DNA from: Gammaproteobacteria bacterium
Lineage (GTDB): Bacteria; Pseudomonadota; Gammaproteobacteria; Pseudomonadales; Pseudohongiellaceae
Assembly: GCA_030828385.1 (NCBI GenBank)
Contig: JAURCS010000001.1
Span: 1-64,000 of the forward strand
Length of the DNA stretch: 64,000 bases
Direction of reading: 5' to 3'
Shown: positions 1-64,000 of the stretch, piece after piece
Position numbering within the stretch: position 1 is the first letter of the stretch
How the letters are laid out: each line of letters opens with the position of its first letter
Made by a program: the position numbers and the translations under genes
The notes under the pieces: generated by a model
Told to the model about the DNA's origin: nothing
Seen by the model: only the letters and a program-made list of their open reading frames with translations
The model's database searches: none

Positions 1-118
1 TTTTATCAAGGACAAATAAACTGGCAAGCACACCAGCCAGGCCGATAATCCCGAGCAAAATGGCAAGCGGGCGGCACCACTTCATGCCCAGGGCGATTTT
101 GTGCAGCGTCAGCAACAT
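1..118 (-). CDS. Partial membrane protein N-terminus, unknown
   Basis: Reading leftwards from an ATG at 118, 39 codons stay open to the window edge. The peptide starts MLLTLHKIALGMKW and continues into a strongly hydrophobic stretch (about residues 17-37), so it is probably a membrane protein or one with a signal anchor. Only the N-terminus is present and I do not recognise the family. A bidirectional terminator lies 60 bases upstream and separates it from the stress-protein gene on the same strand. The start is the only ATG in the available open stretch with a plausible context, but the frame could extend differently outside the window. Confidence 0.4.
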   Translation of the reverse strand, partial: MLLTLHKIALGMKWCRPLAILLGIIGLAGVLASLFVLDK

Positions 119-168
119 GGAAATTATTTTATTAAAGCCCTGGTTAAGTAAAATTTCTTTTAGGGAAT

Positions 169-200
169 AAAAAAACCTGCAGCAAGACTGCAGGTTTTTT
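169..200 (-). terminator. Bidirectional rho-independent terminator
   Basis: A 7-bp stem (CCTGCAG at 176-182 with CTGCAGG at 188-194) encloses a 5-base loop. Seven A precede it and six T follow it, so it can act on both strands. On the minus strand it lies about 70 bases after the stop of the universal stress protein gene and is its likely terminator. Confidence 0.8.
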
Positions 201-272
201 AATCTTAAATCAACGCAATGCAAGCAGAGTGTTATCTGATCCTGTCTCTGGTCGACACTCTAGTCGGGTTTT

Positions 273-710
273 CTAGTCGTCAATGTGAACTATTAGCAGG
301 TCACATCCTGCACCATGAGTCACACTGGAAGAGGTTGAGCCAAATAATAACTCCCAGCCATGACGGCCATGTCCACCCATTACGATGAGGTCGGCATTAA
401 TCTTTTTGGCCAGCTCGCGGATTTCTCTTGCCGGCTGACCCAGTACGGTATGGATTCTGCTTGGCGGAACGTCAATTACGGAACCCATTTCAGAGAGGCT
501 GATCTTGGCCTGTTTGGTTACTTCTTCATGCAGGCCTTCAATATCTACACTGGTAACTTCAACAGCATAACCAACGGCAATCGGTTCTATCACATGCACC
601 AGACTCATCTCGGCGTCATATTGCTTGGCAAGGTTTCTGGCCTTGTCCAGAATCAAGGCTGAATCCTGTGACAAATCGACAGCTATCAGTATCTTTTTGT
701 ATAGTTCCAT
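273..710 (-). CDS. uspA: Universal stress protein, UspA family
   Basis: The 145-residue product matches the usual single-domain UspA length (E. coli UspA is 144). The N-terminal strand ILIAVDLS (about residues 7-14) is the family hallmark. The C-terminal part carries GGHGRHGWELLFGS, the glycine-rich loop that binds ATP in ATP-type Usp proteins; many UspA-subfamily members have exactly this spacing. The family consists of cytoplasmic dimers induced by starvation and stress; the ligand here is inferred. The ATG at 710 has a GGAGG-type ribosome site a few bases upstream. It is monocistronic and ends at a strong terminator. Confidence 0.9.
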   Translation of the reverse strand: MELYKKILIAVDLSQDSALILDKARNLAKQYDAEMSLVHVIEPIAVGYAVEVTSVDIEGLHEEVTKQAKISLSEMGSVIDVPPSRIHTVLGQPAREIRELAKKINADLIVMGGHGRHGWELLFGSTSSSVTHGAGCDLLIVHIDD

Positions 711-965
711 TAACCAGTCCTCCGGTTTTATTCAAGTATTTATCTACGCATTCCAGTGTAGAGACTACATCGGATCACCACAAGGCTGTCTTGATCTATA
801 GCAATCTTGAGTAATTTCTTCCTGCCGGAGATGAAAGCCTTTGTGCAGCCTGCTACCATTGCGCCCTGATTTCCAACACTAATCAAAGTTTGGGAATTGT
901 GGAAATCCAATTTTTACAGAATATGCTAAGTGCCCATTACAAACACCTATTTGTTGCAAAACACC

Positions 966-1469
966 ATGACAGAAACAGAGGAAATAAAAACCGGGCTGAT
1001 ACAGCTTGTAGCGGGTTCGGACAGCCAGGGTATGCCGGTGCTGGAGAAGCTGAAAGTTAGCTATCTTGAAACCCCAAGCCACTATAAGCTTAAGCGCTCA
1101 CCATTGTTTGTCAGAGACCTCGCAGCTGGAGACATATTTTCCTGTGCCCAGGGCAACCCCGCCAACTATAAGGTTATCGAACGTAGCGGTAATCTGTCTA
1201 TTCGAGTATTCCGTAAGGATGACATTGACGAGGTTGCAGAGTTTCTGACGCCTGAAGTGGAAAAGCTGGATGGCTCGATAGATTTGAAAAGCGATCGTGC
1301 ACTGGTTTATTCACTGCATGTTAATAACGGCTTTGCTGAAATAGAACGCCTTTTTGACTCTGCGATGGCAAGGTATACGAATTCTGTCTGGTACTACGGC
1401 AATGTTTATGACCGTAATGACGGCATTACGCCGTTAAACTGGTGGGATGAATTCATTAATCAAGTGTAA
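966..1469 (+). CDS. DUF4265-like protein
   Basis: The product is a 167-residue soluble protein without signal peptide or membrane segment. The first half (KLKRSPLFVRDLAAGDIFSC, then a strand ending in the VIERSG region) fits the DUF4265 pattern, in which a beta-rich N-terminus is followed by a small alpha/beta half. The function of that family is not established. The frame is open back to a GTG at 930, but the ATG at 966 is preferred because the conserved part begins just after it; neither start has a convincing Shine-Dalgarno. It ends 20 bases before yaaA on the same strand, so the two may be co-transcribed. Confidence 0.55.
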   Translation: MTETEEIKTGLIQLVAGSDSQGMPVLEKLKVSYLETPSHYKLKRSPLFVRDLAAGDIFSCAQGNPANYKVIERSGNLSIRVFRKDDIDEVAEFLTPEVEKLDGSIDLKSDRALVYSLHVNNGFAEIERLFDSAMARYTNSVWYYGNVYDRNDGITPLNWWDEFINQV

Positions 1470-1489
1470 TTCAGGTTTCAGGAAGTAAT

Positions 1490-2263
1490 ATGTTAATTGT
1501 AATCTCTCCAGCGAAAACGCTGGATCTGGAAAGTAAATACAAATCACCGCTTACCACAAGGCCAGAATTTTTGCCTGATTCGGGTAAGCTGATAAAGATT
1601 ATGCGTGAGTATTCGGCGCAGGATTTGAAACAGCTGATGAACACAAGTGACGCCATCAGCACCTTGAACGTCGAACGCTTTAAAAAGTGGAAAACACCCT
1701 TTTCCGAGACTAATGCCAGACCTGCCATTTTTACCTTCAAGGGAGATGTGTATACAGGCCTTGAAGTCGAAAATTTTTCTTCTGCTGACCTGAAATATGC
1801 CCAGGATCATCTGCGCATCCTTTCCGGACTTTATGGCGCCCTGAAACCCCTTGATTTGATGCAGGCCTATCGTCTGGAAATGGGAACCAGCATCAGCAAT
1901 GAGCGCGGCAAAAACCTGTATGAGTTCTGGGGCGACAAGGTAACCGATGCTATCAACCGGGATATGAGTGCTCTAAAAGACGACACTTTGGTGAACCTGG
2001 CATCCAATGAATACTTTAGTGTGCTGAACAAAAAGTCAGTGCAGGCAAATATCGTAACCCCGGTATTCAAGGACTACAGTAATGGCAAGTATCGTGTTAT
2101 CAGCTTTTATGCCAAGAAAGCCCGGGGGAAAATGGCGGCCTGGATTATCCAGAACCGGGTGAGCAAAACCGGGGCCCTGCCTGATTTTGCTATTGATGGT
2201 TATCGCTACAGCAGTGCTGAATCAAGTCCCGACAAACCGGTGTTCCTGCGTAAGCCAAAATAA
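1490..2263 (+). CDS. yaaA: Peroxide stress protein YaaA (DUF328)
   Basis: At 257 residues it is almost the exact length of E. coli YaaA (258). It shows the family's N-terminal SPAKTLD motif (residues 6-12), the central SNEYFS segment and the KKARG motif near residue 210, all recognisable features of the DUF328 fold. In E. coli YaaA is an OxyR-regulated cytoplasmic protein that binds DNA and limits free iron and oxidative DNA damage. The ATG follows an AGGAAGT ribosome site. No OxyR site was identified by eye. Confidence 0.93.
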   Translation: MLIVISPAKTLDLESKYKSPLTTRPEFLPDSGKLIKIMREYSAQDLKQLMNTSDAISTLNVERFKKWKTPFSETNARPAIFTFKGDVYTGLEVENFSSADLKYAQDHLRILSGLYGALKPLDLMQAYRLEMGTSISNERGKNLYEFWGDKVTDAINRDMSALKDDTLVNLASNEYFSVLNKKSVQANIVTPVFKDYSNGKYRVISFYAKKARGKMAAWIIQNRVSKTGALPDFAIDGYRYSSAESSPDKPVFLRKPK

Positions 2264-2284
2264 ACAACTGCAGGCGCAGATGCT

Positions 2285-2536
2285 CTATACCCCGATGTTG
2301 TTCAGAGTATTGATAATTTCGTGGATAACAGCAGCTGTGAGGGGGTGATCTTCTTCCATCTCCTGTAACAGGCGTTCGGCCGTGGTCCTGAAATCTTCAG
2401 ATGGCTTTGGTCCCTCCCACTCGGCCAGTTCACTTTTCATTTGCGCGAGCATGGCCTCCTGCTGTGGGCTGGTGTCGCTATCAGCGAACCTGTCATGTAA
2501 TTCGGAGATCAGACCTTCGATGTGTTGTTTTGGCAT
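2285..2536 (-). CDS. DUF4404 family protein
   Basis: This is an 83-residue, highly charged, helix-rich protein. The C-terminal pattern EEDHPLTAAVIHEIINTLNN is typical of DUF4404, short proteins of unknown function common in Pseudomonas and relatives. It has no signal peptide, no cysteine and no membrane helix. It is convergent with yaaA (21-base gap) and divergent from the DUF938 gene. The start ATG at 2536 follows AAGGAACTCC, a good ribosome site. Confidence 0.75.
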   Translation of the reverse strand: MPKQHIEGLISELHDRFADSDTSPQQEAMLAQMKSELAEWEGPKPSEDFRTTAERLLQEMEEDHPLTAAVIHEIINTLNNIGV

Positions 2537-2597
2537 AATGGAGTTCCTTTAGTAATAACCCTAAGTTTAACGTAAATTCCTCAAAGGCACTTGTGAT

Positions 2598-3194
2598 ATG
2601 TCAAAACCCTTTTCCCAGGCCTGCGAAAATAACAAGGCAGCGATTCTTACTGTCATTAGCCAGTACTTTCAGGGTGATCTCACTGTGCTGGAGATTGGCA
2701 GTTATACCGGACAGCATGCACAGTATTTTGCCAGCCAACTCGCGCAGGTGACCTGGCAGCCAAGTGACATTCAGGACAATTTGCCAATTGTTGAAGCAGG
2801 CCTCGCCGATTTGACACTGTCCAATATCTTGCCGCCATTAGTACTGGATGTTAGTCAGCAACCCTGGCCGGTAAAAAAAGTAGGCGGTGTTTTCAGTGCC
2901 AATACTTTGCATATTATGGCGCAGGAAAAGCTGGCAGATTTTTTTCACGGGGCAGGCCTGGTCCTGCAAGCCGGCGGCTTTCTTTGTGTTTATGGCCCAT
3001 TCAAATACGCGGGCGAGTACACCAGTGAAAGCAATGCCAGCTTCGAATTGTGGCTGCAGGAGCGTGATCCAGTAAGCGCGATCAGGGATTTTGAAATGGT
3101 TAATGCTCTGGCTGAAAAGGCAGGATTGACCCTGGTGACAGACCACCCTATGCCAGCCAATAACCAGCTGCTGGTTTGGAAAAAGGAACAATAA
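2598..3194 (+). CDS. DUF938 SAM-dependent methyltransferase-like protein
   Basis: The 198 residues show a class I SAM-methyltransferase pattern: motif I VLEIGSYTGQHA (about residues 30-41), an acidic strand end, and the FSANTLHIM segment typical of DUF938. The substrate of DUF938 proteins is not established; methyltransferase activity is a family-level inference. It is cytoplasmic, with no signal. It stands alone between a divergent DUF4404 gene and the convergent FemAB-like gene. Confidence 0.85.
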   Translation: MSKPFSQACENNKAAILTVISQYFQGDLTVLEIGSYTGQHAQYFASQLAQVTWQPSDIQDNLPIVEAGLADLTLSNILPPLVLDVSQQPWPVKKVGGVFSANTLHIMAQEKLADFFHGAGLVLQAGGFLCVYGPFKYAGEYTSESNASFELWLQERDPVSAIRDFEMVNALAEKAGLTLVTDHPMPANNQLLVWKKEQ

Positions 3195-3237
3195 AAAGTC
3201 GACCAAGCCAGTCGTTAATCCAGCAAGAAAAAATCTG

Positions 3238-4434
3238 TCAGGGATCGGCCGCTTTAAAAGGCAGGTATTGCGCAGCTTCTTTTTGGTAACGCCGAATATA
3301 TTTTTCTTCATCTTCAAGAAAGCGGCTGATGGCCTGATCAAATTCAGGGTGCGCAATCCAGTGATTGGACCAGGTTAGTTCAGGCTCAAAACCGCGCTGG
3401 ATCTTATGCTCACCCTGGGCGCCGGAATCAAAACGCTGCAGGCCTTTCTCAATAGAGTATTCGATGCCCTGGTAATAACAGGTTTCAAAATGCAGAAACT
3501 GATATTCCTCAATGCAACCCCAGTAGCGCCCGTAGAGGCAGTCTGAACCGATAAAGCTCAGGGCTCCTGCGATATATTCACCATCTTTTTTTGCCAGTAC
3601 CAGAAGCAGGTTATCAGGCATGGACTTAGCCACCAGCCTGAAAAACTCATCCGTCAGATAAGGCGGCCTGCCACGCACCAGATAGGTACTTTGATAAAAA
3701 AGATAAAACTTGTCCCAGTGAGCAGGCTCTATCTGAGCTCCTTCAATAAATTCAAATTCGATTCCTGCATCGCGTATTTTTTGTCGTTCCTTGCGGATAT
3801 TTTTGCGCTTGCGAGAGCTGAAGTGGCCAAGAAAGTCATCAAAATTATTATATTTCCTGTTAAACCACTGGTATTGGCAGCCAACTCGCGATTGTACGCC
3901 CAGTGCTGCAAGGGCTTCACATTCAGCTTTTTCCGGAAACAGCACATGCCAGCTGGAGACACCCAGCTTTTGAGCCTGCTGTGGAATGGCCTCGTACAAC
4001 AGGCGATAGATTTCCGACGCATCCTGATCAGTAGCCACACAGATGCGCGGGCCAGGGCAGGGAGTGAAGGGGATGGCTGTAACAAATTTGGGATAGTAAT
4101 CTATGCCATGACGCTGATAGGCATCAGCCCATGACCAATCGAAAACGTATTCACCACTGGAATTATCCTTTAAAAAAAGTGGCATGATGGCAACAATATT
4201 CTGATTATCATCAATGTCGTCACTATTTTCTGCGGCTGATTTTTTGATGACCACATGAAAAGGTTGCCAGCCGGTGAGCGCAGTGGTGCTGCGGCTGTGC
4301 TCCAGTGCCTGAAAAAAGGCATGTTTCATGAATGGGTATGCAGGCCCGGCAAGGGCATCCCATTGTTCAGCATCGACTTCATCAATGCTGGTCAGGAAAT
4401 GCAGATGGAATGTTTCTGGCCTGTTGGCGCTCAA
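3238..4434 (-). CDS. FemAB/GNAT-like N-acyltransferase (PF04339 type)
   Basis: The 398-residue product resembles the DUF482/PF04339 'peptidogalycan biosynthesis' family, which has a FemAB-like double GNAT fold. Typical features are the N-terminal MKHAFFQALEHSRS segment, the RKRKNIRKERQ basic block near residue 210, and the SYLYGRYWG-like core followed by HFETCYYQGIEYSIEKG. That last segment (about residues 318-335) is highly characteristic. The real substrate of the family is uncertain. The protein is cytoplasmic. The gene is convergent with the methyltransferase and divergent from the PHP phosphatase. Confidence 0.85.
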   Translation of the reverse strand: MSANRPETFHLHFLTSIDEVDAEQWDALAGPAYPFMKHAFFQALEHSRSTTALTGWQPFHVVIKKSAAENSDDIDDNQNIVAIMPLFLKDNSSGEYVFDWSWADAYQRHGIDYYPKFVTAIPFTPCPGPRICVATDQDASEIYRLLYEAIPQQAQKLGVSSWHVLFPEKAECEALAALGVQSRVGCQYQWFNRKYNNFDDFLGHFSSRKRKNIRKERQKIRDAGIEFEFIEGAQIEPAHWDKFYLFYQSTYLVRGRPPYLTDEFFRLVAKSMPDNLLLVLAKKDGEYIAGALSFIGSDCLYGRYWGCIEEYQFLHFETCYYQGIEYSIEKGLQRFDSGAQGEHKIQRGFEPELTWSNHWIAHPEFDQAISRFLEDEEKYIRRYQKEAAQYLPFKAADP

Positions 4435-4624
4435 GAGATCTCCGGGCTTTAACAGATACTACGGATTCTGAAATGGTTTGGATGGATGATTGCTAACAAA
4501 ACAATGAAGAGTTTACAGTGACTGCTCGTATGGCTAAAGGGTAAATATTAGGGGTACTCACTGGACCTTGATGTCTACTACAATGGATGCCATCGCAATA
4601 ACGCATTTTTTCGGGATTTCCGCC

Positions 4625-5503
4625 ATGGCTGTCAGCAACAAGATCAAGGATAAGGCTATAGCAAAAGTTTCTGTGCATGGTGGCCACAGTGGTCAGTTTT
4701 GTCATCACGCCAGTGACTCCCTGGAACAGGTAATACAGGCTTATATAAGTCATGGCTTTTCCTGGGTAGGCATTACCGAGCATATGGCTCCGAGCTCCGA
4801 TAGCACTCGTTATCCTGACGAACAGGAAGATAATCTCAGTGCAAAATTTCTGAAACAGAGATTTCGCGATTACTTTGCACAATGCAAGATGCTAAAGGAA
4901 AAATACCGCAATCAGATTGAAATTTTTTCCGCTTTTGAAACAGAGACTTATGAAGGCTCAGAGGCCTTGATCAAACAGCTGGTGGCAGAGTTAAAACCTG
5001 ACTATCTAGTTGGCTCGGTGCATCATGTCAATGGTATTTGTATTGACTATGATGAAGACCATTTTCAGCTAGCCCTGGAAAGTTGTGGTGGCATTATTCC
5101 TCTTTATGCCAGGTATCTGGATGCTCAGTATGAAATGCTGCAAGCACTTGAGCCTGCCGTGGTGGGGCACTTTGATCTGATTCGCAAATTTGATCCGGCT
5201 TATCTGGAGTCTTTTAAAGCGCTTGAAATCTGGCAGCGCATTGAACGTAATCTTGGTTTTATTGCGGATAAAAATCTGATTCTGGATTTTAATTTACGCG
5301 GCTTTGACAAAACAGCTGAACAATATCCTTCCACCCCTGTGCTGAAAACCGCACTGGCTTTAGGGATTGCTGTTGTCCCCGGGGATGATTCCCATGGTGT
5401 GAATTCAGTGGGTCGTAATTATGAGCGCGGCATCGAATTACTGACCTCATTGGGTGTTGATACGAACTGGCGCAAACCTGCTCTTATTCAATACGACTCC
5501 TGA
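4625..5503 (+). CDS. PHP-family histidinol-phosphatase (HisJ type)
   Basis: Metal-binding motifs of the PHP superfamily appear in order: HGGHSGQFCHHA (residues 18-29 from this start), GITEH, GSVHH, GHFDL and GDDSHG near the C-terminus. The length (292) and the GSVHH/GHFDL pair fit HisJ-type histidinol-phosphate phosphatases, the penultimate step of histidine synthesis. A generic PHP phosphoesterase remains possible because no other his gene is nearby. The frame is open further upstream, with starts at TTG 4568, ATG 4571 and ATG 4583. I prefer 4625 because the domain begins soon after it, but no clear ribosome site decides this. Confidence 0.8.
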   Translation: MAVSNKIKDKAIAKVSVHGGHSGQFCHHASDSLEQVIQAYISHGFSWVGITEHMAPSSDSTRYPDEQEDNLSAKFLKQRFRDYFAQCKMLKEKYRNQIEIFSAFETETYEGSEALIKQLVAELKPDYLVGSVHHVNGICIDYDEDHFQLALESCGGIIPLYARYLDAQYEMLQALEPAVVGHFDLIRKFDPAYLESFKALEIWQRIERNLGFIADKNLILDFNLRGFDKTAEQYPSTPVLKTALALGIAVVPGDDSHGVNSVGRNYERGIELLTSLGVDTNWRKPALIQYDS

Positions 5504-5548
5504 GAGATCGTATCAGCCGAAAATTTAATAATATAAGCGGAGAATGCA

Positions 5549-5905
5549 ATGCCTGAATATAAGGGAAGCTGTCACTGTGGTGCCGTCAGTTTTTCATTTG
5601 CCAGTGACCCCATCACCTCGGGATTGAGCTGTAACTGCTCTTACTGCGAACGTCGTGCCGCCATCATGTTAAATCCACCATTGGCCGATGCAGAACTTAA
5701 GAGAGAGATAAAAGAGGGTGCATTGTCCTGTTACCAGTTTGGTAACAAGGTGGCGAAACATTATTTCTGTAAAAAGTGTGGCAATTACACCTTCCATGAA
5801 ACCATGCGTAAACCGGGTTACTACAGAGTGAACCTCGGCTGTGTTGAAGGGATAAATTCTTTTGAGCTGGAACGGGACGTGTTTAACGGCAGGGACTTGC
5901 TTTAA
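5549..5905 (+). CDS. GFA/CENP-V family zinc protein
   Basis: The product is 118 residues with the Mss4-like zinc fold of the glutathione-dependent formaldehyde-activating (GFA) family: C8-H-C10-G, C28-N-C30-xx-C33, and C74-KK-C77-G. These cysteines bind a structural and a labile zinc in Gfa. Members are widespread and most have no tested reaction, so formaldehyde-glutathione activity is not claimed. A GGAGAA site precedes the ATG. The gene is followed immediately by the palindromic element at 5910. Confidence 0.85.
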   Translation: MPEYKGSCHCGAVSFSFASDPITSGLSCNCSYCERRAAIMLNPPLADAELKREIKEGALSCYQFGNKVAKHYFCKKCGNYTFHETMRKPGYYRVNLGCVEGINSFELERDVFNGRDLL

Positions 5906-5909
5906 ATCA

Positions 5910-6083
5910 GTCGCAAGTTACAAGTCTCAAGAAAAACATTCTAGTTTGTAGGTCGGATAAGGTCGCAGACCGCCATCCGACGTTTTAAATGAACCTCAAC
6001 AGAAGTCTTACACAGTGTCGGAAGACGCTACGCTTTTCCTACCTACCTGATTTTCTTGCGACTTGAGACTTGTAACTTGCGAC
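5910..6083. repeat. 174-bp MITE-like palindromic element with 22-bp terminal inverted repeats
   Basis: The ends at 5910-5931 and 6062-6083 are perfect 22-bp inverted copies (beginning GTCGCAAGTTACAAG). The interior holds two REP-like palindromes: 5952-5981 (GTCGGAT...ATCCGAC, with inner GGTC-GCA-GACC) and 6020-6039 (GGAA...TTCC). The element fills almost all of the space between the convergent GFA gene and ubiA, 4 bases from each stop codon. It encodes no protein. I see no clear target-site duplication. It may be a miniature mobile element, and it probably also terminates transcription from both sides. Confidence 0.75.
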
Positions 6084-6087
6084 TTTC

Positions 6088-7038
6088 TTAAGGAATAAAC
6101 AAATCCACTACGGTAAAAAAGAATATCACCATGCCTACTCTGTAGTTGTTCAGAAAGGCGCGAAAGCAGTCCTTGGGGTGACGTTTCCAGGTGAGGAATT
6201 GCTGGTAGGCAAACAGGCAGGCGGCGAGGAATAGACCAAACTGGAACCAGCCTCCCAGCTCAAAATGTTTTGCGCTGAGCGACATGGCGAGTAAAAAGAA
6301 AATTTGCAGCATACCGATAACAAATCGATCGGCTTCCGCGAACAGAATGGCAGTAGACTTCACACCGATCTTCACGTCATCTTCCCGGTCTACCATGGCG
6401 TACTGGGTGTCATAGACAACAGTCCAAAGAAAATTCGCCGTATACAGGAGCCAGGCATAAAGCGGGAGCTCTCCGGTCTGAGCGGTAAATGCCATCAAGC
6501 CTCCCCACGAAAAAGCAGCCCCCAAAACCAGTTGTGCCAGATGGGTAAAACGTTTGGCGAAGGGGTATACCAGGGCGATAGCCAAGCCACCAAAAGACAT
6601 GTAAATAGTCAGCCGGTTGGTAAACAGCACCAATACAAAAGCCAGCAAACATAACAGGGCACAAAGTGTCAGCGCTTCCCGACCGGAGATCTTTCCAGAT
6701 GCCAGTGGACGTTCCCTGGTGCGCTCCACGTGACCATCAAAATCGCGGTCAGCAAAATCGTTGATACAACAACCGGCAGCGCGCATCAGGATAGTGCCAA
6801 AAATGAAGATAAATAGCAGATCAAAGTCGGGAAAGCCGCCAGCAGCAATCCACAAACACCACAAGGTGGGCCACAACAACAGGTAAATACCAATCGGCCG
6901 GTCCATGCGCATCAAACGCCAATACTCCGGCAAATGGGCATAGGTAGTCGGATAGCGCCGGGCGAAGCTCTTTTTCAGCGCTTCCCACAAACTGATAAGT
7001 CGAGTACGGCTGCGGGCGAGGTAGTGGGATTGATCCAT
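6088..7038 (-). CDS. ubiA: 4-hydroxybenzoate polyprenyltransferase UbiA
   Basis: UbiA is an integral membrane prenyltransferase that attaches the polyprenyl tail to 4-hydroxybenzoate in ubiquinone synthesis. Both Asp-rich motifs are present: NDFADRDFD (residues 93-101) and DTQYAMVDREDD (210-221), which bind Mg2+ and prenyl diphosphate. Several hydrophobic helices surround them. At 316 residues it is somewhat longer than E. coli UbiA (290) because of a basic N-terminal extension of about 30 residues. ubiC is not adjacent. The flavin prenyltransferase ubiX of the same pathway lies at 26.3-26.9 kb. Confidence 0.95.
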   Translation of the reverse strand: MDQSHYLARSRTRLISLWEALKKSFARRYPTTYAHLPEYWRLMRMDRPIGIYLLLWPTLWCLWIAAGGFPDFDLLFIFIFGTILMRAAGCCINDFADRDFDGHVERTRERPLASGKISGREALTLCALLCLLAFVLVLFTNRLTIYMSFGGLAIALVYPFAKRFTHLAQLVLGAAFSWGGLMAFTAQTGELPLYAWLLYTANFLWTVVYDTQYAMVDREDDVKIGVKSTAILFAEADRFVIGMLQIFFLLAMSLSAKHFELGGWFQFGLFLAACLFAYQQFLTWKRHPKDCFRAFLNNYRVGMVIFFFTVVDLFIP

Positions 7039-7176
7039 AAATCGGAAGCTTTAAGATTGAAAATTTAACTGGGGTAAGTATGTCATTATAGACGCACCGA
7101 CATTGAATAAAAGAATCCTCACTGTTTTAATGATGAGGCATTGGAAAATTCATCATACCCAGAGTAATTATCCATT

Positions 7177-8457
7177 ATGAGAAAAATCAAACTGCACTGG
7201 CAGATACTGATTGCTATTGTGCTCGCGGCAATCGCGGGATCGATCAGCGGGACTGAAGCCAGTATTCTTGGCGTCACTTTTGTTCAGATTTATGACTTTC
7301 TCGGCACGCTTTTTATGAATGCCCTGCGCATGATAATTGTACCGTTGATCATGTCCTCTATTATTGTCGGTATTGCCAACCTGGGTAACGGTAGTGACCT
7401 TGGGCGTCTTGGGGGTAAAACCCTTCTTTACTATGCTTTTACCAGCACGCTGGCTATTCTGATTGGCCTATTTTTCGTTAACCTGATGAGCCCTGGACTG
7501 GCCGGCGGCGTACCGGTAGGTGATCAGCTTAACCTGACCCTGGACGGCGATGCCGTTGCCTCAGCAGTTGCCAGTGTCGAAGGACGTGGTAGCGGCGATA
7601 TAGTGCAGATTTTCCTGCGTATGATACCCACCAACATTGTTGCCGCCGCAGCTGAGGGACAAATGTTGGGGCTGATTTTTTTCAGCCTGGTGTTCGGTTT
7701 TTTCATGAGCCAGATTCCCAGTAAACAAAGTGAAGCGTTGCTTACCCTGTGGCGTGGTATTTCTGAAACCATGATGAAAATCACCATGTGGATCATGACC
7801 TTTGCTCCTTACGGAGTCTTTGGCCTGGTTGCCGAAACCGTAGCGGCTACCGGATTTTCTGCTTTTCGGCCCATGCTGTTTTTCTTTATCACGGTATTGC
7901 TGGCATTGGCCGCGCATACCTTCATTGCCTTGCCGCTGATCCTTAAATATGTGGCGAAAGTCCGCCCGAGCCGACATTTTCGTGCTATGGCACCGGCGAT
8001 GCTGACGGCGTTTTCCTCCGCCTCGTCTTCTGCGACTTTGCCTTTAACCATGGAGTGTGTGGAAAAAAATGCCGGGGTCTCGGAACGCACCACTAGTTTT
8101 GTCTTGCCTCTGGGAGCCACTATCAATATGGATGGTACGGCACTGTATGAATGTGTTGCCGCGATCTTCCTGGCCCAGGCTTATGGTCTGGAGCTGACTT
8201 TTGTTACCCAGTTCACTATTGTTTTGGTTGCCTTGTTAACATCCATCGGTGTTGCCGGTATTCCTGCTGCCAGCCTGGTTGCGATTACGGTAATTCTCAC
8301 GGCCATCGGTTTGCCTTTTGAGGCCATTGGCTTACTTCTGGTGACCGATCGTGTTCTGGATATGTGTCGCTCTGCGGTCAATATTTTTTCTGATTCCTGT
8401 GGTGCAGTCATCATCGCCAAGAGTGAAAAAGAAACCGGCATACTCGAAGGCGTTTAA
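7177..8457 (+). CDS. Dicarboxylate/amino acid:cation symporter (DAACS family)
   Basis: The 426-residue multi-spanning membrane protein has the two hairpin signatures of the glutamate/aspartate and C4-dicarboxylate carriers: the serine-rich SASSSATLP (residues 281-289) and the NMDGT sodium/substrate motif (317-321). It takes up acidic amino acids or C4-dicarboxylates with Na+ or H+. The serine-rich segment and the following CVAAIFLAQAYG are closer to the glutamate/aspartate (GltP/GltT) branch, but the substrate cannot be fixed by eye. It is transcribed alone and divergently from ubiA. Confidence 0.92.
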   Translation: MRKIKLHWQILIAIVLAAIAGSISGTEASILGVTFVQIYDFLGTLFMNALRMIIVPLIMSSIIVGIANLGNGSDLGRLGGKTLLYYAFTSTLAILIGLFFVNLMSPGLAGGVPVGDQLNLTLDGDAVASAVASVEGRGSGDIVQIFLRMIPTNIVAAAAEGQMLGLIFFSLVFGFFMSQIPSKQSEALLTLWRGISETMMKITMWIMTFAPYGVFGLVAETVAATGFSAFRPMLFFFITVLLALAAHTFIALPLILKYVAKVRPSRHFRAMAPAMLTAFSSASSSATLPLTMECVEKNAGVSERTTSFVLPLGATINMDGTALYECVAAIFLAQAYGLELTFVTQFTIVLVALLTSIGVAGIPAASLVAITVILTAIGLPFEAIGLLLVTDRVLDMCRSAVNIFSDSCGAVIIAKSEKETGILEGV

Positions 8458-8540
8458 TGTTGACGCAGTAATTTCCCTGAACGTGGCGTGTTTTTTTATT
8501 GCAGCAAAGTCATTCGTGACGCCTGAGATAAGCTCCTGAC

Positions 8541-9599
8541 CTACGATTTAATTTCATCGGCTAACGAGGACAGGAGATTTATAAATGCGTCTATGGATTC
8601 CCAGGAAGCCGACTCATCCATGGTGTGATAATCGGTTGTTGGTACCTGTATGGTAGTGCCGTCCACCAGCCCATTGGATGCGGCAATTATTCTTCCCAAT
8701 TCAGTGCTGCCAATTGAGCGTGGTCTTTCACCCCTGGCGAGTAAACGATCATTTTCCTGCTCCATGTACTTGTCCTTGAATAAATAGCTGACTTGTCGTT
8801 CGATGCACAGGTTCTCAATCATCCTCGTGGACTCTGTATTAAATTCAGCGTTGGCATCTTTTTCCCGTAATACCAACAGTTGATTATTGGCAGCCTCGGT
8901 ATCCGGGAATGGACTGGTGTCGACAACAAAAAGGCGGTTGGTAGAGCCGCCAAAGCGTCGAAACCATTCAAGTAAATAGCGCCAGCTTTTACCGGCCTCC
9001 TCCTGGGCGGTAAAAAATACTGTGCCCTCAAATCCCAGGCTGAACAGATGTACCAGCGTAGCGGCAGAGATAACATTGTCCAGCTGCCCCACTAATCGAC
9101 CATCCTTGATTCTTAGCTTGTCTTTAAAAGCTATCGGCGTTCCGGCAACCACATCCTCCAGTCCATCAATTTCAAAAATCAGGTTATTTCTGTATTCACA
9201 GATATATGAATTTTTTATAACACCACTACCCCGATAAGCGCCTGACCAGGGTTCATAGGCAAAAACCGGTGCGGCTTGAAAACGCTGGGTTACTTTGGTC
9301 ATTAATTCTTCAGAAACAGAATTGTTAAGAAGATCGGTTCTGTTACCAGAAATAAATGCGGCAAATTGAAATTCATTGGGGCCGGTACAGATAAGACCAT
9401 GTCGATCTATATGGGCTGAATACATCACACTAAAAGGGTTTTTGCCCTGGGCTACCAACAAACCTTCATACCAATAAACATCAGCGCCACGCTCTTCCAG
9501 TTCACGTTGCAAGGCTCGGAAAAATGAATGCTCTGCACCAACAACACTTGGCTGGCGTATCAGTATTTTTAGTAAATCAATAAAATCATTACTTAACAT
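8541..9599 (-). CDS. M42-like zinc aminopeptidase
   Basis: The 352-residue protein shows the di-zinc peptidase pattern of the M42/M20/M28 clan in order: AHIDRHG (about residues 81-87), GQLDN (bridging Asp), TAQEEAG (catalytic and metal Glu), VVDTSPFPD (metal Asp) and a C-terminal TTDYHTMDE (metal His). M42 is the best fit from length and motif order. Family members are cytoplasmic aminopeptidases or deacylases. An M42 peptidase is part of the NAGGN osmolyte operon in some bacteria, but none of those other genes is here, so that role is not assigned. Confidence 0.75.
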   Translation of the reverse strand: MLSNDFIDLLKILIRQPSVVGAEHSFFRALQRELEERGADVYWYEGLLVAQGKNPFSVMYSAHIDRHGLICTGPNEFQFAAFISGNRTDLLNNSVSEELMTKVTQRFQAAPVFAYEPWSGAYRGSGVIKNSYICEYRNNLIFEIDGLEDVVAGTPIAFKDKLRIKDGRLVGQLDNVISAATLVHLFSLGFEGTVFFTAQEEAGKSWRYLLEWFRRFGGSTNRLFVVDTSPFPDTEAANNQLLVLREKDANAEFNTESTRMIENLCIERQVSYLFKDKYMEQENDRLLARGERPRSIGSTELGRIIAASNGLVDGTTIQVPTTDYHTMDESASWESIDAFINLLSSLADEIKS

Positions 9600-9710
9600 G
9601 TGTACTACTTGGGTTACCGGTTTTCAATGATGCGAGATGTATGCATAGTAGAACATCAACCATGTTTTGTAGCTATTGAAGCTCTGCCAAAACAGGAAAA
9701 ATAAACAGGC

Positions 9711-10148
9711 TCAATTAAAGGTCCGGTTTACAATCACATGTGCTCCAACTCCTTCGACAATAAATTCCTTATCATCAATGGTATATCCGGCCTTGCGATA
9801 GAACTCTACTGCCGTCATACGCGCATTGGCCCATAAATAATCAGCCGCGTTATCCCGGGCATATTGTTCGACAGCATGCAGTAATATCAGCCCATAACCC
9901 CGGCTGCGTAGACCGTCAACAATAGCCAGAGCCCGAAACTGGTAGCCGCGTTTACTCTCCTGCCCGGGCAGACCTCGTTGGTAAATGGACACGATACTCA
10001 TCAAGCTGTCGTCAATGAATCCTCCTAGATGGCATGTTGTAGAATCATCATCGCCAGGGTAAATGCATTGTTCAGGAGTAAGATGTGGACGCAGCAAGGC
10101 TTTGCGCAAAGATAAGGTTTCAGTCGTATTAATTTTTCGAATATCCAA
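9711..10148 (-). CDS. GNAT family N-acetyltransferase
   Basis: The 145-residue protein has a GNAT fold. It contains a strand ending in FRALAIVDGLRSRGYG (about residues 71-86), the acetyl-CoA pyrophosphate loop of the R/Q-x-x-G-x-G/A type, followed by a helix with HAVEQYAR, and then YRKAGY near residue 113. It is similar in size to ElaA-like acetyltransferases. The substrate is unknown. It starts 8 bases after yjdM ends on the same strand, so the two are probably co-transcribed. Confidence 0.8.
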   Translation of the reverse strand: MDIRKINTTETLSLRKALLRPHLTPEQCIYPGDDDSTTCHLGGFIDDSLMSIVSIYQRGLPGQESKRGYQFRALAIVDGLRSRGYGLILLHAVEQYARDNAADYLWANARMTAVEFYRKAGYTIDDKEFIVEGVGAHVIVNRTFN

Positions 10149-10156
10149 GGTAGTAC

Positions 10157-10510
10157 TCAGCCTTTTTTAACAAATTCAGATTTGAGTTTCATGGCACCTA
10201 TGCCGTCAATTTTGCAATCTATATTATGATCTCCCTCTACGAGACGAATATTTTTTACCTTGGTCCCGACTTTAACCACAGACGAAGAGCCCTTAACTTT
10301 GAGGTCTTTAATGACGGAAATCGAATCGCCATCAAAGAGCTCATTACCATGGGCGTCCTTTACGAAATTATGATTTTCCTGTGACTTGCTGTCCGCATCA
10401 TCTGCTATATTTACTTCCCATTCATGGGCGCACTCGGGACAAACCAGTAAGGGGGCATCCAAATAAACATATTCAGAGTGACACTTGGGGCATGGGGGGA
10501 TTGTACTCAT
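10157..10510 (-). CDS. yjdM: PhnA/YjdM-type zinc-ribbon protein
   Basis: At 117 residues it is close to E. coli YjdM (111). An N-terminal zinc ribbon with two CxxC pairs (CPKC and CPEC, residues 7-35) is followed by the SH3-like PhnA domain with [20 protein letters not shown] and [20 protein letters not shown]. Although named after the phn operon, the family has no proven role in phosphonate use. Cytoplasmic. The gene precedes a GNAT gene and lies downstream of recG's 3' end in the opposite sense of the map order; all three are on the minus strand. Confidence 0.9.
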
Positions 10511-10635
10511 GAAAAAATCTCTTTGAGGTAAGCGTTGTCGTGTTGAAAGATTAATAAATTATCTGTATTGGATTGCTTGCTGATAAGCATTGGCTCTTCT
10601 TCAAAAATACCGGACAGTGTTGCAAGATGACATCC

Positions 10636-12750
10636 CTAAACATGACCATACTGTTCCGAGCCAGCCAGCCAGCGTTTGATTAGCGGCACAATTAATTCAG
10701 GGTGTGATGTTCGGATTTTTTCAGACCAGAGTTTAACTCTCGGTTGCAGGTGAGAATCGCGCATCAGATCTGCCATCTTGAATTCCATAAGCCCGGTCTG
10801 ACGTGTGCCGAGCACTTCGCCAGGCCCTCTTATTTCAAGATCTTTTTCAGCAATATAAAAGCCGTCGTTGCTTTGCCGCATGATGGACAGTCGTTCCTTG
10901 GCAATATCGGACAGGGGCGACTTGTATAGAAGCACGCAATGACTTTCCTGCTTGCCTCGTCCGACTCGTCCTCGAAGTTGGTGAAGCTGGGCAAGGCCCA
11001 GACGTTCCGGATTTTCGATGACCATCAGGCTGGCATTGGGAACATCGACACCTACTTCAATCACGGTGGTGGCAATTAATAGCTGAATATTACCGGCCTT
11101 GAAAGCCTGCATGATTTCAGCTTTTTCTTTGGCTTTGAGGCGGCCATGAATCAGCCCGATATTGATATCACTCAGTAGTTGTTGCATTTCGGCGTAGGTT
11201 GCTTCAGCGGCCTGGCACCGCAGGGCTTCTGACTCCTCTATCAAGGTACATACCCAGTAGGCCTGCTTACCGTCCCTGCAGGCAATACTGATACGTTCAA
11301 TGATTTCGTTGCGACGGGAGTCCGGTGTCAGAATAGTGTTGACCGGTGTCCGTCCAGGAGGCAGCTCGTCTATGATGGAACAGTCGAGATCAGCATAGGC
11401 ACTCATGGTCAGAGTACGCGGAATCGGGGTGGCAGTCATGATCAACTGGTGAGGGTAGGTACCATCATGATTTCCTTTTTCTCTCAGCGCAAGTCTCTGG
11501 TGTACGCCGAATCGATGTTGTTCATCTACGACGATTAATCCCAGCCTGGAAAAATTCACACCATCCTGAAACAGCGCATGGGTTCCCACGACTAACTGGG
11601 CCTGTCCGCTCTCCATTGCCTGCAGTACTGCCGTGCGCTGTTTGCCTTTGATCTTCCCGCTAAGGTAAACAGTAGAGATACCCATGCTTGATAAAAGCGG
11701 CTCCAGATTCAGATAATGTTGTTCTGCCAGTATTTCCGTCGGCGCCATAATGGCAGCCTGATAATCGTTATCAATGGCATGTAATGCCGCCATCACTGCC
11801 ACCAGGGTTTTGCCTGAACCTACGTCCCCCTGCACCAGACGCAGCATTGGTGTTTGTCTGGCAATGTCGCTGGCAATTTCCTGGCTGACTCTTTGCTGGG
11901 CCGAGGTTAATGCAAAAGGTAAAGATGCTTGCAGGTCCTTACTCAGGCCATTTTTATCCTGCAGGGATGGCGCAGCATGGCGATCGGCTACTTCACGCAG
12001 ACGACGCAGGCATAAATAGTTGGCCAGTAGCTCTTCAAATGCCAGGCGACTTTGTGCCGGATGGGTCCCGGCTTCCAATTCTGACAACACCGCATCCACC
12101 GGGGGGTGGTGCAGGTAATTTAATGCTTTCTCCAGTGAAATAAATCCCAATTCCTGGCTCAGCTCTTTCGGCAACAGATCTGGTAGTGCCTGCGATTTTG
12201 CCAGCATCACCAGAGCCTGTTCGGTCATGGCGCGTAAACGTGCCTGGTGCAGACCTTCGGTAGTGGGATAGATAGGCGTCAGATGGTCTTCCAGAGATTT
12301 GGCGCTACTGCCTACAATTTCATATTCGGGGTGATAGAGCTCGACTCCGCTTTTACCCCAGCGTCCTTCTCCAAAACAGCGAATTCGCGACCCCGGGGTT
12401 AAACTGTTTTTCTGTGCGGCACTGAAATGATAGAAACGCAAACTGGTAATGCCGCTGCCATCCTGTATTTTCACCAACAAACTGCGACGTCGACCAAACA
12501 CAATGGCGCTACCCATGACTTCTCCCTCAATAACGGCTTCCACGCCGTGGCGCAAAGATCCTATAGGGGTAATTCGGGTTCGGTCCTGGTACCGAAAGGG
12601 TAGGTGAAAAAGCAGATCAAGAACGGTTTCGATGTGAATGGCTGCCAGCTTCTCTGCCAGTTTGGGGCCAACGCCTTTGAGTTCAGAAACCGGCACCTGT
12701 TGCAGATCGAGCGTAGGCGCCGAAGGCTTATTGGATGAGTGAGCTGTCAT
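10636..12750 (-). CDS. recG: ATP-dependent DNA helicase RecG
   Basis: RecG remodels stalled replication forks and Holliday junctions. The 704 residues hold the N-terminal wedge/OB region (GVGPK at 26-30, OB strands at about 70-145) and a superfamily 2 helicase core with Walker A GDVGSGKT (308-315) and DEQH box (409-412). The TATPIPRTL motif III region and a C-terminal RGRVGRGKQ motif VI follow. Length fits the family (E. coli 693). It is the last gene of the yicC-gmk-rpoZ-spoT-recG series, separated from spoT by a cytochrome c gene. Confidence 0.97.
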   Translation of the reverse strand: MTAHSSNKPSAPTLDLQQVPVSELKGVGPKLAEKLAAIHIETVLDLLFHLPFRYQDRTRITPIGSLRHGVEAVIEGEVMGSAIVFGRRRSLLVKIQDGSGITSLRFYHFSAAQKNSLTPGSRIRCFGEGRWGKSGVELYHPEYEIVGSSAKSLEDHLTPIYPTTEGLHQARLRAMTEQALVMLAKSQALPDLLPKELSQELGFISLEKALNYLHHPPVDAVLSELEAGTHPAQSRLAFEELLANYLCLRRLREVADRHAAPSLQDKNGLSKDLQASLPFALTSAQQRVSQEIASDIARQTPMLRLVQGDVGSGKTLVAVMAALHAIDNDYQAAIMAPTEILAEQHYLNLEPLLSSMGISTVYLSGKIKGKQRTAVLQAMESGQAQLVVGTHALFQDGVNFSRLGLIVVDEQHRFGVHQRLALREKGNHDGTYPHQLIMTATPIPRTLTMSAYADLDCSIIDELPPGRTPVNTILTPDSRRNEIIERISIACRDGKQAYWVCTLIEESEALRCQAAEATYAEMQQLLSDINIGLIHGRLKAKEKAEIMQAFKAGNIQLLIATTVIEVGVDVPNASLMVIENPERLGLAQLHQLRGRVGRGKQESHCVLLYKSPLSDIAKERLSIMRQSNDGFYIAEKDLEIRGPGEVLGTRQTGLMEFKMADLMRDSHLQPRVKLWSEKIRTSHPELIVPLIKRWLAGSEQYGHV

Positions 12751-12893
12751 GTCAGCATTCTAGGAGGAAAACGGATCGCTCGCCATAAGCAAAGCAGCAA
12801 ATGCGGCTGCAGGCACAAGGAAATCGAAATGTCTAACTCGATAGCTTTATTCAGAGCGATACCCTGAAGCAAAAGCTTTGGGCAGAATCAGCG

Positions 12894-13373
12894 CTATCTG
12901 GCCAGCAGGTCATCAATGATATAAGTGGCAACATCATGCAACTGGTCTCGCGAATAGGCGTAGCTGAAAGCAGGCATGGTGTTTCGCCCATAGCTGGCAA
13001 GCGTCATAATGTCCGCTGTGGTAAAGGTTTTTCCCACTAACTCCACGCCAGCTTCTCCGCCCTCGCCGTTGGGCCCATGGCAGGCAGCACAGATCTGGTT
13101 AAAAATAGCCTGGCCGGCCTCGATATTGGGGAGTCTTTCTGCCGTCGGTTCGACGCGGGTCAGGGCCGGGGCCTCTGCAGTAGGTCGCAGGCCGCTGGAG
13201 GCCTGCACAATATCCTCACTGATTTCCTGTTCGATATCTCCTTCCAGGGAAAACAGCCAGACAGTGCCCGCTGATGAGGCTCGCCAGTTGATCGATGATG
13301 GCGCGTCAATAATTGGTAGTAAAGCCCTCCGGAACAGTGATTCCCACAAGTCTTCCATGGCGGGAAAAAACAA
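12894..13373 (-). pseudogene. Truncated cytochrome c domain protein without signal peptide
   Basis: The C-terminal half is a complete class I cytochrome c domain: heme motif CAACH (95-99) and a likely axial Met in NTMPAF (133). Nothing before it resembles a signal peptide, yet heme attachment to CxxCH happens in the periplasm. The N-terminal 45 residues (including NWRASSAGTVWLFSLEG) look like the last blade of a beta-propeller, as in quinoprotein-cytochrome c fusions. The reading frame is closed upstream by the spoT stop codon only six codons before the first possible start (TTG 13373; ATG 13358). I infer the 3' remnant of a larger exported dehydrogenase. Confidence 0.55.
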
Positions 13374-13391
13374 GCTGAAGGCTACTGCTTG

Positions 13392-15503
13392 CTAATTGCT
13401 CATACGGCCGACTTTTGAGACTGACTTCATCATTCTCACTTTCTTCATCACCCTTGCCAGATGAATACGGTTTCGAACTGTCAGTGTCAGGTTAACGATA
13501 CTGAATTGGGCATCGCGATCGGAGGTGCCAATCTTTTCAATATTTGCTTCAGCGGAAGTGATAGCATTGGCCAGAGTGGCAATAATGCCGCGCTGGTGTT
13601 CCAGTTCCACACGTAACTCTACAGTAAATTCTCCTCCGACAGTGGGATCCCAGCGCAGATTGATATACTTCTTCGGATCGTTACGAATTTCTGTCATGTT
13701 GTTACAGGTTTCACGGTGAACGATCATGCCGCGGCCGGAACTGATGTAGCCTACAATGGGGTCACCGGGAATTGGGTGGCAACATTTGGCAAAGGTCATC
13801 AGCATGCCTTCAGCACCACGGATCGCCATTGATGATTCATCCTGATTAACCGGCAGTTCCTCACCTTCCACTGATGGAATCAGACGGCGAGCGACAATAT
13901 AGGCCATGCGGTTGCCCAGACCGATATCCTCGAGCAGATCATCCAGCACATCGAAATCTGTTTGCTCCAGCAGGCCGCCAATCTTTTCCTTGCGAATATT
14001 CGACAGATGGTAGCCGAAACTGGAGAGGGTTTTGTTGAGCAGGCGTCTGCCCAGTGCTATGGCTTCAGAGCGACGCTGATTTTTCAGAAAGTGACGAATA
14101 TTACTGCGAGCCTTGCCGGTAACCACAAACCCAAGCCAGGCCGGGTTGGGGTGGTTGCCGGAGGCGATGATTTCAATGGTCTGCCCGCTTTGCAGGCGTT
14201 GGCTTAGTGGTGCCAGACGCCGGTTTATTCGACAGGCTACACAGGAATTACCGACATCGGTATGTACCGCATAGGCAAAATCCACCGGGGTAGATCCTTC
14301 AGGTAATTCCAGGATTGCTCCCTTGGGAGTGAACACATAAATTTCGTCGGGAAACAGATCGGTTTTAACGTGCTCGATAAATTCAAGAGAATTACCGGCA
14401 TGTTTCTGCATTTCCAGTAGGTCCTGTACCCATTGTCTGGCGCGAATATGGCTCTGATTTGGGGTGTCATCGGAAGACTTGTACAGCCAGTGCGCCGCAA
14501 TGCCATTGTTGGCCATCTTGTCCATTTCTTCAGTGCGTATCTGTATTTCAATTGGCACGCCATGCATACCAAAAAGGGTGGTGTGCAGTGATTGATAGCC
14601 GTTGACCTTGGGAATGGCAATATAATCCTTGAATTTTCCCGGTACCGGTTTGTAGAGGCTGTGTACGGTACCTAGCACCCGATAACAGGTATCCACCTCG
14701 TCGGTAATTATTCTGAATGCAAAAACGTCGGTTATCTCCCGGAAAGAGAGTCTTTTTTCCTTCATCTTTCGGTAAATACTATAAAGATGCTTTTCCCGGC
14801 CCAGTACCCTGCCCGGTAGACCTTCCCGTTTCAGGCAGGCTTCAAGCGCGGCCTGTACCTGACTGACCAGTTCTTTGCGGTAGCCACTGACACTTTTTAC
14901 CGCGGCATCAATTCGTGGTGCACGAAGAGGATAGAGGGCCTTGAACCCTCTTTCTTCAAACTCCATACGAATATTGTGCATCCCCAGTCGGTTGGCAATC
15001 GGGGCATAGATTTCCAGAGTTTCCCGCGCAATACGCTTTTGCTGTTCCGGACTCATGACGTTCAGGGTGCGCATGTTATGCATGCGATCTGCCATCTTGA
15101 CGAGAATAACGCGAATATCCTTGGCCATTGCCAGCGCCATTTTCTGAAAGTTTTCAGCCTGGGCTTCGGCACGGGTACTGAACTCAATTTTGTTCAGTTT
15201 ACTGACACCATCAACCAGGTTGGCGACGGTTTCACCAAACTGACCTTCAATATCTTTCTTGGTAATACCGGTATCTTCGATGACATCATGCAGCATGGCC
15301 GCTACCAGACTCTGATGGTCCATATGCATGGCTCGAAGAATTTCTGCTACCGCCAGGGGATGGGAGACATAGTGCTCACCAGTACGGCGGAACTGTCCGT
15401 CATGAGCCTGTTCGGCATAAAAATAGGCACGACGCACAAGGTCTACCTGGGCATTACCCATGTAGTCATTCAAATCATTTGTAAAATTACTGATAGTCAT
15501 CAT
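13392..15503 (-). CDS. spoT: Bifunctional (p)ppGpp synthetase/hydrolase SpoT
   Basis: This is a long RSH protein of 703 residues (E. coli SpoT has 702). It carries an N-terminal HD hydrolase domain with intact HDVIED (72-77), a synthetase domain with the DYIAIPKVNGYQSLHTT core, a TGS domain (IYVFTPKGAILELP), a zinc-finger region with CCHPIPGD, and a C-terminal ACT domain. The residues before DYIA read KFKD, a conservative variant of the RxKD motif of bifunctional enzymes and unlike the ExDD of RelA, so both activities are expected. The frame opens at TTG 15512, but ATG 15503 or 15500 with an upstream CAGGG is more likely. Confidence 0.95.
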   Translation of the reverse strand: MMTISNFTNDLNDYMGNAQVDLVRRAYFYAEQAHDGQFRRTGEHYVSHPLAVAEILRAMHMDHQSLVAAMLHDVIEDTGITKKDIEGQFGETVANLVDGVSKLNKIEFSTRAEAQAENFQKMALAMAKDIRVILVKMADRMHNMRTLNVMSPEQQKRIARETLEIYAPIANRLGMHNIRMEFEERGFKALYPLRAPRIDAAVKSVSGYRKELVSQVQAALEACLKREGLPGRVLGREKHLYSIYRKMKEKRLSFREITDVFAFRIITDEVDTCYRVLGTVHSLYKPVPGKFKDYIAIPKVNGYQSLHTTLFGMHGVPIEIQIRTEEMDKMANNGIAAHWLYKSSDDTPNQSHIRARQWVQDLLEMQKHAGNSLEFIEHVKTDLFPDEIYVFTPKGAILELPEGSTPVDFAYAVHTDVGNSCVACRINRRLAPLSQRLQSGQTIEIIASGNHPNPAWLGFVVTGKARSNIRHFLKNQRRSEAIALGRRLLNKTLSSFGYHLSNIRKEKIGGLLEQTDFDVLDDLLEDIGLGNRMAYIVARRLIPSVEGEELPVNQDESSMAIRGAEGMLMTFAKCCHPIPGDPIVGYISSGRGMIVHRETCNNMTEIRNDPKKYINLRWDPTVGGEFTVELRVELEHQRGIIATLANAITSAEANIEKIGTSDRDAQFSIVNLTLTVRNRIHLARVMKKVRMMKSVSKVGRMSN

Positions 15504-15591
15504 GGCCTGCAAACCCTGTCTGTTCTAATTTGAGGTCATGAACGCACTTTTCAACAATGTTGTAAGCGCTTGCTGTAAATACTGAGTTGAA

Positions 15592-15636
15592 GCGGGCAAG
15601 GGTGTTGCCCGCCTGGTGATCAGGCCGACCGGCCTG
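15592..15636 (-). other. Two hairpins in the rpoZ-spoT spacer
   Basis: An 8-bp stem with a 5-base loop (GCGGGCAA at 15592-15599 with TTGCCCGC at 15605-15612) lies next to a 6-bp stem (CAGGCC/GGCCTG, 15621-15636). Neither has a T-run on the minus strand, so they are not classic terminators. They may stabilise rpoZ mRNA, allow partial readthrough, or be processing sites. Confidence 0.45.
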
Positions 15637-15658
15637 TAATACTGAATGGCAGGTCTGA

Positions 15659-16036
15659 CTAATGTTCTTCGTCAGTATCGGCTGGTGCGGTAACTTCGCT
15701 TTCTTCGGCGGCATCACTGGCCTCCGGAATCAACACCGCGTCCATGGCTTCTTCTATAGAAATGTCGTCGCTCTTGGCTGCAGCTGCAGCAGCGGCTTCG
15801 ACCGCTTCAAGCGAATCCTTGGTTTCTTCTTCACGAGTATTAGTCAAAATACTGCTGTCCACAAGACCCTCTGCAATTTCGCGCAGCGCAACCACGGTTG
15901 GCTTGTCATTATCTTCACTAACCAGGGCGTCTTTGCCGCCGGTTTGCAGCTGACGTGCCCGCTTGCTGGCAATCATTACCAGATCAAAACGGTTTTCAAC
16001 ATTATCCAGACAATCTTCAACAGTGATACGAGCCAT
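15659..16036 (-). CDS. rpoZ: RNA polymerase omega subunit
   Basis: The product begins [20 protein letters not shown] and contains [11 protein letters not shown] and [14 protein letters not shown], the canonical omega sequence that helps assemble beta-prime. The start is ATG 16036, not the longer open frame, because an AAGGTAAG ribosome site sits just upstream and the family starts here. At 125 residues it is longer than E. coli omega (91). The extra C-terminal tail is very acidic and contains an Ala run, and is probably disordered. It lies between gmk and spoT as in most gammaproteobacteria. Confidence 0.97.
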
Positions 16037-16173
16037 AGTCTTACCTTGTGTTAGCGATTTGAGTGCATTCCTGACCGGGTGGGATATACCCAGTTTGCCG
16101 GGGGCGAGCATTATAAATGGACTACAGGGCCAAGTCTATGCCTGCTTTAGCGCCTAAATTGGGGGGGGTTGGG

Positions 16174-16803
16174 TCAGGAAACGAGATTCTTCAGGAGTTC
16201 GGCATTACTGCTGGCCTGATGCTTCTTGCTAAGGCCGGCACTGCGAATGACGGCATTGAGATCCGCAAGTGCCGTATCAAAATCTTCATTGATGATGATG
16301 TAATCTGCCTGAGCATAGTGGGAAATTTCATTTTTTGCTTCGCTCATGCGTTTTTCAATGACATCAGCATCATCCTGAGCGCGGCTGGTTAGCCTTTCCC
16401 GCAAGGCATCCAGAGAAGGAGGAAGAATGAAAATACTAACCGATTCAGGCAACAATGCCTGTACCTGGCTGGCTCCCTGCCAGTCGATCTCAAGAATTAC
16501 ATCCTGTTCCTGGGCGAGCTGATCTTCTACCCACTTTCGGGAGGTACCATAATGGTTGCCAAAAACCTCTGCACTTTCAAGGAAAGCTTGCTCTTTTTGC
16601 ATCTGCTCAAACTGAGCGACACTGACAAAATGGTAGTTCTTGCCGTTCTCTTCACCAGGACGCTTGGGCCGTGTGGTATGAGAGATCGATACGCACAGTC
16701 TGGTAGCCAGGTTATTGGCGGCCGCATCTAACAAGGCATTTACCAGCGACGTTTTTCCGGCACCGGAAGGGGCAGAAATCAAAAACAATATTCCCTGTGA
16801 CAT
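16174..16803 (-). CDS. gmk: Guanylate kinase
   Basis: Gmk phosphorylates GMP to GDP. The 209 residues start with the P-loop SAPSGAGKTSL (about 9-19) and have the GMP-binding region SHTTRPKRPGEENGKNYHF (about 41-59), plus the DVILEIDWQGA segment near residue 100. Length matches the family (E. coli 207). It lies between yicC and rpoZ, a conserved arrangement that links GDP supply with the (p)ppGpp enzyme encoded downstream. Confidence 0.97.
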   Translation of the reverse strand: MSQGILFLISAPSGAGKTSLVNALLDAAANNLATRLCVSISHTTRPKRPGEENGKNYHFVSVAQFEQMQKEQAFLESAEVFGNHYGTSRKWVEDQLAQEQDVILEIDWQGASQVQALLPESVSIFILPPSLDALRERLTSRAQDDADVIEKRMSEAKNEISHYAQADYIIINEDFDTALADLNAVIRSAGLSKKHQASSNAELLKNLVS

Positions 16804-16860
16804 CTGGACTCTTCTTCTTGTTAATTCAGATTATGGGTTCCGTGGTGAGTGTATCAATAC

Positions 16861-17727
16861 TCACTCGATATTTTGTACCTGTTCCCGGATTTGCTCGATG
16901 AGTACTTTCAGCTCCACGGCATTGAGCGTGGTTTCAGTAACAACAGACTTTGAACAGATCGTATTGGCCTCACGATTTAGCTCCTGCATGAGGAAATCAA
17001 GTCGCCTGCCAATCGGCTCTGAGCGAGACATAACGTGGCGGATTTCCTTTACATGGACTGCAAGACGGTCAATTTCTTCCTCAATATCAGCCTTTTGCAT
17101 GATTATCACCAGTTCCTGCTCCAGGCGTCCGGCATCCACCTCGATTTCCAGTTCGCAAATCTGCTCTTTGAGTTTATTCTGTTGCGTAGCCAGGATATCG
17201 GGGAGTGCGGTGCTGATATCACTGATTATCGAGGTGATAGTATCAAGCCGGCTTTCTATGCCGGCTTTCAATTCAGCACCTTCGCGGGCACGATGTTCGC
17301 AAAGGAGGCCCGCGGCTTCTTTAAACAGGGATAGCGCGGCTTCTTCTATTACTTTAGTATCCTGTCCCTGTTCCTGAATGATGCCGGGCCATTTTAATAT
17401 TTCCAGCGCGCTGGTATGAGCACTGGCGCCAGTATGGACAGCGACTTCCTCCAGGGCTTTGTTTAGTTGGTCAAGAAGAGCTTCGTTTATGGGGATCTGG
17501 CTGCCTTCTGACATATCGGGTTGAAACTTTAACTGGGCTTCAATTTTGCCGCGACTGATGTTCTTGCGCAGCCAATCCCTTAATGCGGATTCGGTAGAAC
17601 GAAACTGTTCAGGTAAACGAAAAGCTGGTTCCAGATAGCGGTGGTTTACAGAGCGGATTTCCCATATCAGGGTGCCCCAGGCAAAATCAGCCTGTTTACG
17701 GGCAAATGCCGTCATGCTGCTTGTCAT
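16861..17727 (-). CDS. yicC: YicC/YloC family endoribonuclease
   Basis: The 288-residue product matches E. coli YicC (287). The N-terminal MTSSMTAFAR and RSVNHRYLE motifs and the C-terminal GRRLDFLMQELNREANT block (about residues 245-261) are diagnostic. YicC proteins are cytoplasmic endoribonucleases; in E. coli YicC takes part in degradation of the RyhB small RNA. The gene is divergent from rph, the same pairing as in E. coli and Pseudomonas, and heads the gmk-rpoZ-spoT series. Confidence 0.95.
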   Translation of the reverse strand: MTSSMTAFARKQADFAWGTLIWEIRSVNHRYLEPAFRLPEQFRSTESALRDWLRKNISRGKIEAQLKFQPDMSEGSQIPINEALLDQLNKALEEVAVHTGASAHTSALEILKWPGIIQEQGQDTKVIEEAALSLFKEAAGLLCEHRAREGAELKAGIESRLDTITSIISDISTALPDILATQQNKLKEQICELEIEVDAGRLEQELVIIMQKADIEEEIDRLAVHVKEIRHVMSRSEPIGRRLDFLMQELNREANTICSKSVVTETTLNAVELKVLIEQIREQVQNIE

Positions 17728-17903
17728 ATAATAGACCTGACGAATTGAGTAAATTGGGAACGAACTATAGCGGATTTGCTATCCATAATAAAATATCGCT
17801 ACTGGCGTCAGGAATTGATTTTTACCCAGTCACGTTAAGCAAAATTTAATTAACACTTCATTTACAATAAGCCAAAAGATCACAAACCAGAAAAGGGAAA
17901 ATA

Positions 17904-18629
17904 ATGTCTGAAGTAACACGACCAAGTGGAAGACTGTCCAATGAACTACGCGATATCAAGATTACCAGAGGCTTTACCCGGCATGCCGAGGGCTCAGTGC
18001 TGGTAGAGTTTGGAGAAACCAAAGTTATTTGTACTGCGTCAGTCGAAGAAAGAGTGCCACACTTTCTCAAAGGCAGTGGTCAGGGTTGGGTTACTGCGGA
18101 GTATGGCATGTTACCGCGATCAACCGGCTCAAGAATGGACAGGGAAGCCGCCAGAGGAAAACAAAGTGGCAGAACACAGGAAATCCAACGTTTGATTGGT
18201 CGCTCATTGCGGGCAGCCTTAGACATGAAACTATTGGGTGAAAATACCATCAAGATTGATTGTGATGTCATCCAGGCTGATGGTGGAACTCGAACCGCCT
18301 CCATCACCGGTGGCTGTGTCGCTCTGGCCGATGCAATCAATTACCTGATGGAGAAAAAAGCGATTAAGGAAAACCCAATCAAGCAGATGATTGCTTCTGT
18401 CTCTGTGGGTATCTACAAGGGAATGCCAGTGCTTGATCTTGACTACATTGAGGATTCCTCTGCAGAAACTGATATGAATGTGGTGATGACTGACAAGGGC
18501 GGGTTTATTGAAATCCAGGGCACTGGTGAAGATGGTGATTTCAGTTTTGATGATCTGAATGCAATGATTGACCTGGCACGACATGGTATAGAAAATTTGC
18601 TTACGGTTCAGAAAGCCACCCTGGGTTAA
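17904..18629 (+). CDS. rph: Ribonuclease PH
   Basis: Rph trims the 3' ends of tRNA precursors by phosphorolysis. The 241 residues begin with [20 protein letters not shown] and include [34 protein letters not shown], and the [18 protein letters not shown] phosphate-binding motif (about 115-132), all complete. A GAAAAGGGAAA ribosome site precedes the ATG. The 176-base gap to yicC is the divergent promoter region; no single promoter stands out by eye. Confidence 0.97.
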
Positions 18630-18722
18630 CAGGCATCTTAAGCTAAATGTTTTCTATGAAAATACAGGCCGATATATAAAAATAAGTAATACAGTTAATC
18701 AGACAGGTAAAGAGAATTTTCA

Positions 18723-19373
18723 ATGCAGGATTTCCAACAACAGTTTTTAAATTATGTAACGCAAAACAATATTCTTCGCTTTGGAGAGTTCACATTAAAA
18801 TCAGGTAGAAAGAGCCCATATTTTTTTAATGCGGGATTATTTAACAGCGGCGCAGCTCTGGCTTTTTTAGGCTCCTGTTACGCGAAAGCTATTGCCCACG
18901 CCAACCCTGAATATGACATAATTTTTGGCCCTGCCTATAAGGGAATTCCCCTGGCGTCAGCGACGTCAATTGCATTTTGGCAGGAATTCAAGCAGGATAT
19001 TCCGTGGTGCTTTAATCGCAAGGAAGCCAAGGATCACGGTGAAGGTGGCAATATTGTTGGCTCCCCTTTGGAAAACCGGGTACTAATAATAGACGATGTT
19101 ATAACTGCCGGTACTGCTATCAGAGAAACCATGGAAATTATTGCTGCGGCCGGTGCTGTCCCTGCAGCGGTGGTAGTGGCAATGGATCGCCAGGAAAAAG
19201 GCAATGGCGAGTTATCGGCTATCCAGGAAATTGAAAAAGAGTTTTCCATTCCGGTTATTAGTATAATAAATCTACAGCAGATTATTGATTATCTGGCCCA
19301 GCAGGAAAATGAAATCATGACCGAATATTTGCCCAGCATGAAAGAGTATCAGGCGCGCTACGGTATAATGTGA
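18723..19373 (+). CDS. pyrE: Orotate phosphoribosyltransferase
   Basis: PyrE adds the phosphoribosyl group from PRPP to orotate in UMP synthesis. The PRPP-binding motif [14 protein letters not shown] (about residues 119-132) is complete, as is the flexible-loop region [13 protein letters not shown] (100-112). At 216 residues it matches E. coli PyrE (213). The gene follows rph on the same strand after 93 bases, as in E. coli, where pyrE is controlled by attenuation in the rph-pyrE leader. I do not see a clear attenuator hairpin with a T-run in the gap here. Confidence 0.97.
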
Positions 19374-19446
19374 ATAAAATAACTGTACCAGTTGAAAGTT
19401 TGACCAATTAAATTCAGGAATTTTTATCAGGTAAGATTTGTAAAAA

Positions 19447-20037
19447 ATGTTTAGAAACAAGTTCACAATTTTGCTGCTTATTTCTGCGCTGTTTATTTCC
19501 CAGGCTAATGCTGCCAACCTTTACAAGTACAAGGATGATCAGGGCAGGGAAATTACCGGCTCACGTGTGCCGGCGGAATTTGTAAAAAATGGTTATCAGG
19601 TGCTTAACGAAAGAGGTCAGGTAATCGAAGTTGTACAGAGAACCCTGACAGCAGAAGAACGTGCCGCCCAGTCAGAACAGCTTGAGCAGCAACGCCTGCT
19701 GGAACAGGCAGCCCTGCGCCAGGAAGAAGACAGGATGCTTCTTCGCCTTTATCGCACCCCGGAAGAAGTTGTCAGACGACGCGACGCAACAATTGAACAA
19801 TTGGAAGCACAAATGATTGTGCTGAATTCCCTGCTGGAAGATGCTGAGGAAAAACTGGCAGAATTGGAACAACGGGTTGTAAATAACGAAAATGCCGGAA
19901 CTCAGATTCCTGCCAACTTGGCTGCTCAGGTCGAAGATGCAAGCAATGAAAGAAATCGTCTGGCTACACAGTTAGTCAGGATAGAGTCTGAAATAGAAGA
20001 GGCGATTACTACGGCAGAAAAAACATTAATCGCCTGA
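19447..20037 (+). CDS. DUF4124 exported coiled-coil protein
   Basis: The 196-residue product has a Sec signal peptide (MFRNKFTILLLISALFISQ, cleavage likely after residue 22). The DUF4124 motif follows: NLYKYKDDQGREITGSRVP and then KNGYQVLNERGQVIEVV. From about residue 70 to the end it is Glu/Gln/Arg-rich and predicted coiled coil. DUF4124 proteins are envelope proteins of unknown function. It lies 73 bases after pyrE and is convergent with slmA. Confidence 0.85.
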   Translation: MFRNKFTILLLISALFISQANAANLYKYKDDQGREITGSRVPAEFVKNGYQVLNERGQVIEVVQRTLTAEERAAQSEQLEQQRLLEQAALRQEEDRMLLRLYRTPEEVVRRRDATIEQLEAQMIVLNSLLEDAEEKLAELEQRVVNNENAGTQIPANLAAQVEDASNERNRLATQLVRIESEIEEAITTAEKTLIA

Positions 20038-20178
20038 AAGAACTGCTTAATCTGGAATGAGCGAGATATAGAAAAGGCCTGCTACATTGGCTTTTGAAAC
20101 TTTTCCAGCCAGTCTTCCGAAAAAGTTTTCATTTCATTTAAATTTGCCAATACCTATTATTCACTTTTTTATGGCTGC

Positions 20179-20775
20179 TTATGATCGCCGGAATAAATCC
20201 TGATTCAGGTATGACCACTGCTCATTCCATTGTTCGGTCGGTTTTTGCTGAAAGTCAGTGCGCACAAACTGACTAACCTTTCCTTCAATAAAAGTTAACA
20301 GCAGATTTGATGTCATGGCAGGCGTCATGTTCGAGCGTAAACCTTCCTTGATTTCAGCCTCCCGGAAAATTTGTTTTAACTGGGTGTCGAGACGATTGAA
20401 TACCTGGCTGGCACGATCACGCAAACGCTCGGTTTCTCCGACCAGGGCATCTCCATTGAGCACCCTACTGATACCCGGGTTTTTTTCAGCAAAGGTCAGT
20501 ACCAGTAAAATAATTTTCTCGCATTGCACAAGCGCGGTAGAGCCTTCATTTAGAATGCGGCTAATACGCGAAAAAATAGTGTCTTCCATGAAGTCGATCA
20601 GGCCCTCGAACATTCTGGCCTTGCTGGGAAAATGCCGATACAGCGCCGCTTCTGAAACCCCTATTTCAGCCGCCAGCGCGGCAGTGGTAATTTTTCCGCC
20701 GGGATTACTTTCCAGCATCTGCGCCAGAGCGCGCAGTATCGCCTCTTTTTTCGCACCTTTTTCTCTTGCTGCCAT
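20179..20775 (-). CDS. slmA: Nucleoid occlusion factor SlmA (TetR family)
   Basis: SlmA binds specific sites on the chromosome and blocks FtsZ assembly over DNA. The 198 residues carry a TetR-type helix-turn-helix (TTAALAAEIGVSEAALYRHF, about 30-49) followed by PSKARMFEGLIDFMEDTIFSR, the characteristic SlmA continuation. Length matches E. coli SlmA (198). Position supports the call: SlmA sits in the pyrE-slmA-coaBC neighbourhood in E. coli. It follows argB by 17 bases, so it is probably co-transcribed with it. Confidence 0.95.
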   Translation of the reverse strand: MAAREKGAKKEAILRALAQMLESNPGGKITTAALAAEIGVSEAALYRHFPSKARMFEGLIDFMEDTIFSRISRILNEGSTALVQCEKIILLVLTFAEKNPGISRVLNGDALVGETERLRDRASQVFNRLDTQLKQIFREAEIKEGLRSNMTPAMTSNLLLTFIEGKVSQFVRTDFQQKPTEQWNEQWSYLNQDLFRRS

Positions 20776-20792
20776 AACGGTTACCTGAGCAT

Positions 20793-21740
<948 letters not shown>

Positions 21741-21924
21741 TTATAGCGAATGCTTACTAACTATATTTATCGCGGATTATAAGGCATGTCTTCGCGATGC
21801 CCAAGCCCAACAGAATGGAAACAGGAAGAAAGTGGAAGCTTAAAACGCAGCTATCAACTCCGCGAAGCAATCTGCTGCTGAGTTAACAATTCATCATTCT
21901 CATGAAAGCGTCTGCATGGATGAA

Positions 21925-23307
21925 TTATGAAAGATCTATATTAAGCGCCGGCAAAAGCCTGGAAATTGCCGTCATGAAGAGCGCCTGAATATGTTCCAGC
22001 GCTTCCCGGGAGTCTGCCTCGAAGCGCAGGGTCAGGTTGGGTGTTGTATTTGAAGCCCGTACCAGGCCCCAGGCATGCTCCATTTCTGCTCGCACGCCAT
22101 CAAGCGTGCTAATGCGGGCAGCAGGAATTGTCAGCTGCTCCAGCAGGATGTTCATAATCGGGAATTTTTCGTCCTCACTGACACTGATAGTCAGCTCTGG
22201 TGTACTGAAGGTTTGTGGGCAAGCAGCTAAAAGCTCATCGGCACTGCGGTTGTTCTTGTCCATCAGCTCAAGAAAGCGGGCAGCACTGTACATACCGTCA
22301 TCGAAGCCGAACCAGCGGTGCTTGAAGAAAATGTGGGCTGAATATTCGCCGCCCAGCAAGGCATCCGTGGCTTGCATTTGCTGTTTCACATAGGAATGGC
22401 CACTTTTACACATGACCGGATTACCGCCATATTGGCTTATCATTTGCGCCAGATGCTGGCTGCTTTTTACATCAAAAATGATATTGGCGCCCGGGTTCTC
22501 TGGCACGATGTCGGCAATAAAGGTCAGCATCATCTTGTCGGCATCAATGATTTTTCCCGTCTTGCTGACAAGTACTACCCGATCACCATCGCCGTCAAAG
22601 GCAATTCCCAGAGCCGCCTGCTCGCGAATTGTCAGGGCAATCAGGTCCTGCAGGTTTTCCTCGCGAGTTGGATCCGGGTGGTGATTGGGGAAATTACCAT
22701 CGGCCTCACAATATAGAGGAATCACCTGGCAACCCAGTGCTGCAAAAAGCATGGGCGCGCAATTGGCAGCGATACCATTGCCACAATCAATCACCACTTT
22801 ATAAGGTTCTTTAAACACGATATCGCGACAAATGATCTTGATATAGTCAGCTTTTACATCGACAGCAGAGAGCGTCCCGTGCCCTGTATGGAAATCCTCA
22901 CGCATGATCCTCTCTTTCAGGCGGGTAATTTGATCCGCTGCCAGGCAATTATTTTGCAGCACAATTTTTACCCCGTTGTAATTCCTGGGGTTATGGCTGC
23001 CGGTGATCATTACCCCGGAGTTTGTTTCCAGGGTATGAGTGGCAAAATACATCAGCGGCGTTGGAGCGATGCCGATATTGATAACATTGCAACCTGTTGA
23101 AAGAATGCCCTGGATCATGGCTTCAGCAAAAGTTGGGCTGGACAGGCGCGCATCGGCACCTACCACAAGACACTTCTCACCCAGATCGAGGGCTTCACTG
23201 GCCACCGCGCGGCCAATCAGTCTGATGATATTTTCATCAAGCCCTTCACCGACAATGCCCCTGATGTCATAGGCGCGAAAAATATTGGCAGGAATCTGAA
23301 CCGTCAC
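21925..23307 (-). CDS. algC: Phosphomannomutase/phosphoglucomutase (AlgC type)
   Basis: This alpha-D-phosphohexomutase interconverts mannose- or glucose-6-phosphate and the 1-phosphates for surface polysaccharides. The catalytic phosphoserine loop TGSHNPRNYNG (Ser at 104 from this start), the metal loop FDGDGDR, and the sugar-binding GGEYSAH motif are all present. The frame opens at TTG 23343, which overlaps coaBC; the GTG at 23307 begins right before IPANIFRAYDIRG, where family members start, so I prefer it. It sits between coaBC and argB as in Pseudomonas, where dut lies between coaBC and algC; dut is absent here. Confidence 0.94.
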   Translation of the reverse strand: MTVQIPANIFRAYDIRGIVGEGLDENIIRLIGRAVASEALDLGEKCLVVGADARLSSPTFAEAMIQGILSTGCNVINIGIAPTPLMYFATHTLETNSGVMITGSHNPRNYNGVKIVLQNNCLAADQITRLKERIMREDFHTGHGTLSAVDVKADYIKIICRDIVFKEPYKVVIDCGNGIAANCAPMLFAALGCQVIPLYCEADGNFPNHHPDPTREENLQDLIALTIREQAALGIAFDGDGDRVVLVSKTGKIIDADKMMLTFIADIVPENPGANIIFDVKSSQHLAQMISQYGGNPVMCKSGHSYVKQQMQATDALLGGEYSAHIFFKHRWFGFDDGMYSAARFLELMDKNNRSADELLAACPQTFSTPELTISVSEDEKFPIMNILLEQLTIPAARISTLDGVRAEMEHAWGLVRASNTTPNLTLRFEADSREALEHIQALFMTAISRLLPALNIDLS

Positions 23308-23315
23308 TCTTGCTA

Positions 23316-24509
23316 CTATTCCGTTTTTGATTTTCGGTAACAACGGGCAATAAGTGACACCATGTCGCGTGCCAGACTGGACTTGCTGCTCCGCGGAAAG
23401 GGGTGTTCACCTTCGGGCCAGTAGGCCGTGGCGAGGGCAGATTCGCTGTTAAACGTGTCGGCAGCATTATTTGCAAAGATGAGATCAAGTTTCTTGTCCA
23501 GCAGTTTTTTTCTGGCATATTCTTCAATATTTTGGGTTTCGGCAGCGAAGCCAACACAAAAAGGACGCTGGGCCGACAGGGAAATTTGGGCAAGGATATC
23601 CGGATTTTTGATCAGGCTAAGCTCCATGGTGTCGGCATTTTTCTTGATTTTTTCACTGGCACTGTTGGCCGGACGGTAATCAGCAACCGCAGCAACACTG
23701 ATGAAGATGTCTCCCGGAACAACCTGGCAGGCATCAAGCATTTGCCTGGCGCTTTCAACCGCAACCAGCTTGACTTGTGGTGGGGGTTCCAGCGCTACAG
23801 GGCCGCTTACCAGAACCACCTTGGCGCCTGCTTCCATGGCGGCCCTTGCCAGGGCATAGCCCATTTTGCCGGAACTGTGATTGCTGATATAACGCACAGG
23901 ATCTATGGCCTCGCGCGTTGGGCCAGCGGTAATGGTAATGTTGACTCCGGCCAGCTCGCCGGTTTCAAACATAGCTGCAGCAGCCTGTGCAATTTCTTCC
24001 GGCTCCAGCATTCTGCCAAGGCCGACATCGCCACAAGCCTGTTCGCCTGAGGCCGGCCCCAGAACCGTGATATTTTTCTGCTTAAGTTGTTGCAGATTAT
24101 CCTGGGTATTCTGATTGCGCCACATGGCCTGATTCATGGCCGGGGCAACAGCGATGGGCGCATTGGTCGCCAGACATAGGGTGGATAAAAGGTCTTCGGC
24201 ACGACCCTGGCTCAGGCGCGCAATAAAGTTGGCGCTGGCGGGTGCTATCAGTACCAGATCAGCCCAGCGAGCCAGCTCAATATGCCCCATGGCGGCTTCT
24301 GCTTCTTCATCAAGTAACTCGATATGGACACGGTTTCCGGAAAGCGCCTGGAATGTCAGGGAGGTAATAAATTCCGCTGCTGAGGGAGTCATGACGACTC
24401 TTACATCAGCACCGGCCTTGATCAGCAGCCGACACAGTTCCGCGGCTTTATAGGCGGCAATGCCCCCGGTTACACCAAGAATTATTTGTTTGTTGGAGAG
24501 ACTTAGCAT
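23316..24509 (-). CDS. coaBC: Bifunctional CoaBC (Dfp) flavoprotein
   Basis: CoaB joins cysteine to 4'-phosphopantothenate and CoaC decarboxylates the product to 4'-phosphopantetheine. In the 397 residues, the CoaC half has GVTGGIAAYK (12-21), the active-site His 76, the PAMNQAMW motif (Asn 126), and the ACGDVGLGRM cysteine (159). The CoaB half begins with ITAGPTREAIDPVR and has the SEKIKK lysine motif. coaD, the next CoA enzyme, is at 47 kb. The product is complete and has no transmembrane segment. Confidence 0.97.
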   Translation of the reverse strand: MLSLSNKQIILGVTGGIAAYKAAELCRLLIKAGADVRVVMTPSAAEFITSLTFQALSGNRVHIELLDEEAEAAMGHIELARWADLVLIAPASANFIARLSQGRAEDLLSTLCLATNAPIAVAPAMNQAMWRNQNTQDNLQQLKQKNITVLGPASGEQACGDVGLGRMLEPEEIAQAAAAMFETGELAGVNITITAGPTREAIDPVRYISNHSSGKMGYALARAAMEAGAKVVLVSGPVALEPPPQVKLVAVESARQMLDACQVVPGDIFISVAAVADYRPANSASEKIKKNADTMELSLIKNPDILAQISLSAQRPFCVGFAAETQNIEEYARKKLLDKKLDLIFANNAADTFNSESALATAYWPEGEHPFPRSSKSSLARDMVSLIARCYRKSKTE

Positions 24510-24750
24510 GGCAGTCCAAAGTCAGGCAGAAAATAAAACCTGGGCTATAGTAAAAAATGTAGCCACTGTTTTTTATTTAATTTAAAACCAAGCATCCAGC
24601 TAACCAACTAATTTAGCTGCAGATCAGCTTCACAAAAGTGTGGCACAAAAGCGACGAAAGACTAACAGCATGAACGTGTAGATTCAATTTGCGCGGAATG
24701 CTGGTTATTCAAGAGGATAGGGGGATGTCAGCAACTTACGGGGGTATAGG

Positions 24751-25425
24751 GTGGCAATAGCAGACTGGCCGAATAGTGAGAAGCCACGAGAGAAACTGAT
24801 CACTGCGGGAGCCCATACCCTGTCAGATGCCGAACTGCTGGCCATTTTTCTGCGCACTGGAACCCGGGGGGCATCGGCGCTGGACATGGCCAGAGGCTTG
24901 ATCAGCATATTTGGCGGTCTCAGAGGCATCCTGGGAGCTTCCAGAGAAGAGTTCTGCGCTTTTCCGGGTATTGGGCGCAGTAAATTTGCCCAGTTACAGG
25001 CGGCCACTGAGCTTGCCCAGCGCTGCCTTCAGGAAACCCTGTTAAGGGAAGATGTATTCTGTAACTCTCGTATTACCCGGCAGTATGTGAAATCAAGGTT
25101 GATTGATCGCGGCAGAGAGGTGTTCCTGTGCCTGTTTCTGGATAGCCAGAATCGGCTGATTGCCCAGGAAGAGTTGTTTCTGGGCACTATCGACGGCGCA
25201 TCGGTCCATCCGCGGGAAGTGATAAAGCGGGCGCTGTATCACAATGCTGCCGCCCTGATTTTTGCTCACAACCACCCGTCCGGAATATCTGAACCCAGCC
25301 AGGCCGATATCAGTATCACCCAGCGTTTGAAAAACCTGCTAGCGGAGGTGGATATCCGCACCCTGGATCACCTGATTGTCGGAGAAGGCGAAGTGCGCTC
25401 TCTGGCTGAGCAAGGCTACCTCTAG
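24751..25425 (+). CDS. radC: RadC family JAB-domain protein
   Basis: The 224 residues match E. coli RadC (222). The N-terminal KPREKLITAGAHTLSDAELLAI and a helix-hairpin-helix region (FPGIGRSKFAQLQA) precede a JAB/MPN metalloprotease-like core with FAHNHPSGISEPSQAD (HxHxxSGxxxxSxxD, about 170-185) intact. Despite the name, a role in DNA repair is not established. The start is GTG 24751 with a GGGGG-rich ribosome region. It is divergent from coaBC, as in E. coli. Confidence 0.95.
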   Translation: MAIADWPNSEKPREKLITAGAHTLSDAELLAIFLRTGTRGASALDMARGLISIFGGLRGILGASREEFCAFPGIGRSKFAQLQAATELAQRCLQETLLREDVFCNSRITRQYVKSRLIDRGREVFLCLFLDSQNRLIAQEELFLGTIDGASVHPREVIKRALYHNAAALIFAHNHPSGISEPSQADISITQRLKNLLAEVDIRTLDHLIVGEGEVRSLAEQGYL

Positions 25426-25519
25426 CCTGTTTGAACAACTAAATCCTGTATCCGCCGCCAAATGCTTTAAGATAAAGAGTTGCCGGGGAGTGTCCAGATG
25501 GGATGATCCTGAGAAATCC

Positions 25520-25548
25520 TTGAATTTAACCTGCTGTTCTGGTATAAA
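25520..25548 (+). promoter_or_regulatory. Sigma-70 promoter of rpmB-rpmG
   Basis: A -35 TTGAAT (25520-25525) and a -10 TATAAA (25543-25548) are separated by 17 bases, with a TGG extended -10 just before the hexamer. It lies 75 bases upstream of the rpmB ATG. This is the best-formed sigma-70 promoter I noticed in the window, as expected for ribosomal protein genes. Confidence 0.65.
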
Positions 25549-25622
25549 ACGCGCTCTTTTTTTCACCGAATTTAACGCAAGGCCCTTGCAGGTCGATTTT
25601 GCGGAATGAACGAGGCAATACA

Positions 25623-25859
25623 ATGTCTAGAGTATGCATGGTTACAGGCAAAAAACCGGTCACTGGCAACAATGTGTCCCATGCCAAGAACAGAACCAGA
25701 CGCCGTTTTTCCCCAAACCTACATTCACACAGGTTTTGGGTTGAGTCTGAAAAACGTTTTGTAAAACTGCGCCTGTCCAGTAAAGGCATGCGTATCATTG
25801 ATAAACTGGGCATCGACCAGGTTCTTAGTGATATCCGCGGGCGTGGCGAAAAAATTTAG
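25623..25859 (+). CDS. rpmB: 50S ribosomal protein L28
   Basis: The 78-residue product ([20 protein letters not shown]...) matches E. coli L28 (78). The start is ATG 25623, preceded by GAACGAGGCAAT; the frame is open 8 codons further upstream but the family starts here. Only a single cysteine is present, so this is the non-zinc (C-minus) form. Basic and cytoplasmic. It is followed after 85 bases by rpmG. Confidence 0.98.
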
Positions 25860-25944
25860 TTCGATTATTCGATTAAATTTATTTCATTTATAAATAATTC
25901 TACTGCCCTGAAAATACGTCAGGGCCAGTTCAGAGGCAAAGAAG

Positions 25945-26100
25945 ATGAGAGATAAAATCAGACTGGTTTCCAGTGCAGGTACTGGACACTTCTATACGAC
26001 AGACAAGAACAAACGCAACATGCCAGACAAGATGGCAATCAAGAAATTTGATCCTGTTGCTCGCAAGCACGTTACTTATACAGAAGCGAAAATCAAGTAA
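25945..26100 (+). CDS. rpmG: 50S ribosomal protein L33
   Basis: The short gene of 51 codons plus stop starts at ATG 25945 after an AGAGGCAAAGAAG ribosome region. It encodes [20 protein letters not shown]... ending in TYTEAKIK, the classic L33 sequence. It contains no cysteine, so it is the zinc-independent paralogue type found in E. coli. It forms an operon with rpmB. Confidence 0.98.
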
Positions 26101-26113
26101 GGCGTTTTTTATC

Positions 26114-26140
26114 CAGGTATTCCTGAATCAGGAATACCTG
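26114..26140 (+). terminator. Perfect 13-bp inverted repeat after rpmG, possible terminator
   Basis: CAGGTATTCCTGA (26114-26126) is followed, after one base, by its exact reverse complement ending at 26140. It begins 14 bases after the rpmG stop. The base following the stem is not part of a clear T-run, so rho-independent termination is only possible; it could instead be an mRNA 3'-stabilising hairpin or a protein-binding palindrome. Confidence 0.45.
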
Positions 26141-26275
26141 TCTTGTGCATACTTGTATCCCGAACACCTTTGATCCAGAAAGATTTTTGCCGTCAGTCAG
26201 TAAATCCGGTACTTTTTTTTAGCATTTCCCGGTCCCTCTACTCTTCTTAATCACGACCCTTTCTTTATTTTCAGC

Positions 26276-26869
26276 TTACTGCCTGGGCTGATTACCGGAC
26301 CAACGATTTACCAGCCCACTTTCCAGACCAAACAAGTCCAGGGCACGTCCTACGCTCTGTTGCACCATGTCATCCAGTGTTTCTGGCCGGGTATAAAACG
26401 CAGGTACCGGTGGATTAACAATAGCGCCCATATTGGTCACTCTGAGCATACTCTCAAGATGACCGGCATGCAGTGGTGTTTCCCTGACCATCAATACCAG
26501 TTTTCGACGTTCCTTCAACACCACATCAGCAGCTCGACTTAACAGTGAAGAGGTCACTCCGGTGGCGACTTCAGAGAGGGTTTTGATGGAGCAGGGGGCA
26601 ACCAGCATCCCCAGTGTTTGATAACTACCACTGGAAATACACGCACCAATGTCTGCGTTGGCATAATGATAATCTGCCAGTTCAAGAAGTTCATTGATGG
26701 TGACCGAACTTTCCTGGCTCAGGGTTACCTTGGCGGATTTGCTTACAACCAGATGGGTTTCGATATCCAGCTTGCGAAGCGTTTTTAGAGCTTCTATTCC
26801 GTAAACAATGCCGGAGGCACCGCTGATGCCGACAATAATTCTGGGTTTGCTAGTGGGACTGCCGCTCAT
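26276..26869 (-). CDS. ubiX: Flavin prenyltransferase UbiX
   Basis: UbiX makes the prenylated FMN cofactor used by the UbiD decarboxylase in ubiquinone synthesis. In 197 residues it has IVGISGASGIVYG (about 11-23, FMN site), the VSKSAKVTL strand, the CSIKTLSEVATGVTSSLLSRAADVVLKE core (Cys/Ser-rich, about 97-124), RRKLVLMVRETPLHAGHLESML and PAFYTRPETLDDMV, all diagnostic. ubiD is not in the window; ubiA is at 6.1-7.0 kb. It lies at the left edge of the block that separates rpmG from mutM. Confidence 0.95.
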   Translation of the reverse strand: MSGSPTSKPRIIVGISGASGIVYGIEALKTLRKLDIETHLVVSKSAKVTLSQESSVTINELLELADYHYANADIGACISSGSYQTLGMLVAPCSIKTLSEVATGVTSSLLSRAADVVLKERRKLVLMVRETPLHAGHLESMLRVTNMGAIVNPPVPAFYTRPETLDDMVQQSVGRALDLFGLESGLVNRWSGNQPRQ

Positions 26870-26966
26870 TCGATTGACCTTTTGAGGATGGTGTATGTCA
26901 TTGTAGCCAGTGCAGGGGATGCTTCCAATGGCTTTATCTGTTTGGTTTTTACCTGTCCAGGCGTAT

Positions 26967-27275
26967 TCAATTTTTTATTGGCGGGTCACGCGCAACAAGA
27001 GGCGCATTGAGTAAATATCTGTCAATACAGACTATCAAGGCAGGGAATGTACCGAGGAGAAAAAATGACATGCCCGCCATGATGGCCAGGCCAATAAATA
27101 TCCAGGTCATGATCATCCATGCGGTCAACATTGTCAGACCATGAATGATGGGAACATAACTTTGTTTCCTGCACTGCGGGCAATAAGCCGGAGAAAAAGA
27201 GACCGAAAAAATTTTCTGGTAACTGGAAACGGTTTCCTTGTGACAATGTGGACATTCATAAAATTTTTTTGCCAT
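26967..27275 (-). CDS. Small zinc-ribbon membrane protein, unknown
   Basis: The 102-residue protein starts with two CxxC pairs (CPHC at 8-11 and CPQC at 32-35), a likely zinc ribbon. Two adjacent hydrophobic helices (about 47-66 and 69-87) and a short C-terminal tail follow. I do not recognise a named family; the layout resembles small DUF983-type membrane proteins without matching them convincingly. It is a single gene between ubiX and a divergent cytochrome. Confidence 0.5.
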   Translation of the reverse strand: MAKKFYECPHCHKETVSSYQKIFSVSFSPAYCPQCRKQSYVPIIHGLTMLTAWMIMTWIFIGLAIMAGMSFFLLGTFPALIVCIDRYLLNAPLVARDPPIKN

Positions 27276-27423
27276 CGTATACTTTAGCTATCCTGTTTAT
27301 TCATGGTAAAGATATCACGAGAGCAGTCTTTTTTTAAATCCAACATCAAAGTTGATTCAGGTCAAAATTTGAAAAACTGACGGTGTGATACTTAAGGGGT
27401 TTATTAACAGGAGGACCTTACCA

Positions 27424-27975
27424 ATGAACACTTGTTTTAATTTAACATTCATAAATGCCCTGAAAAAATTCATTGCGCTTTTTTTGACAGGGATTACTGT
27501 GAGTATTTCCTGTTCTACCTCTCTTACAGCACACCCTGATGAGAGTGATATTCCCGTACCCGTGAGTATCAATGCCCTGATGGTGACACTGATTGATCAC
27601 TCAGCGCATTACATCTGGGATTATGCGGCATTGGAACGGGAAATTTCCGACGATGAATGGCGTACCGTTGAATATTATGCGATTCAGCTTGCCGGCTCAG
27701 GCCCGCTAATGACTTTGGGTGGGTCGGGCAGTATGGATAATACCTGGGCGGCCACTGATTCCTGGGTAAGCTACTCACGCACCATGACCAATGCAGCGAT
27801 GCTGGCTCTGGATGCCGCCAAGAACAAGGATAAAGCCTTACTGGCGAGCACGGGAGACGTTATTGTTGCCAGTTGCGAGGGTTGCCACAATGCTTTCAAG
27901 CCTGGCGTTCCCACCGAGGGTATTATGCATGCCCCTGATTATGATTACCTGTACCACCTGTTTGAAAGAAAATAA
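27424..27975 (+). CDS. Cytochrome c-prime-like exported protein
   Basis: The 183-residue product has a hydrophobic signal peptide (about 12-35, cleavage likely near SLTA-HPD). The remainder is mostly helical with a single CEGCH heme motif at 151-155, about 28 residues from the end. A C-terminal CxxCH on a helical bundle is the pattern of cytochrome c-prime rather than class I cytochromes. Likely periplasmic; gas binding or electron transfer is a family-level possibility only. The ATG at 27424 is chosen because AGGAGG lies 10 bases upstream. A strong terminator follows. Confidence 0.65.
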   Translation: MNTCFNLTFINALKKFIALFLTGITVSISCSTSLTAHPDESDIPVPVSINALMVTLIDHSAHYIWDYAALEREISDDEWRTVEYYAIQLAGSGPLMTLGGSGSMDNTWAATDSWVSYSRTMTNAAMLALDAAKNKDKALLASTGDVIVASCEGCHNAFKPGVPTEGIMHAPDYDYLYHLFERK

Positions 27976-28037
27976 TCTGCTTCGCTGAACGATGAAGTAC
28001 GAATATTCAGCTCAAGTCATAAGCAAAAATAATAAAG

Positions 28038-28071
28038 AGCGCTCTCATAAATTTTTAGAGCGCTTTTTTTT
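28038..28071 (+). terminator. Rho-independent terminator
   Basis: An 8-bp stem (AGCGCTCT at 28038-28045, AGAGCGCT at 28057-28064) with an 11-base loop is followed by a run of T to 28071. It terminates the cytochrome gene and, because A/T-rich sequence also flanks the left side, may serve the convergent M48 protease gene. Confidence 0.85.
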
Positions 28072-28141
28072 GCTTTCCACATGGACTTGTTGGATCTGGT
28101 AACTCGAGAATCAGACGTTGACGCTCTTAAGCGTTGATAGG

Positions 28142-29578
28142 CTAGTTGGCTACCTTCACCCACTGACCAGCAGCAGGTTCACCAAAGGGATAGTCACCGT
28201 TCAATAACCTCAACATGTCTTCCTGATGTTCAGGGAGACGTGTCTGTCGCGCCAGGTCTGCGTAAGTGATTTTGCCATCGGCCTGGATGTAGCTAATCTG
28301 TACCGGATTGGCAAACAGGGTTTCATTACGAGCAATTGGCCGGAAACTTCGAACCGACTCCATTAACAGCTCATCACTGATTCCTTCTCCGGCTTTTGCA
28401 GTCAATATGAAGGCGCGCGGGCCATAGTAAAGTACAGCAACGCGTTCGCTGCTTTCGGGGTTTATACCGGTAAACCCGCTTAAGCCAAATTGAGAAAGAG
28501 GCTCAGACTGCTGCAGGTTTTCTATCCCCAGATTTTCGCGAATGAACAAGCGCGGCTCCTTTGACTGCTGCAATCGCTGTGCCTCCACTTTAATCATGCT
28601 ACTACCGTCAACACTGGCACTGGTCATAGTGGTAGTTGTTTCCTGTTTCGACCAGCCTTCAGGCAGCAGCAGGGTATAGTTGAAAAGGGATTGATAATAA
28701 CGATTTCGCTGATCCCCACCAGCGGCATTTTGCGGGCTGGGGCCAACAATCAAACCCGTAATTTGCTCACGGAAAACCACTGGATCTTCCTCGCTTGCCT
28801 GCCGGTCTGATAGCTCAGCGGCCTTGCCAACAACTTCCTGAAGACGCGTATCGTTGCGTGGATGAGAAGCAAACAGTCCATGGTAGCTTACCGCTGTTCG
28901 GTTGGATGTTCGCTTGGTGAAGTCCTCATGGTTCTTGAGTACTTCAATCACCTGCACCATGGCCAGAGGATCATAGCCGGCTTTGGAAAGATATTCGGCA
29001 CCGAGACTATCTGCTTCGAGTTCCATATCGCGTCCATAGCCGCTGATTAATGCACCGCTGATGAGACTGGTAGTTTCTCGCAGATCAACCCCGGTAGCGA
29101 AGATGAGCGCGATAGAGGCCGCATTGGCTGACCGGGCAGCGGTCTGTTGGCGCACCGCATGTCGAGCTGTGACATGACCTATTTCATGACCAAGCACAGC
29201 AGCCAATTGTGCTTCGGAATTCAGGTAGGTGAGCAAGCCACGGTTCACATAAACAAAACCGCCTGGCAGGGCAAAAGCATTGATGTCAGGGCTGTCGATA
29301 ATGGTAAAGACATAATCGAGTTCTGGCCGGTGTGAAACGGCGGCCATTTTTTGCCCGACCTTTTCCACGTAAGCCTGTAGTTCCAGTTCTTGATAAATGG
29401 GGTTTTGCTGGAGCATCTCCGCGTGCAGCTCCCGCCCTTTTTCAAGTTCGGCAGATTCGCTCATTAGCACAAAATTAGCGCCGCCTGTGGGATTACCTGC
29501 ACAGGCAGAGAGAACAAAAGCTATTGCTATTACCAGCACAGAGCGCAAGAGATTGCTTGATTTATATAAGCTTTCCAT
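28142..29578 (-). CDS. M48 family metalloprotease lipoprotein
   Basis: The 478-residue product has a lipoprotein signal with lipobox LSAC (Cys 26). An M48 zinc peptidase domain follows: HEIGH (131-135) with the third ligand in MELEADSLGAEYL (near 185). This layout matches BepA/LoiP-like periplasmic proteases that degrade misassembled outer membrane proteins. BepA carries C-terminal TPRs, which I do not see here; the C-terminal 200 residues are of a different, unrecognised type. It is the last gene of a long minus-strand run and starts 60 bases after the lipoprotein gene upstream, so it may belong to that transcription unit. Confidence 0.85.
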   Translation of the reverse strand: MESLYKSSNLLRSVLVIAIAFVLSACAGNPTGGANFVLMSESAELEKGRELHAEMLQQNPIYQELELQAYVEKVGQKMAAVSHRPELDYVFTIIDSPDINAFALPGGFVYVNRGLLTYLNSEAQLAAVLGHEIGHVTARHAVRQQTAARSANAASIALIFATGVDLRETTSLISGALISGYGRDMELEADSLGAEYLSKAGYDPLAMVQVIEVLKNHEDFTKRTSNRTAVSYHGLFASHPRNDTRLQEVVGKAAELSDRQASEEDPVVFREQITGLIVGPSPQNAAGGDQRNRYYQSLFNYTLLLPEGWSKQETTTTMTSASVDGSSMIKVEAQRLQQSKEPRLFIRENLGIENLQQSEPLSQFGLSGFTGINPESSERVAVLYYGPRAFILTAKAGEGISDELLMESVRSFRPIARNETLFANPVQISYIQADGKITYADLARQTRLPEHQEDMLRLLNGDYPFGEPAAGQWVKVAN

Positions 29579-29638
29579 AATTACATTCTAACGATAAAGA
29601 GCTTAATCAATGATGAACCGGTTTGCGTGCAAGCAGGA

Positions 29639-30325
29639 TCAAGTCCCATTTATAAATTGTTTTAGCTGATTACCCAGACCATTACAGGCATTGGCTTCAA
29701 CCCTTGCTATTAACGGGATTGGTATGACAACCGCCGGCATATAGGATTGCCCGTTCGCATCCGTGCTGATTGAGCCAACACTGCTTTGGCTATCCAGGTG
29801 CCAGATTTCTGCTTCAAAGTTGGAATCATCCTGCCAGGTACCAAAACCAAAACAGCCACCACCACCCGGGCCAATGGTGCAGGAGATAGAACCGGACTGT
29901 TCTGAGCGTTCTGTAATACCATCCAGCCAGACAATATATTCAATGCCAAATTCGTCGAGTCTTTCTGCGGCGACATCCATGGACATCAGCTGTTCCAGAT
30001 GACCGGTACGCATGGGTGCAGTGCGCGGCTCAAAAAATGGAAACATGGCATCGAGGAATTCCTGTTCATCAACAACAGTAATTGAATTGTCACCGCGAGA
30101 GACCACATCAGCAACACAGCCGACAAAACTTTGTTCGGTTTCATAATTATTATTTTGACGCCTGCCAAGAATAACAATGGTTTCATCGGCATTGTTAATC
30201 GAAGTAGAGCTTTGCCGGAATTCATCAATTTCAGTTGTGGTGCAACTACAAAGAAAAAGCAGGAACGGTAAGACAAAAGCCGTTACAGGAAATGTGCTGG
30301 GGTTGAACAATGTAAGCTGTCTCAT
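29639..30325 (-). CDS. Lipoprotein of unknown function
   Basis: Starting at ATG 30325 it encodes 228 residues with a signal peptide ending in the lipobox LCSC (Cys 28). The mature protein has an alpha/beta pattern (IVILGRRQNNN, ITVVDEQEFLDAMFPFF, IEYIVWLDGITERS) and a Gly-rich turn (GPGGGGCFGFGTW). That pattern recalls proteins that measure or bind nucleotides or sugars, but I cannot assign a family. It lies downstream of a second lipoprotein gene (94-base gap) at the end of the VWA/ExbB-like cluster. Confidence 0.6.
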   Translation of the reverse strand: MRQLTLFNPSTFPVTAFVLPFLLFLCSCTTTEIDEFRQSSTSINNADETIVILGRRQNNNYETEQSFVGCVADVVSRGDNSITVVDEQEFLDAMFPFFEPRTAPMRTGHLEQLMSMDVAAERLDEFGIEYIVWLDGITERSEQSGSISCTIGPGGGGCFGFGTWQDDSNFEAEIWHLDSQSSVGSISTDANGQSYMPAVVIPIPLIARVEANACNGLGNQLKQFINGT

Positions 30326-30419
30326 CTTGGAGTCTCTGGATATGGTTTTACCCATCAATTACTTTATTGTGTTCACAATTTATATTCAATTTAATACCAA
30401 TCAATCTATGTTTCTATCT

Positions 30420-31100
30420 TTACTCTTGCATAACATTTTGAGAACGAAGCCACTCATTAATTTCAGGAATATTACTGAAACCCAGGGTAAAACTTGCCGC
30501 CAGGTCTCGCAGGGCTACATTAGCAGCATCGTTTATTCCCGCGTCCACCGATTGAAATGTTTCCTCGGGTGATTTGCCATATGCCGTCATCACCCAGTCA
30601 GCAATATAGTCGCCATTGGACTGGGCCAGCCTCATATTATATTTGACCCAGATTTCGTAAACATTGAGACGGGTTTTCTGGGGCAGGCCAACCTGGAATT
30701 CCTCGATGGCGGGAACAAACACCGCATCAATGTCACTCATACTCGAGGCGCTTTCCAGGCTGTCCAGCTGCACTACCTGTTCAAATACAGCCGGCAGCAT
30801 GGTATTAAAAAGTTCAAGCTGTGAAGCTCCGGAATTAATGATGTACTGGTCATCACCGGTATTATCATTTATCTCAATGAAGCTGTGATTGATGAAGGCT
30901 TCATCGTAGTAAACGCCTACAGTGAGTGGCAGCTTTTGCACTAATGGCGCAGGGAAGCTGCCCTCAATATTGATGGTTGTCGCTGAACAGGCTGTCAGCA
31001 ACACTATTATGCTCGCCAGGCTGTACTTGATAGCAGTCAGCTTTCCAATTTTTGGAACCTTGGACACTTTTCCTGTTATTAATTGAATCATTTTCATCAT
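30420..31100 (-). CDS. Lipoprotein of unknown function
   Basis: The 226-residue product has a signal peptide with lipobox LTAC (Cys 38). The mature part starts with a strand region PLTVGVYYDEAFINHSF and includes YEIWVKYNMRLAQSNGDYIADW. This is an alpha/beta layout reminiscent of small envelope lipoproteins that bind partners through a periplasmic sheet, but the family is not recognised. It is 98 bases downstream of the shorter VWA gene on the same strand and is probably part of the same unit. Confidence 0.6.
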   Translation of the reverse strand: MMKMIQLITGKVSKVPKIGKLTAIKYSLASIIVLLTACSATTINIEGSFPAPLVQKLPLTVGVYYDEAFINHSFIEINDNTGDDQYIINSGASQLELFNTMLPAVFEQVVQLDSLESASSMSDIDAVFVPAIEEFQVGLPQKTRLNVYEIWVKYNMRLAQSNGDYIADWVMTAYGKSPEETFQSVDAGINDAANVALRDLAASFTLGFSNIPEINEWLRSQNVMQE

Positions 31101-31198
31101 ATGCTACTGCCCGCGGGTATCGAGGGGTTTGGCCCGGGGGCTACATAGTTTACTCCAGTTTCTGTTTACATCAATATGCCGTGTTCATTGATGATTTC

Positions 31199-32200
31199 CT
31201 AGTAAAAATCATTAAGGCCAACAAAAGTACCGCCGTTTTTGCGCGCCAATTCACGCATCAGGGTAGCAAAACGTATGCCGGTAGACTGGTAACGGTCCGG
31301 CTGTGAAAAATATACGGGAAAGCCAATGCCATGGATTCTTACCAGGCGATTTCCTTCGCTGTCCTCCACGTTGATTCGATCTACGGTCTCGATCACATTT
31401 CGGATTGAGCCGCTACCGGGTGGAAATTCATCACCAAGGACGTAAAGGCTGATTTTTTTGCCCGGGTCATAGAAGTTACGAATTGCCGTGGTTATTCCTT
31501 CAACCGGGCTGGAATTACTAAAAGGATTCCAGGTGCGCAGGCGCTGCAGAATAGCTTGCCGGCGCGCCGGAGTATCCGGAATCCAGTCACCACGAAAGCT
31601 GGAAAACAGGTATTCTCCCATATCATTCATTACCTGGATGCCTTTCACTTCCGGGTAGATATCCAGGGTGTCTACCATCACTTCCAGCATGCGCGACCAG
31701 CTGTAGTTGAACATACTGCCGGAAGTGTCGATAAGAAAGATAATGTATTCACTATCTACAGGGACTCCACCCACCGATTCGTTGAGCTGGAGCTGGTCCA
31801 TATTATTTTGCAGACGTCGCATTTCATCCGTAAGTTGCTGGCGCGCCTGTGCCATTTGCCCTTGCAGGATATCGTCCTCGGTGGATTGCTGGCTGGTCGT
31901 ATTGAACTCTCCATTCAGGATGGATAACTCCCGGCGCAGGCGGGCAATCCTGTCGTCATATTGGGAGATTTGTTCATGCTTGGCATTAAGTTCACGGTTG
32001 AGAATATTGGTTTCTCCGCGAATCTCGAATAGCTGACGTTGCAATTCAAGTACACTGCCTTCAACTGGTGTATCTGATATTTCAAGCGTTGTGGGGGTAG
32101 ATGACTTGGTAATCATGATCAGTAGAATGATCGCACCAAAGCCACAAGACATGACATCCAGGAAGGAGACATTAAATGTTTCTGAAGTTCGTCTTGCCAC
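31199..32200 (-). CDS. VWA protein with ExbD/TolR-like membrane helix (333 aa)
   Basis: The first residues MARRTSETFNVSFLDVMSCG lead into a single transmembrane helix (about 13-31) whose pattern xxSFLDVM, with Asp 15, resembles the proton-channel helix of ExbD/TolR (xxxxIDVML). A coiled coil follows (about 50-140). A von Willebrand factor A domain with the MIDAS motif DTSGS (158-162) forms the C-terminal half. Topology would put the VWA domain in the periplasm. It is the shorter of two adjacent paralogues sharing the identical SFLDVMSCGFGA block. The ExbD-like role is my inference from motif and context. Confidence 0.8.
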   Translation of the reverse strand: MARRTSETFNVSFLDVMSCGFGAIILLIMITKSSTPTTLEISDTPVEGSVLELQRQLFEIRGETNILNRELNAKHEQISQYDDRIARLRRELSILNGEFNTTSQQSTEDDILQGQMAQARQQLTDEMRRLQNNMDQLQLNESVGGVPVDSEYIIFLIDTSGSMFNYSWSRMLEVMVDTLDIYPEVKGIQVMNDMGEYLFSSFRGDWIPDTPARRQAILQRLRTWNPFSNSSPVEGITTAIRNFYDPGKKISLYVLGDEFPPGSGSIRNVIETVDRINVEDSEGNRLVRIHGIGFPVYFSQPDRYQSTGIRFATLMRELARKNGGTFVGLNDFY

Positions 32201-32290
32201 AATTAATCCTGGCTACCCTTGTTTGCCTTGCTTGTATTTACCTGACTAAAGTTCATTTATGCTCTTATTCATATATTCAATGCGTTACTT

Positions 32291-33418
32291 TTATGGCCAG
32301 TCACTGGAAGGGCTTAAAAAAGAGCCGCCTGTTGAAACCGCAAGTTTCCAGTAAAGTGATGCGGCCATGGGATCACCTTCCAGAGGTGCCAGTACTATAT
32401 TGACCGGAATTCCGGGGGGTAATTTCCCCACGGCACTACGAAAAAGCTCTTCTCGCTCCCTGCCCGATACCGTGTTCTGGTTGCCATCAGGTCGGCGACT
32501 AAAAAGTCCACCTTCCCTGCTACCCAGTGTCGGCAGACCATCGGTAATCAGATAAATATTGTCAGGTAATGGATTCATGGCGGCAACAGCCTGAAATACG
32601 TTTTCCAGGTTAGTCCCGTTCTCAGGAATAATTTGATTAATTCTTGAAACAGCATCTGAAAGCTGGGCTTCATCAGCCACTTCCAACCAGTTGCCGTTAG
32701 TGCCGGGTATTAAGGGCTGAACTTGTTCATTAAAAGTATAAATTTGATACTGGCTGGGTGGTGGTAGCTGGGTAGTAAGCCAGTCAACGACCTTGCGCAC
32801 GCCAACCCATTTGTCTGAAGCAATCCTTGTTTCAACTGACATATTACGACGTCGAATAATATTAACAATGGTGTTATCCAGCATACTGGCGGATGTGTCT
32901 ACCAACACCAGAATGCGACTGCCGCCCAGAATCAGGCCGGTGAGATATTGGCGGTTACCATCACCCACATAAGGCCTGATAAAATTTCCGCTGAAAGAAT
33001 CCTGTGCTGCCCTCAGTCTTTCTAGTTCTTCCTCGAGGGTCTGGATATCAGACTTTAATTTTTCAACACTTTCCTTTTTAGCCAGTGTGGTGTTTTCAAG
33101 TTGAGCCAGTTCTTCAAGAAAGGTATCAATTTCCTCCTGGATTGAACGTGCCAGCCCCTGAGCCTCCACCATTTGAAAATCTACTTCTGAAATAGTATTA
33201 CGTACCCTGACCAGATTTTCCTGACCTTCGTTAATTTCTTCATTAAGCAGATTGATCTCGGCGGCAAGATCTGGATTATTTGCATCATTCTGCACCGTGG
33301 ACGAGTGATCCAGAATAAGAAAAATAAGTACTACTGCGCCAAAGCCACAGGACATGACATCCAGAAAAGACAGGCTGATAGGATTGAATTCACGTTTTGC
33401 GGCTCTGTCCTGTGCCAT
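32291..33418 (-). CDS. VWA protein with ExbD/TolR-like membrane helix (375 aa)
   Basis: The 375-residue paralogue of the neighbouring VWA protein has the same N-terminal membrane motif (LSFLDVMSCGFGAVVL, Asp 20, helix about 17-36). A Glu-rich coiled coil (about 50-140) and a VWA domain starting near residue 165 follow, with MIDAS DTSAS (174-178) and a later metal-binding Thr/Asp region (EGTNLENVF type, YLITDGLP). It begins 3 bases after the Hsp70/FHA-like gene, so the two are almost certainly co-translated. VWA domains bind partner proteins through a divalent metal; the partner is unknown. Confidence 0.8.
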   Translation of the reverse strand: MAQDRAAKREFNPISLSFLDVMSCGFGAVVLIFLILDHSSTVQNDANNPDLAAEINLLNEEINEGQENLVRVRNTISEVDFQMVEAQGLARSIQEEIDTFLEELAQLENTTLAKKESVEKLKSDIQTLEEELERLRAAQDSFSGNFIRPYVGDGNRQYLTGLILGGSRILVLVDTSASMLDNTIVNIIRRRNMSVETRIASDKWVGVRKVVDWLTTQLPPPSQYQIYTFNEQVQPLIPGTNGNWLEVADEAQLSDAVSRINQIIPENGTNLENVFQAVAAMNPLPDNIYLITDGLPTLGSREGGLFSRRPDGNQNTVSGREREELFRSAVGKLPPGIPVNIVLAPLEGDPMAASLYWKLAVSTGGSFLSPSSDWP

Positions 33419-33421
33419 GGC

Positions 33422-34735
33422 TTATTCGACCTGAATGAGCTGGAGCGGCGTGCTTGCGCCAGGTAAATTAATGACATCGCCGAGCTTGAGAGCTGAAGAT
33501 GAAGCAGCGCTGGAGCCGTTAATTTGTATAGCGCCTGAACCACTATTTTCGAGCTGCACAGACTCTTTGGTAACGGAAAATGTGAGAACTCCATTTTCAC
33601 CTGCTTCCAGGTAAATGGCGTTATTATTTTCTTCATCGCTGTTCGGTCCGTATTGAATAGATACAGGGAGTGAATAGGCGCGATGATTAACCAGGATATG
33701 AGAAGGCCGAGTATCGGATTGTTCTTTTTTCGCTCGAGTACGTTGCTGTTTGCTCTGGGGCAGGCTTGCGGTAAAACTCAATGAGCCAGCATCTCCCTTG
33801 ATATGATCAAGGTGAGTCAGGCAGTTTTCAATTAGCATGGCTTCCCTGACCGCAGTAATATTTTTTAGATACAGGGACACGCCGGGCAAGCTGGCATCAG
33901 ACTCCGGTAAATGCAGGTCATAATTATTTCCGGCAATGGCTTCCAGCTCGGAATTAATGCGAGCAAATATATTCCGTACTCTTTGTTCAAAATGGCCGCG
34001 GTTAATTTTTGCCTGGTAAACAGAGCCCTTGTTGTTAATTTCCATCAGAATTTCATTATCTTGCAGTGAGCGTCCCAGCCAGTCTTCAAGCTGGTTATAT
34101 ACATACTGCTCGGTTTCTGCATTATGATGAGGGTCAAAGCGGCTTTGCTTAATAAATTCATCGGTCACCATGTTGACCCAGCTATCATGGAGTGCAATCA
34201 GGCCTGTGCCTGGAATCTGAATCACTTTGTCCCGTGTAGGTTTGTTGTCCTGTAAGGAGAAGGTGGTCAGCACAGTCTGATGTAACTGGATATCGAGATA
34301 AACAGTCATAGCCGGATTATCGGTATTGCCCGCCATTAACAGTGGCATATCTAGAAGGCCGACGGCATCGAATTCGCAGGATTGAACCAGGCCAAGCAAG
34401 ATGGATAGCTGATTGCGGTTGTAGTTACTGGGAACCGCAAAAATAACTTCATCTTTCAGGTCATGCTGGCGCGCTATATCATTCAAGTGGGCAAACGCCA
34501 GGTCTGCCTGATGACGAAAGTGATTGTTGCTGTTTACCAGGGGATCAAGGCTTAGTTGAGACCAGAACTGGGAAAACGTATGGCGCGGATGAAGCCGGGC
34601 AGTTTTTCGGGCATCTTCACCGAACACCGGATTTTTGTTAGCAATATTGGCAAAGCCGGGACTCTGGATAAGAATTTCATCCTCGTTACGCAGGCAGATA
34701 TTGCGGTCATTCAGCTCAATGATGTGCACACTCAC
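33422..34735 (-). CDS. Hsp70/actin-fold protein with FHA-like C-terminus
   Basis: The 437-residue cytoplasmic protein has no membrane segment. The N-terminal 310 residues have actin/Hsp70-type elements: the DEVIFAVPSNYNRNQLSILLG strand-helix followed by LLDMPLLMA (compare Hsp70 ITVPAYFND...NEPTAAAL), and a second strand TVYLDIQLHQTVLTTF in the position of the phosphate-2 loop, though without a clear DxG. The last 90 residues are beta-rich with an INGSS...LKLGDVINLPG pattern like a degenerate FHA domain. The GTG start at 34735 overlaps the stop of the ExbB-like gene by 4 bases, indicating translational coupling. Domain calls are by pattern, without a database search. Confidence 0.6.
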   Translation of the reverse strand: MSVHIIELNDRNICLRNEDEILIQSPGFANIANKNPVFGEDARKTARLHPRHTFSQFWSQLSLDPLVNSNNHFRHQADLAFAHLNDIARQHDLKDEVIFAVPSNYNRNQLSILLGLVQSCEFDAVGLLDMPLLMAGNTDNPAMTVYLDIQLHQTVLTTFSLQDNKPTRDKVIQIPGTGLIALHDSWVNMVTDEFIKQSRFDPHHNAETEQYVYNQLEDWLGRSLQDNEILMEINNKGSVYQAKINRGHFEQRVRNIFARINSELEAIAGNNYDLHLPESDASLPGVSLYLKNITAVREAMLIENCLTHLDHIKGDAGSLSFTASLPQSKQQRTRAKKEQSDTRPSHILVNHRAYSLPVSIQYGPNSDEENNNAIYLEAGENGVLTFSVTKESVQLENSGSGAIQINGSSAASSSALKLGDVINLPGASTPLQLIQVE

Positions 34736-35550
34736 GCCTGTTCATCCTTTGCCGGAACCTGAAGATGTCTGATCAGATAATCATCACAATAATTCTGTGT
34801 GTCCAATACCAGACGATCCTGCATCAGCTGCAACTGGTACAGCAAAAACATAATAAGAATACTTACCACCAGAGCGATAAAGGTGGAGTTAAAGGCGACA
34901 CCCAGGCTGGCGGTAACACCGGCGATATCGCCGCTTGCTGCCTTGTGCGCCTGACCAAGTGCTTCACCGATACCGCGCACAGTACCCAGGAAGCCGATGG
35001 AAGGAATAGCCCAGGCGATATAGCGCACGATGGTCAGTTCGCTTTCCAGCCGGTCTGCTTCCGAGTTACAGGTATCTTTGATGACAGAAGCAACATCGGG
35101 AATATTTCGGGTAGAGCCAAAGCGTTGCAACGCCGCCAGAAGAGCGCGTGGCAAAAGGTATTGTCTTTCTTCTACGGGGAGTGCCTGCACCGGCCGCGCA
35201 TAATCACGCGCGTCTTCCGGTAAGATACTCATTCCCTCTGACAGATTGAGCAGTGAACGATTAAGTAATTCGTTTTCTTTCCTGTTGCGGTAAATCTTCA
35301 GACCGATTATGGACATGGCCCAGAGCATCAGGATGATACAGGTCTCCTGCTCGAAGTCTTTCATCACCACATATAATGAACGCTCGGAAACAAAATCCGG
35401 GTCTGCAGCCTGCATTATGGCTTGCTGCTCCATTTGCAAATCCGCATTGGGCCGAATAACTGCTACATAAACTGCATGGACTAAGATCACGGCAATGATC
35501 AATGCAAAGACCTGGTAGAGAAAATCGGAAATAATGCCCTGCTGTTTCAT
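34732..35550 (-). CDS. MotA/TolQ/ExbB family channel subunit
   Basis: The 272 residues have four membrane helices: about 11-31, 70-85, 174-193 and 211-240. The last two with the connecting IPSIGFLGTVRGIGEAL (182-198) and GVTASLGVAFNSTFIAL (211-227) are the conserved MotA/TolQ/ExbB core. The Thr in FLGT occupies the place of the channel Thr. The family forms pentamers around a dimer of Asp-bearing helices (ExbD, TolR, MotB, ZorB). Here the only Asp-bearing single-helix proteins nearby are the two VWA proteins downstream, so I infer they are its partners. Confidence 0.85.
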   Translation of the reverse strand: MKQQGIISDFLYQVFALIIAVILVHAVYVAVIRPNADLQMEQQAIMQAADPDFVSERSLYVVMKDFEQETCIILMLWAMSIIGLKIYRNRKENELLNRSLLNLSEGMSILPEDARDYARPVQALPVEERQYLLPRALLAALQRFGSTRNIPDVASVIKDTCNSEADRLESELTIVRYIAWAIPSIGFLGTVRGIGEALGQAHKAASGDIAGVTASLGVAFNSTFIALVVSILIMFLLYQLQLMQDRLVLDTQNYCDDYLIRHLQVPAKDEQA

Positions 35551-35577
35551 AAAAATGCCTTGTTCAGTTTTCTGTAT

Positions 35578-35829
35578 TTAAATGTCTATAGGAAAGGCGA
35601 CAGGTAAGTCTTCTGTAATTTGTTCACTGGGTACAAAATTTTCATCTATCGCGTCTAAAGTAATTTCACCATCGGGCTCAGTTATATTTTCTTCCAGTGG
35701 TCGACCAGGGTCTTCACTTGCCACTTCAGTTTGCTGTTCTTCATCTGGGGCAGCCACATCATTTTCAGCCGCATTAACACTCAGGCTGGAAAAAACCACA
35801 AGAGCCATCAATTTTTGGTAGAGGGTCAT
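35578..35829 (-). CDS. Small acidic exported protein, unknown
   Basis: The 83-residue product has a Sec-type signal (MTLYQKLMALVVFSSLSVNA, cleavage near residue 20). The mature peptide of about 60 residues is very rich in Glu and Asp (ENDVAAPDEEQQTEVASEDP...) and is predicted disordered, with a hydrophobic tail ending VAFPIDI. It has no cysteine. It lies 6 bases after the PEGA protein gene and 27 bases before the channel gene, so it is embedded in the cluster. Confidence 0.55.
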   Translation of the reverse strand: MTLYQKLMALVVFSSLSVNAAENDVAAPDEEQQTEVASEDPGRPLEENITEPDGEITLDAIDENFVPSEQITEDLPVAFPIDI

Positions 35830-35835
35830 AGCTGA

Positions 35836-37935
35836 TTACTCAAGATAGCGCGCGACCCTGAAACCGACATCATCACGGGACTCATTATTGTAGTCGCGAA
35901 AGCTGAGTCTCAATGCTGTAATTGTGCCGTGAGCCCAGCTTGAGCCTCTTATTACATGGTAGGTCCCCTGTACCGGACCCAGAGGGTCTGTTTCCATGGC
36001 AGTACCAATCTGGCCACTTGAGCCGTAATAATCATGCACCCACTCTGCAGCGTTGCCACCCATATCAAAAAATCCGTTGCTGTTAGGTGCAAAACTCCCC
36101 ACCGGCGCTGTTCCCAGATAACCATCATTGTAGTTGGCAATAATCCTGCCCAGAAAAACACCAGCGGAGATGTCAGCATAATTGCCATGATTGGCTGGCG
36201 GGGGTAACTCTGGGCCCCAGGGGAATTTGAGCAGGCTGTTTGGATCATTATCGACTCTTGCTGCCCATGCCCATTCAGCTTCTGTAGGGAGTCTGTAACC
36301 GATACTGGCAGGATTGAAGCCACTAATTTTACCGTTTTCTTCAAGGTAAAAAGGCTCGAGCCCTTCCTCGGTACTCAACCAGTTACAGAAAAGGGCGGCC
36401 TGATCCCAGGTCACCCTGACTACGGGCTGGTTGTTATTGCTCAAGGTTCTGCCTTCAATTACGCCGGAAGAATGCTCCTTGTCGAAGCGGGCAAACTGGC
36501 TATTGTTGACTTCCATCAGGGAAAGATAAAAAGGACGTGTCAGATTTACGTTACGCAGCACCTCATTGGCCTGACGCCCCGGCTCCCTTCTCGAGGCCCC
36601 CATCTGGAAGCTACTCGGATAAATCAGTTTCATGGATTGCCCGACAGCATTGGTGATAAAGGGCTTGATTGATTCCAGACGTTGCTCTTCAAGTGTCTTC
36701 AGGCGGACATCCAGTTTTTGTTCCAGACCGGGTCGGGAAACAAAATCGGTTTCAAAAGTAACGTATCCATCGCGTTTGATTTCAAGATGTTGGGTAGCGG
36801 CAAGTAGCTCAATGGTCTGGTTGGCATTACCCTGTAATTCTCCATTCACATAAAGTTCTGCGTCTGCGGGTATAGCGCTGATTTCTACAGAGCTGAAAAT
36901 AGGGTCAAGATTGACCTGTAAGGAGATTTCTTCTTCGGGACGGGTTGTAAAGGAGCGCCGGGTTTCCTGATAGCCATTAAGGAAAAAGGAAAGCTCATGA
37001 GTGGTGCCGGGTGGCACGATGATTTCAAGTGGTGTTTGTCCCTGAAACACGCCATCCATGGTGACATTGGCATTACTGGGGCTTGATTGCAGTAGAACCA
37101 GGCCGTCGGCCTGTTCCAGCTCGATTAACGGCAAGGTCATCGTCTGTCTTGCAATCACTGCTATATTTTCTGTCCATACTTTGTGAGCGGGTAGCTTCAC
37201 CAGAATTTCATGCTCCCCTTCGAGAATTTCTGCCACCAGTGGTGTTTGCCCGCGATCCTGACCATCGACAGAAACTACTGCGCCGGCAGGGCGGGTATTA
37301 ATTGAGACTTCAGCCCAGGCGGGTAACAATTCAATATCCAGGCGCTGTTTTGTTTGTCGCCCTTCCATAAAAATGGCTGTTTCAAACGCCTGGTATCGAT
37401 CCAGTGTGACGGAAACAATATGATCACCCGCGGCTACTTCGAAATCCGTCAGGGGCGTTTCTCCTGCCATCTGGCCATCTATAAAAACCTGCGCGCCATT
37501 AATATTGCCACTGTTTAAAGTTAAAAAGCCCGGAAGTGGCTGCATGTTGATGACAAAGGTTTGTGCCTGTTGATCAGTTACAGTGAGGTCGGTGTCCATG
37601 GCGTAATAACCTTCGGCTGTTACCGTGACCGGAAGGTCACCCTTGAGAACCAGAAAGCGCGGGCCGATTTTTATTGCCAGGGGGCTTTCGACATTAACGA
37701 TGCTGGTTGCCGGTGTGACATCCAGATAAACAGACTTCGCCGAAAGTACAAACCATGCTGCACTGGCAAATATAAGGAAAAAAGCAGAGAGAATAACTTT
37801 GACCGGACTAAGCTTTAAGCTGAATTTTTTTGAGGTTTGACCGACAGGAGTAAAATCAATCGGCTGGATGGGTTCTTCCAGATTTTGATTTCCGTTGGTA
37901 TTGCTCAAATGATTCTTGATGTTGTCGTCAGACAT
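35836..37935 (-). CDS. PEGA-repeat protein with formylglycine-generating-enzyme-like domain
   Basis: The 699-residue protein has a short cytoplasmic N-terminus and one membrane helix (46-66). Four PEGA repeats follow (about 135-205, 206-275, 276-345 and 346-415; each with a GxxVxVDGxxxGxTPL type motif). A C-terminal FGE-sulfatase/SUMF1 domain (about 430-699) shows GYRLPTEAEWAWAAR, FPWGPELP, MGGNAAEWVHDYYG, RGSSW and GFRVARYLE. The region after RGSSW lacks the cysteine pair that catalyses formylglycine formation, so this is unlikely to be a true FGE. PEGA repeats occur in cell-surface proteins of uncertain function. Confidence 0.85.
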   Translation of the reverse strand: MSDDNIKNHLSNTNGNQNLEEPIQPIDFTPVGQTSKKFSLKLSPVKVILSAFFLIFASAAWFVLSAKSVYLDVTPATSIVNVESPLAIKIGPRFLVLKGDLPVTVTAEGYYAMDTDLTVTDQQAQTFVINMQPLPGFLTLNSGNINGAQVFIDGQMAGETPLTDFEVAAGDHIVSVTLDRYQAFETAIFMEGRQTKQRLDIELLPAWAEVSINTRPAGAVVSVDGQDRGQTPLVAEILEGEHEILVKLPAHKVWTENIAVIARQTMTLPLIELEQADGLVLLQSSPSNANVTMDGVFQGQTPLEIIVPPGTTHELSFFLNGYQETRRSFTTRPEEEISLQVNLDPIFSSVEISAIPADAELYVNGELQGNANQTIELLAATQHLEIKRDGYVTFETDFVSRPGLEQKLDVRLKTLEEQRLESIKPFITNAVGQSMKLIYPSSFQMGASRREPGRQANEVLRNVNLTRPFYLSLMEVNNSQFARFDKEHSSGVIEGRTLSNNNQPVVRVTWDQAALFCNWLSTEEGLEPFYLEENGKISGFNPASIGYRLPTEAEWAWAARVDNDPNSLLKFPWGPELPPPANHGNYADISAGVFLGRIIANYNDGYLGTAPVGSFAPNSNGFFDMGGNAAEWVHDYYGSSGQIGTAMETDPLGPVQGTYHVIRGSSWAHGTITALRLSFRDYNNESRDDVGFRVARYLE

Positions 37936-37959
37936 CTGGTTATCAGCTCTTGAAAATGA

Positions 37960-39516
37960 TTACAGTATTTCTTCAACACACTGCACGGTGATGACTGGTG
38001 ACTTGCCATCAAAACCCACAATAAACTCTTCCCTGACATCACGAAATCCCTCCCTGATACCTACTGCCACATAGGATCCGGGTTCAAGGCTAAGCGTATG
38101 GCGGGTAAATTGACCAAGACTTCCAACCTGATAAACAGTGACATCTGTAAGCGCATCAGACTGCAATATTACTTCGACAGGTTCGGTGGCACTCTGAATG
38201 AAATTTCGCAGAGTATTTAACTGAGCGTTCAATCTTGGCCAGTTACCATCAATTTTAACGGCTTCGTTGTAGATACCAACAGCTTGTTCATAAACGGCAT
38301 TTTCTGCAAGGCGCAGTGGATCGTTGTTGATAGTTTCCAGATAGTTATCCAGATTGTTGCGACTATTGGCACGGCTTTTCCCTTCGCGTGCCGAGACCAC
38401 ATTTTCGTCAATAGCAAGCGCTTCATTATATTCAGCCAGTGCTTGCTGCCACTGCTCCTGATTTTCAAATGCGTTGGCAGCATCAAGATGAATGTTGATT
38501 GCGCTCAGGGTCATCTGGTCAATAGTCTGCTCCAGCGCGGATTGGGCTTCGGGGGACTGGGGTTTCAAGGCCAGTGCCTGTCTAAACGATGTTTCGGCAG
38601 CTTCCGGTGCATTGGACGCCAGCGCGCTGAACCCCTGCGACATGGCGGCAGAAAAGTCACGATCTAGGATATCAGTATTAACCTGTTCAAGCAGGGCAGC
38701 GGCACCAACATGGACGGGGTCAATTGCCAAAGCCTGACGGTAAAATTCGCGCGCACTTTCAAATTCACCAGCATCATGTGACAGTCGGCCCTTTGCTATA
38801 ACATCAAGTACTTCAGTAAGTACCTGGGCGCGATCATAACCATTTACCGCGTCGGCACTATCTGGATTAATTAAGATGGCAATACTGAAAGACTCTTCAG
38901 CCAGAGCAGGATCGTCATCCAGAATGGCCTGCTCACCAGTGGCGAGATAACGATCGAACACATCCGGCAGGCTGATATCCAGCCTGGTCAGTATTTCCAG
39001 CCCTTGCTGATAGAAAGTGGCAGCGCCGATAAAGTCCTGGCTCTGATAGGCTGCATCGCCCTCGCCGGCCAATGCAAAAACGCTTTTGATATCGGTTTCA
39101 GCCCAGGTCTCAACTTCTTTTTCTTCTAGTGATTCCTGCAGATCGAGCAGTTCAGCCAGAATATTCTGCGCGGTTTCCCGTTGTCGTAATTTTTGCGCTT
39201 CTTCAAACGGGGCGACAGAATTTACGGCAGCGGCGGTATTTGAAGGTGTATTCACCACTACTACACTGCTGGTAGAGGGATCCGGCGGTGTAATCAGGCG
39301 TGGCAGCACAAAAATAACGCCGGCCACCAGCACCAGTAATAAAAAGAAAATGCCGCCAAGGATTTTGGACTGTTTCTTTTTTTCCTCATCACTGCGACGA
39401 ATTTCCTCAAAGCCCAGAGGCGACGTAGCAGTGCCACCCGCTGCTTCTGGAGGCGCAGACTTTCCCGTCAGGTTGATATCTGCAGGTGTGATATTGTCAA
39501 AATCTGAATCAGCCAT
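37960..39516 (-). CDS. Membrane-anchored TPR protein
   Basis: The 518-residue protein has a charged cytoplasmic N-terminus and one transmembrane helix (52-73). About 350 residues of tetratricopeptide-like helices follow, with repeats such as GAATFYQQGLEIL, AEESFSIAILINPDS, AREFYRQALAIDPVH and ALAEYNEALAIDE. The C-terminal 80 residues form a beta-rich PEGA-like domain (VEVILQSDALTDVTVYQVG, LEPGSYVAVGIREGF). TPRs usually assemble complexes. It precedes the PEGA/FGE gene by 24 bases. Confidence 0.8.
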   Translation of the reverse strand: MADSDFDNITPADINLTGKSAPPEAAGGTATSPLGFEEIRRSDEEKKKQSKILGGIFFLLLVLVAGVIFVLPRLITPPDPSTSSVVVVNTPSNTAAAVNSVAPFEEAQKLRQRETAQNILAELLDLQESLEEKEVETWAETDIKSVFALAGEGDAAYQSQDFIGAATFYQQGLEILTRLDISLPDVFDRYLATGEQAILDDDPALAEESFSIAILINPDSADAVNGYDRAQVLTEVLDVIAKGRLSHDAGEFESAREFYRQALAIDPVHVGAAALLEQVNTDILDRDFSAAMSQGFSALASNAPEAAETSFRQALALKPQSPEAQSALEQTIDQMTLSAINIHLDAANAFENQEQWQQALAEYNEALAIDENVVSAREGKSRANSRNNLDNYLETINNDPLRLAENAVYEQAVGIYNEAVKIDGNWPRLNAQLNTLRNFIQSATEPVEVILQSDALTDVTVYQVGSLGQFTRHTLSLEPGSYVAVGIREGFRDVREEFIVGFDGKSPVITVQCVEEIL

Positions 39517-39571
39517 GGCGTGCTGCTCTTGAATAGTGAATTAGCCCTGATCCAGGTCGGCATTTTGCTCA

Positions 39572-40765
39572 CTATAAATCCGAGCTTGTGGCCTCCCCGA
39601 TATCATTGGCATAAATATCCGCGAGCAGTTCACGCCATTGTTCATACTGGGCTTCAACCGAGCCGGAAAGCGTGATAGTGCGCTGTTCCAGTTCGATAGT
39701 CTGTGGCGCAATTTCCATCTCTAGAGAATTACCAAGTTCGGCCAGGGCTTCCACATGCATTTGCCGCTCATCACCCTTGCTGAAAGCATCTTTTATGAGC
39801 CAGCCACCGCTGGCAATAATTACCGGTGAGGAATAATAAGCTGCGGCATTATTACTTTGAGTGGCCGCTATTCCACCAATTATTGCTGCCACACCCATGA
39901 TCATATTACGCCTCGCATCGGCCGCAAGCCGGTCCATTTTCATCACTTCTTCATAACTCATGCGGCGGTACTCGGTATAGGGCGATTCCATCTGGCGCAC
40001 AAAGTTGGAATAGTAATCCTGGAGGGCATCCACATAGAGATAGTCCCTTTCGCGAATATCCTCGATACGGTTTATGACAGGGTCATTTTCTGCAGGCAAG
40101 CGTGTGACCTGAAGAATGCCGTCACGATCTTCTTCCAGATAATCGTCGAAAATCTGCGGGGCAAAATCGCGGGCAAACTGAATCTGGGAAACTGTCCTGA
40201 TATTTAATACTTCCTCGCGACTGATATTGCGCTGTTTATAAGCAAGCAGGTCATTGGCAATCTTGTTGAAGAGCCCCTGAAACGCATCTTCACTTCGTCG
40301 CATACGCGGGTCATAGCTGTATTTACTGACAACTTCCTCATATTCCTTATTGATCCAGGTTGCTCCTGTGGAGTCTTTTACATTGACCTGCAGGCGCATG
40401 GTTTCTCCGTCAGACTGCAGGATAGTGCCGGTAATAGCCAGATCACTGCTGGACAGATCGCCTGGTACAACCCTGACAACTCCCCAGTTACCGCTATTTT
40501 GCAAGGCACTGGCAAGATTGTATGAGGCAAAGTAGGTTTCTGCCATGCGCACATCGGAAAAGGTTAATTCTTCCCGGTTACGCGGAATATCATCCAGACC
40601 AGGCTGGAAAATGCCAATGCCAATGTCCAGAAGCTCTTCCTCAACAACCCCGTCACTATCTGACTTGATCGGGGTGAATGATGTGCTTTTCACCGTCTGA
40701 GTAGAACAGGCGCTGACACCTGCCATCAGTAATAAAAAGAATAGTGGTCTAAACTTTCCTAACAT
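39572..40765 (-). CDS. Lipoprotein, unknown, with glycine-rich hydrophobic segment
   Basis: The 397-residue product has a lipoprotein signal with lipobox VSAC (Cys 20). The mature part has an alpha/beta region (WGVVRVVPGDLSSSDLAITG and LQVNVKDSTGATWINKEY) of a kind seen in lipoproteins that assemble peptidoglycan- or secretion-linked complexes. A hydrophobic Gly/Ala stretch (MIMGVAAIIGGIAATQSNN, about 292-310) could be a membrane or glycine-zipper segment. I do not recognise a named family. It lies between the Ser-rich lipoprotein and the TPR gene. Confidence 0.65.
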   Translation of the reverse strand: MLGKFRPLFFLLLMAGVSACSTQTVKSTSFTPIKSDSDGVVEEELLDIGIGIFQPGLDDIPRNREELTFSDVRMAETYFASYNLASALQNSGNWGVVRVVPGDLSSSDLAITGTILQSDGETMRLQVNVKDSTGATWINKEYEEVVSKYSYDPRMRRSEDAFQGLFNKIANDLLAYKQRNISREEVLNIRTVSQIQFARDFAPQIFDDYLEEDRDGILQVTRLPAENDPVINRIEDIRERDYLYVDALQDYYSNFVRQMESPYTEYRRMSYEEVMKMDRLAADARRNMIMGVAAIIGGIAATQSNNAAAYYSSPVIIASGGWLIKDAFSKGDERQMHVEALAELGNSLEMEIAPQTIELEQRTITLSGSVEAQYEQWRELLADIYANDIGEATSSDL

Positions 40766-40886
40766 AACCGGATTCCTTTCATTATTTTTTCAATAGTTAC
40801 CGAATGAGTCACCAAAATTATCAAGTTCAAATTGTGATACGTATGTGACCATGTTTTGGGATTCAACATTATTATTCAACCCCGAG

Positions 40887-42068
40887 TTACTGGCCAACAC
40901 CGGTATAAGCCCGGTACTCATCCCAGAGTTTTTCCCGCAATTCAGGATCGGGTTCTGTCATGGCAGCTTCCCGTAACTGTCTGGCTACAACATCATCATT
41001 GTTGCCGTTTGGAATATCTTCGGGTACCGGAAAGGTTTCGGGCTGATTGTTGTTGGAAAAATCGCCCTGTCGACTGGCATTACCAGCAGGCATAACACCA
41101 CCACCGGTTGAGCCTGGGGGAGCTGAAGCCATCACAATAGGGCCACTGGCACTGCTGCCTTCACCGCCGCCATCAGCGCCACCACCGCCGGAACCACCAC
41201 CAGACATGACGCCGCTGCCAGCTTCATCGGCTTCAGATTGCGCGCGCTCGCGTTCACCGAGAATCATACCGTCAAATTCAGCAAATCCTTCATTAAGTCT
41301 TGCGTCCAAAGCTGCGCGGCGCTCAGAAGCCGTCATCACCTGACCCCGACCGGCGGAAAGATCTGCAAAAGGATCATCGCCATTGGTCTGGCCACCACCA
41401 GCCGAACCTCCTGCTCCAGCTGTCGAATTGCCGTCGAAGCCGCCATCAGCACCAGCTTGCTGGCCCTGACTGCTTTGGCCGCCATTTTGAGAGCCAGTCT
41501 GCCCCCCCGTCTGGCTACCACTTTGCTCGCCGCTGGCACCGTTATTTTCAAGGCCGCTATCAGCAGCCTGATCACTGCCAGAGGATTCCTGACTGCCCGC
41601 AACCTGGGGTAAGGACTCAATGCCACCATTCGAAGAGGATGAATTGCTGCCTTCTGTCCCGCTTTGCTGGCTCTGGGAAGACTGGCTGTCGCTGCCCTGG
41701 TTGCCGCTATTGCTGCTGATAGTAGGCAAGCCTGGCGAGCCTGGCATACCCGGGGAACTACCCGGCATACTGGACGAAGAGCTGGTGCTGCTGGATGAAG
41801 CGCTGCTGCTCGATGAAGAGCTGCTGGACGAAGAACTTTGCGAGCTCTGCGATGAGCTGGAACTGCTACTCGAGGACGAGCTTGGCCTGCTTGGAGGAGC
41901 GCTACTACTGGAAGAAGATGAAGATGAGCTGGGCATACTGGGGGATGATGAGCTGGAACTGGAGGTGCTCTGACAACCGGCAATGATCAACAATGACGCG
42001 CCCAGCGCCACCGGCAATAAAGGTGAGATGAATTTCTGCATTATGGTCTTTTTACTTGATCTTGCCAT
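40887..42068 (-). CDS. Serine-run-rich lipoprotein
   Basis: The 393-residue product has a signal ending in lipobox IAGC (Cys 32). About 70 residues almost wholly of Ser with some Pro and Gln follow, then Ser/Gly/Gln/Asn-rich disordered sequence, and a conserved-looking C-terminus with SERRAALDARLNEGFAEFDG and REKLWDEYRAYTGVG. The Ser runs are encoded by mixed codons (AGC, TCC, TCA, TCG), which suggests selection for serine rather than a microsatellite expansion. Such linkers let lipoproteins span the periplasm or reach the surface. This is the first gene of the VWA/ExbB-like cluster; the ATG at 42068 follows an AGCAGG site. Confidence 0.7.
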   Translation of the reverse strand: MARSSKKTIMQKFISPLLPVALGASLLIIAGCQSTSSSSSSSPSMPSSSSSSSSSSAPPSRPSSSSSSSSSSSQSSQSSSSSSSSSSSSASSSSTSSSSSMPGSSPGMPGSPGLPTISSNSGNQGSDSQSSQSQQSGTEGSNSSSSNGGIESLPQVAGSQESSGSDQAADSGLENNGASGEQSGSQTGGQTGSQNGGQSSQGQQAGADGGFDGNSTAGAGGSAGGGQTNGDDPFADLSAGRGQVMTASERRAALDARLNEGFAEFDGMILGERERAQSEADEAGSGVMSGGGSGGGGADGGGEGSSASGPIVMASAPPGSTGGGVMPAGNASRQGDFSNNNQPETFPVPEDIPNGNNDDVVARQLREAAMTEPDPELREKLWDEYRAYTGVGQ

Positions 42069-42418
42069 GTGGCCTGCTCTTTCAATATTGTCTTATCGTC
42101 TATGAATAGTTTTCCAGTGCTTTGACAAAAAGTTTCCAGTAATAATTCGTCACTACCCTGTTTCGTCTGAAAAAACTCTACTGGAATATAACCGGAACCA
42201 GTTATCGTGCGACTTCAGTGCACTCAGGTCAACCGTTTTACGGCAAAATCCTGTTTCAGGATTAGTATTGAATTCTGTCATTGGTATGCTGAATCTGCAC
42301 TTAATCGTGCCCGGCTACCTGCTTTGGCTATATGACCGGCACAAACAAGGGAAAATTACCTGAAAATACTGCGAAACCAGCGCCAGTGTGAGTGTGCTGC
42401 TCAAGAATATTAACTTTC
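42069..42418. other. Intergenic region with likely cluster promoter, no gene
   Basis: These 350 bases lie between the hyuA stop and the start of the Ser-rich lipoprotein, both on the minus strand. I find no convincing ORF, tRNA or terminator with a T-run. A 7-bp hairpin with a 3-base loop is at 42247-42263 (AATCCTG/CAGGATT). The promoter of the lipoprotein cluster is expected here on the minus strand; TTGTCA near 42125 is a possible -35 but no good -10 is spaced correctly. Confidence 0.4.
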
Positions 42419-44434
42419 TCAGTCGGGGTTTCTTTCCAGCATAAGGTTGCCATATGGATCACAGGTTGCGCGCCATGTTGGTGCCAGCCAGGTGGTGGCA
42501 TTGGTTTCCACCAGCAGTGCGGGCCCCGAGACGCTGTTTCCAGAACCCAGCTGCGCGCGATGCACCACCGGAACAGCCTGTTCCATCCCGTAAATAGTGG
42601 CTTTGCTGGAAATTGCGCTATTCAGGTCAGGACTGAGACTGGTTTCAAGTATCGGAGCCTCTTTAATCTCGCGCATACTCAAACGCAAATTCACCAGTTC
42701 CAGCGGGCTGTCCAGCCTGTGTCCGTATCGCTGTTGATGAGCATTGTGAAACTGTTCACGGGTCTCATTGACGCTAGTCCATGGAATGGTCAGACTGGTT
42801 GATTGTCCCTGATAACGCAGGTCAGCCCGGCGTTCCAGGTGGGTGTTTTCCGCGCTAACCCCCTCTTCCGCCAGTTCCTGAAGCCCTTGAGCAGCCATTT
42901 TTTCGAAAATATCGTCACTTTCCAGGGGGTCAAGTTCGTCAAGTAACACCTGATGTGTCCGGGAAAGCTGACGTTCCACTGGCGCCAGAAACATTCCCAT
43001 AGCGGATAAAACCCCGGCATGCACAGGAACCATTGCGCTATTCATGCCCATGGCTTCCGCCAGAGCGCAGATATGCAGCCCCCCGGCGCCACCAAAACAG
43101 CATAATCTGAAGGTTTTTGGATCGTGTCCGCGGGCAACCGAAATGACCCTCAGTGCCCTTGCCATATGCTCATTGGCAACCCTGATAATGCCTGACGCGG
43201 TTTCTTCCAAGCTTAAAGATAATGCGTCGGCAAGGGGCTGAATGACAGCTCTGGACGCCGCAATATCAAGGGCCATTGAGCCCCCAAGAAAAGCATCGGC
43301 ACGGATTCTGCCTAGTACCAGGTTGGCATCTGTCACCGTAGCAAGAGTGCCGCCCTGACCATAGCAGGCTGGCCCGGGGGTGGCTCCGGCAGACTGCGGA
43401 CCTACCTGTAATAATCCGCCCGCATCAACCATTGCTACCGAGCCGCCACCGGCGCCAATGGTATGCATATCGACCATGGGAACAGCGACCGGGTATTCAC
43501 CGATACGGCCCTCTGTGGTTAAGTTTATCTCCCCATTAAGTAAGGCAACGTCAGTAGAGGTGCCACCCATATCAAAAGTGAGTAATCGCTTTTGTTGGGT
43601 GAGTCTGGACAGAAAACTGGCGGCCGCCAGACCCCCGGCAGGGCCTGAAAGCAGCAGGTTTACCGACTTGCGTGAGGCCTGTTGAGCATCAATAGTGCCC
43701 CCCGAAGACTGCATGACAGAAAGCCTGGATGGCTGTGTACCTGCTTTAAGCCGAAGCAGGTACTCACTAACCAGCGGGCCGAGGGTAGCATTAAGCCAGG
43801 TTGCAATACCGCGTTCATATTCCCGGTATTCGGGGAGGACCTCAAAGGAACTGGTGATAAAGGGGGCGTAATCCAGCTTATCCTCAAGAAAACTGGCGAC
43901 GGCTTGCTCATGGTCTGGATTAAGGAAGGAAAACAGCAATGATATTGCCACTGCATCGGGTTTTTGCTGCTGCAGGCTTTGCAGAAGTGCGTTCAGACTC
44001 TCATGGTTGATAGGCTCGAGTTCCTGGCCATGAGAACCAATGCGGCCGTCGGCTTCAAGACATAACTCTCGAGATACCGGGGCAGGAATCGGAGGTGACT
44101 GCAGGCGGTACAGATGTGGACGTGTCTGCCGGGCAATGGTCAGAATATCAGCGAAACCGGTATTGGTAATGAAGGCGGTTTTAACACCCTTGCCTTCCAG
44201 TGCGGCATTGGTTGCCACGGTACTGCCATGTACAATTTTTACCTGGCCATTGCGCACGTCCCCGGCTAGACCCATTTCCTCGATCCCCTGTAGAATGGCC
44301 TGCTCCGGCGCGCCGGGGGTGGACAGTACTTTGTGGGTTCTGAGTTCTGAAGCTTTGCTGGTGCCTTCGCTGGACGGGCTGGCAAACAACACGAAGTCGG
44401 TGAAAGTACCACCTGTATCTACACCTAGAATCAT
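42419..44434 (-). CDS. Hydantoinase/oxoprolinase family protein, HyuA type
   Basis: The 671-residue protein opens with the ATP-phosphate motif ILGVDTGGTFTDFVLF, the start of the HyuA/5-oxoprolinase ASKHA domain. It contains LLTFDMGGTSTDVALLNGE (second phosphate loop, about 288-306) and DMHTIGAGGGSVAMVDAGG. The family includes ATP-dependent N-methylhydantoinase A and acetone carboxylase beta subunits. The partner HyuB is not adjacent, so the substrate is unknown. It is divergent from mutM. Confidence 0.85.
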   Translation of the reverse strand: MILGVDTGGTFTDFVLFASPSSEGTSKASELRTHKVLSTPGAPEQAILQGIEEMGLAGDVRNGQVKIVHGSTVATNAALEGKGVKTAFITNTGFADILTIARQTRPHLYRLQSPPIPAPVSRELCLEADGRIGSHGQELEPINHESLNALLQSLQQQKPDAVAISLLFSFLNPDHEQAVASFLEDKLDYAPFITSSFEVLPEYREYERGIATWLNATLGPLVSEYLLRLKAGTQPSRLSVMQSSGGTIDAQQASRKSVNLLLSGPAGGLAAASFLSRLTQQKRLLTFDMGGTSTDVALLNGEINLTTEGRIGEYPVAVPMVDMHTIGAGGGSVAMVDAGGLLQVGPQSAGATPGPACYGQGGTLATVTDANLVLGRIRADAFLGGSMALDIAASRAVIQPLADALSLSLEETASGIIRVANEHMARALRVISVARGHDPKTFRLCCFGGAGGLHICALAEAMGMNSAMVPVHAGVLSAMGMFLAPVERQLSRTHQVLLDELDPLESDDIFEKMAAQGLQELAEEGVSAENTHLERRADLRYQGQSTSLTIPWTSVNETREQFHNAHQQRYGHRLDSPLELVNLRLSMREIKEAPILETSLSPDLNSAISSKATIYGMEQAVPVVHRAQLGSGNSVSGPALLVETNATTWLAPTWRATCDPYGNLMLERNPD

Positions 44435-44600
44435 AACGTAAGCTTGCGCCCCTGCAATCTTTATCCAGAAAGGAAATCGAGCTGCATTATATAGTAGAAA
44501 ACCTGCTGGAAAGCAGAGTAGCGGGCTTTATGATAACGGCTGCCAAACCGGCAAAAGTACAACAGAATTAACCTATCCCAAAGATCAGGCGAAAAACAGA

Positions 44601-45416
44601 ATGCCAGAGTTACCAGAAGTAGAAACAACGCGCCGTGGCATTGAGCCGCATATTCTGGATCGCGAAATTACCCGGGTAGTGGTTCGGGAAAAAAAATTGC
44701 GCTGGCCAGTGCCAGTGAAATTACCCTCACTGGTTTCCGGACAACAGGTTCTGTCGGTAAAGCGTCGTGCCAAGTATCTGCTTATAGACCTGGGGACGGG
44801 TACGCTGATGATTCATCTGGGCATGTCGGGCAGTTTGCGGATTGTTGCGGCAAGCCTGCGCGCGGAAAAACATGATCATGTGGATTTTGAGCTCCAGGGG
44901 GGTAATGTGCTGCGCTATCGTGATCCAAGAAAATTCGGCAGTATTCTCTGGATTGACAGGGAAATCGGGCAGCATCCGCTTCTGGTACATCTCGGTCCTG
45001 AGCCATTGACGGAAGATTTCAGCAGCGACTATCTCTATGCACTGTCCAGAAAAAGAAAGGCGCCTGTAAAATCGTTCATCATGGATAGTCATGTAGTGGT
45101 AGGAGTAGGAAATATTTATGCTAATGAGGCTTTGTTTCGGGCCGGCATCAGACCCACTCGCCAGGCAGGGACTATTTCAAAGGTGAAATACCAACTGCTG
45201 GTCGCCACTATAAAAGAGATACTGGCTCAGGCCATTAAAGTTGGCGGTACCACATTGCGGGATTTTACCGGAGGCAACGGTGAGCCCGGTTATTTCAAAC
45301 AATCTCTCGCGGTTTATGGTCGGGGTGGAGAACCCTGTGTAAGCTGCAACAAACCCTTGAAAGAGATCCGGCAGGGGCAGCGGTCAACAGTTTACTGTAC
45401 AGGTTGTCAGCGTTAA
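44601..45416 (+). CDS. mutM: Formamidopyrimidine-DNA glycosylase
   Basis: MutM removes oxidised purines such as 8-oxoguanine. The product starts with the catalytic [13 protein letters not shown] (Pro 2 and Glu 3 after Met removal), has the Lys of AKYLLIDL (near residue 57), the [16 protein letters not shown] helix-two-turn-helix region (about 170-185), and a C-terminal zinc finger with CVSC and CTGC. The length of 271 is normal. In E. coli it lies between rpmG and coaD; here about 18 kb separate it from rpmG. Confidence 0.97.
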
Positions 45417-45491
45417 CATGAAAAACAAAACACGAAAGATCTCCGCTTTTGCTTTTTCAACACTAACTTTTTTAAATCAGCTGGGGGCATC

Positions 45492-45902
45492 ATGAAAAAA
45501 ACAGCCAGGGTAATCTTGCCTGGGATCACTGCGTTATTTTTATCCATAGGCGCTTCTCTAGGTTTTGCACATCATTCATTCCCGGTGCATTTTGTACCTG
45601 ATGGTGAAGTGACTGTTAGTGGCGTGGTAAAAAGTTTTCGTTTCGCCAACCCTCATGGCGTTCTGGAATTGACAGTTATTAATGAAGATGGCGAAGAGGA
45701 AGCCTGGCGTGCTGAAACCAATTCGCCAAGTATATTGCGTCGCAGGGGCTGGAATCGTGACTCGCTGTCAGCGGGAGATGAGATCACTATAACTGGCTGG
45801 CCAGCGAGAAATGATGATAACTACATGAGAATTCGAAGTGTCACCTTTGCTGATGGTTCCATCCTGGCTACACAGAGAGGCCAAACCCTGGATCAGGATT
45901 GA
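45492..45902 (+). CDS. DUF6152 family exported protein
   Basis: The 136-residue product has a signal peptide (about 1-25, cleavage after FA in GFAHHSF). The mature part shows the DUF6152 pattern: HHSFPVHFVPDGEVTVSGVV, then SFRFANPHGVLELTV and a GDEITITGWPARNDD segment near residue 95. It is a small beta-barrel/OB-like periplasmic protein of unknown function, common in proteobacteria. It starts 75 bases after mutM and is followed by a second exported protein. Confidence 0.8.
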   Translation: MKKTARVILPGITALFLSIGASLGFAHHSFPVHFVPDGEVTVSGVVKSFRFANPHGVLELTVINEDGEEEAWRAETNSPSILRRRGWNRDSLSAGDEITITGWPARNDDNYMRIRSVTFADGSILATQRGQTLDQD

Positions 45903-45960
45903 TACAGTCTTCAGATCGTATAGATACTTAATGTGCCGATGATAATTGTGTGGATATAAA

Positions 45961-46695
45961 ATGATAAAACCAATTCAAATCAGGTCGATACTATTCATTA
46001 GCCTGTTACTTTCTTCCATGACAATGATGGCCGCTGATGCCCCTGATATATCGGGCTTCTGGACGGTAAAGTTTGAGCAGACGCCAACAGGCACCGAGTT
46101 ATTTGAAAAACTTCCCGAGGATGCATTGTTTATCAATGATGCCGGTGGTGGTGAGTTGGCGGAAGGTGATTACGGTGGCTTGCAGTTAACCGAAAGAGCT
46201 CTACGGGAGATAAGTGAATATGATTTCGAATTTGAATTCAGTATGGCCTATACCTGCATGCCCCCTTCCGCAGTTTTTTATATGCAGGCACCGTTTCCCA
46301 TGGAGATTGATCAGGGCCGGGACCTAATAGTATTCAGGATGGAATACTTTGACATGGTTAGAATAATCTACATGGATGGCAGGGATCATCCCGGTGAGGA
46401 TTATCCACACTCCAAAAACGGCCATTCCATAGGGCACTGGGAAGGTGATGAACTGGTGGTGGACTCCACCCATTTCGTGGCATCAACATTCATGAATAAT
46501 GGTTTCAATCATAGTGAGGACATTCACATGATTGAACGATTCAAAATGAGTGAAGACGGACAGACTTTGTGGCTAACCCAGGTGTATGAAGATCCTGCTG
46601 TGTTTGCCGGGAGGGCATCAAGATATATGGCATGGCGTAAAGTGCCGGGTGAGCATATATACCCCTATGACTGTGACCCGTCATTTGGCAGATAG
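45961..46695 (+). CDS. Exported protein, unknown (DUF6152 neighbour)
   Basis: Starting at ATG 45961 it encodes 244 residues with a signal peptide (about 1-24, ending MMA-ADAPDISGFW). The mature region contains Asp/His-rich motifs PDISGFWTVKFEQ and GRDHPGEDYPHSKNGHSIGHWEGDELVVDSTHF; the last (about residues 140-172) is striking and recurs in a family of exported proteins often next to DUF6152 genes. The pattern could bind metal or a hydrophobic ligand, but no role is established. An alternative GTG start is 15 bases upstream. No terminator T-run is seen after it. Confidence 0.6.
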   Translation: MIKPIQIRSILFISLLLSSMTMMAADAPDISGFWTVKFEQTPTGTELFEKLPEDALFINDAGGGELAEGDYGGLQLTERALREISEYDFEFEFSMAYTCMPPSAVFYMQAPFPMEIDQGRDLIVFRMEYFDMVRIIYMDGRDHPGEDYPHSKNGHSIGHWEGDELVVDSTHFVASTFMNNGFNHSEDIHMIERFKMSEDGQTLWLTQVYEDPAVFAGRASRYMAWRKVPGEHIYPYDCDPSFGR

Positions 46696-46746
46696 TTAGA
46701 AAGGCTCTTTATAGATCTGGAGTTCAGGGCGGGAAAAATCAAGAAA

Positions 46747-47528
<782 letters not shown>

Positions 47529-47614
47529 TCATTTAACGGGGGTAGACCTCAAAGGGCAATCTGTTATTGTTGCCGACTGACATGCTTTGATAAAGACAAA
47601 AGAGATTCAAATAC

Positions 47615-48982
47615 ATGCAAGGCAATGAAAAACATGAACATTGGTCGTCGCGCTGGTTTTTTGTTATGGCTGCCGTGGGCTCGTCCGTTGGCCTGGCTAA
47701 TATCTGGCGTTTTCCCTACACCACCGGTGAAAATGGTGGAGGCGCTTTTGTTTTTATCTATATTGCTGCTGTATTTTTTCTTGCCCTCCCCCTGGTTATT
47801 GGAGAATTCATGCTGGGAAGAAGGGGCCAGGACTGCCCCCCTGAGGCATTGAAAAAAATAATCAGAGAAGCCAATGCCAGCCCATTATGGGTCATTATTG
47901 GCTATATGGGGATTTTCACCGCCAGTATTATTCTTTCCTATTACAGCATGATTGGAGGCGAAACTATTTATTACGCCGTGGCAAATGCCATGGGGAGTTT
48001 TTCAGGCGTTTCCACGGAAGGCGCAACAGCGATTTCTGCAGGATTTAACGGCAGTTGGATAACGGTATTTTTAGCCCATAGCCTGTTTATGGGTATTACG
48101 ATTTTTATCTCTGCCCGCGGTATTTCCGGGGGGCTTGAGAAGGCAGTTAAATATATGATGCCACTGCTTTTTATTATTTTGATTGGCATGGTTTTTTATG
48201 CAACTTTTGCCGGAGAATTTATTACCGCACTTAATTATTTATTCAAACCGGATTTTAGCCGCATTACGACATCGGTGGTTATTGAGGCTTTTGGGCAGGC
48301 ATTTTTTTCAGTTAGTGTCGGTGCTACCACCCTGATGGCTTACGGTTCCTATCTTTCAAAATCCGACTCTATTACTGATTCGGCTGCCATGGTAGTAGGC
48401 GCCGATACTCTGGTGGCAATACTTGCGGGTCTGGCAATATTTCCGATTGTTTTTGCTTTTGGTCTGGATGCAGGTGGTGGCCCGGGACTGGTTTTTGAAA
48501 CTGTTCCATTGGCTTTTGGCAATATGCCGGGCGGAATATTCTTTGGCACAATGTTTTTCATTCTGCTGGCATTCGCTGCAATTACCTCATCAATTTCCAT
48601 GCTGGAAGTGCCGGTCTCCTGGCTTGCCAGCAAGGATAACTGGTCAAGAAAAAAAGCCGCAATTGTCAGCGGCTTGATTATCTGGCTGATTGGTTTTCTT
48701 TCGGTTCTTTCATTAAACGAGTTGCAGTCTTTTCAGCCACTGTCTTTAGTGGGTATACAGGGGACTTTCTTTGACCTTTTTGATTATCTGACCAGCAATA
48801 TTATGCTTCCAGTGACCGGATTGCTGACAGCCTTGTTTGTTGGTTGGGTAGTCCCGGAGGCTGTTTCCCTGGAAGAGTTGCAGATGCTCAGGGAACATCA
48901 CTGGTTTCGAGGCTGGATGATTATGATGCGCTATGGTGTTAGCGCAGTGCTCTTTGTGGTTTTCTACAATCTGGTTTTTTAA
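47615..48982 (+). CDS. Neurotransmitter:sodium symporter family transporter
   Basis: The 455-residue polytopic protein opens with the NSS/SNF signature HWSSRWFFVMAAVGSSVGLANIWRFPYTTGENGGGAF; the unwound helix 1 motif VGLANIWRFPY (about 25-35) coordinates Na+ and substrate. Bacterial members such as LeuT take up amino acids with Na+; the substrate here is unknown. Eleven to twelve helices are expected. It is divergent from coaD and 40 bases upstream of a RidA-family gene, so it may be co-transcribed with an imine deaminase. Confidence 0.92.
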   Translation: MQGNEKHEHWSSRWFFVMAAVGSSVGLANIWRFPYTTGENGGGAFVFIYIAAVFFLALPLVIGEFMLGRRGQDCPPEALKKIIREANASPLWVIIGYMGIFTASIILSYYSMIGGETIYYAVANAMGSFSGVSTEGATAISAGFNGSWITVFLAHSLFMGITIFISARGISGGLEKAVKYMMPLLFIILIGMVFYATFAGEFITALNYLFKPDFSRITTSVVIEAFGQAFFSVSVGATTLMAYGSYLSKSDSITDSAAMVVGADTLVAILAGLAIFPIVFAFGLDAGGGPGLVFETVPLAFGNMPGGIFFGTMFFILLAFAAITSSISMLEVPVSWLASKDNWSRKKAAIVSGLIIWLIGFLSVLSLNELQSFQPLSLVGIQGTFFDLFDYLTSNIMLPVTGLLTALFVGWVVPEAVSLEELQMLREHHWFRGWMIMMRYGVSAVLFVVFYNLVF

Positions 48983-49021
48983 CAATAGTCTTATCCCGCA
49001 ATAGAACAGGAATTTTCAAGC

Positions 49022-49414
49022 ATGGTTGAGTCATTGGTTTCAAAAAAACTTATTGCTCCCAAATTTAAATATAGCCAGCTGGTCAAGGCCGGCCCTCATT
49101 ATTACTGCAGCGGTTTAATAGCCCTTGATAATGCAAGCGGAGAACTGGTTAGCGGTGGCGTGGGAAATGAAACACAGGTCATTCTGCAAAACCTGCAGTT
49201 ACTTATGGAAGAATTTAATCTATCCTGGGAGCATCTTGCCTTTGCGCGTGTATTTACCGCTGACTTTGAAAATTTTTCAGAATTTAATACTGCCTGGGAG
49301 CAGGTTTTTAACAGTCTCGAAGTATCGCCTCCAGCCAGAAGCTCTGTTGGGGTAAATGCCTTGCCTTTAAACGCAAAAATAGAAATTGAATTTACTTTTT
49401 ATAAAGAAGACTGA
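49022..49414 (+). CDS. RidA family imine deaminase-like protein
   Basis: The 130-residue RidA/YjgF-fold protein shows YYCSGLIALDNASGELVSGGVGNETQVILQNL (about 23-54), followed by FARVFTADFENF and PPARSSVGVNALPLNAKIEIEF with the conserved Arg at about 105. True RidA enzymes hydrolyse reactive 2-aminoacrylate-type imines. The RidA fold is clear, but the exact subfamily is not. It follows the NSS transporter closely, consistent with amino acid use. RidA in Pseudomonas lies next to spoT; here that place is taken by a cytochrome. Confidence 0.88.
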   Translation: MVESLVSKKLIAPKFKYSQLVKAGPHYYCSGLIALDNASGELVSGGVGNETQVILQNLQLLMEEFNLSWEHLAFARVFTADFENFSEFNTAWEQVFNSLEVSPPARSSVGVNALPLNAKIEIEFTFYKED

Positions 49415-49451
49415 TGAGACCTGGCTAAAGGGTTTTATCAGTGTCAGTGAC

Positions 49452-49835
49452 CTAATCCAGAGCCTCTTCAAACTCCTGAAACACCTTCACCTGTTTTTTG
49501 GATGCCGGATTAAGGTTGCGAATGACTTCGTAGACCTTGGCCAAAGTGAAAGCGGGTTTTGAATCCACCAGGAGAGCCAGTTTCGTTACGATCTCCCGGG
49601 TATCCTGTTTCGATGCAAGATTTGAGAGCTGTTTTAGTTCGGAATCTGTAATGTTGATGCTGGTAATGGGCCTGAAATCAACAAGCTCATTGTATTTTTG
49701 AAAGTCTGGCAGATATTTGAGCTCATCCTGATACTTGTTGAATGTTTCCAGAAATAATTTCAGGGTTACATCTTCGGGCGCAAAGGTAGTAATAATGACC
49801 TTGCTGTCATGATCAATTCTGTGTGAAACAAGCAT
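49452..49835 (-). CDS. Possible STAS/SpoIIAA-like protein, unknown
   Basis: The 127-residue soluble protein lacks a signal peptide. Its order of strands and helices (SKVIITTFAPEDVTLKLFLETFNKY, then YNELVDFRPITSINIT, and TKLALLVDS) resembles SpoIIAA/STAS-like proteins of the kind found next to unrelated genes, but this is a low-confidence fold guess. Strand order and a Glu-rich C-terminus are all that can be seen. It lies between RidA (convergent) and rsmD (same strand). Confidence 0.4.
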   Translation of the reverse strand: MLVSHRIDHDSKVIITTFAPEDVTLKLFLETFNKYQDELKYLPDFQKYNELVDFRPITSINITDSELKQLSNLASKQDTREIVTKLALLVDSKPAFTLAKVYEVIRNLNPASKKQVKVFQEFEEALD

Positions 49836-49867
49836 TACTTTTTATATCACCCATTAAAACGAATATG

Positions 49868-50461
49868 TTAAAGGAATATGCGTTCGCATACACCAAAATA
49901 AACCTGCCCGGCTTTTTTTGCTTTCAACCATTTCCATGTTGCTGGTAACTGAAGATTTTCCAATAGGGAGTTTGACTCCAGATATATGATGCTTCCTGGT
50001 TTTACCAGGCTGGCAGACTCAATCAGTCGGCAACAATCCGCCAGCAGATCAAGGCTATAGGGGGGATCAAGAAAAACGATATCAAATGGCTCTATATCAG
50101 TATTTTTTTTCAGCCACGCGATGCTGTCAGCATGAACCACATCCATGTTCTGACAGTCCAGTAGCTGACAATTATCCTTCATCATCGCTACTACCTCTTG
50201 TGAATTATCAATAGCGGTAACTGAAGCCGCTTGACGTGAGCAGGCTTCAAAGGCCAAGGCGCCACTGCCTGCAAACAAATCAAGGCATCTTGCGCCGGCG
50301 ATTTTATTTTGCAGCCAGTTAAAAACAGTTTCCCTGACTCTGTCCGGAGTTGGTCGTAAAGTCTCCACATCCCCCGTAAAGGGTAATAGTCTGCTGCGCC
50401 ATTTCCCTGCAATGATGCGTACTTTATTTCGACTTGCATTTTTTTTTGAATAAGTGGTCAT
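49868..50461 (-). CDS. rsmD: 16S rRNA (guanine966-N2)-methyltransferase
   Basis: RsmD methylates G966 of 16S rRNA. The 197 residues carry RIIAGKWRSRLLPF (about 14-27), the TRDRVRE-type RPTPDRVRETVFNWL (35-49), motif I CLDLFAGSGALAFEA (about 59-73) and the catalytic DPPY in IVFLDPPYS (about 127-135). It is divergent from ftsY, the usual arrangement in gammaproteobacteria. Confidence 0.95.
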   Translation of the reverse strand: MTTYSKKNASRNKVRIIAGKWRSRLLPFTGDVETLRPTPDRVRETVFNWLQNKIAGARCLDLFAGSGALAFEACSRQAASVTAIDNSQEVVAMMKDNCQLLDCQNMDVVHADSIAWLKKNTDIEPFDIVFLDPPYSLDLLADCCRLIESASLVKPGSIIYLESNSLLENLQLPATWKWLKAKKAGQVYFGVCERIFL

Positions 50462-50624
50462 TTAACAGGACTTTCGTGATTCCGGATTAGTGTTTTTCCT
50501 GGCAGAATTATGTTTTTCTGGTGTAATGAATCGTTCATTGTGCCAGATTTTCTGTGGCATAGCAGGGGCAGTGCTGATAGCATAGCCAGCCTCGGCATTA
50601 CCTTCAAATACATCAGATATCCCC

Positions 50625-51626
50625 ATGTTCGGATTTGGCAAAAAGAAGCAGGATCAGGCTGTAAATAGCCCGGAAGCAGAACCGGATTCAGGCAATGAAT
50701 CCCTGTTTGAGCGACTGCGTTCGAGTCTGAAAAAAACCCGCAGTAATCTTGGTGATGGTCTTGCCAACCTGCTGTCCGGTAAAAAAGCCATAGATGAAGA
50801 CCTGCTGGAAGAGCTGGAAAGCCTTTTGCTGACAGCGGATATTGGTATTGATGCAACGACTTCCATCATTGATGACCTGACCAGCAGCCTGAAGAGAAAC
50901 CAGCTGCAGGATTCAGGTGCGCTGTATGAGGCTCTGCAGGGGAAACTGCTGGCCTTGCTTGAGCCCTGTGAACGACCTCTTGAAATACCCCGTGACAGCA
51001 ATAAGCCTTTTGTCATCCTTATGGTTGGCGTTAACGGCGTTGGCAAGACCACAACAATCGGCAAACTGGCGAGTAAATTTAAGAACGAGAAGCGTTCGGT
51101 GATGCTGGCGGCCGGGGATACCTTTCGGGCAGCTGCCGTTGAACAACTGCAGGTCTGGGGGAATCGTCACCAGGTTCCTGTGGTAGCCCAGCATACGGGC
51201 GCCGACAGCGCTTCAGTGATTTATGATGCATACCAATCTGCTGTGGCAAGAAAGATAGATGTATTGATTGCTGATACTGCCGGGCGTTTGCATAATAAGG
51301 ATAACCTGATGCAGGAGCTCGAGAAGGTCATTCGGGTCCTTAAAAAGCTCGATGAGAATATTCCCCAGGAAGTCATGCTGGTTCTTGATGCCGGAACCGG
51401 ACAGAACGGGCTTAGCCAGGCGGAGCATTTTAAACGTGCCGTGGATATCACCGGTCTTACCCTGACCAAGCTTGACGGAACGGCCAAGGGCGGAATGATT
51501 TTCGCGATAGCTGAGCACTTTGGTTTGCCAATTCGCTTCATCGGCATCGGTGAAAACTCAGATGATCTGCGACCATTCTCCGCACAGGACTTTGTAATGG
51601 CCCTTTTTGATCAAGGCCAGGAGTAA
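50625..51626 (+). CDS. ftsY: Signal recognition particle receptor FtsY
   Basis: FtsY is the SRP receptor GTPase at the inner membrane. In 333 residues it has a short acidic A-region, then the NG domain with GVNGVGKTTTIGKLA (P-loop), LAAGDTFRAAAVEQL, DTAGR, and TKLDGTAKGG, all complete. The A-domain is much shorter than in E. coli FtsY (497 aa), as in many other bacteria. It is followed by ftsE after 28 bases. Confidence 0.97.
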   Translation: MFGFGKKKQDQAVNSPEAEPDSGNESLFERLRSSLKKTRSNLGDGLANLLSGKKAIDEDLLEELESLLLTADIGIDATTSIIDDLTSSLKRNQLQDSGALYEALQGKLLALLEPCERPLEIPRDSNKPFVILMVGVNGVGKTTTIGKLASKFKNEKRSVMLAAGDTFRAAAVEQLQVWGNRHQVPVVAQHTGADSASVIYDAYQSAVARKIDVLIADTAGRLHNKDNLMQELEKVIRVLKKLDENIPQEVMLVLDAGTGQNGLSQAEHFKRAVDITGLTLTKLDGTAKGGMIFAIAEHFGLPIRFIGIGENSDDLRPFSAQDFVMALFDQGQE

Positions 51627-51654
51627 TCAATTAACCTTTACCGGCTGATTTCTG

Positions 51655-52347
51655 ATGATTACCTTTGACAGTGTCAGTAAGCGTTATCCAGGTGGTTATG
51701 AAGCACTGACCAATATTGATTTTCATCTCAAAGAAGGTGAATTCGCCTTTCTAACGGGTCATTCCGGCGCTGGTAAAAGCACCCTGTTAAAACTCATCAT
51801 GCAGATGGAAAAAGCCAGTGCCGGGCAGGTTTTCGTCTATGGTAAAAATCTGAATCGCATGTCGAGGCGCCAGCTCCCCTATTTTCGGCGAAATATCGGT
51901 GTCGTATTTCAGGATCACCAGCTGTTATTTGATCGCAATGTTTTCGAGAACGTCGCTTTGCCACTGATGGTCACCGGGTATGACAGCCGGGAGGCGGCAC
52001 GCCGGGTAAGGGCAGCACTGGACAAGGTGGGCTTGCTGAAGAAAGAAAATCAGAATCCTATTGCGCTGTCTGGTGGTGAGCAGCAACGGGTTGGAATAGC
52101 CAGGGCGGTGGTCAACAAGCCGGTATTGTTGCTGGCGGATGAACCTACCGGAAATCTTGATCCTGAGCTTTCAGCAGAAATCATGAATCTTTTTGGCCAG
52201 TTTAACCAGGTAGGTACCAGTGTTCTGATTGCTACCCATGATCTGGGATTGATAGATCGACAGAGACATCGTGTTTTAACCCTTGATAAGGGCGCATTGA
52301 TCGCCGGTAATTCCGATACATCGGCTGTGAGCGAGCATGATGAGTAG
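51655..52347 (+). CDS. ftsE: Cell division ATP-binding protein FtsE
   Basis: FtsE is the ATPase of the FtsEX complex that activates peptidoglycan hydrolases at the septum. The 230 residues contain Walker A GHSGAGKST (about 36-44), the ABC signature LSGGEQQRV, and Walker B LLLADEPTG. The gene overlaps ftsX by 11 bases (ATG at 52337), so the two are translationally coupled. Confidence 0.97.
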   Translation: MITFDSVSKRYPGGYEALTNIDFHLKEGEFAFLTGHSGAGKSTLLKLIMQMEKASAGQVFVYGKNLNRMSRRQLPYFRRNIGVVFQDHQLLFDRNVFENVALPLMVTGYDSREAARRVRAALDKVGLLKKENQNPIALSGGEQQRVGIARAVVNKPVLLLADEPTGNLDPELSAEIMNLFGQFNQVGTSVLIATHDLGLIDRQRHRVLTLDKGALIAGNSDTSAVSEHDE

Positions 52348-53338
52348 GCCGCAATCTGTCAAAAAATCGCCTGGTAGGAAGCCGGTAAAGGCCAATACCA
52401 GGGCTGCAGGTAATACCGGGCACTCATGGTTTGGGCAGCTGTTTCAACAACATCAGTCTGTCGCCGTGGACAGCCTGTCGCGCCTGCTTCAGGAACCCGG
52501 TGCCAGCTTTTTAACATGGTCTGTCATCGGTATCGCCCTGGCACTGCCATTATGTCTTTTCCTGTTCTTACAGAATCTGCAACAACTTAATACCAGCCTG
52601 GATGACGCCGGAAATATTTCGCTTTTTATGGATCTGGCAATTGATGAGCAGGCACTGGAAGCTGCCCGTTTAGAGATTCTTGCCCTAAGTGAAGTAGAAG
52701 AAGTGACCGTGATTACCAGTACTCAGGCGCTGATTGAGTTTCAGGAAGCTTCCGGGTTTGGCAATGCCCTTGACGGGCTTGATGAAAACCCTCTGCCAGC
52801 TGTGCTTATTGTTAATCCCGCTACTGATGATATTGAGTCATTGCCAGCCTTGTCGGCGCGTCTGCAGACTATTGCCGGGGTCGATCTGGCGCTGGTGGAT
52901 CTGGACTGGATGCGCAGGCTTTACGGCATCATCGCCATGGCTGAGCGACTTACCGGCGGGCTTGCCTTGCTGTTATGTCTGGGCGTGGTTCTGGCCATCG
53001 GGAATACCGTCAGGCTGGCCATAGAAAACCGGCGCGATGAGATTGTGGTGGTCAAGCTGGTGGGTGGAACAGATGCCTATGTTTCGCGCCCATTTTTATA
53101 TACCGGTATCTGGTTTGGTGTGGGTGGCGGAGTCGTTGCAGGAATTCTTGCCATTACAGCCTTTATGACCATGTCAGGCCCTTTTTCGCGTTTGATGGCG
53201 CTTTATAACAGTGATTTCAGCCTTTCCTGGCTTGGCGTCAGTGACTTGTTGAGCCTGCTTCTAGTTGCAGGCGGGCTGGGACTTGCCGGTGCATGGCTAT
53301 CTGTATTACGTCATCTGCGGCAGATTGAACCGAGTTAA
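52337..53338 (+). CDS. ftsX: Cell division protein FtsX
   Basis: FtsX is the membrane partner of FtsE. The 333-residue protein has a basic cytoplasmic N-terminus, then a first helix (ALPLCLFLFLQNL), a periplasmic domain of about 100 residues (where EnvC-type regulators bind), and three C-terminal helices with RLAIENRRDEIVVVKLVGGT between. In many gammaproteobacteria rpoH follows; here a multicopper oxidase gene does instead. Confidence 0.95.
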   Translation: MMSRPQSVKKSPGRKPVKANTRAAGNTGHSWFGQLFQQHQSVAVDSLSRLLQEPGASFLTWSVIGIALALPLCLFLFLQNLQQLNTSLDDAGNISLFMDLAIDEQALEAARLEILALSEVEEVTVITSTQALIEFQEASGFGNALDGLDENPLPAVLIVNPATDDIESLPALSARLQTIAGVDLALVDLDWMRRLYGIIAMAERLTGGLALLLCLGVVLAIGNTVRLAIENRRDEIVVVKLVGGTDAYVSRPFLYTGIWFGVGGGVVAGILAITAFMTMSGPFSRLMALYNSDFSLSWLGVSDLLSLLLVAGGLGLAGAWLSVLRHLRQIEPS

Positions 53339-53493
53339 AGTGCCTGATAAAAGAACAGGCCGCGCTTGTGTTAGATCAAGCCCGCCGGGTTTCTTAATGC
53401 CTAGTATGACGGGTAACAGGCTCTCTGGAATAAAATAATAAAAACCCAGTGATGATCTGGGAAGACGCTCAATTTCTATCGGGAAACACGCAA

Positions 53494-54970
53494 TGATTTC
53501 AGCCTTGAAAATTATCTGTGGCATGACTCTGCCGGTTTTGTTGCTCGCCGGTTGTGCTCTTAACCAGGAAAATTCTTCTCCTGCACAATCCGCTCAAATG
53601 TCGAATGCTGCCAATGCGAACTGCGAGCCAGCCAGGTTTCCCAACCGGCAGACTGGGACAAGGATCTTGCTATGGCTATTCCTGTGGATATCAACCCTGA
53701 CCCGGACATCCTGGAAATTAATCTCGAAGCCAAAATTACTGACATGGAAATAATCGAGGGAAAAATCACCCCGGTGTGGACCTATGGCGGTTCCCTGCCA
53801 GGTCCCATGATCCGGGCAAAAGTGGGTGATCGCCTCATCATCCATTTCAGCAATAACCTGCCTGACTCAACCAGCATTCACTGGCATGGCTTGCGCGTGC
53901 CCAACAATATGGACGGGGTTCCAGGGGTTACCCAGGATCCAGTACCCGCCGGAGGTGAATTTACCTATGACTTTGTGCTGAGGGATGCCGGGACTTACTG
54001 GTACCACCCTCATATCAACTCTGCCGCCCAGGTAGGTTGGGGTATGTATGGGGCACTAGTAGTGGAAGATCCCAGTGATCCCGAGGAGTTTGGTGATGAA
54101 CTGGTGCTGGTCTTTTCAGATATGAGTCTTGATGAAGAGGGCCAGTTCCTGCCACCGGATACCGGGGGAGCCTTTAGTGATTTGTTTGGGCGCGAAGGGG
54201 GTGTGATTCTCGTCAATGGCAAGGTTAAACCATCCCTGAAAGTGCGTAAGGGCAAACAGCAACGGTGGCGGGTGATTAATGCTGCAAGAACGCGCTATTA
54301 CACGATTCGACATAATCGCCAACCGTTTATAAGACTGGGCGGCGATAATGGTCTCGCAGAACGCAGTGAAACCCTGGATCAAATAAAGCTGGTGCCTTCA
54401 GAGCGAACCGATTTTGTCTTTACCCCCCAGGACGAGCCGGGGACCGTGGACTGGTTGAAATGGTATCCGACAGAACGTGGCTATGGCAGTACCTTTAACC
54501 GCTTTTCAGAGGAGATGATGGAAATTGTTACGGTGAATGAGCCCGGGGTGATGCCGGAATCAATTCCCACCGAGCTTCGGCACATTGAGCAGATTGATGT
54601 GGCAGGAGCCAGGGAGCTGCTGATTGATCTCACAATCGTATTTCCGGATGATAATACTGTTGAAATGGGCATAAATGGCATCCCTTACTGGAACTCGAAA
54701 CCCCTTGAAGCCCGAATTGGCGAGACTCATGTCTGGACTGTGCGTAATGACACCGACTTTAACCACCCCTTTCACCTGCATGGATACTTTTTTCAGGTGC
54801 TTGATGAAGAGCGCATCCCGGAATGGAAAGACTCAGTAGATATACCGGTGCATACAGAGCTGAAGTTGGCCGTAAACTTTGATGAGCGACCGGGTACCTG
54901 GATGTATCATTGCCATATTCTGGATCATGCTGAAGTTGGCATGATGGGTACACTCAGGGTAAGTCCCTGA
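53494..54970 (+). pseudogene. Multicopper oxidase lipoprotein split by a frameshift
   Basis: The upstream part, from ATG 53494 (bacterial lipoprotein signal, lipobox LAGC), and the oxidase domain lie in different frames. The oxidase frame is open from 53564 with first ATG 53672, giving 432 residues with copper motifs HWHG (70-73), WYHPH (110-114), HPFHLH (365-370) and HCHILDH (413-419), all intact. Frame -1 just upstream of the ATG encodes SQPADWDKDLA, a sensible continuation, so the break lies at about 53628-53641, near a CCAGCCAG repeat. One base is missing (or two extra), or the product starts unexported at 53672, or the ribosome slips. Sequencing error is also possible. Confidence 0.75.
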
Positions 54971-55017
54971 GGTTCAGATTCAAACCGACACTATAAGTAG
55001 TGTCCAGGAGAACCCCA

Positions 55018-55605
55018 TTGACAAAAACCCGTTGCGCCTGGGCGGGTGACGACCCCGTTTATCAAAAATACCATGATCTTGAGTGGGGAGTGCCCGTTCA
55101 CTCGGATAAGAAACTCTTTGAGTTTCTTATCCTGGAGGGGATGCAGGCCGGTTTGAGCTGGATAACGGTGCTCAAGAAACGCGAAGCCTTCCGTAAGGCC
55201 TTTGACTCCTTCGACTACAATAAAGTGGCCAACTACAACCAGGCCAAAATAGACGAGCTCTTGCAAAACCCGGGCATTATTCGCAATAAGCTTAAAATTC
55301 ATGCTGCGGTCAGCAATGCCAGGGCATTTCTGAAAGTCAGGGAAGAGTTTGGGACCTTCAATAAATATATATGGGGTTTCGTAGATAATATTCCCCTGCA
55401 AAACGCATGGCCCGGTACGCAGGAACTCCCGGCCAGTACAACGCTGGCCGAAACCATCTCAAAAGACCTGAAAAAAAGAGGCTTCAGTTTTGTCGGGCCG
55501 ACCATCGTCTACTCACATATGCAGGCAACGGGCATGGTGAATGATCATACAACAGACTGCTTTCGTCACAGGGCTCTGAAAAATGCCTCCAAACTAAAAA
55601 GCTAG
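55018..55605 (+). CDS. tag: DNA-3-methyladenine glycosylase I
   Basis: Tag excises 3-methyladenine. The product starts with RCAWAGDDPVYQKYHDLEWG, and has the SWITVLKKREAFRKAF helix, the GTFNKYIWGF segment, FVGPTIVYSHMQATG, and a C-terminal NDHTTDCFRH; Cys and His residues of the known zinc site (near 6, 19 and the HTTDC pair) are intact. A TTG start at 55018 is preferred over GTG 55000 because AGGAG lies 7 bases before it. The gene follows the multicopper oxidase by 47 bases. Confidence 0.92.
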   Translation: MTKTRCAWAGDDPVYQKYHDLEWGVPVHSDKKLFEFLILEGMQAGLSWITVLKKREAFRKAFDSFDYNKVANYNQAKIDELLQNPGIIRNKLKIHAAVSNARAFLKVREEFGTFNKYIWGFVDNIPLQNAWPGTQELPASTTLAETISKDLKKRGFSFVGPTIVYSHMQATGMVNDHTTDCFRHRALKNASKLKS

Positions 55606-56217
55606 TGCTTACACCTATTCTGAAGCTTTAAATGCATGGCTTAAAATATTTTTTTAGCCGATTAAAGAGACGAAAATTCTGTTTTTAGCCTTCTCTGAAC
55701 GCGCCTGTAACCTGCCTTTCTCCCTGCATGCCTGGCCACAATTAATCCCTGCCTGCCACAACTGCGTAAAAGCGGATTGTTCTCCAATTAAACAGTGGCT
55801 GTGAATGAGATATTTTCCACCACTGGCGGTGCCGTAATTTGCAGGCTGGAGCGCGGCTATGCTGGATGAGTTACCTTGTTTTGATCCCAGCATTTTCGAG
55901 GGCAAAAAGACTCAAGGCAGGGTAATTTTTTCACGGAAATTGGGGTAATTGGAAAGACGTTGCGTTATAATTTTCAGTAACTTCAAGCGGTTATTGTATT
56001 TGTCTGTTGGCCACTGCTATTTGATGGCGGTTACAGGCCCCATATACTGCTTGATTCTTGACAATGAGTGGTTTAATTTGAACCCCATTTTTTAATTAAT
56101 ATTAGCGGCTTACGAAGCTGGTCCTATTGAGAAGTTGGCCGGGCAATGTCGTAAAAGTTAATTTACAGAATTAAGAAACACTATTTTTCGTAACTTAATA
56201 AATTCAAGGGAATTGTT
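55606..56217. other. 612-bp region without a supported gene
   Basis: Between tag and iorA I see no tRNA, repeat or convincing coding sequence; an 83-codon minus-strand frame at 55654-55905 lacks any recognisable feature. An imperfect AT-rich hairpin (GGCTTAAAAT...TTTAGCC, about 55635-55656) just after tag could act as a weak terminator. A TTGACA at 56057-56062 upstream of iorA has no -10 at the right spacing. Promoter and regulator sites for the molybdoenzyme operon are expected here but none is identified. Confidence 0.4.
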
Positions 56218-56724
56218 ATGGCAACTTTAAACATTAACGGTCAGACAATGGACATCGGTGAGATCGACCCCTCCACGCCCCTGCTATGGGTATTGCGTGA
56301 TGAGCTTGGTTTGGTTGGCACTAAATATGGATGCGGTATTGCCCAGTGTGGCGCCTGTACCGTTCATATGAATGGCGCACCTGTTCGTTCCTGTCAGATA
56401 CCTGTAGGCAACCTGACAGATCAGCAAATCACAACTATTGAAGGCCTGGCGGCTGCAGACGGCACATTGACGCCGGTTCAGGAAGCCTGGGTTGAGTTGG
56501 ATGTGCCACAGTGTGGTTATTGTCAGGCTGGTCAGATCATGAGTGCTACAGCCTTGTTGAACAATAATCAGAACCCAAGCGATGCAGATATTGATGCTGC
56601 TATGTCAGGCAATATTTGCCGATGCGCTACCTATTCCAGAATTCGTCAGGCCATCAAGGATGCTGCCGCCAAGATGAATGGTACTGCGTTCTACGATGCT
56701 GCGCAGACAGGAGAGATCGCATGA
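56218..56724 (+). CDS. iorA: 2Fe-2S subunit of isoquinoline 1-oxidoreductase-type enzyme
   Basis: The 168-residue subunit carries both 2Fe-2S clusters: plant-type [20 protein letters not shown] (about 38-57) and the helical-domain pair QCGYCQAGQ and GNICRCATY (near 100-140). It resembles the small subunit of isoquinoline 1-oxidoreductase and related aldehyde/xanthine oxidases. No signal peptide is present, as expected for a protein co-exported with a Tat partner. It overlaps the downstream gene by an ATGA arrangement at 56721-56724. Confidence 0.9.
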
Positions 56725-59072
56725 AACTGATTACAGACAATCTTTCCCCGGAATTACCCGGTTTTTTCCAGGATTTAACTTCCACGCCGAAGCTGGAAAT
56801 TCCTGAGCTTTCTCGCCGTCAGTTTTTCAAGGTTTCAGGTATCACTGGTGGTGGCCTGGTCATTGGCCTGGCTTTAGGCACAGGTTCCAACAAGGCGAAA
56901 GCCCAGTCTGCAGCTGCAGATGCTACCAGCACGCTGAGTCCTTATGTGCAGATACAGCCAAATGGCCGCATCAATATTTTTTCCAAGAATCCGGAGTGTG
57001 GCCAGGGTATCAAAACCGGCCTGCCATTGATTATCGCTGATGAACTGGATTGTGCCTGGGAAGATGTAGACGTTGTACAGGCTGACATTGATGCCTCTAA
57101 ATATGGAGCTCAGTTTGCCGGCGGATCACTTTCTACGCCGATGAACTGGATGGCCATGCGTCAGGCCGGTGCTACTGGCAGGGCAATGATCCTGGCGGCG
57201 GCTGCACAACAACTGAATATTCCTTTGACAGAGCTGTCAACAAGTAACACCAAGGTTGTTCATGCTACTTCCGGCCGCGAGTGGGGCTATGGTGAGTTTG
57301 CTGAGCTGGCTGCAACCATGCCGGTACCTGATGCTGCTTCCCTGACGCTTAAAACCAAGGATCAGTTTACCCTGATGGGAAAACGTTTCACCGGTGTTGA
57401 TAACCATGACATCGTTACTGGCAAGCCTTTATTTGGTGCTGATACTCGATTGGACGGTATGCTTTTCGCCTCCTACACCAAATGCCCTCAGATTGGTGGC
57501 CGTGCCCTTTCTTTCAACGAAAGTCACATCAAGTCACTCAGAGGTGTTGTCGATGCCTTCATTCTGGATGAATTTGGTAACCCCAAAATGTTCAATCCGG
57601 GTGGTGGTGATATGTTCAGTGGTGTTGCTATTGTGGCTGAGTCCACCTGGGCCGCCCTGAAAGCCAAGCGTGAACTTGAAATTGAATGGGACCTCAGCAA
57701 TGCAGAAGTCTCCAGCTGGAGTGAGATTGTCGAACGCGCCTATGCCATGAAAGATGAAGATGGCGAGCCTTTGATGACAACTTCCCGCGGACCTAATGGA
57801 CCGACTACCGTACCCGCCAGCAAAGGTGATGCTGAAGCTGTATTGCAGAATGCTGCCACAGTAGTGTCTGGCTTTTATGAATATCCCTATGTCAGCCATG
57901 CCCAGCTTGAGCCAGAAACCTGTACTGCGCTGTACCAGAATGGCAATGTTGAAATCTGGGCACCAGCACAAATTCCACAAAGTGGTGAATCTGGTTCTGC
58001 TGTTTTACTGGGTATTCCTGCGGAAGAAGCTGCACAACGTGTTGTCCTGCATCAAACCCGTATTGGTGGAGGTTTCGGAAGAAAGCTGGCTAACGATTAC
58101 GTATTTGAAGTAGTTGCTATAGCACGCAGAATGGAAGGTCGTCCGGTATTGCTGCAGTGGACTCGTGAAGATGACATGGGCGGTGATTACTTCCGTCCAG
58201 GTGGTTTCCATTCCTATACAGCTGGCCTGGATTCAGTCGGTAACCTGACTGCGTGGCAGGATCATTTCTTTACCTCTACCGGTAACGATACAGCTCCTAT
58301 GACCAGTGCAGATCTTAATCCCAACGTTTTCCCGAAAGACGTCATTGATAATGTGAAGCTTTCACAAACCATGTTCCACAATGCTATTCCTACTGGACCA
58401 ATGCGTGCACCAGCGTCCAACGCTTTTGCTTTCAGTTTCCAGGGCTTCATGCATGAACTGGCTATTGCTTCAGGCAAAAGCCATGTGGACTTCCTGCTGG
58501 ATACTCTTGGCGACCCACGTTTGGCGAATCCTGAAAATCCACAGTCCATGCATACCGGAAGAGCAGCTAATGTCATCAGCGAAGTAGCCAGAATTTCCGG
58601 TTATGAGCAGGGTGCCAGTGAGCCCGGCCGTGCAAAAGGCCTGTCTTTCTACTTCTGCCATAGCGGCTATGTCGCTCAGGTTGCAGATGTCTCTGTAAAC
58701 GCCAACAAAGAAGTGAAAATACACAAAGTCTGGGCAGTTGGAGACTTTGGTTTTATTCATAATCTTAGTGGCGCTGAAAATCAGATGGAAGGTGGAATCA
58801 TTGATGGCATCAGTCAGCTGTTTAACGCCAAGATCACTTTCGAAAATGGCATTATCCAGCAGCAGAACTTCCATCAGTATCCTCTGTTAAGAATGCCTCA
58901 GGCACCTGAACTGGAAGTTTCCTTCCTTGAGCCAGAGGAGTTTTCTCCAACAGGTGGTGGTGAGCCTTCAATGCCACCGGTACTGGCCGCAGTCACCAAT
59001 GCTATTTATAACGCAACAGGTGATCGCATCAGGAAAATGCCATTGTTTGAGCTGGGTTATAAGCTGGTATAA
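56721..59072 (+). CDS. iorB: Molybdopterin subunit of isoquinoline 1-oxidoreductase-type enzyme
   Basis: The 783-residue large subunit belongs to the xanthine-oxidase family. The ATG at 56721 has an AGGAGAG site; the open frame extends upstream only because it overlaps iorA. A Tat-type signal SRRQFFK (31-37) precedes a hydrophobic helix (about 44-60), so the complex is exported folded or membrane-tethered. RIGGGFGRK (near 455), the cofactor-binding glycine-rich motif, is intact. Subfamily substrate is unknown: members act on isoquinoline, nicotinate, aldehydes and others. No XdhC-type maturation gene is adjacent. Confidence 0.9.
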
Positions 59073-59104
59073 GCAGTAATAACGTAGTTCATATTTTCCA
59101 AAAC

Positions 59105-59139
59105 AAAAAAAGGCCGGATAAACATCCGGCCTTTTTTTT
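59105..59139 (+). terminator. Bidirectional rho-independent terminator
   Basis: A 9-bp stem (AGGCCGGAT at 59111-59119, ATCCGGCCT at 59124-59132) with a 4-base loop is flanked by seven A on the left and eight T on the right. It ends iorB and, on the minus strand, the convergent TPR gene at 59204. Confidence 0.9.
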
Positions 59140-59203
59140 ATGTGAGAAAATCCTAAAAGATTATCAGCTATTGTCACAGGAATAATCAGCCAGGATAGTT
59201 GGT

Positions 59204-60799
59204 TTAATACGAGTAATAATAACGCGCCTCAAGGGTATCTTCTTTTATTAACTCGTCATTGGAAAACCTTGGACGAAAAGTGGTGTAGCTCTTGAGGAAT
59301 CGTAACAACCTGTCTTCAAGAAGTTCAGTGGTTTCAGAACTTTGACCCAGAATTGATATATCTTGCGGACGGCCGAAACGATTTATGGTCATTTGAACAT
59401 CTATCCAGCCTTGATAATCCAGGGGCTGGTCTTCAGGGATGTTGTGTGCTGCCCTGCTGTAGCGATAGGTAATAAATTCGGGGACAGGTTGGGGAATAAC
59501 CGGGCTGAATAAAGCGTCAATATCCTGTTGATCAACGCCCTGATTTTTAAATTCATCATAGGCATCCTGATAGATATCCAGTGCCACCGTGCGCTTTTTG
59601 AACGTCAGTTGCCAATCGCCAAGTTCAATCTTTGCCTTGGCAATTTGTTCCGCAGAAATATTATCCATTTGATATAAATATTCCAGGCGTCTTTCCAGTG
59701 ACTGTCGACCATGGCGATAACCCATGGAATTGGATGAAATCCTTGATGAAGTTTCGTAAAAGCCAGGCGGAGAGTTTAATGAGAGTGAACTACTGCTGCT
59801 GCCAAAAGTATTCATCGTCACTCCTAGATTGGTGGCGAAGAAATAGTTTGTTAATGCCAGCTTTTTTTCCATCTCCACTATTCTTGGATCAGCGAAGCCA
59901 TAATTTTTTAGCAAAATCTGAATAATGGTTCTATACATAACCTGGGCATTAGCCAGTCGCGCCATTCTGAAATCTTCTTGACCAATGGAGTTGCTGACTT
60001 TATTTTCAGTGAAGGCTTTGGAGTCTGCGCCATAGTTCAGTCCGCGATTCATAACCAGTCTTGAGTCAAATGCAAAAATATTCCATTCAGCATAATCAAT
60101 CAGTGCCGGGAGCAGGCTCACACTGGTGTCACCGTAGTTCCGCCTCTTCAGACTAAAAAGGTATTCCTGCTGCTGGTCGGCTTCATATAAATCGCCGAGA
60201 GCAACAAGGCTGCGAATTATTTCTTCGACTATTTGTTCCTGATCCAGATTATAAAGTCCAAGATTAACCCGATTTACATGGAGAGCCTGGTCAAGATATT
60301 CCAGAGCTTTTTCATGTTCATTTTGATTTTGGTAGAGCTTGCTTACAGCAATCAGTTCCTGGGTCAGTGCGGGCTCATAAGCCCCGCCGTCCAGTTCCAA
60401 GGCTTTGATAGTTTCTTCATAGGCGATAATGGAGTTTTCGTTTGTGCTGGCTTGATTGCCATTCTCCTCGGCAATACGCTTAAGCATATATTCTGAAGCA
60501 CTTACTGCATTGTTGCCTTTGGGTAAAGACGTTAATTCTGTAACCGTAACTTGAGTAATGACTTCATCTGCGCTTTGACTTTTGCTCTCTGATTCCAGGG
60601 TTTCAATTAATACCGGTTCGAAAATCAGAAAGTCCAGATTGTCATCTTCCTGTGCGACAGTAAGCGATGAGCTTGAGATGCAGCCGATAGTGAATAATAG
60701 TAATGAGCAGAATAATGAAAAATTTGATCCTGCAAAGGCTGTAGGGATGGAAGCCACCTGTGCGGTATTGGTATCACTCTTATGTCGATTTAAATACAT
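59204..60799 (-). CDS. TPR protein with TonB-like C-terminal domain (copy 1)
   Basis: Starting at ATG 60799 it encodes 531 residues: a signal sequence or N-terminal anchor (LFCSLLLFTIGC, about 30-45), then TPR-like helices (EKALEYLDQALHVNRVN, about 165-181), and a C-terminal domain of about 90 residues (DYQGWIDVQMTINRFGRPQD...RFLKSYTTFRPRF) that matches the TonB C-terminal pattern. The N-terminal Pro-rich TonB spacer is missing. It is a paralogue of the gene just upstream. A longer frame with TTG 60835 starts right at the neighbour's stop, so co-translation is likely. Confidence 0.7.
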   Translation of the reverse strand: MYLNRHKSDTNTAQVASIPTAFAGSNFSLFCSLLLFTIGCISSSSLTVAQEDDNLDFLIFEPVLIETLESESKSQSADEVITQVTVTELTSLPKGNNAVSASEYMLKRIAEENGNQASTNENSIIAYEETIKALELDGGAYEPALTQELIAVSKLYQNQNEHEKALEYLDQALHVNRVNLGLYNLDQEQIVEEIIRSLVALGDLYEADQQQEYLFSLKRRNYGDTSVSLLPALIDYAEWNIFAFDSRLVMNRGLNYGADSKAFTENKVSNSIGQEDFRMARLANAQVMYRTIIQILLKNYGFADPRIVEMEKKLALTNYFFATNLGVTMNTFGSSSSSLSLNSPPGFYETSSRISSNSMGYRHGRQSLERRLEYLYQMDNISAEQIAKAKIELGDWQLTFKKRTVALDIYQDAYDEFKNQGVDQQDIDALFSPVIPQPVPEFITYRYSRAAHNIPEDQPLDYQGWIDVQMTINRFGRPQDISILGQSSETTELLEDRLLRFLKSYTTFRPRFSNDELIKEDTLEARYYYSY

Positions 60800-60835
60800 T
60801 ATTGAATACTGGGTGTATTTCACTAATTCTGCCAA

Positions 60836-62443
60836 TTAATAAGTGTAGTAGTAACGAACCTTTATATCAGATTGGGGCTGCACTTCCCCTGCGACAAATA
60901 AAGGTCTGACTTTGACGCTCCTCAATAGTTCCATAAGCCGGTTTTTGAGCTGGTTGCCAGCGTCTTCGGAAAAATTTTCTATTCTTATATTACGCAAATT
61001 ACCGCTTCTTTGTTTATTAAAGCTTACATCAATATATCCTATGTAAGGGATATCCATATTTTCCGGAATATTCTGAAAGCTTCTGGTATCTGGATAGGTG
61101 ATATATTCCGGAATAAAAAGAGCCGGTTCTGGTGAAATAAATGCAGTGACTTCTTCTTCGGAATAATCATTTGCCAGTAAAATATCACGGGCTTTATTGT
61201 AATACTGCTCGGCTTTTTGCCTGTTTTCAAAAGCAATATTCCAGTCAGCCAGTTGAATATACGCGTTGGCCAGGGTTTCCGGATTGGATTTTTTTTCCGG
61301 ATCATCAGCGTTTTCAAGCTCAGCGATATAAGCGAGCATACTGTCACTAATATCTGAATCAATACGTCGAAAGTGCCGTGAAGATCGAAGCAGGCGGCTG
61401 GACGATGGCCTTATATTACTGCCAATCATATTGTTACCAATAAACTTCTCCAGCTGTATTTTATATAGATGAGTAATGTTTGCTTTCTTTCCCAGTACCT
61501 CGATGTTGTCAGGATCACTTTCCAGAATCGTGTCATATAGTTTTTCAGCTCTTTTTAGCCTGGGGTCGATAAGCTGCTCCGCGGTAAGCGACTGCAATCT
61601 GGCGCTGGCAGAACTATCAAAAAAAGCGGCTCGAGGAATAAACATTATTTCGCTGAACTGATCATCTTCTATGGCGACCAGTTCGCCTCTACGCAACAGG
61701 GTTGCGCCAATATTGGAAACGCTACCGGAAGTGGCCAGCTCTTCTTCCTGGTAAAAATTAAGCCTGCGATAAGCCTCAACGTTCCATTCTGCCCATTCCA
61801 GGGCCCCCTCCGTCAAGGCTTCGCTGCCAGGCTCAAGATTTCGCGACATCAGGTAATAAAGATATTCATGGTATTGGTCCGCTTCCGAAAAATTTCGAAT
61901 AGTCTTGTTGGCCTGAATAAGCTGCCTGACGGCATCAGTCTGCGCCAGGGTGTATAGCCCCTGATTGACCCTTTCAATATGCATGGTGTTTTCCAGCGCC
62001 TGGACTGCATTTTCAAAGTCGCCTGCCTGTTGATAAAGCGCGCTGATAGCCAGATATTCCTGTGCCAGCTGTGACTCAAACGCGCCACCATTTTCAATCA
62101 GGTTACTAATGCTGTTTTCATAGTCCTGAATGTCCTCAAATAACTCGGTAGCCGAACCCGCGCGGGCAGGAGATGCCATGGCAGCTGGCAAGGGTTTTGC
62201 TGAATCATTACCAGCCCCGGATGAAAGCAGGATTTCATCAGGCTTCTCCAGGTAAACGCCCTCAAAAAAAAGTGTTCTTAACTCTTCTCTGGCCTGGCCA
62301 TAAGAGAGAGCAGGTATAGATGCAGGAAGACAGATGATGACAGAAGAAAGCAGGTTTAAAGACACAGGGCGCAACGCAGTCAGAACCTGTATCGATGACT
62401 GATAAAGTATATTAATTAATGTGGCATACAGCTTTTTTAGCAT
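60836..62443 (-). CDS. TPR protein with TonB-like C-terminal domain (copy 2)
   Basis: The 535-residue paralogue of the gene downstream has the same layout: a hydrophobic signal-like N-terminus (about 20-48), TPR-like helices (AISALYQQAGDFENAVQALENTMHIERVN), and a C-terminal TonB-like domain (IPYIGYIDVSFNKQRSG...RLMELLRSVKVRPLFVAGE). Shared stretches with copy 1 include ENGGAFESQLAQEYLAISALYQQ against DGGAYEPALTQELIAVSKLYQN, so they arose by duplication. The role is unknown; an envelope adaptor is plausible. Confidence 0.7.
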   Translation of the reverse strand: MLKKLYATLINILYQSSIQVLTALRPVSLNLLSSVIICLPASIPALSYGQAREELRTLFFEGVYLEKPDEILLSSGAGNDSAKPLPAAMASPARAGSATELFEDIQDYENSISNLIENGGAFESQLAQEYLAISALYQQAGDFENAVQALENTMHIERVNQGLYTLAQTDAVRQLIQANKTIRNFSEADQYHEYLYYLMSRNLEPGSEALTEGALEWAEWNVEAYRRLNFYQEEELATSGSVSNIGATLLRRGELVAIEDDQFSEIMFIPRAAFFDSSASARLQSLTAEQLIDPRLKRAEKLYDTILESDPDNIEVLGKKANITHLYKIQLEKFIGNNMIGSNIRPSSSRLLRSSRHFRRIDSDISDSMLAYIAELENADDPEKKSNPETLANAYIQLADWNIAFENRQKAEQYYNKARDILLANDYSEEEVTAFISPEPALFIPEYITYPDTRSFQNIPENMDIPYIGYIDVSFNKQRSGNLRNIRIENFSEDAGNQLKNRLMELLRSVKVRPLFVAGEVQPQSDIKVRYYYTY

Positions 62444-62728
62444 AAATCAGTAATATTGCATTACACAGGATACTTTTCTGTTTGAACTATCATTTAAACT
62501 CTCATCTGGACCGTCTTCTGAATGTAAGTCTGAATTCCCGCAACGACAAGTTGGTTACGCTGGCACAGGAAGAAGTCGTTCATAAAGTTATAGTAGTATC
62601 TACGCCATTCATGGTCCTGCCAGATTGTTTAGATGAGACCGGACTTTGTCTCCAATGTTACACCGGGAGACAGGAAAAACCAGTGCCACGTGCCATCCTG
62701 GCGCTGGATACTATGTGGAGTGAGTAAA

Positions 62729-63412
62729 ATGAAAACAGTAGTCATTTCAGGTGCAAATCGAGGTATTGGCCTTGAATTCGTTAAACAATATCTTGCCTGC
62801 GGCTATCAGGTAGTAGCCTGTTGCAGGGAACCGGACAAGGCTGAAAGCCTGCAGGCGCTGACCTGTACAGAGCTTCAGGTTCTGCCCCTTGATGTAACGG
62901 ATGCCGGTTCCATCCAACAGTTGCCCGGTTTGCTCTCTGGCAGGGCAATCAGCCTGTTTATTAATAATGCCGGAGTTTATGGCGAAAGGCAGTCACTGGA
63001 CGAAGTTGAGGAAGAGCTATGGCTTGAGGTTTTTCGGGTTAATACTATTGCCCCATTATTGCTGACTCGTGCGCTGTTGCCATTGATGGATCGCCAGGCG
63101 CCAGGAAAGCTGGTGTATTTAAGCTCGAAAATGGGTTCCATTGCGGATAATTCAGGCGGCGGTATCTATATATATCGAACATCAAAAACCGCGCTGAATC
63201 AGGTAATCAAAAGTCTCTCCATTGACCTTGCTGGTGAGGGCTTGTTGGTTGCAGCACTGCACCCGGGGTGGGTGCAGACAGATATGGGTGGCCCGGGTGC
63301 TGATATTGATACGTTCACCAGTGTGACGGGCCTGCGGTCTGTCATTGAAAATCTGAACGCCTCGGGTAGCGGTGGCTTTTTCAATTATGATGGCTCGATA
63401 ATCCCTTGGTGA
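62729..63412 (+). CDS. SDR family NAD(P)-dependent oxidoreductase
   Basis: The 227-residue short-chain dehydrogenase/reductase has cofactor motif SGANRGIGLEF (6-16), the NNAG motif in FINNAGVYG (about 80-88), and catalytic Ser...YRTSK (YxxxK, about 147-151). A basic residue (CCREP) after the second strand hints at NADP(H). ATG 62729 is preferred because GGAGTGAG lies just upstream; the frame is open 32 codons further, without SDR features. The substrate is unknown. A hairpin follows at 63479. Confidence 0.9.
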   Translation: MKTVVISGANRGIGLEFVKQYLACGYQVVACCREPDKAESLQALTCTELQVLPLDVTDAGSIQQLPGLLSGRAISLFINNAGVYGERQSLDEVEEELWLEVFRVNTIAPLLLTRALLPLMDRQAPGKLVYLSSKMGSIADNSGGGIYIYRTSKTALNQVIKSLSIDLAGEGLLVAALHPGWVQTDMGGPGADIDTFTSVTGLRSVIENLNASGSGGFFNYDGSIIPW

Positions 63413-63753
63413 AAAAATGCGGCTAAATGCTATTATAATTCAATAAATATAACTAAAGATCGCTTAAAATCATTAAAAATGCCTTCTCCGGAAAGGCATG
63501 TTTTAGCCTTATCGTATACAGCCCGCTGAATTTGCCATCCATTGGGCCAGATCCATGCTGCCTATGTCCGCGATAATCAAATCTTTAACGGTTACTCCTG
63601 CCAAAAACCGGTAATGCTACTAATCGCTTGCAGCCTGCTGGTCAAAAATATCTGCACCTCATGCAAATCCGGAAACAGAAAACGCAGCATTTGTTAGAGA
63701 TCAAATGTATTTCGGCAAATTTGGTTTATAAAGTGCCTCCGGAGGACCAGATA
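63413..63753. other. Intergenic region with terminator only
   Basis: Between the SDR stop and the DUF1552 ATG I see no gene. It contains the terminator at 63479-63504 and otherwise plain sequence. The upstream ribosome site of the next gene, CGGAGGACC at about 63741, is strong. Confidence 0.5.
63479..63504 (+). terminator. Probable rho-independent terminator
   Basis: ATGCCTT (63479-63485) pairs with AAGGCAT (63493-63499) around a TCCGGA-containing loop, followed by GTTTT. The T-run is short, so efficiency is uncertain. It sits 66 bases after the SDR stop. Confidence 0.55.
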
Positions 63754-64000
63754 TGTTTATTTCCAAAAAATCACTGCCCAGAAGAACCTTTCTGAAAGGC
63801 GTAGGTGCCACCCTTGCTCTGCCTATGCTGGAGTCCATGTTGCCGGCATTTGCCTCCATGGCAATGGCGCAATCCCTGCAGCCAAAACGATTTACCGGGA
63901 TTTTCATTCCCCATGGTGCGGCGCCGGGTTATTGGGAGCCGGATACTAGCGCGGCAGGTTTTACCTATCCTTACATCTGGAAGCCGCTGGAACACCTGCG
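63754..64000 (+). CDS. DUF1552 protein, N-terminus only
   Basis: The start at ATG 63754 follows a strong GGAGG. The first 82 residues begin MFISKKSLPRRTFLKGVGAT with a Tat motif RRTFLKG (10-16) and a hydrophobic helix, cleaved near AMAQS. GIFIPHGAAPGYWEP follows, the characteristic start of the DUF1552 mature domain. Full-length members are about 430-480 residues, exported and of unknown function; the rest lies outside the window. In many genomes a DUF1592/DUF1588-type gene is adjacent. Confidence 0.85.

Follow-up and report, generated by a model that had tools for sequence, protein, structure and literature searches.

The closest described relatives of the locus analysed here are the paired TPH-vWA motors of PMC12204202 (2025), for which AlphaFold 3 predicts TolQ-like pentamers with heterologous vWA pairs as a dimeric axle, the Asp pair being placed in the Thr ring in models of the family. 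The main text of that paper predicts vWA-pair motors 'predominantly throughout Proteobacteria and Verrucomicrobia', without adjacent tolR/exbD, and states that a deletion phenotype had not been reported for its first vWA family, for which gliding is raised. Within the literature searched (preprints excluded), the motor core of the family is in print as a prediction only. Our locus, part of a 64,000-nucleotide stretch of DNA (the window), shares with these motors a gene for a TolQ-like channel, a pair of neighbouring but different vWA genes, the buried Asp of each helix and a proteobacterial host, and also the lack of adjacent tolR/exbD, PF02472 being checked here in this genome only. It differs from the text of PMC12204202, which was compared rather than the paper's Idiomarina sequences, in having PEGA/FGE, Hsp70/FHA and FPxDI proteins, LP2 and SER; 'Hsp70', 'PEGA' and 'formylglycine' have no occurrences in the main text, and the single match to 'FHA' is 'FhaC'. 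The initial annotation called the cluster undescribed-looking, which does not hold for the motor core, predicted in PMC12204202, but does for the accessory genes absent from its main text.

Other known systems share fewer features with the locus. Tol-Pal (TolQR-TolA-TolB-Pal-CpoB) likewise combines a TolQ-family channel, a TolB-N-type domain (here in LP2) and a TPR protein, but the channel protein MOT falls below the TolQ cut-off and the axle bears VWA heads; neither a beta-propeller nor Pal was found in the operon with Pfam and NCBIfam. A closer MotA_ExbB gene lies beside an ExbD gene on contig C74 of the same genome, and this pair is probably the genome's own tolQR. GldKLMN/PorKLMN (type IX secretion, gliding) also sets a 5:2-type motor beside an FGE-like protein, but GldK, a lipoprotein, represents a separate family, and the protein here scores under the cut-off of the GldK model. 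To our knowledge, GldM has no VWA domain, nor do AglQ and AglS of AglRQS-Glt carry VWA heads. AglRQS has similar parts in its one TolQ-like channel and two different MotB/TolR-like partners, AglQ and AglS (PMC9389320), a likeness that speaks for a motility function, but the gene set of AglRQS-Glt is another. Zorya ZorAB shares a MotA-family channel, with a weak ZorA match here (14.4 bits), and no ZorB or other Zorya match occurs among the matches listed for ten proteins (for VWA1, the best 25 of 26). A role as a defence system was rejected: the PADLOC matches listed were coiled-coil matches, a weak TPR match and the weak ZorA match.

Eleven genes, all open frames on the minus strand (as are all genes of the window whose coordinates are given below), form one compact cluster at 29639-42068 of the window. 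This agrees with the initial annotation, whose core spacings are also correct to the base: MOT and HSP overlap by 4, and 3 (HSP-VWA1), 6 (SAC-PEGA), 24 (PEGA-TPR) and 27 bases (MOT-SAC) separate the others. A probable twelfth gene, which that annotation did not include, encodes an M48-family metallopeptidase lipoprotein (M48, 28142..29578; Pfam 1.1e-38; 95/120 distinct loci) and follows LP10 in nearer relatives whose stretch extends that far. An Rfam scan of 27000-45000 returned no conserved RNA element over threshold, and promoter-like sites (28 vs 19.1, sd 3.7, in shuffles) and terminator-like sites (17 vs 14.4, sd 3.9) gave no decisive signal.

The cluster is more than a chance association, as its gene order recurs in other genomes. 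With SAC set aside, the other 11 of the 12 genes keep their order on a single strand at 26 of the 38 loci taken from relatives (16 by a strict script and 10 with an upstream HyuA match as the sole extra) and at 58 of another 100 loci, some of which come from genomes already represented in the first 38; most loci without the full order are cut, split or reduced. VWA2 directly follows VWA1 in 38/38 and 99/100 of these loci, and the proposed co-occurrence of the channel with both VWA genes is borne out by the gene-neighbourhood survey. Subtracting 18 duplicates, judged by the VWA1 tail, from the 138 loci leaves 120 distinct loci (L061 and L062 were excluded as different clusters), among which LP2-TPR-PEGA-MOT-VWA1-VWA2 occur in order in 90 and VWA2 comes directly after VWA1 in 119.

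VWA1 is present in 40 of 58 relatives, in 37 of 369 genomes of the class (31 strong matches and six, with E 7e-4 to 3e-8, classed as weak) and in 15 of 398 genomes of the phylum, 12 of the 15 belonging to one family outside the class. No match to VWA1 was found on plasmids in PLSDB. LP2 occurs in the same 40 relatives, plus one weak partial match, and in 27 of the 369 class genomes, 26 of them with strong VWA1; five of the 31 strong-VWA1 genomes have no LP2 match and one LP2 genome has no VWA1. The LP2 model was partly built from tested genomes (11 of the 26 shared, this genome included), so this co-occurrence test is not fully independent. In the family outside the class, SER-LP2-TPR-PEGA-SAC-MOT-VWA1-VWA2 is kept in four of the five loci fetched. 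HSP, LP9, LP10 and M48 go unmatched in the loci from outside the class and, within it, in L148 and L149; they are therefore not essential to the core, which consists of SER, LP2, TPR, PEGA/FGE, SAC, MOT, VWA1 and VWA2, with the other four forming a looser layer.

The channel protein MOT (34732..35550, 272 aa) matches Pfam MotA_ExbB at 2.6e-15, as expected of the TolQ/ExbB/MotA-family channel originally proposed, and has an extra N-terminal membrane helix by eye. Its T190 and T223 are invariant in 23/23 aligned sequences, and both Thr are in register in a weak match to solved TolQ (E 0.03); against the curated TolQ model TIGR02796 it reaches 35.8 bits, the cut-off being 221. VWA1 (32291..33418, 375 aa) comprises a transpore helix with Asp20, a coiled coil, a VWA domain with D174-x-S-x-S and a C-terminal DWP, and VWA2 (31199..32200, 333 aa) a transpore helix with Asp15, a coiled coil and a VWA domain with D158-T-S-G-S. 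VWA1 matches Pfam VWA_2 at 8.5e-6 (26.8 bits, just below the cut-off of 27); VWA2 alone matches Pfam weakly (0.044), while 3/22 members of its family match VWA_2 below 0.01 and its profile is homologous to that of VWA1 over most of its length (hhalign 99.4%, E 7.6e-22). The claim of two VWA proteins stands on these matches, for VWA2 via family members and homology to VWA1, and the alignments indicate that the adjacent pair are homologous and distinct.

The buried helix Asp is found in 120/120 VWA1 and 118/119 VWA2 sequences, the exception having an unknown residue in the motif; for L157, a long ORF stands for VWA2 and still contains the motif. The metal-site motif DxSxS occurs in 119/120 VWA1 and 114/119 VWA2 sequences with the patterns used. 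When profiles were aligned to TolR/ExbD, the VWA1 helix matched weakly, its Asp falling on theirs (probability 11.5%, E 0.0026), and the best match of VWA2 lay elsewhere; we do not count this alignment as proof. Among solved structures, the profiles of VWA1 and VWA2 matched coiled coils for the most part; VWA2 also matched integrin alpha-M at 0.12. There is no ExbD-family (PF02472) gene on the contig of the cluster (C61), and the matches in the genome are on C74 and C116 only; that there are just two in this draft genome may reflect assembly loss, because 12/12 other members of its taxonomic family in the same search carry three to five. The idea of a motor replacing Ton in an ExbB-less genome was dropped in view of the same 12 genomes. 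Three observations support the proposed stator with VWA as its periplasmic output well: the genes co-occur, each VWA helix has its Asp, and the channel has its two Thr.

We consider it probable that the operon encodes a PMF-driven machine spanning the envelope, a member of the published family that combines TolQ with paired transpore-helix-vWA proteins. Its most likely role is Tol/Gld-like mechanical work at the outer membrane. One helix each from VWA1 and VWA2 would form an axle inside a ring of five MOT copies; proton flow would turn or kick this axle, and the coiled coils would pass the motion to the VWA heads. From the heads, the motion may reach the TPR and PEGA/FGE proteins as well as LP2 assembled at the outer membrane, in the way that GldM acts on GldK or TolA on TolB, with HSP as a putative cytoplasmic adaptor gating the motor. 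The task could be outer-membrane stabilisation, or moving or assembling lipoprotein parts.

In agreement with the PEGA/FGE-like and TPR proteins of the initial annotation, PEGA/FGE (35836..37935) contains four PEGA domains (1.8e-46) and an FGE-like domain (Pfam FGE-sulfatase 5.4e-39), and TPR (37960..39516, 518 aa) contains TPR repeats (TPR_2 1.1e-17). Judged by eye, each of the two begins with a membrane helix at its N-terminus. Formylglycine-generating enzyme has a catalytic Cys pair near the C-terminus. In the FGE-like domain, residue 517 is the only column that is Cys in more than half of 102 sequences, with no such column in the C-terminal segment, and the domain lacks conserved catalytic cysteines. 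SER (40887..42068), a Ser/Gly-rich lipoprotein of 393 aa matched in 90/120 distinct loci, has no Pfam match and a C-terminal segment, R.AA..E.DP....LW.EYR.Y, that is conserved in its family. LP9 (30420..31100, 226 aa; 101/120 distinct loci) and LP10 (29639..30358, 239 aa; 96/120) are lipoproteins with matches in nearer lineages only. LP2 (39572..40765), a lipoprotein of 397 aa without a convincing Pfam match, has an N-terminal alpha/beta domain followed by long low-confidence helices; fold comparison gave the PelC/CsgG/TolB/FlgT type, with LptE, PqiC and TraT also listed. When profiles were searched against solved structures, neither LP2 nor LP10 had a match, and no match of LP9 was convincing. 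The domain type of LP2 is common among lipoproteins and the shared fold by itself shows no function, yet it lends some support to the suggestion that parts of the machine reach the outer membrane.

LP2 also bears on an alternative that we regard as unlikely, namely a secretion or surface-assembly machine whose motor powers polymer or protein export or anchoring via an LP2-centred outer-membrane assembly, comparable to GldLM/type IX and PelC/CsgG. PelC and CsgG, which contain this type of domain, are both parts of outer-membrane exporters, the NCBIfam model nearest to the FGE-like domain is GldK (TIGR03525), and contact of GldK with GldM has been reported (PMC9389320). Against this, the score of 105.1 bits is far below the model's cut-off of 350, and none of the twelve conserved genes was identified by Pfam as coding for a barrel, a secretin or a cargo.

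HSP (33422..34735, 437 aa) invites a further reading. Neither Hsp70/actin nor FHA was matched with Pfam, and its profile search of solved structures was weak (EssC 0.0066, Ssz1 Hsp70 0.063, Ki-67 0.15, KIF13B 0.19), the matched parts of EssC, Ki-67 and KIF13B being FHA domains. The predicted model (mean pLDDT 87.5) has a beta-rich tail and resembles Ssz1/DnaK, with query TM-scores of about 0.5-0.6 and a best E of 2.9e-17, which supports the Hsp70/actin fold of HSP well; of the initial annotation's description, this fold stood, while the FHA-like tail is more weakly supported by the profile matches of 0.0066 to 0.19. Phosphate motifs serve ATP hydrolysis in Hsp70/actin-fold proteins. In HSP the nucleotide motifs are degenerate by eye: where glycine-rich motifs would stand, the family has conserved LND- and QLHQ-like stretches. 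The protein, which on this inspection lacks standard ATPase motifs, is probably cytoplasmic. A sensor rather than a motor, in which ligand binding at the VWA heads gates proton flow through MOT and HSP/FHA signals this state to the cytoplasm, would accord with the matches to HSP in 111/120 distinct loci and with a sister cluster that joins a similar channel (MotA_ExbB) with FHA proteins, PP2C and a kinase-FGE protein. We nevertheless hold it to be improbable, since HSP has no match in the most distant loci and Pfam identified no kinase or phosphatase in the operon. The least probable alternative is a surface-motility or adhesion machine like AglRQS-Glt, with VWA heads moving adhesion complexes along the envelope, given that, although the AglRQS-Glt machinery includes FHA and VWA proteins, no Glt protein was recognised among the twelve (Pfam; NCBIfam for all except SAC and M48) and the hosts are mostly aquatic gammaproteobacteria not known to us to glide. 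The gliding raised for the first vWA family in the main text of PMC12204202 counts on the other side.

Returning to the trans-envelope motor, the small acidic exported protein SAC (35578..35829, 83 aa; signal-like start by eye) ends in FPIDI, a fixed C-terminus that the initial annotation had passed over. The end F-P-[VAIST]-D-[IV] was found in 98/104 distinct loci, the last residue being I and once V, while a looser earlier count, duplicates included, gave 120/133 loci near MOT; in L151, SAC with an FPxDI-type end is present beyond the PEGA-distance rule used for the 104-locus count. Synonymous codons vary in this end, which is under selection at the protein level; one other ORF in the same DNA has an end of this type. 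Most likely the SAC end serves as a peptide that docks to a periplasmic domain of the machine. As a first guess at the partner, the metal site of a VWA head would accept either the Asp or the carboxylate at the C-terminus. A more elaborate version, a machine apart from Tol, Ton, Mot, Gld, Agl and Zor, would make the heterodimeric VWA axle a clutch that grips the free C-terminal FPxDI of SAC in its metal site, with proton-driven motion passing via PEGA/FGE and TPR to an outer-membrane LP2 ring and an Hsp70-like pseudo-ATPase with an FHA tail in control; we think this quite unlikely.

Newly described here are the FPxDI-ending exported protein, the PelC/CsgG/TolB/FlgT-type domain of LP2 and the FGE domain without conserved catalytic cysteines; the literature searched, preprints being outside its scope, yielded no description of most other parts, the FPxDI protein among them. 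What is gained is a parts list, a division into core and looser layer, and a five-residue handle that presumably binds something; with so sharp a handle and the parts list, the force-receiving part becomes directly testable. Hosts with strain records and potential genetics include Pseudohongiella, Parahaliea and Pseudohalioglobus. The sister cluster also contains a similar helix-bearing protein, and its composition suggests that such motors are modular.

All genes of the cluster lie on the minus strand and follow the transcription order SER (a lipoprotein, first in the order, 42068-40887), LP2 (lipoprotein), TPR (TPR-repeat protein), PEGA/FGE (four PEGA domains and an FGE-like domain), SAC (small acidic exported protein), MOT (TolQ/ExbB/MotA-family channel), HSP (Hsp70/actin-fold protein with an FHA-like tail), the paired VWA proteins VWA1 and VWA2, and the lipoproteins LP9, LP10 and M48. 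LP10 is the eleventh gene and ends at 29639; the next gene encodes the M48-peptidase lipoprotein (29578-28142). Gene order and spacings in the window confirm the one-directional cluster observed in the initial annotation, and the spacings given there are exact. Outside the operon, a hydantoinase/oxoprolinase-type gene (42419-44434) has a match in only 10 of 38 loci, and a protein encoded on the other strand (27385-27975), whose match to cytochrome c' is borderline, is matched in only nine. The window's genome is a draft of 2.62 Mb in 149 contigs.

VWA1 was detected in 40 of the 58 relatives searched: all 37 genomes of the same family (the window's genome counted) and 3 of the 21 from elsewhere in the order. 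Searching 38 stretches by phmmer with the window proteins recovered VWA2, VWA1 and HSP in 38 each, MOT in 37, LP9 and M48 in 35 each, LP10 in 34, SAC in 32, PEGA/FGE, TPR and LP2 in 31 each, and SER in 29. Eleven genes (all but SAC) were found on one strand in the order SER to M48 in 26 of these 38 loci, 16 by a strict script and 10 with an upstream HyuA match as the sole extra. The remaining 12 include five from one genus with LP2 at a different position, two rearranged loci (L033, L034), four that run to a contig end (L042, L052, L058, L060), and L054, which is without LP10 and M48. A second set of 100 loci, drawn partly from the same genomes, has all eleven in order in 58.

Removing 18 duplicates from the 138 loci left 120 distinct ones, of which VWA2 is present in 119, MOT in 116, HSP in 111, PEGA/FGE in 105, LP9 in 101, SAC in 100, TPR in 99, LP10 in 96, M48 in 95, LP2 in 94 and SER in 90; since the loci were chosen for holding VWA1, these counts describe the company a gene keeps, not its spread. 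VWA2 stands directly behind VWA1 in 119 of the 120, and the order LP2-TPR-PEGA-MOT-VWA1-VWA2 is kept in 90. In other genomes the channel co-occurs with both VWA genes. Two operon-bearing loci (L094, L133) come from public MAG records titled Klebsiella pneumoniae; their VWA1 proteins share 55% and 51% identity with the one in the window, which is within the span seen for the other listed environmental MAGs, and the titles look wrong.

LP2, which has no convincing Pfam match, was taken for a fairer test than the VWA1-selected loci, using 369 genomes spread across the class. VWA1 matched in 37 of these (31 strong and 6 weak matches) and LP2 in 27, of which 26 belong to the 31 strong-VWA1 genomes, although the LP2 model was built partly from tested genomes, with 11 of the 26 shared ones (the window's included) having supplied sequence. 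The other LP2 match, in genome G241, lies in a stop-containing frame and has no accompanying VWA1 match; the LP2 search gave no match in five strong-VWA1 genomes (G144, G269, G368, G370, G373). In the set of 58 relatives, LP2 matched in the 40 genomes that have VWA1, with one further weak partial match. A second LP2 paralogue, with no Pfam match, is encoded elsewhere in the window's genome (L194:5950-7050) and occurs in many genomes of the family.

Across 398 genomes of the phylum, VWA1 gave 15 matches, 12 of them in one family outside the class. Four of five loci fetched from this family carry SER-LP2-TPR-PEGA-MOT-VWA1-VWA2 in this order and also the C-terminal FPxDI end of SAC; the fifth is a 6-kb contig, and HSP, LP9, LP10 and M48 had no match in any of the five. 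Because the outside-class loci keep the former genes and the SAC end without the latter four, comparison of gene content defines a core of SER, LP2, TPR, PEGA/FGE, SAC, MOT, VWA1 and VWA2, with HSP, LP9, LP10 and M48 as a later or looser layer. In the outside-class VWA1 genes (L143:10552-10640; also L145 and L147) the conserved helix begins upstream of the first in-frame ATG, GTG or TTG, and translation probably starts at CTG or another rare codon.

MOT belongs to the MotA/TolQ/ExbB family (2.6e-15) and is closest to TolQ, yet it scores 35.8 bits against a TolQ cut-off of 221. All 23 aligned sequences keep its T190 and T223, and a weak match to the solved TolQ structure (E 0.03) sets both on TolQ threonines, which we take to be the functional ones. 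VWA1 and VWA2 are distinct adjacent proteins, homologous over most of their length, each with F-L-D in its starting helix. All 120 VWA1 and 118 of 119 VWA2 sequences carry the helix Asp, the exception having unknown residues at the site. In profile comparison the VWA1 Asp falls on the TolR/ExbD Asp, weakly (probability 11.5%, E 0.0026), and the best match of VWA2 lies elsewhere; the ExbD-family genes of the window's genome are on other contigs.

PMC12204202 (section 8) describes a family of membrane-tethered vWA proteins, mostly in heterologous pairs, that show tight co-occurrence with tolQ homologues, tolR/exbD being absent, and carry a conserved Asp in a transpore helix, with AlphaFold 3 models setting the Asp pair inside a Thr ring. 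Matched by description, this TolQ and paired vWA family fits MOT-VWA1-VWA2. The ion-driven channel with two VWA subunits proposed in the initial annotation is therefore supported but not new, its core having been predicted there; the interpretation as a whole is supported in part. The paper's text does not name the cluster's accessory genes, and no description of these or of the FPxDI motif was found in the literature searched. We consider the cluster worth a bench test, with its motor core already predicted in print.

From the observed parts and residues we infer a stoichiometry, motion, partners and outer-membrane place for LP2, in a general reading that we hold to be somewhat favoured. A MOT pentamer in the inner membrane would surround a VWA1:VWA2 axle moved by proton flow, and the VWA heads would act on PEGA/FGE, on TPR and on an LP2 assembly at the outer membrane, with SAC (83 aa) docking through its C-terminal end and HSP tuning the motor from the cytoplasm. 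Tol/Gld-like mechanical work is our first choice for the task at the outer membrane, and export our second.

Helix-bearing proteins of a related kind were seen in other relatives. The gene for one lies at L062:9440-10138, around which inspection by eye of ORFs of at least 120 aa revealed no channel gene. The same kind of protein (249 aa) belongs to a sister motor cluster at L061:7059-15610, which encodes an FHA protein, MotA_ExbB, a second FHA protein, PP2C, the helix-bearing protein and a kinase-FGE fusion; next come a protein that matches PPC at a borderline level and then a trypsin-FHA protein. The 249-aa protein has SMSALDLFASAMGAF near its start and a different output part.
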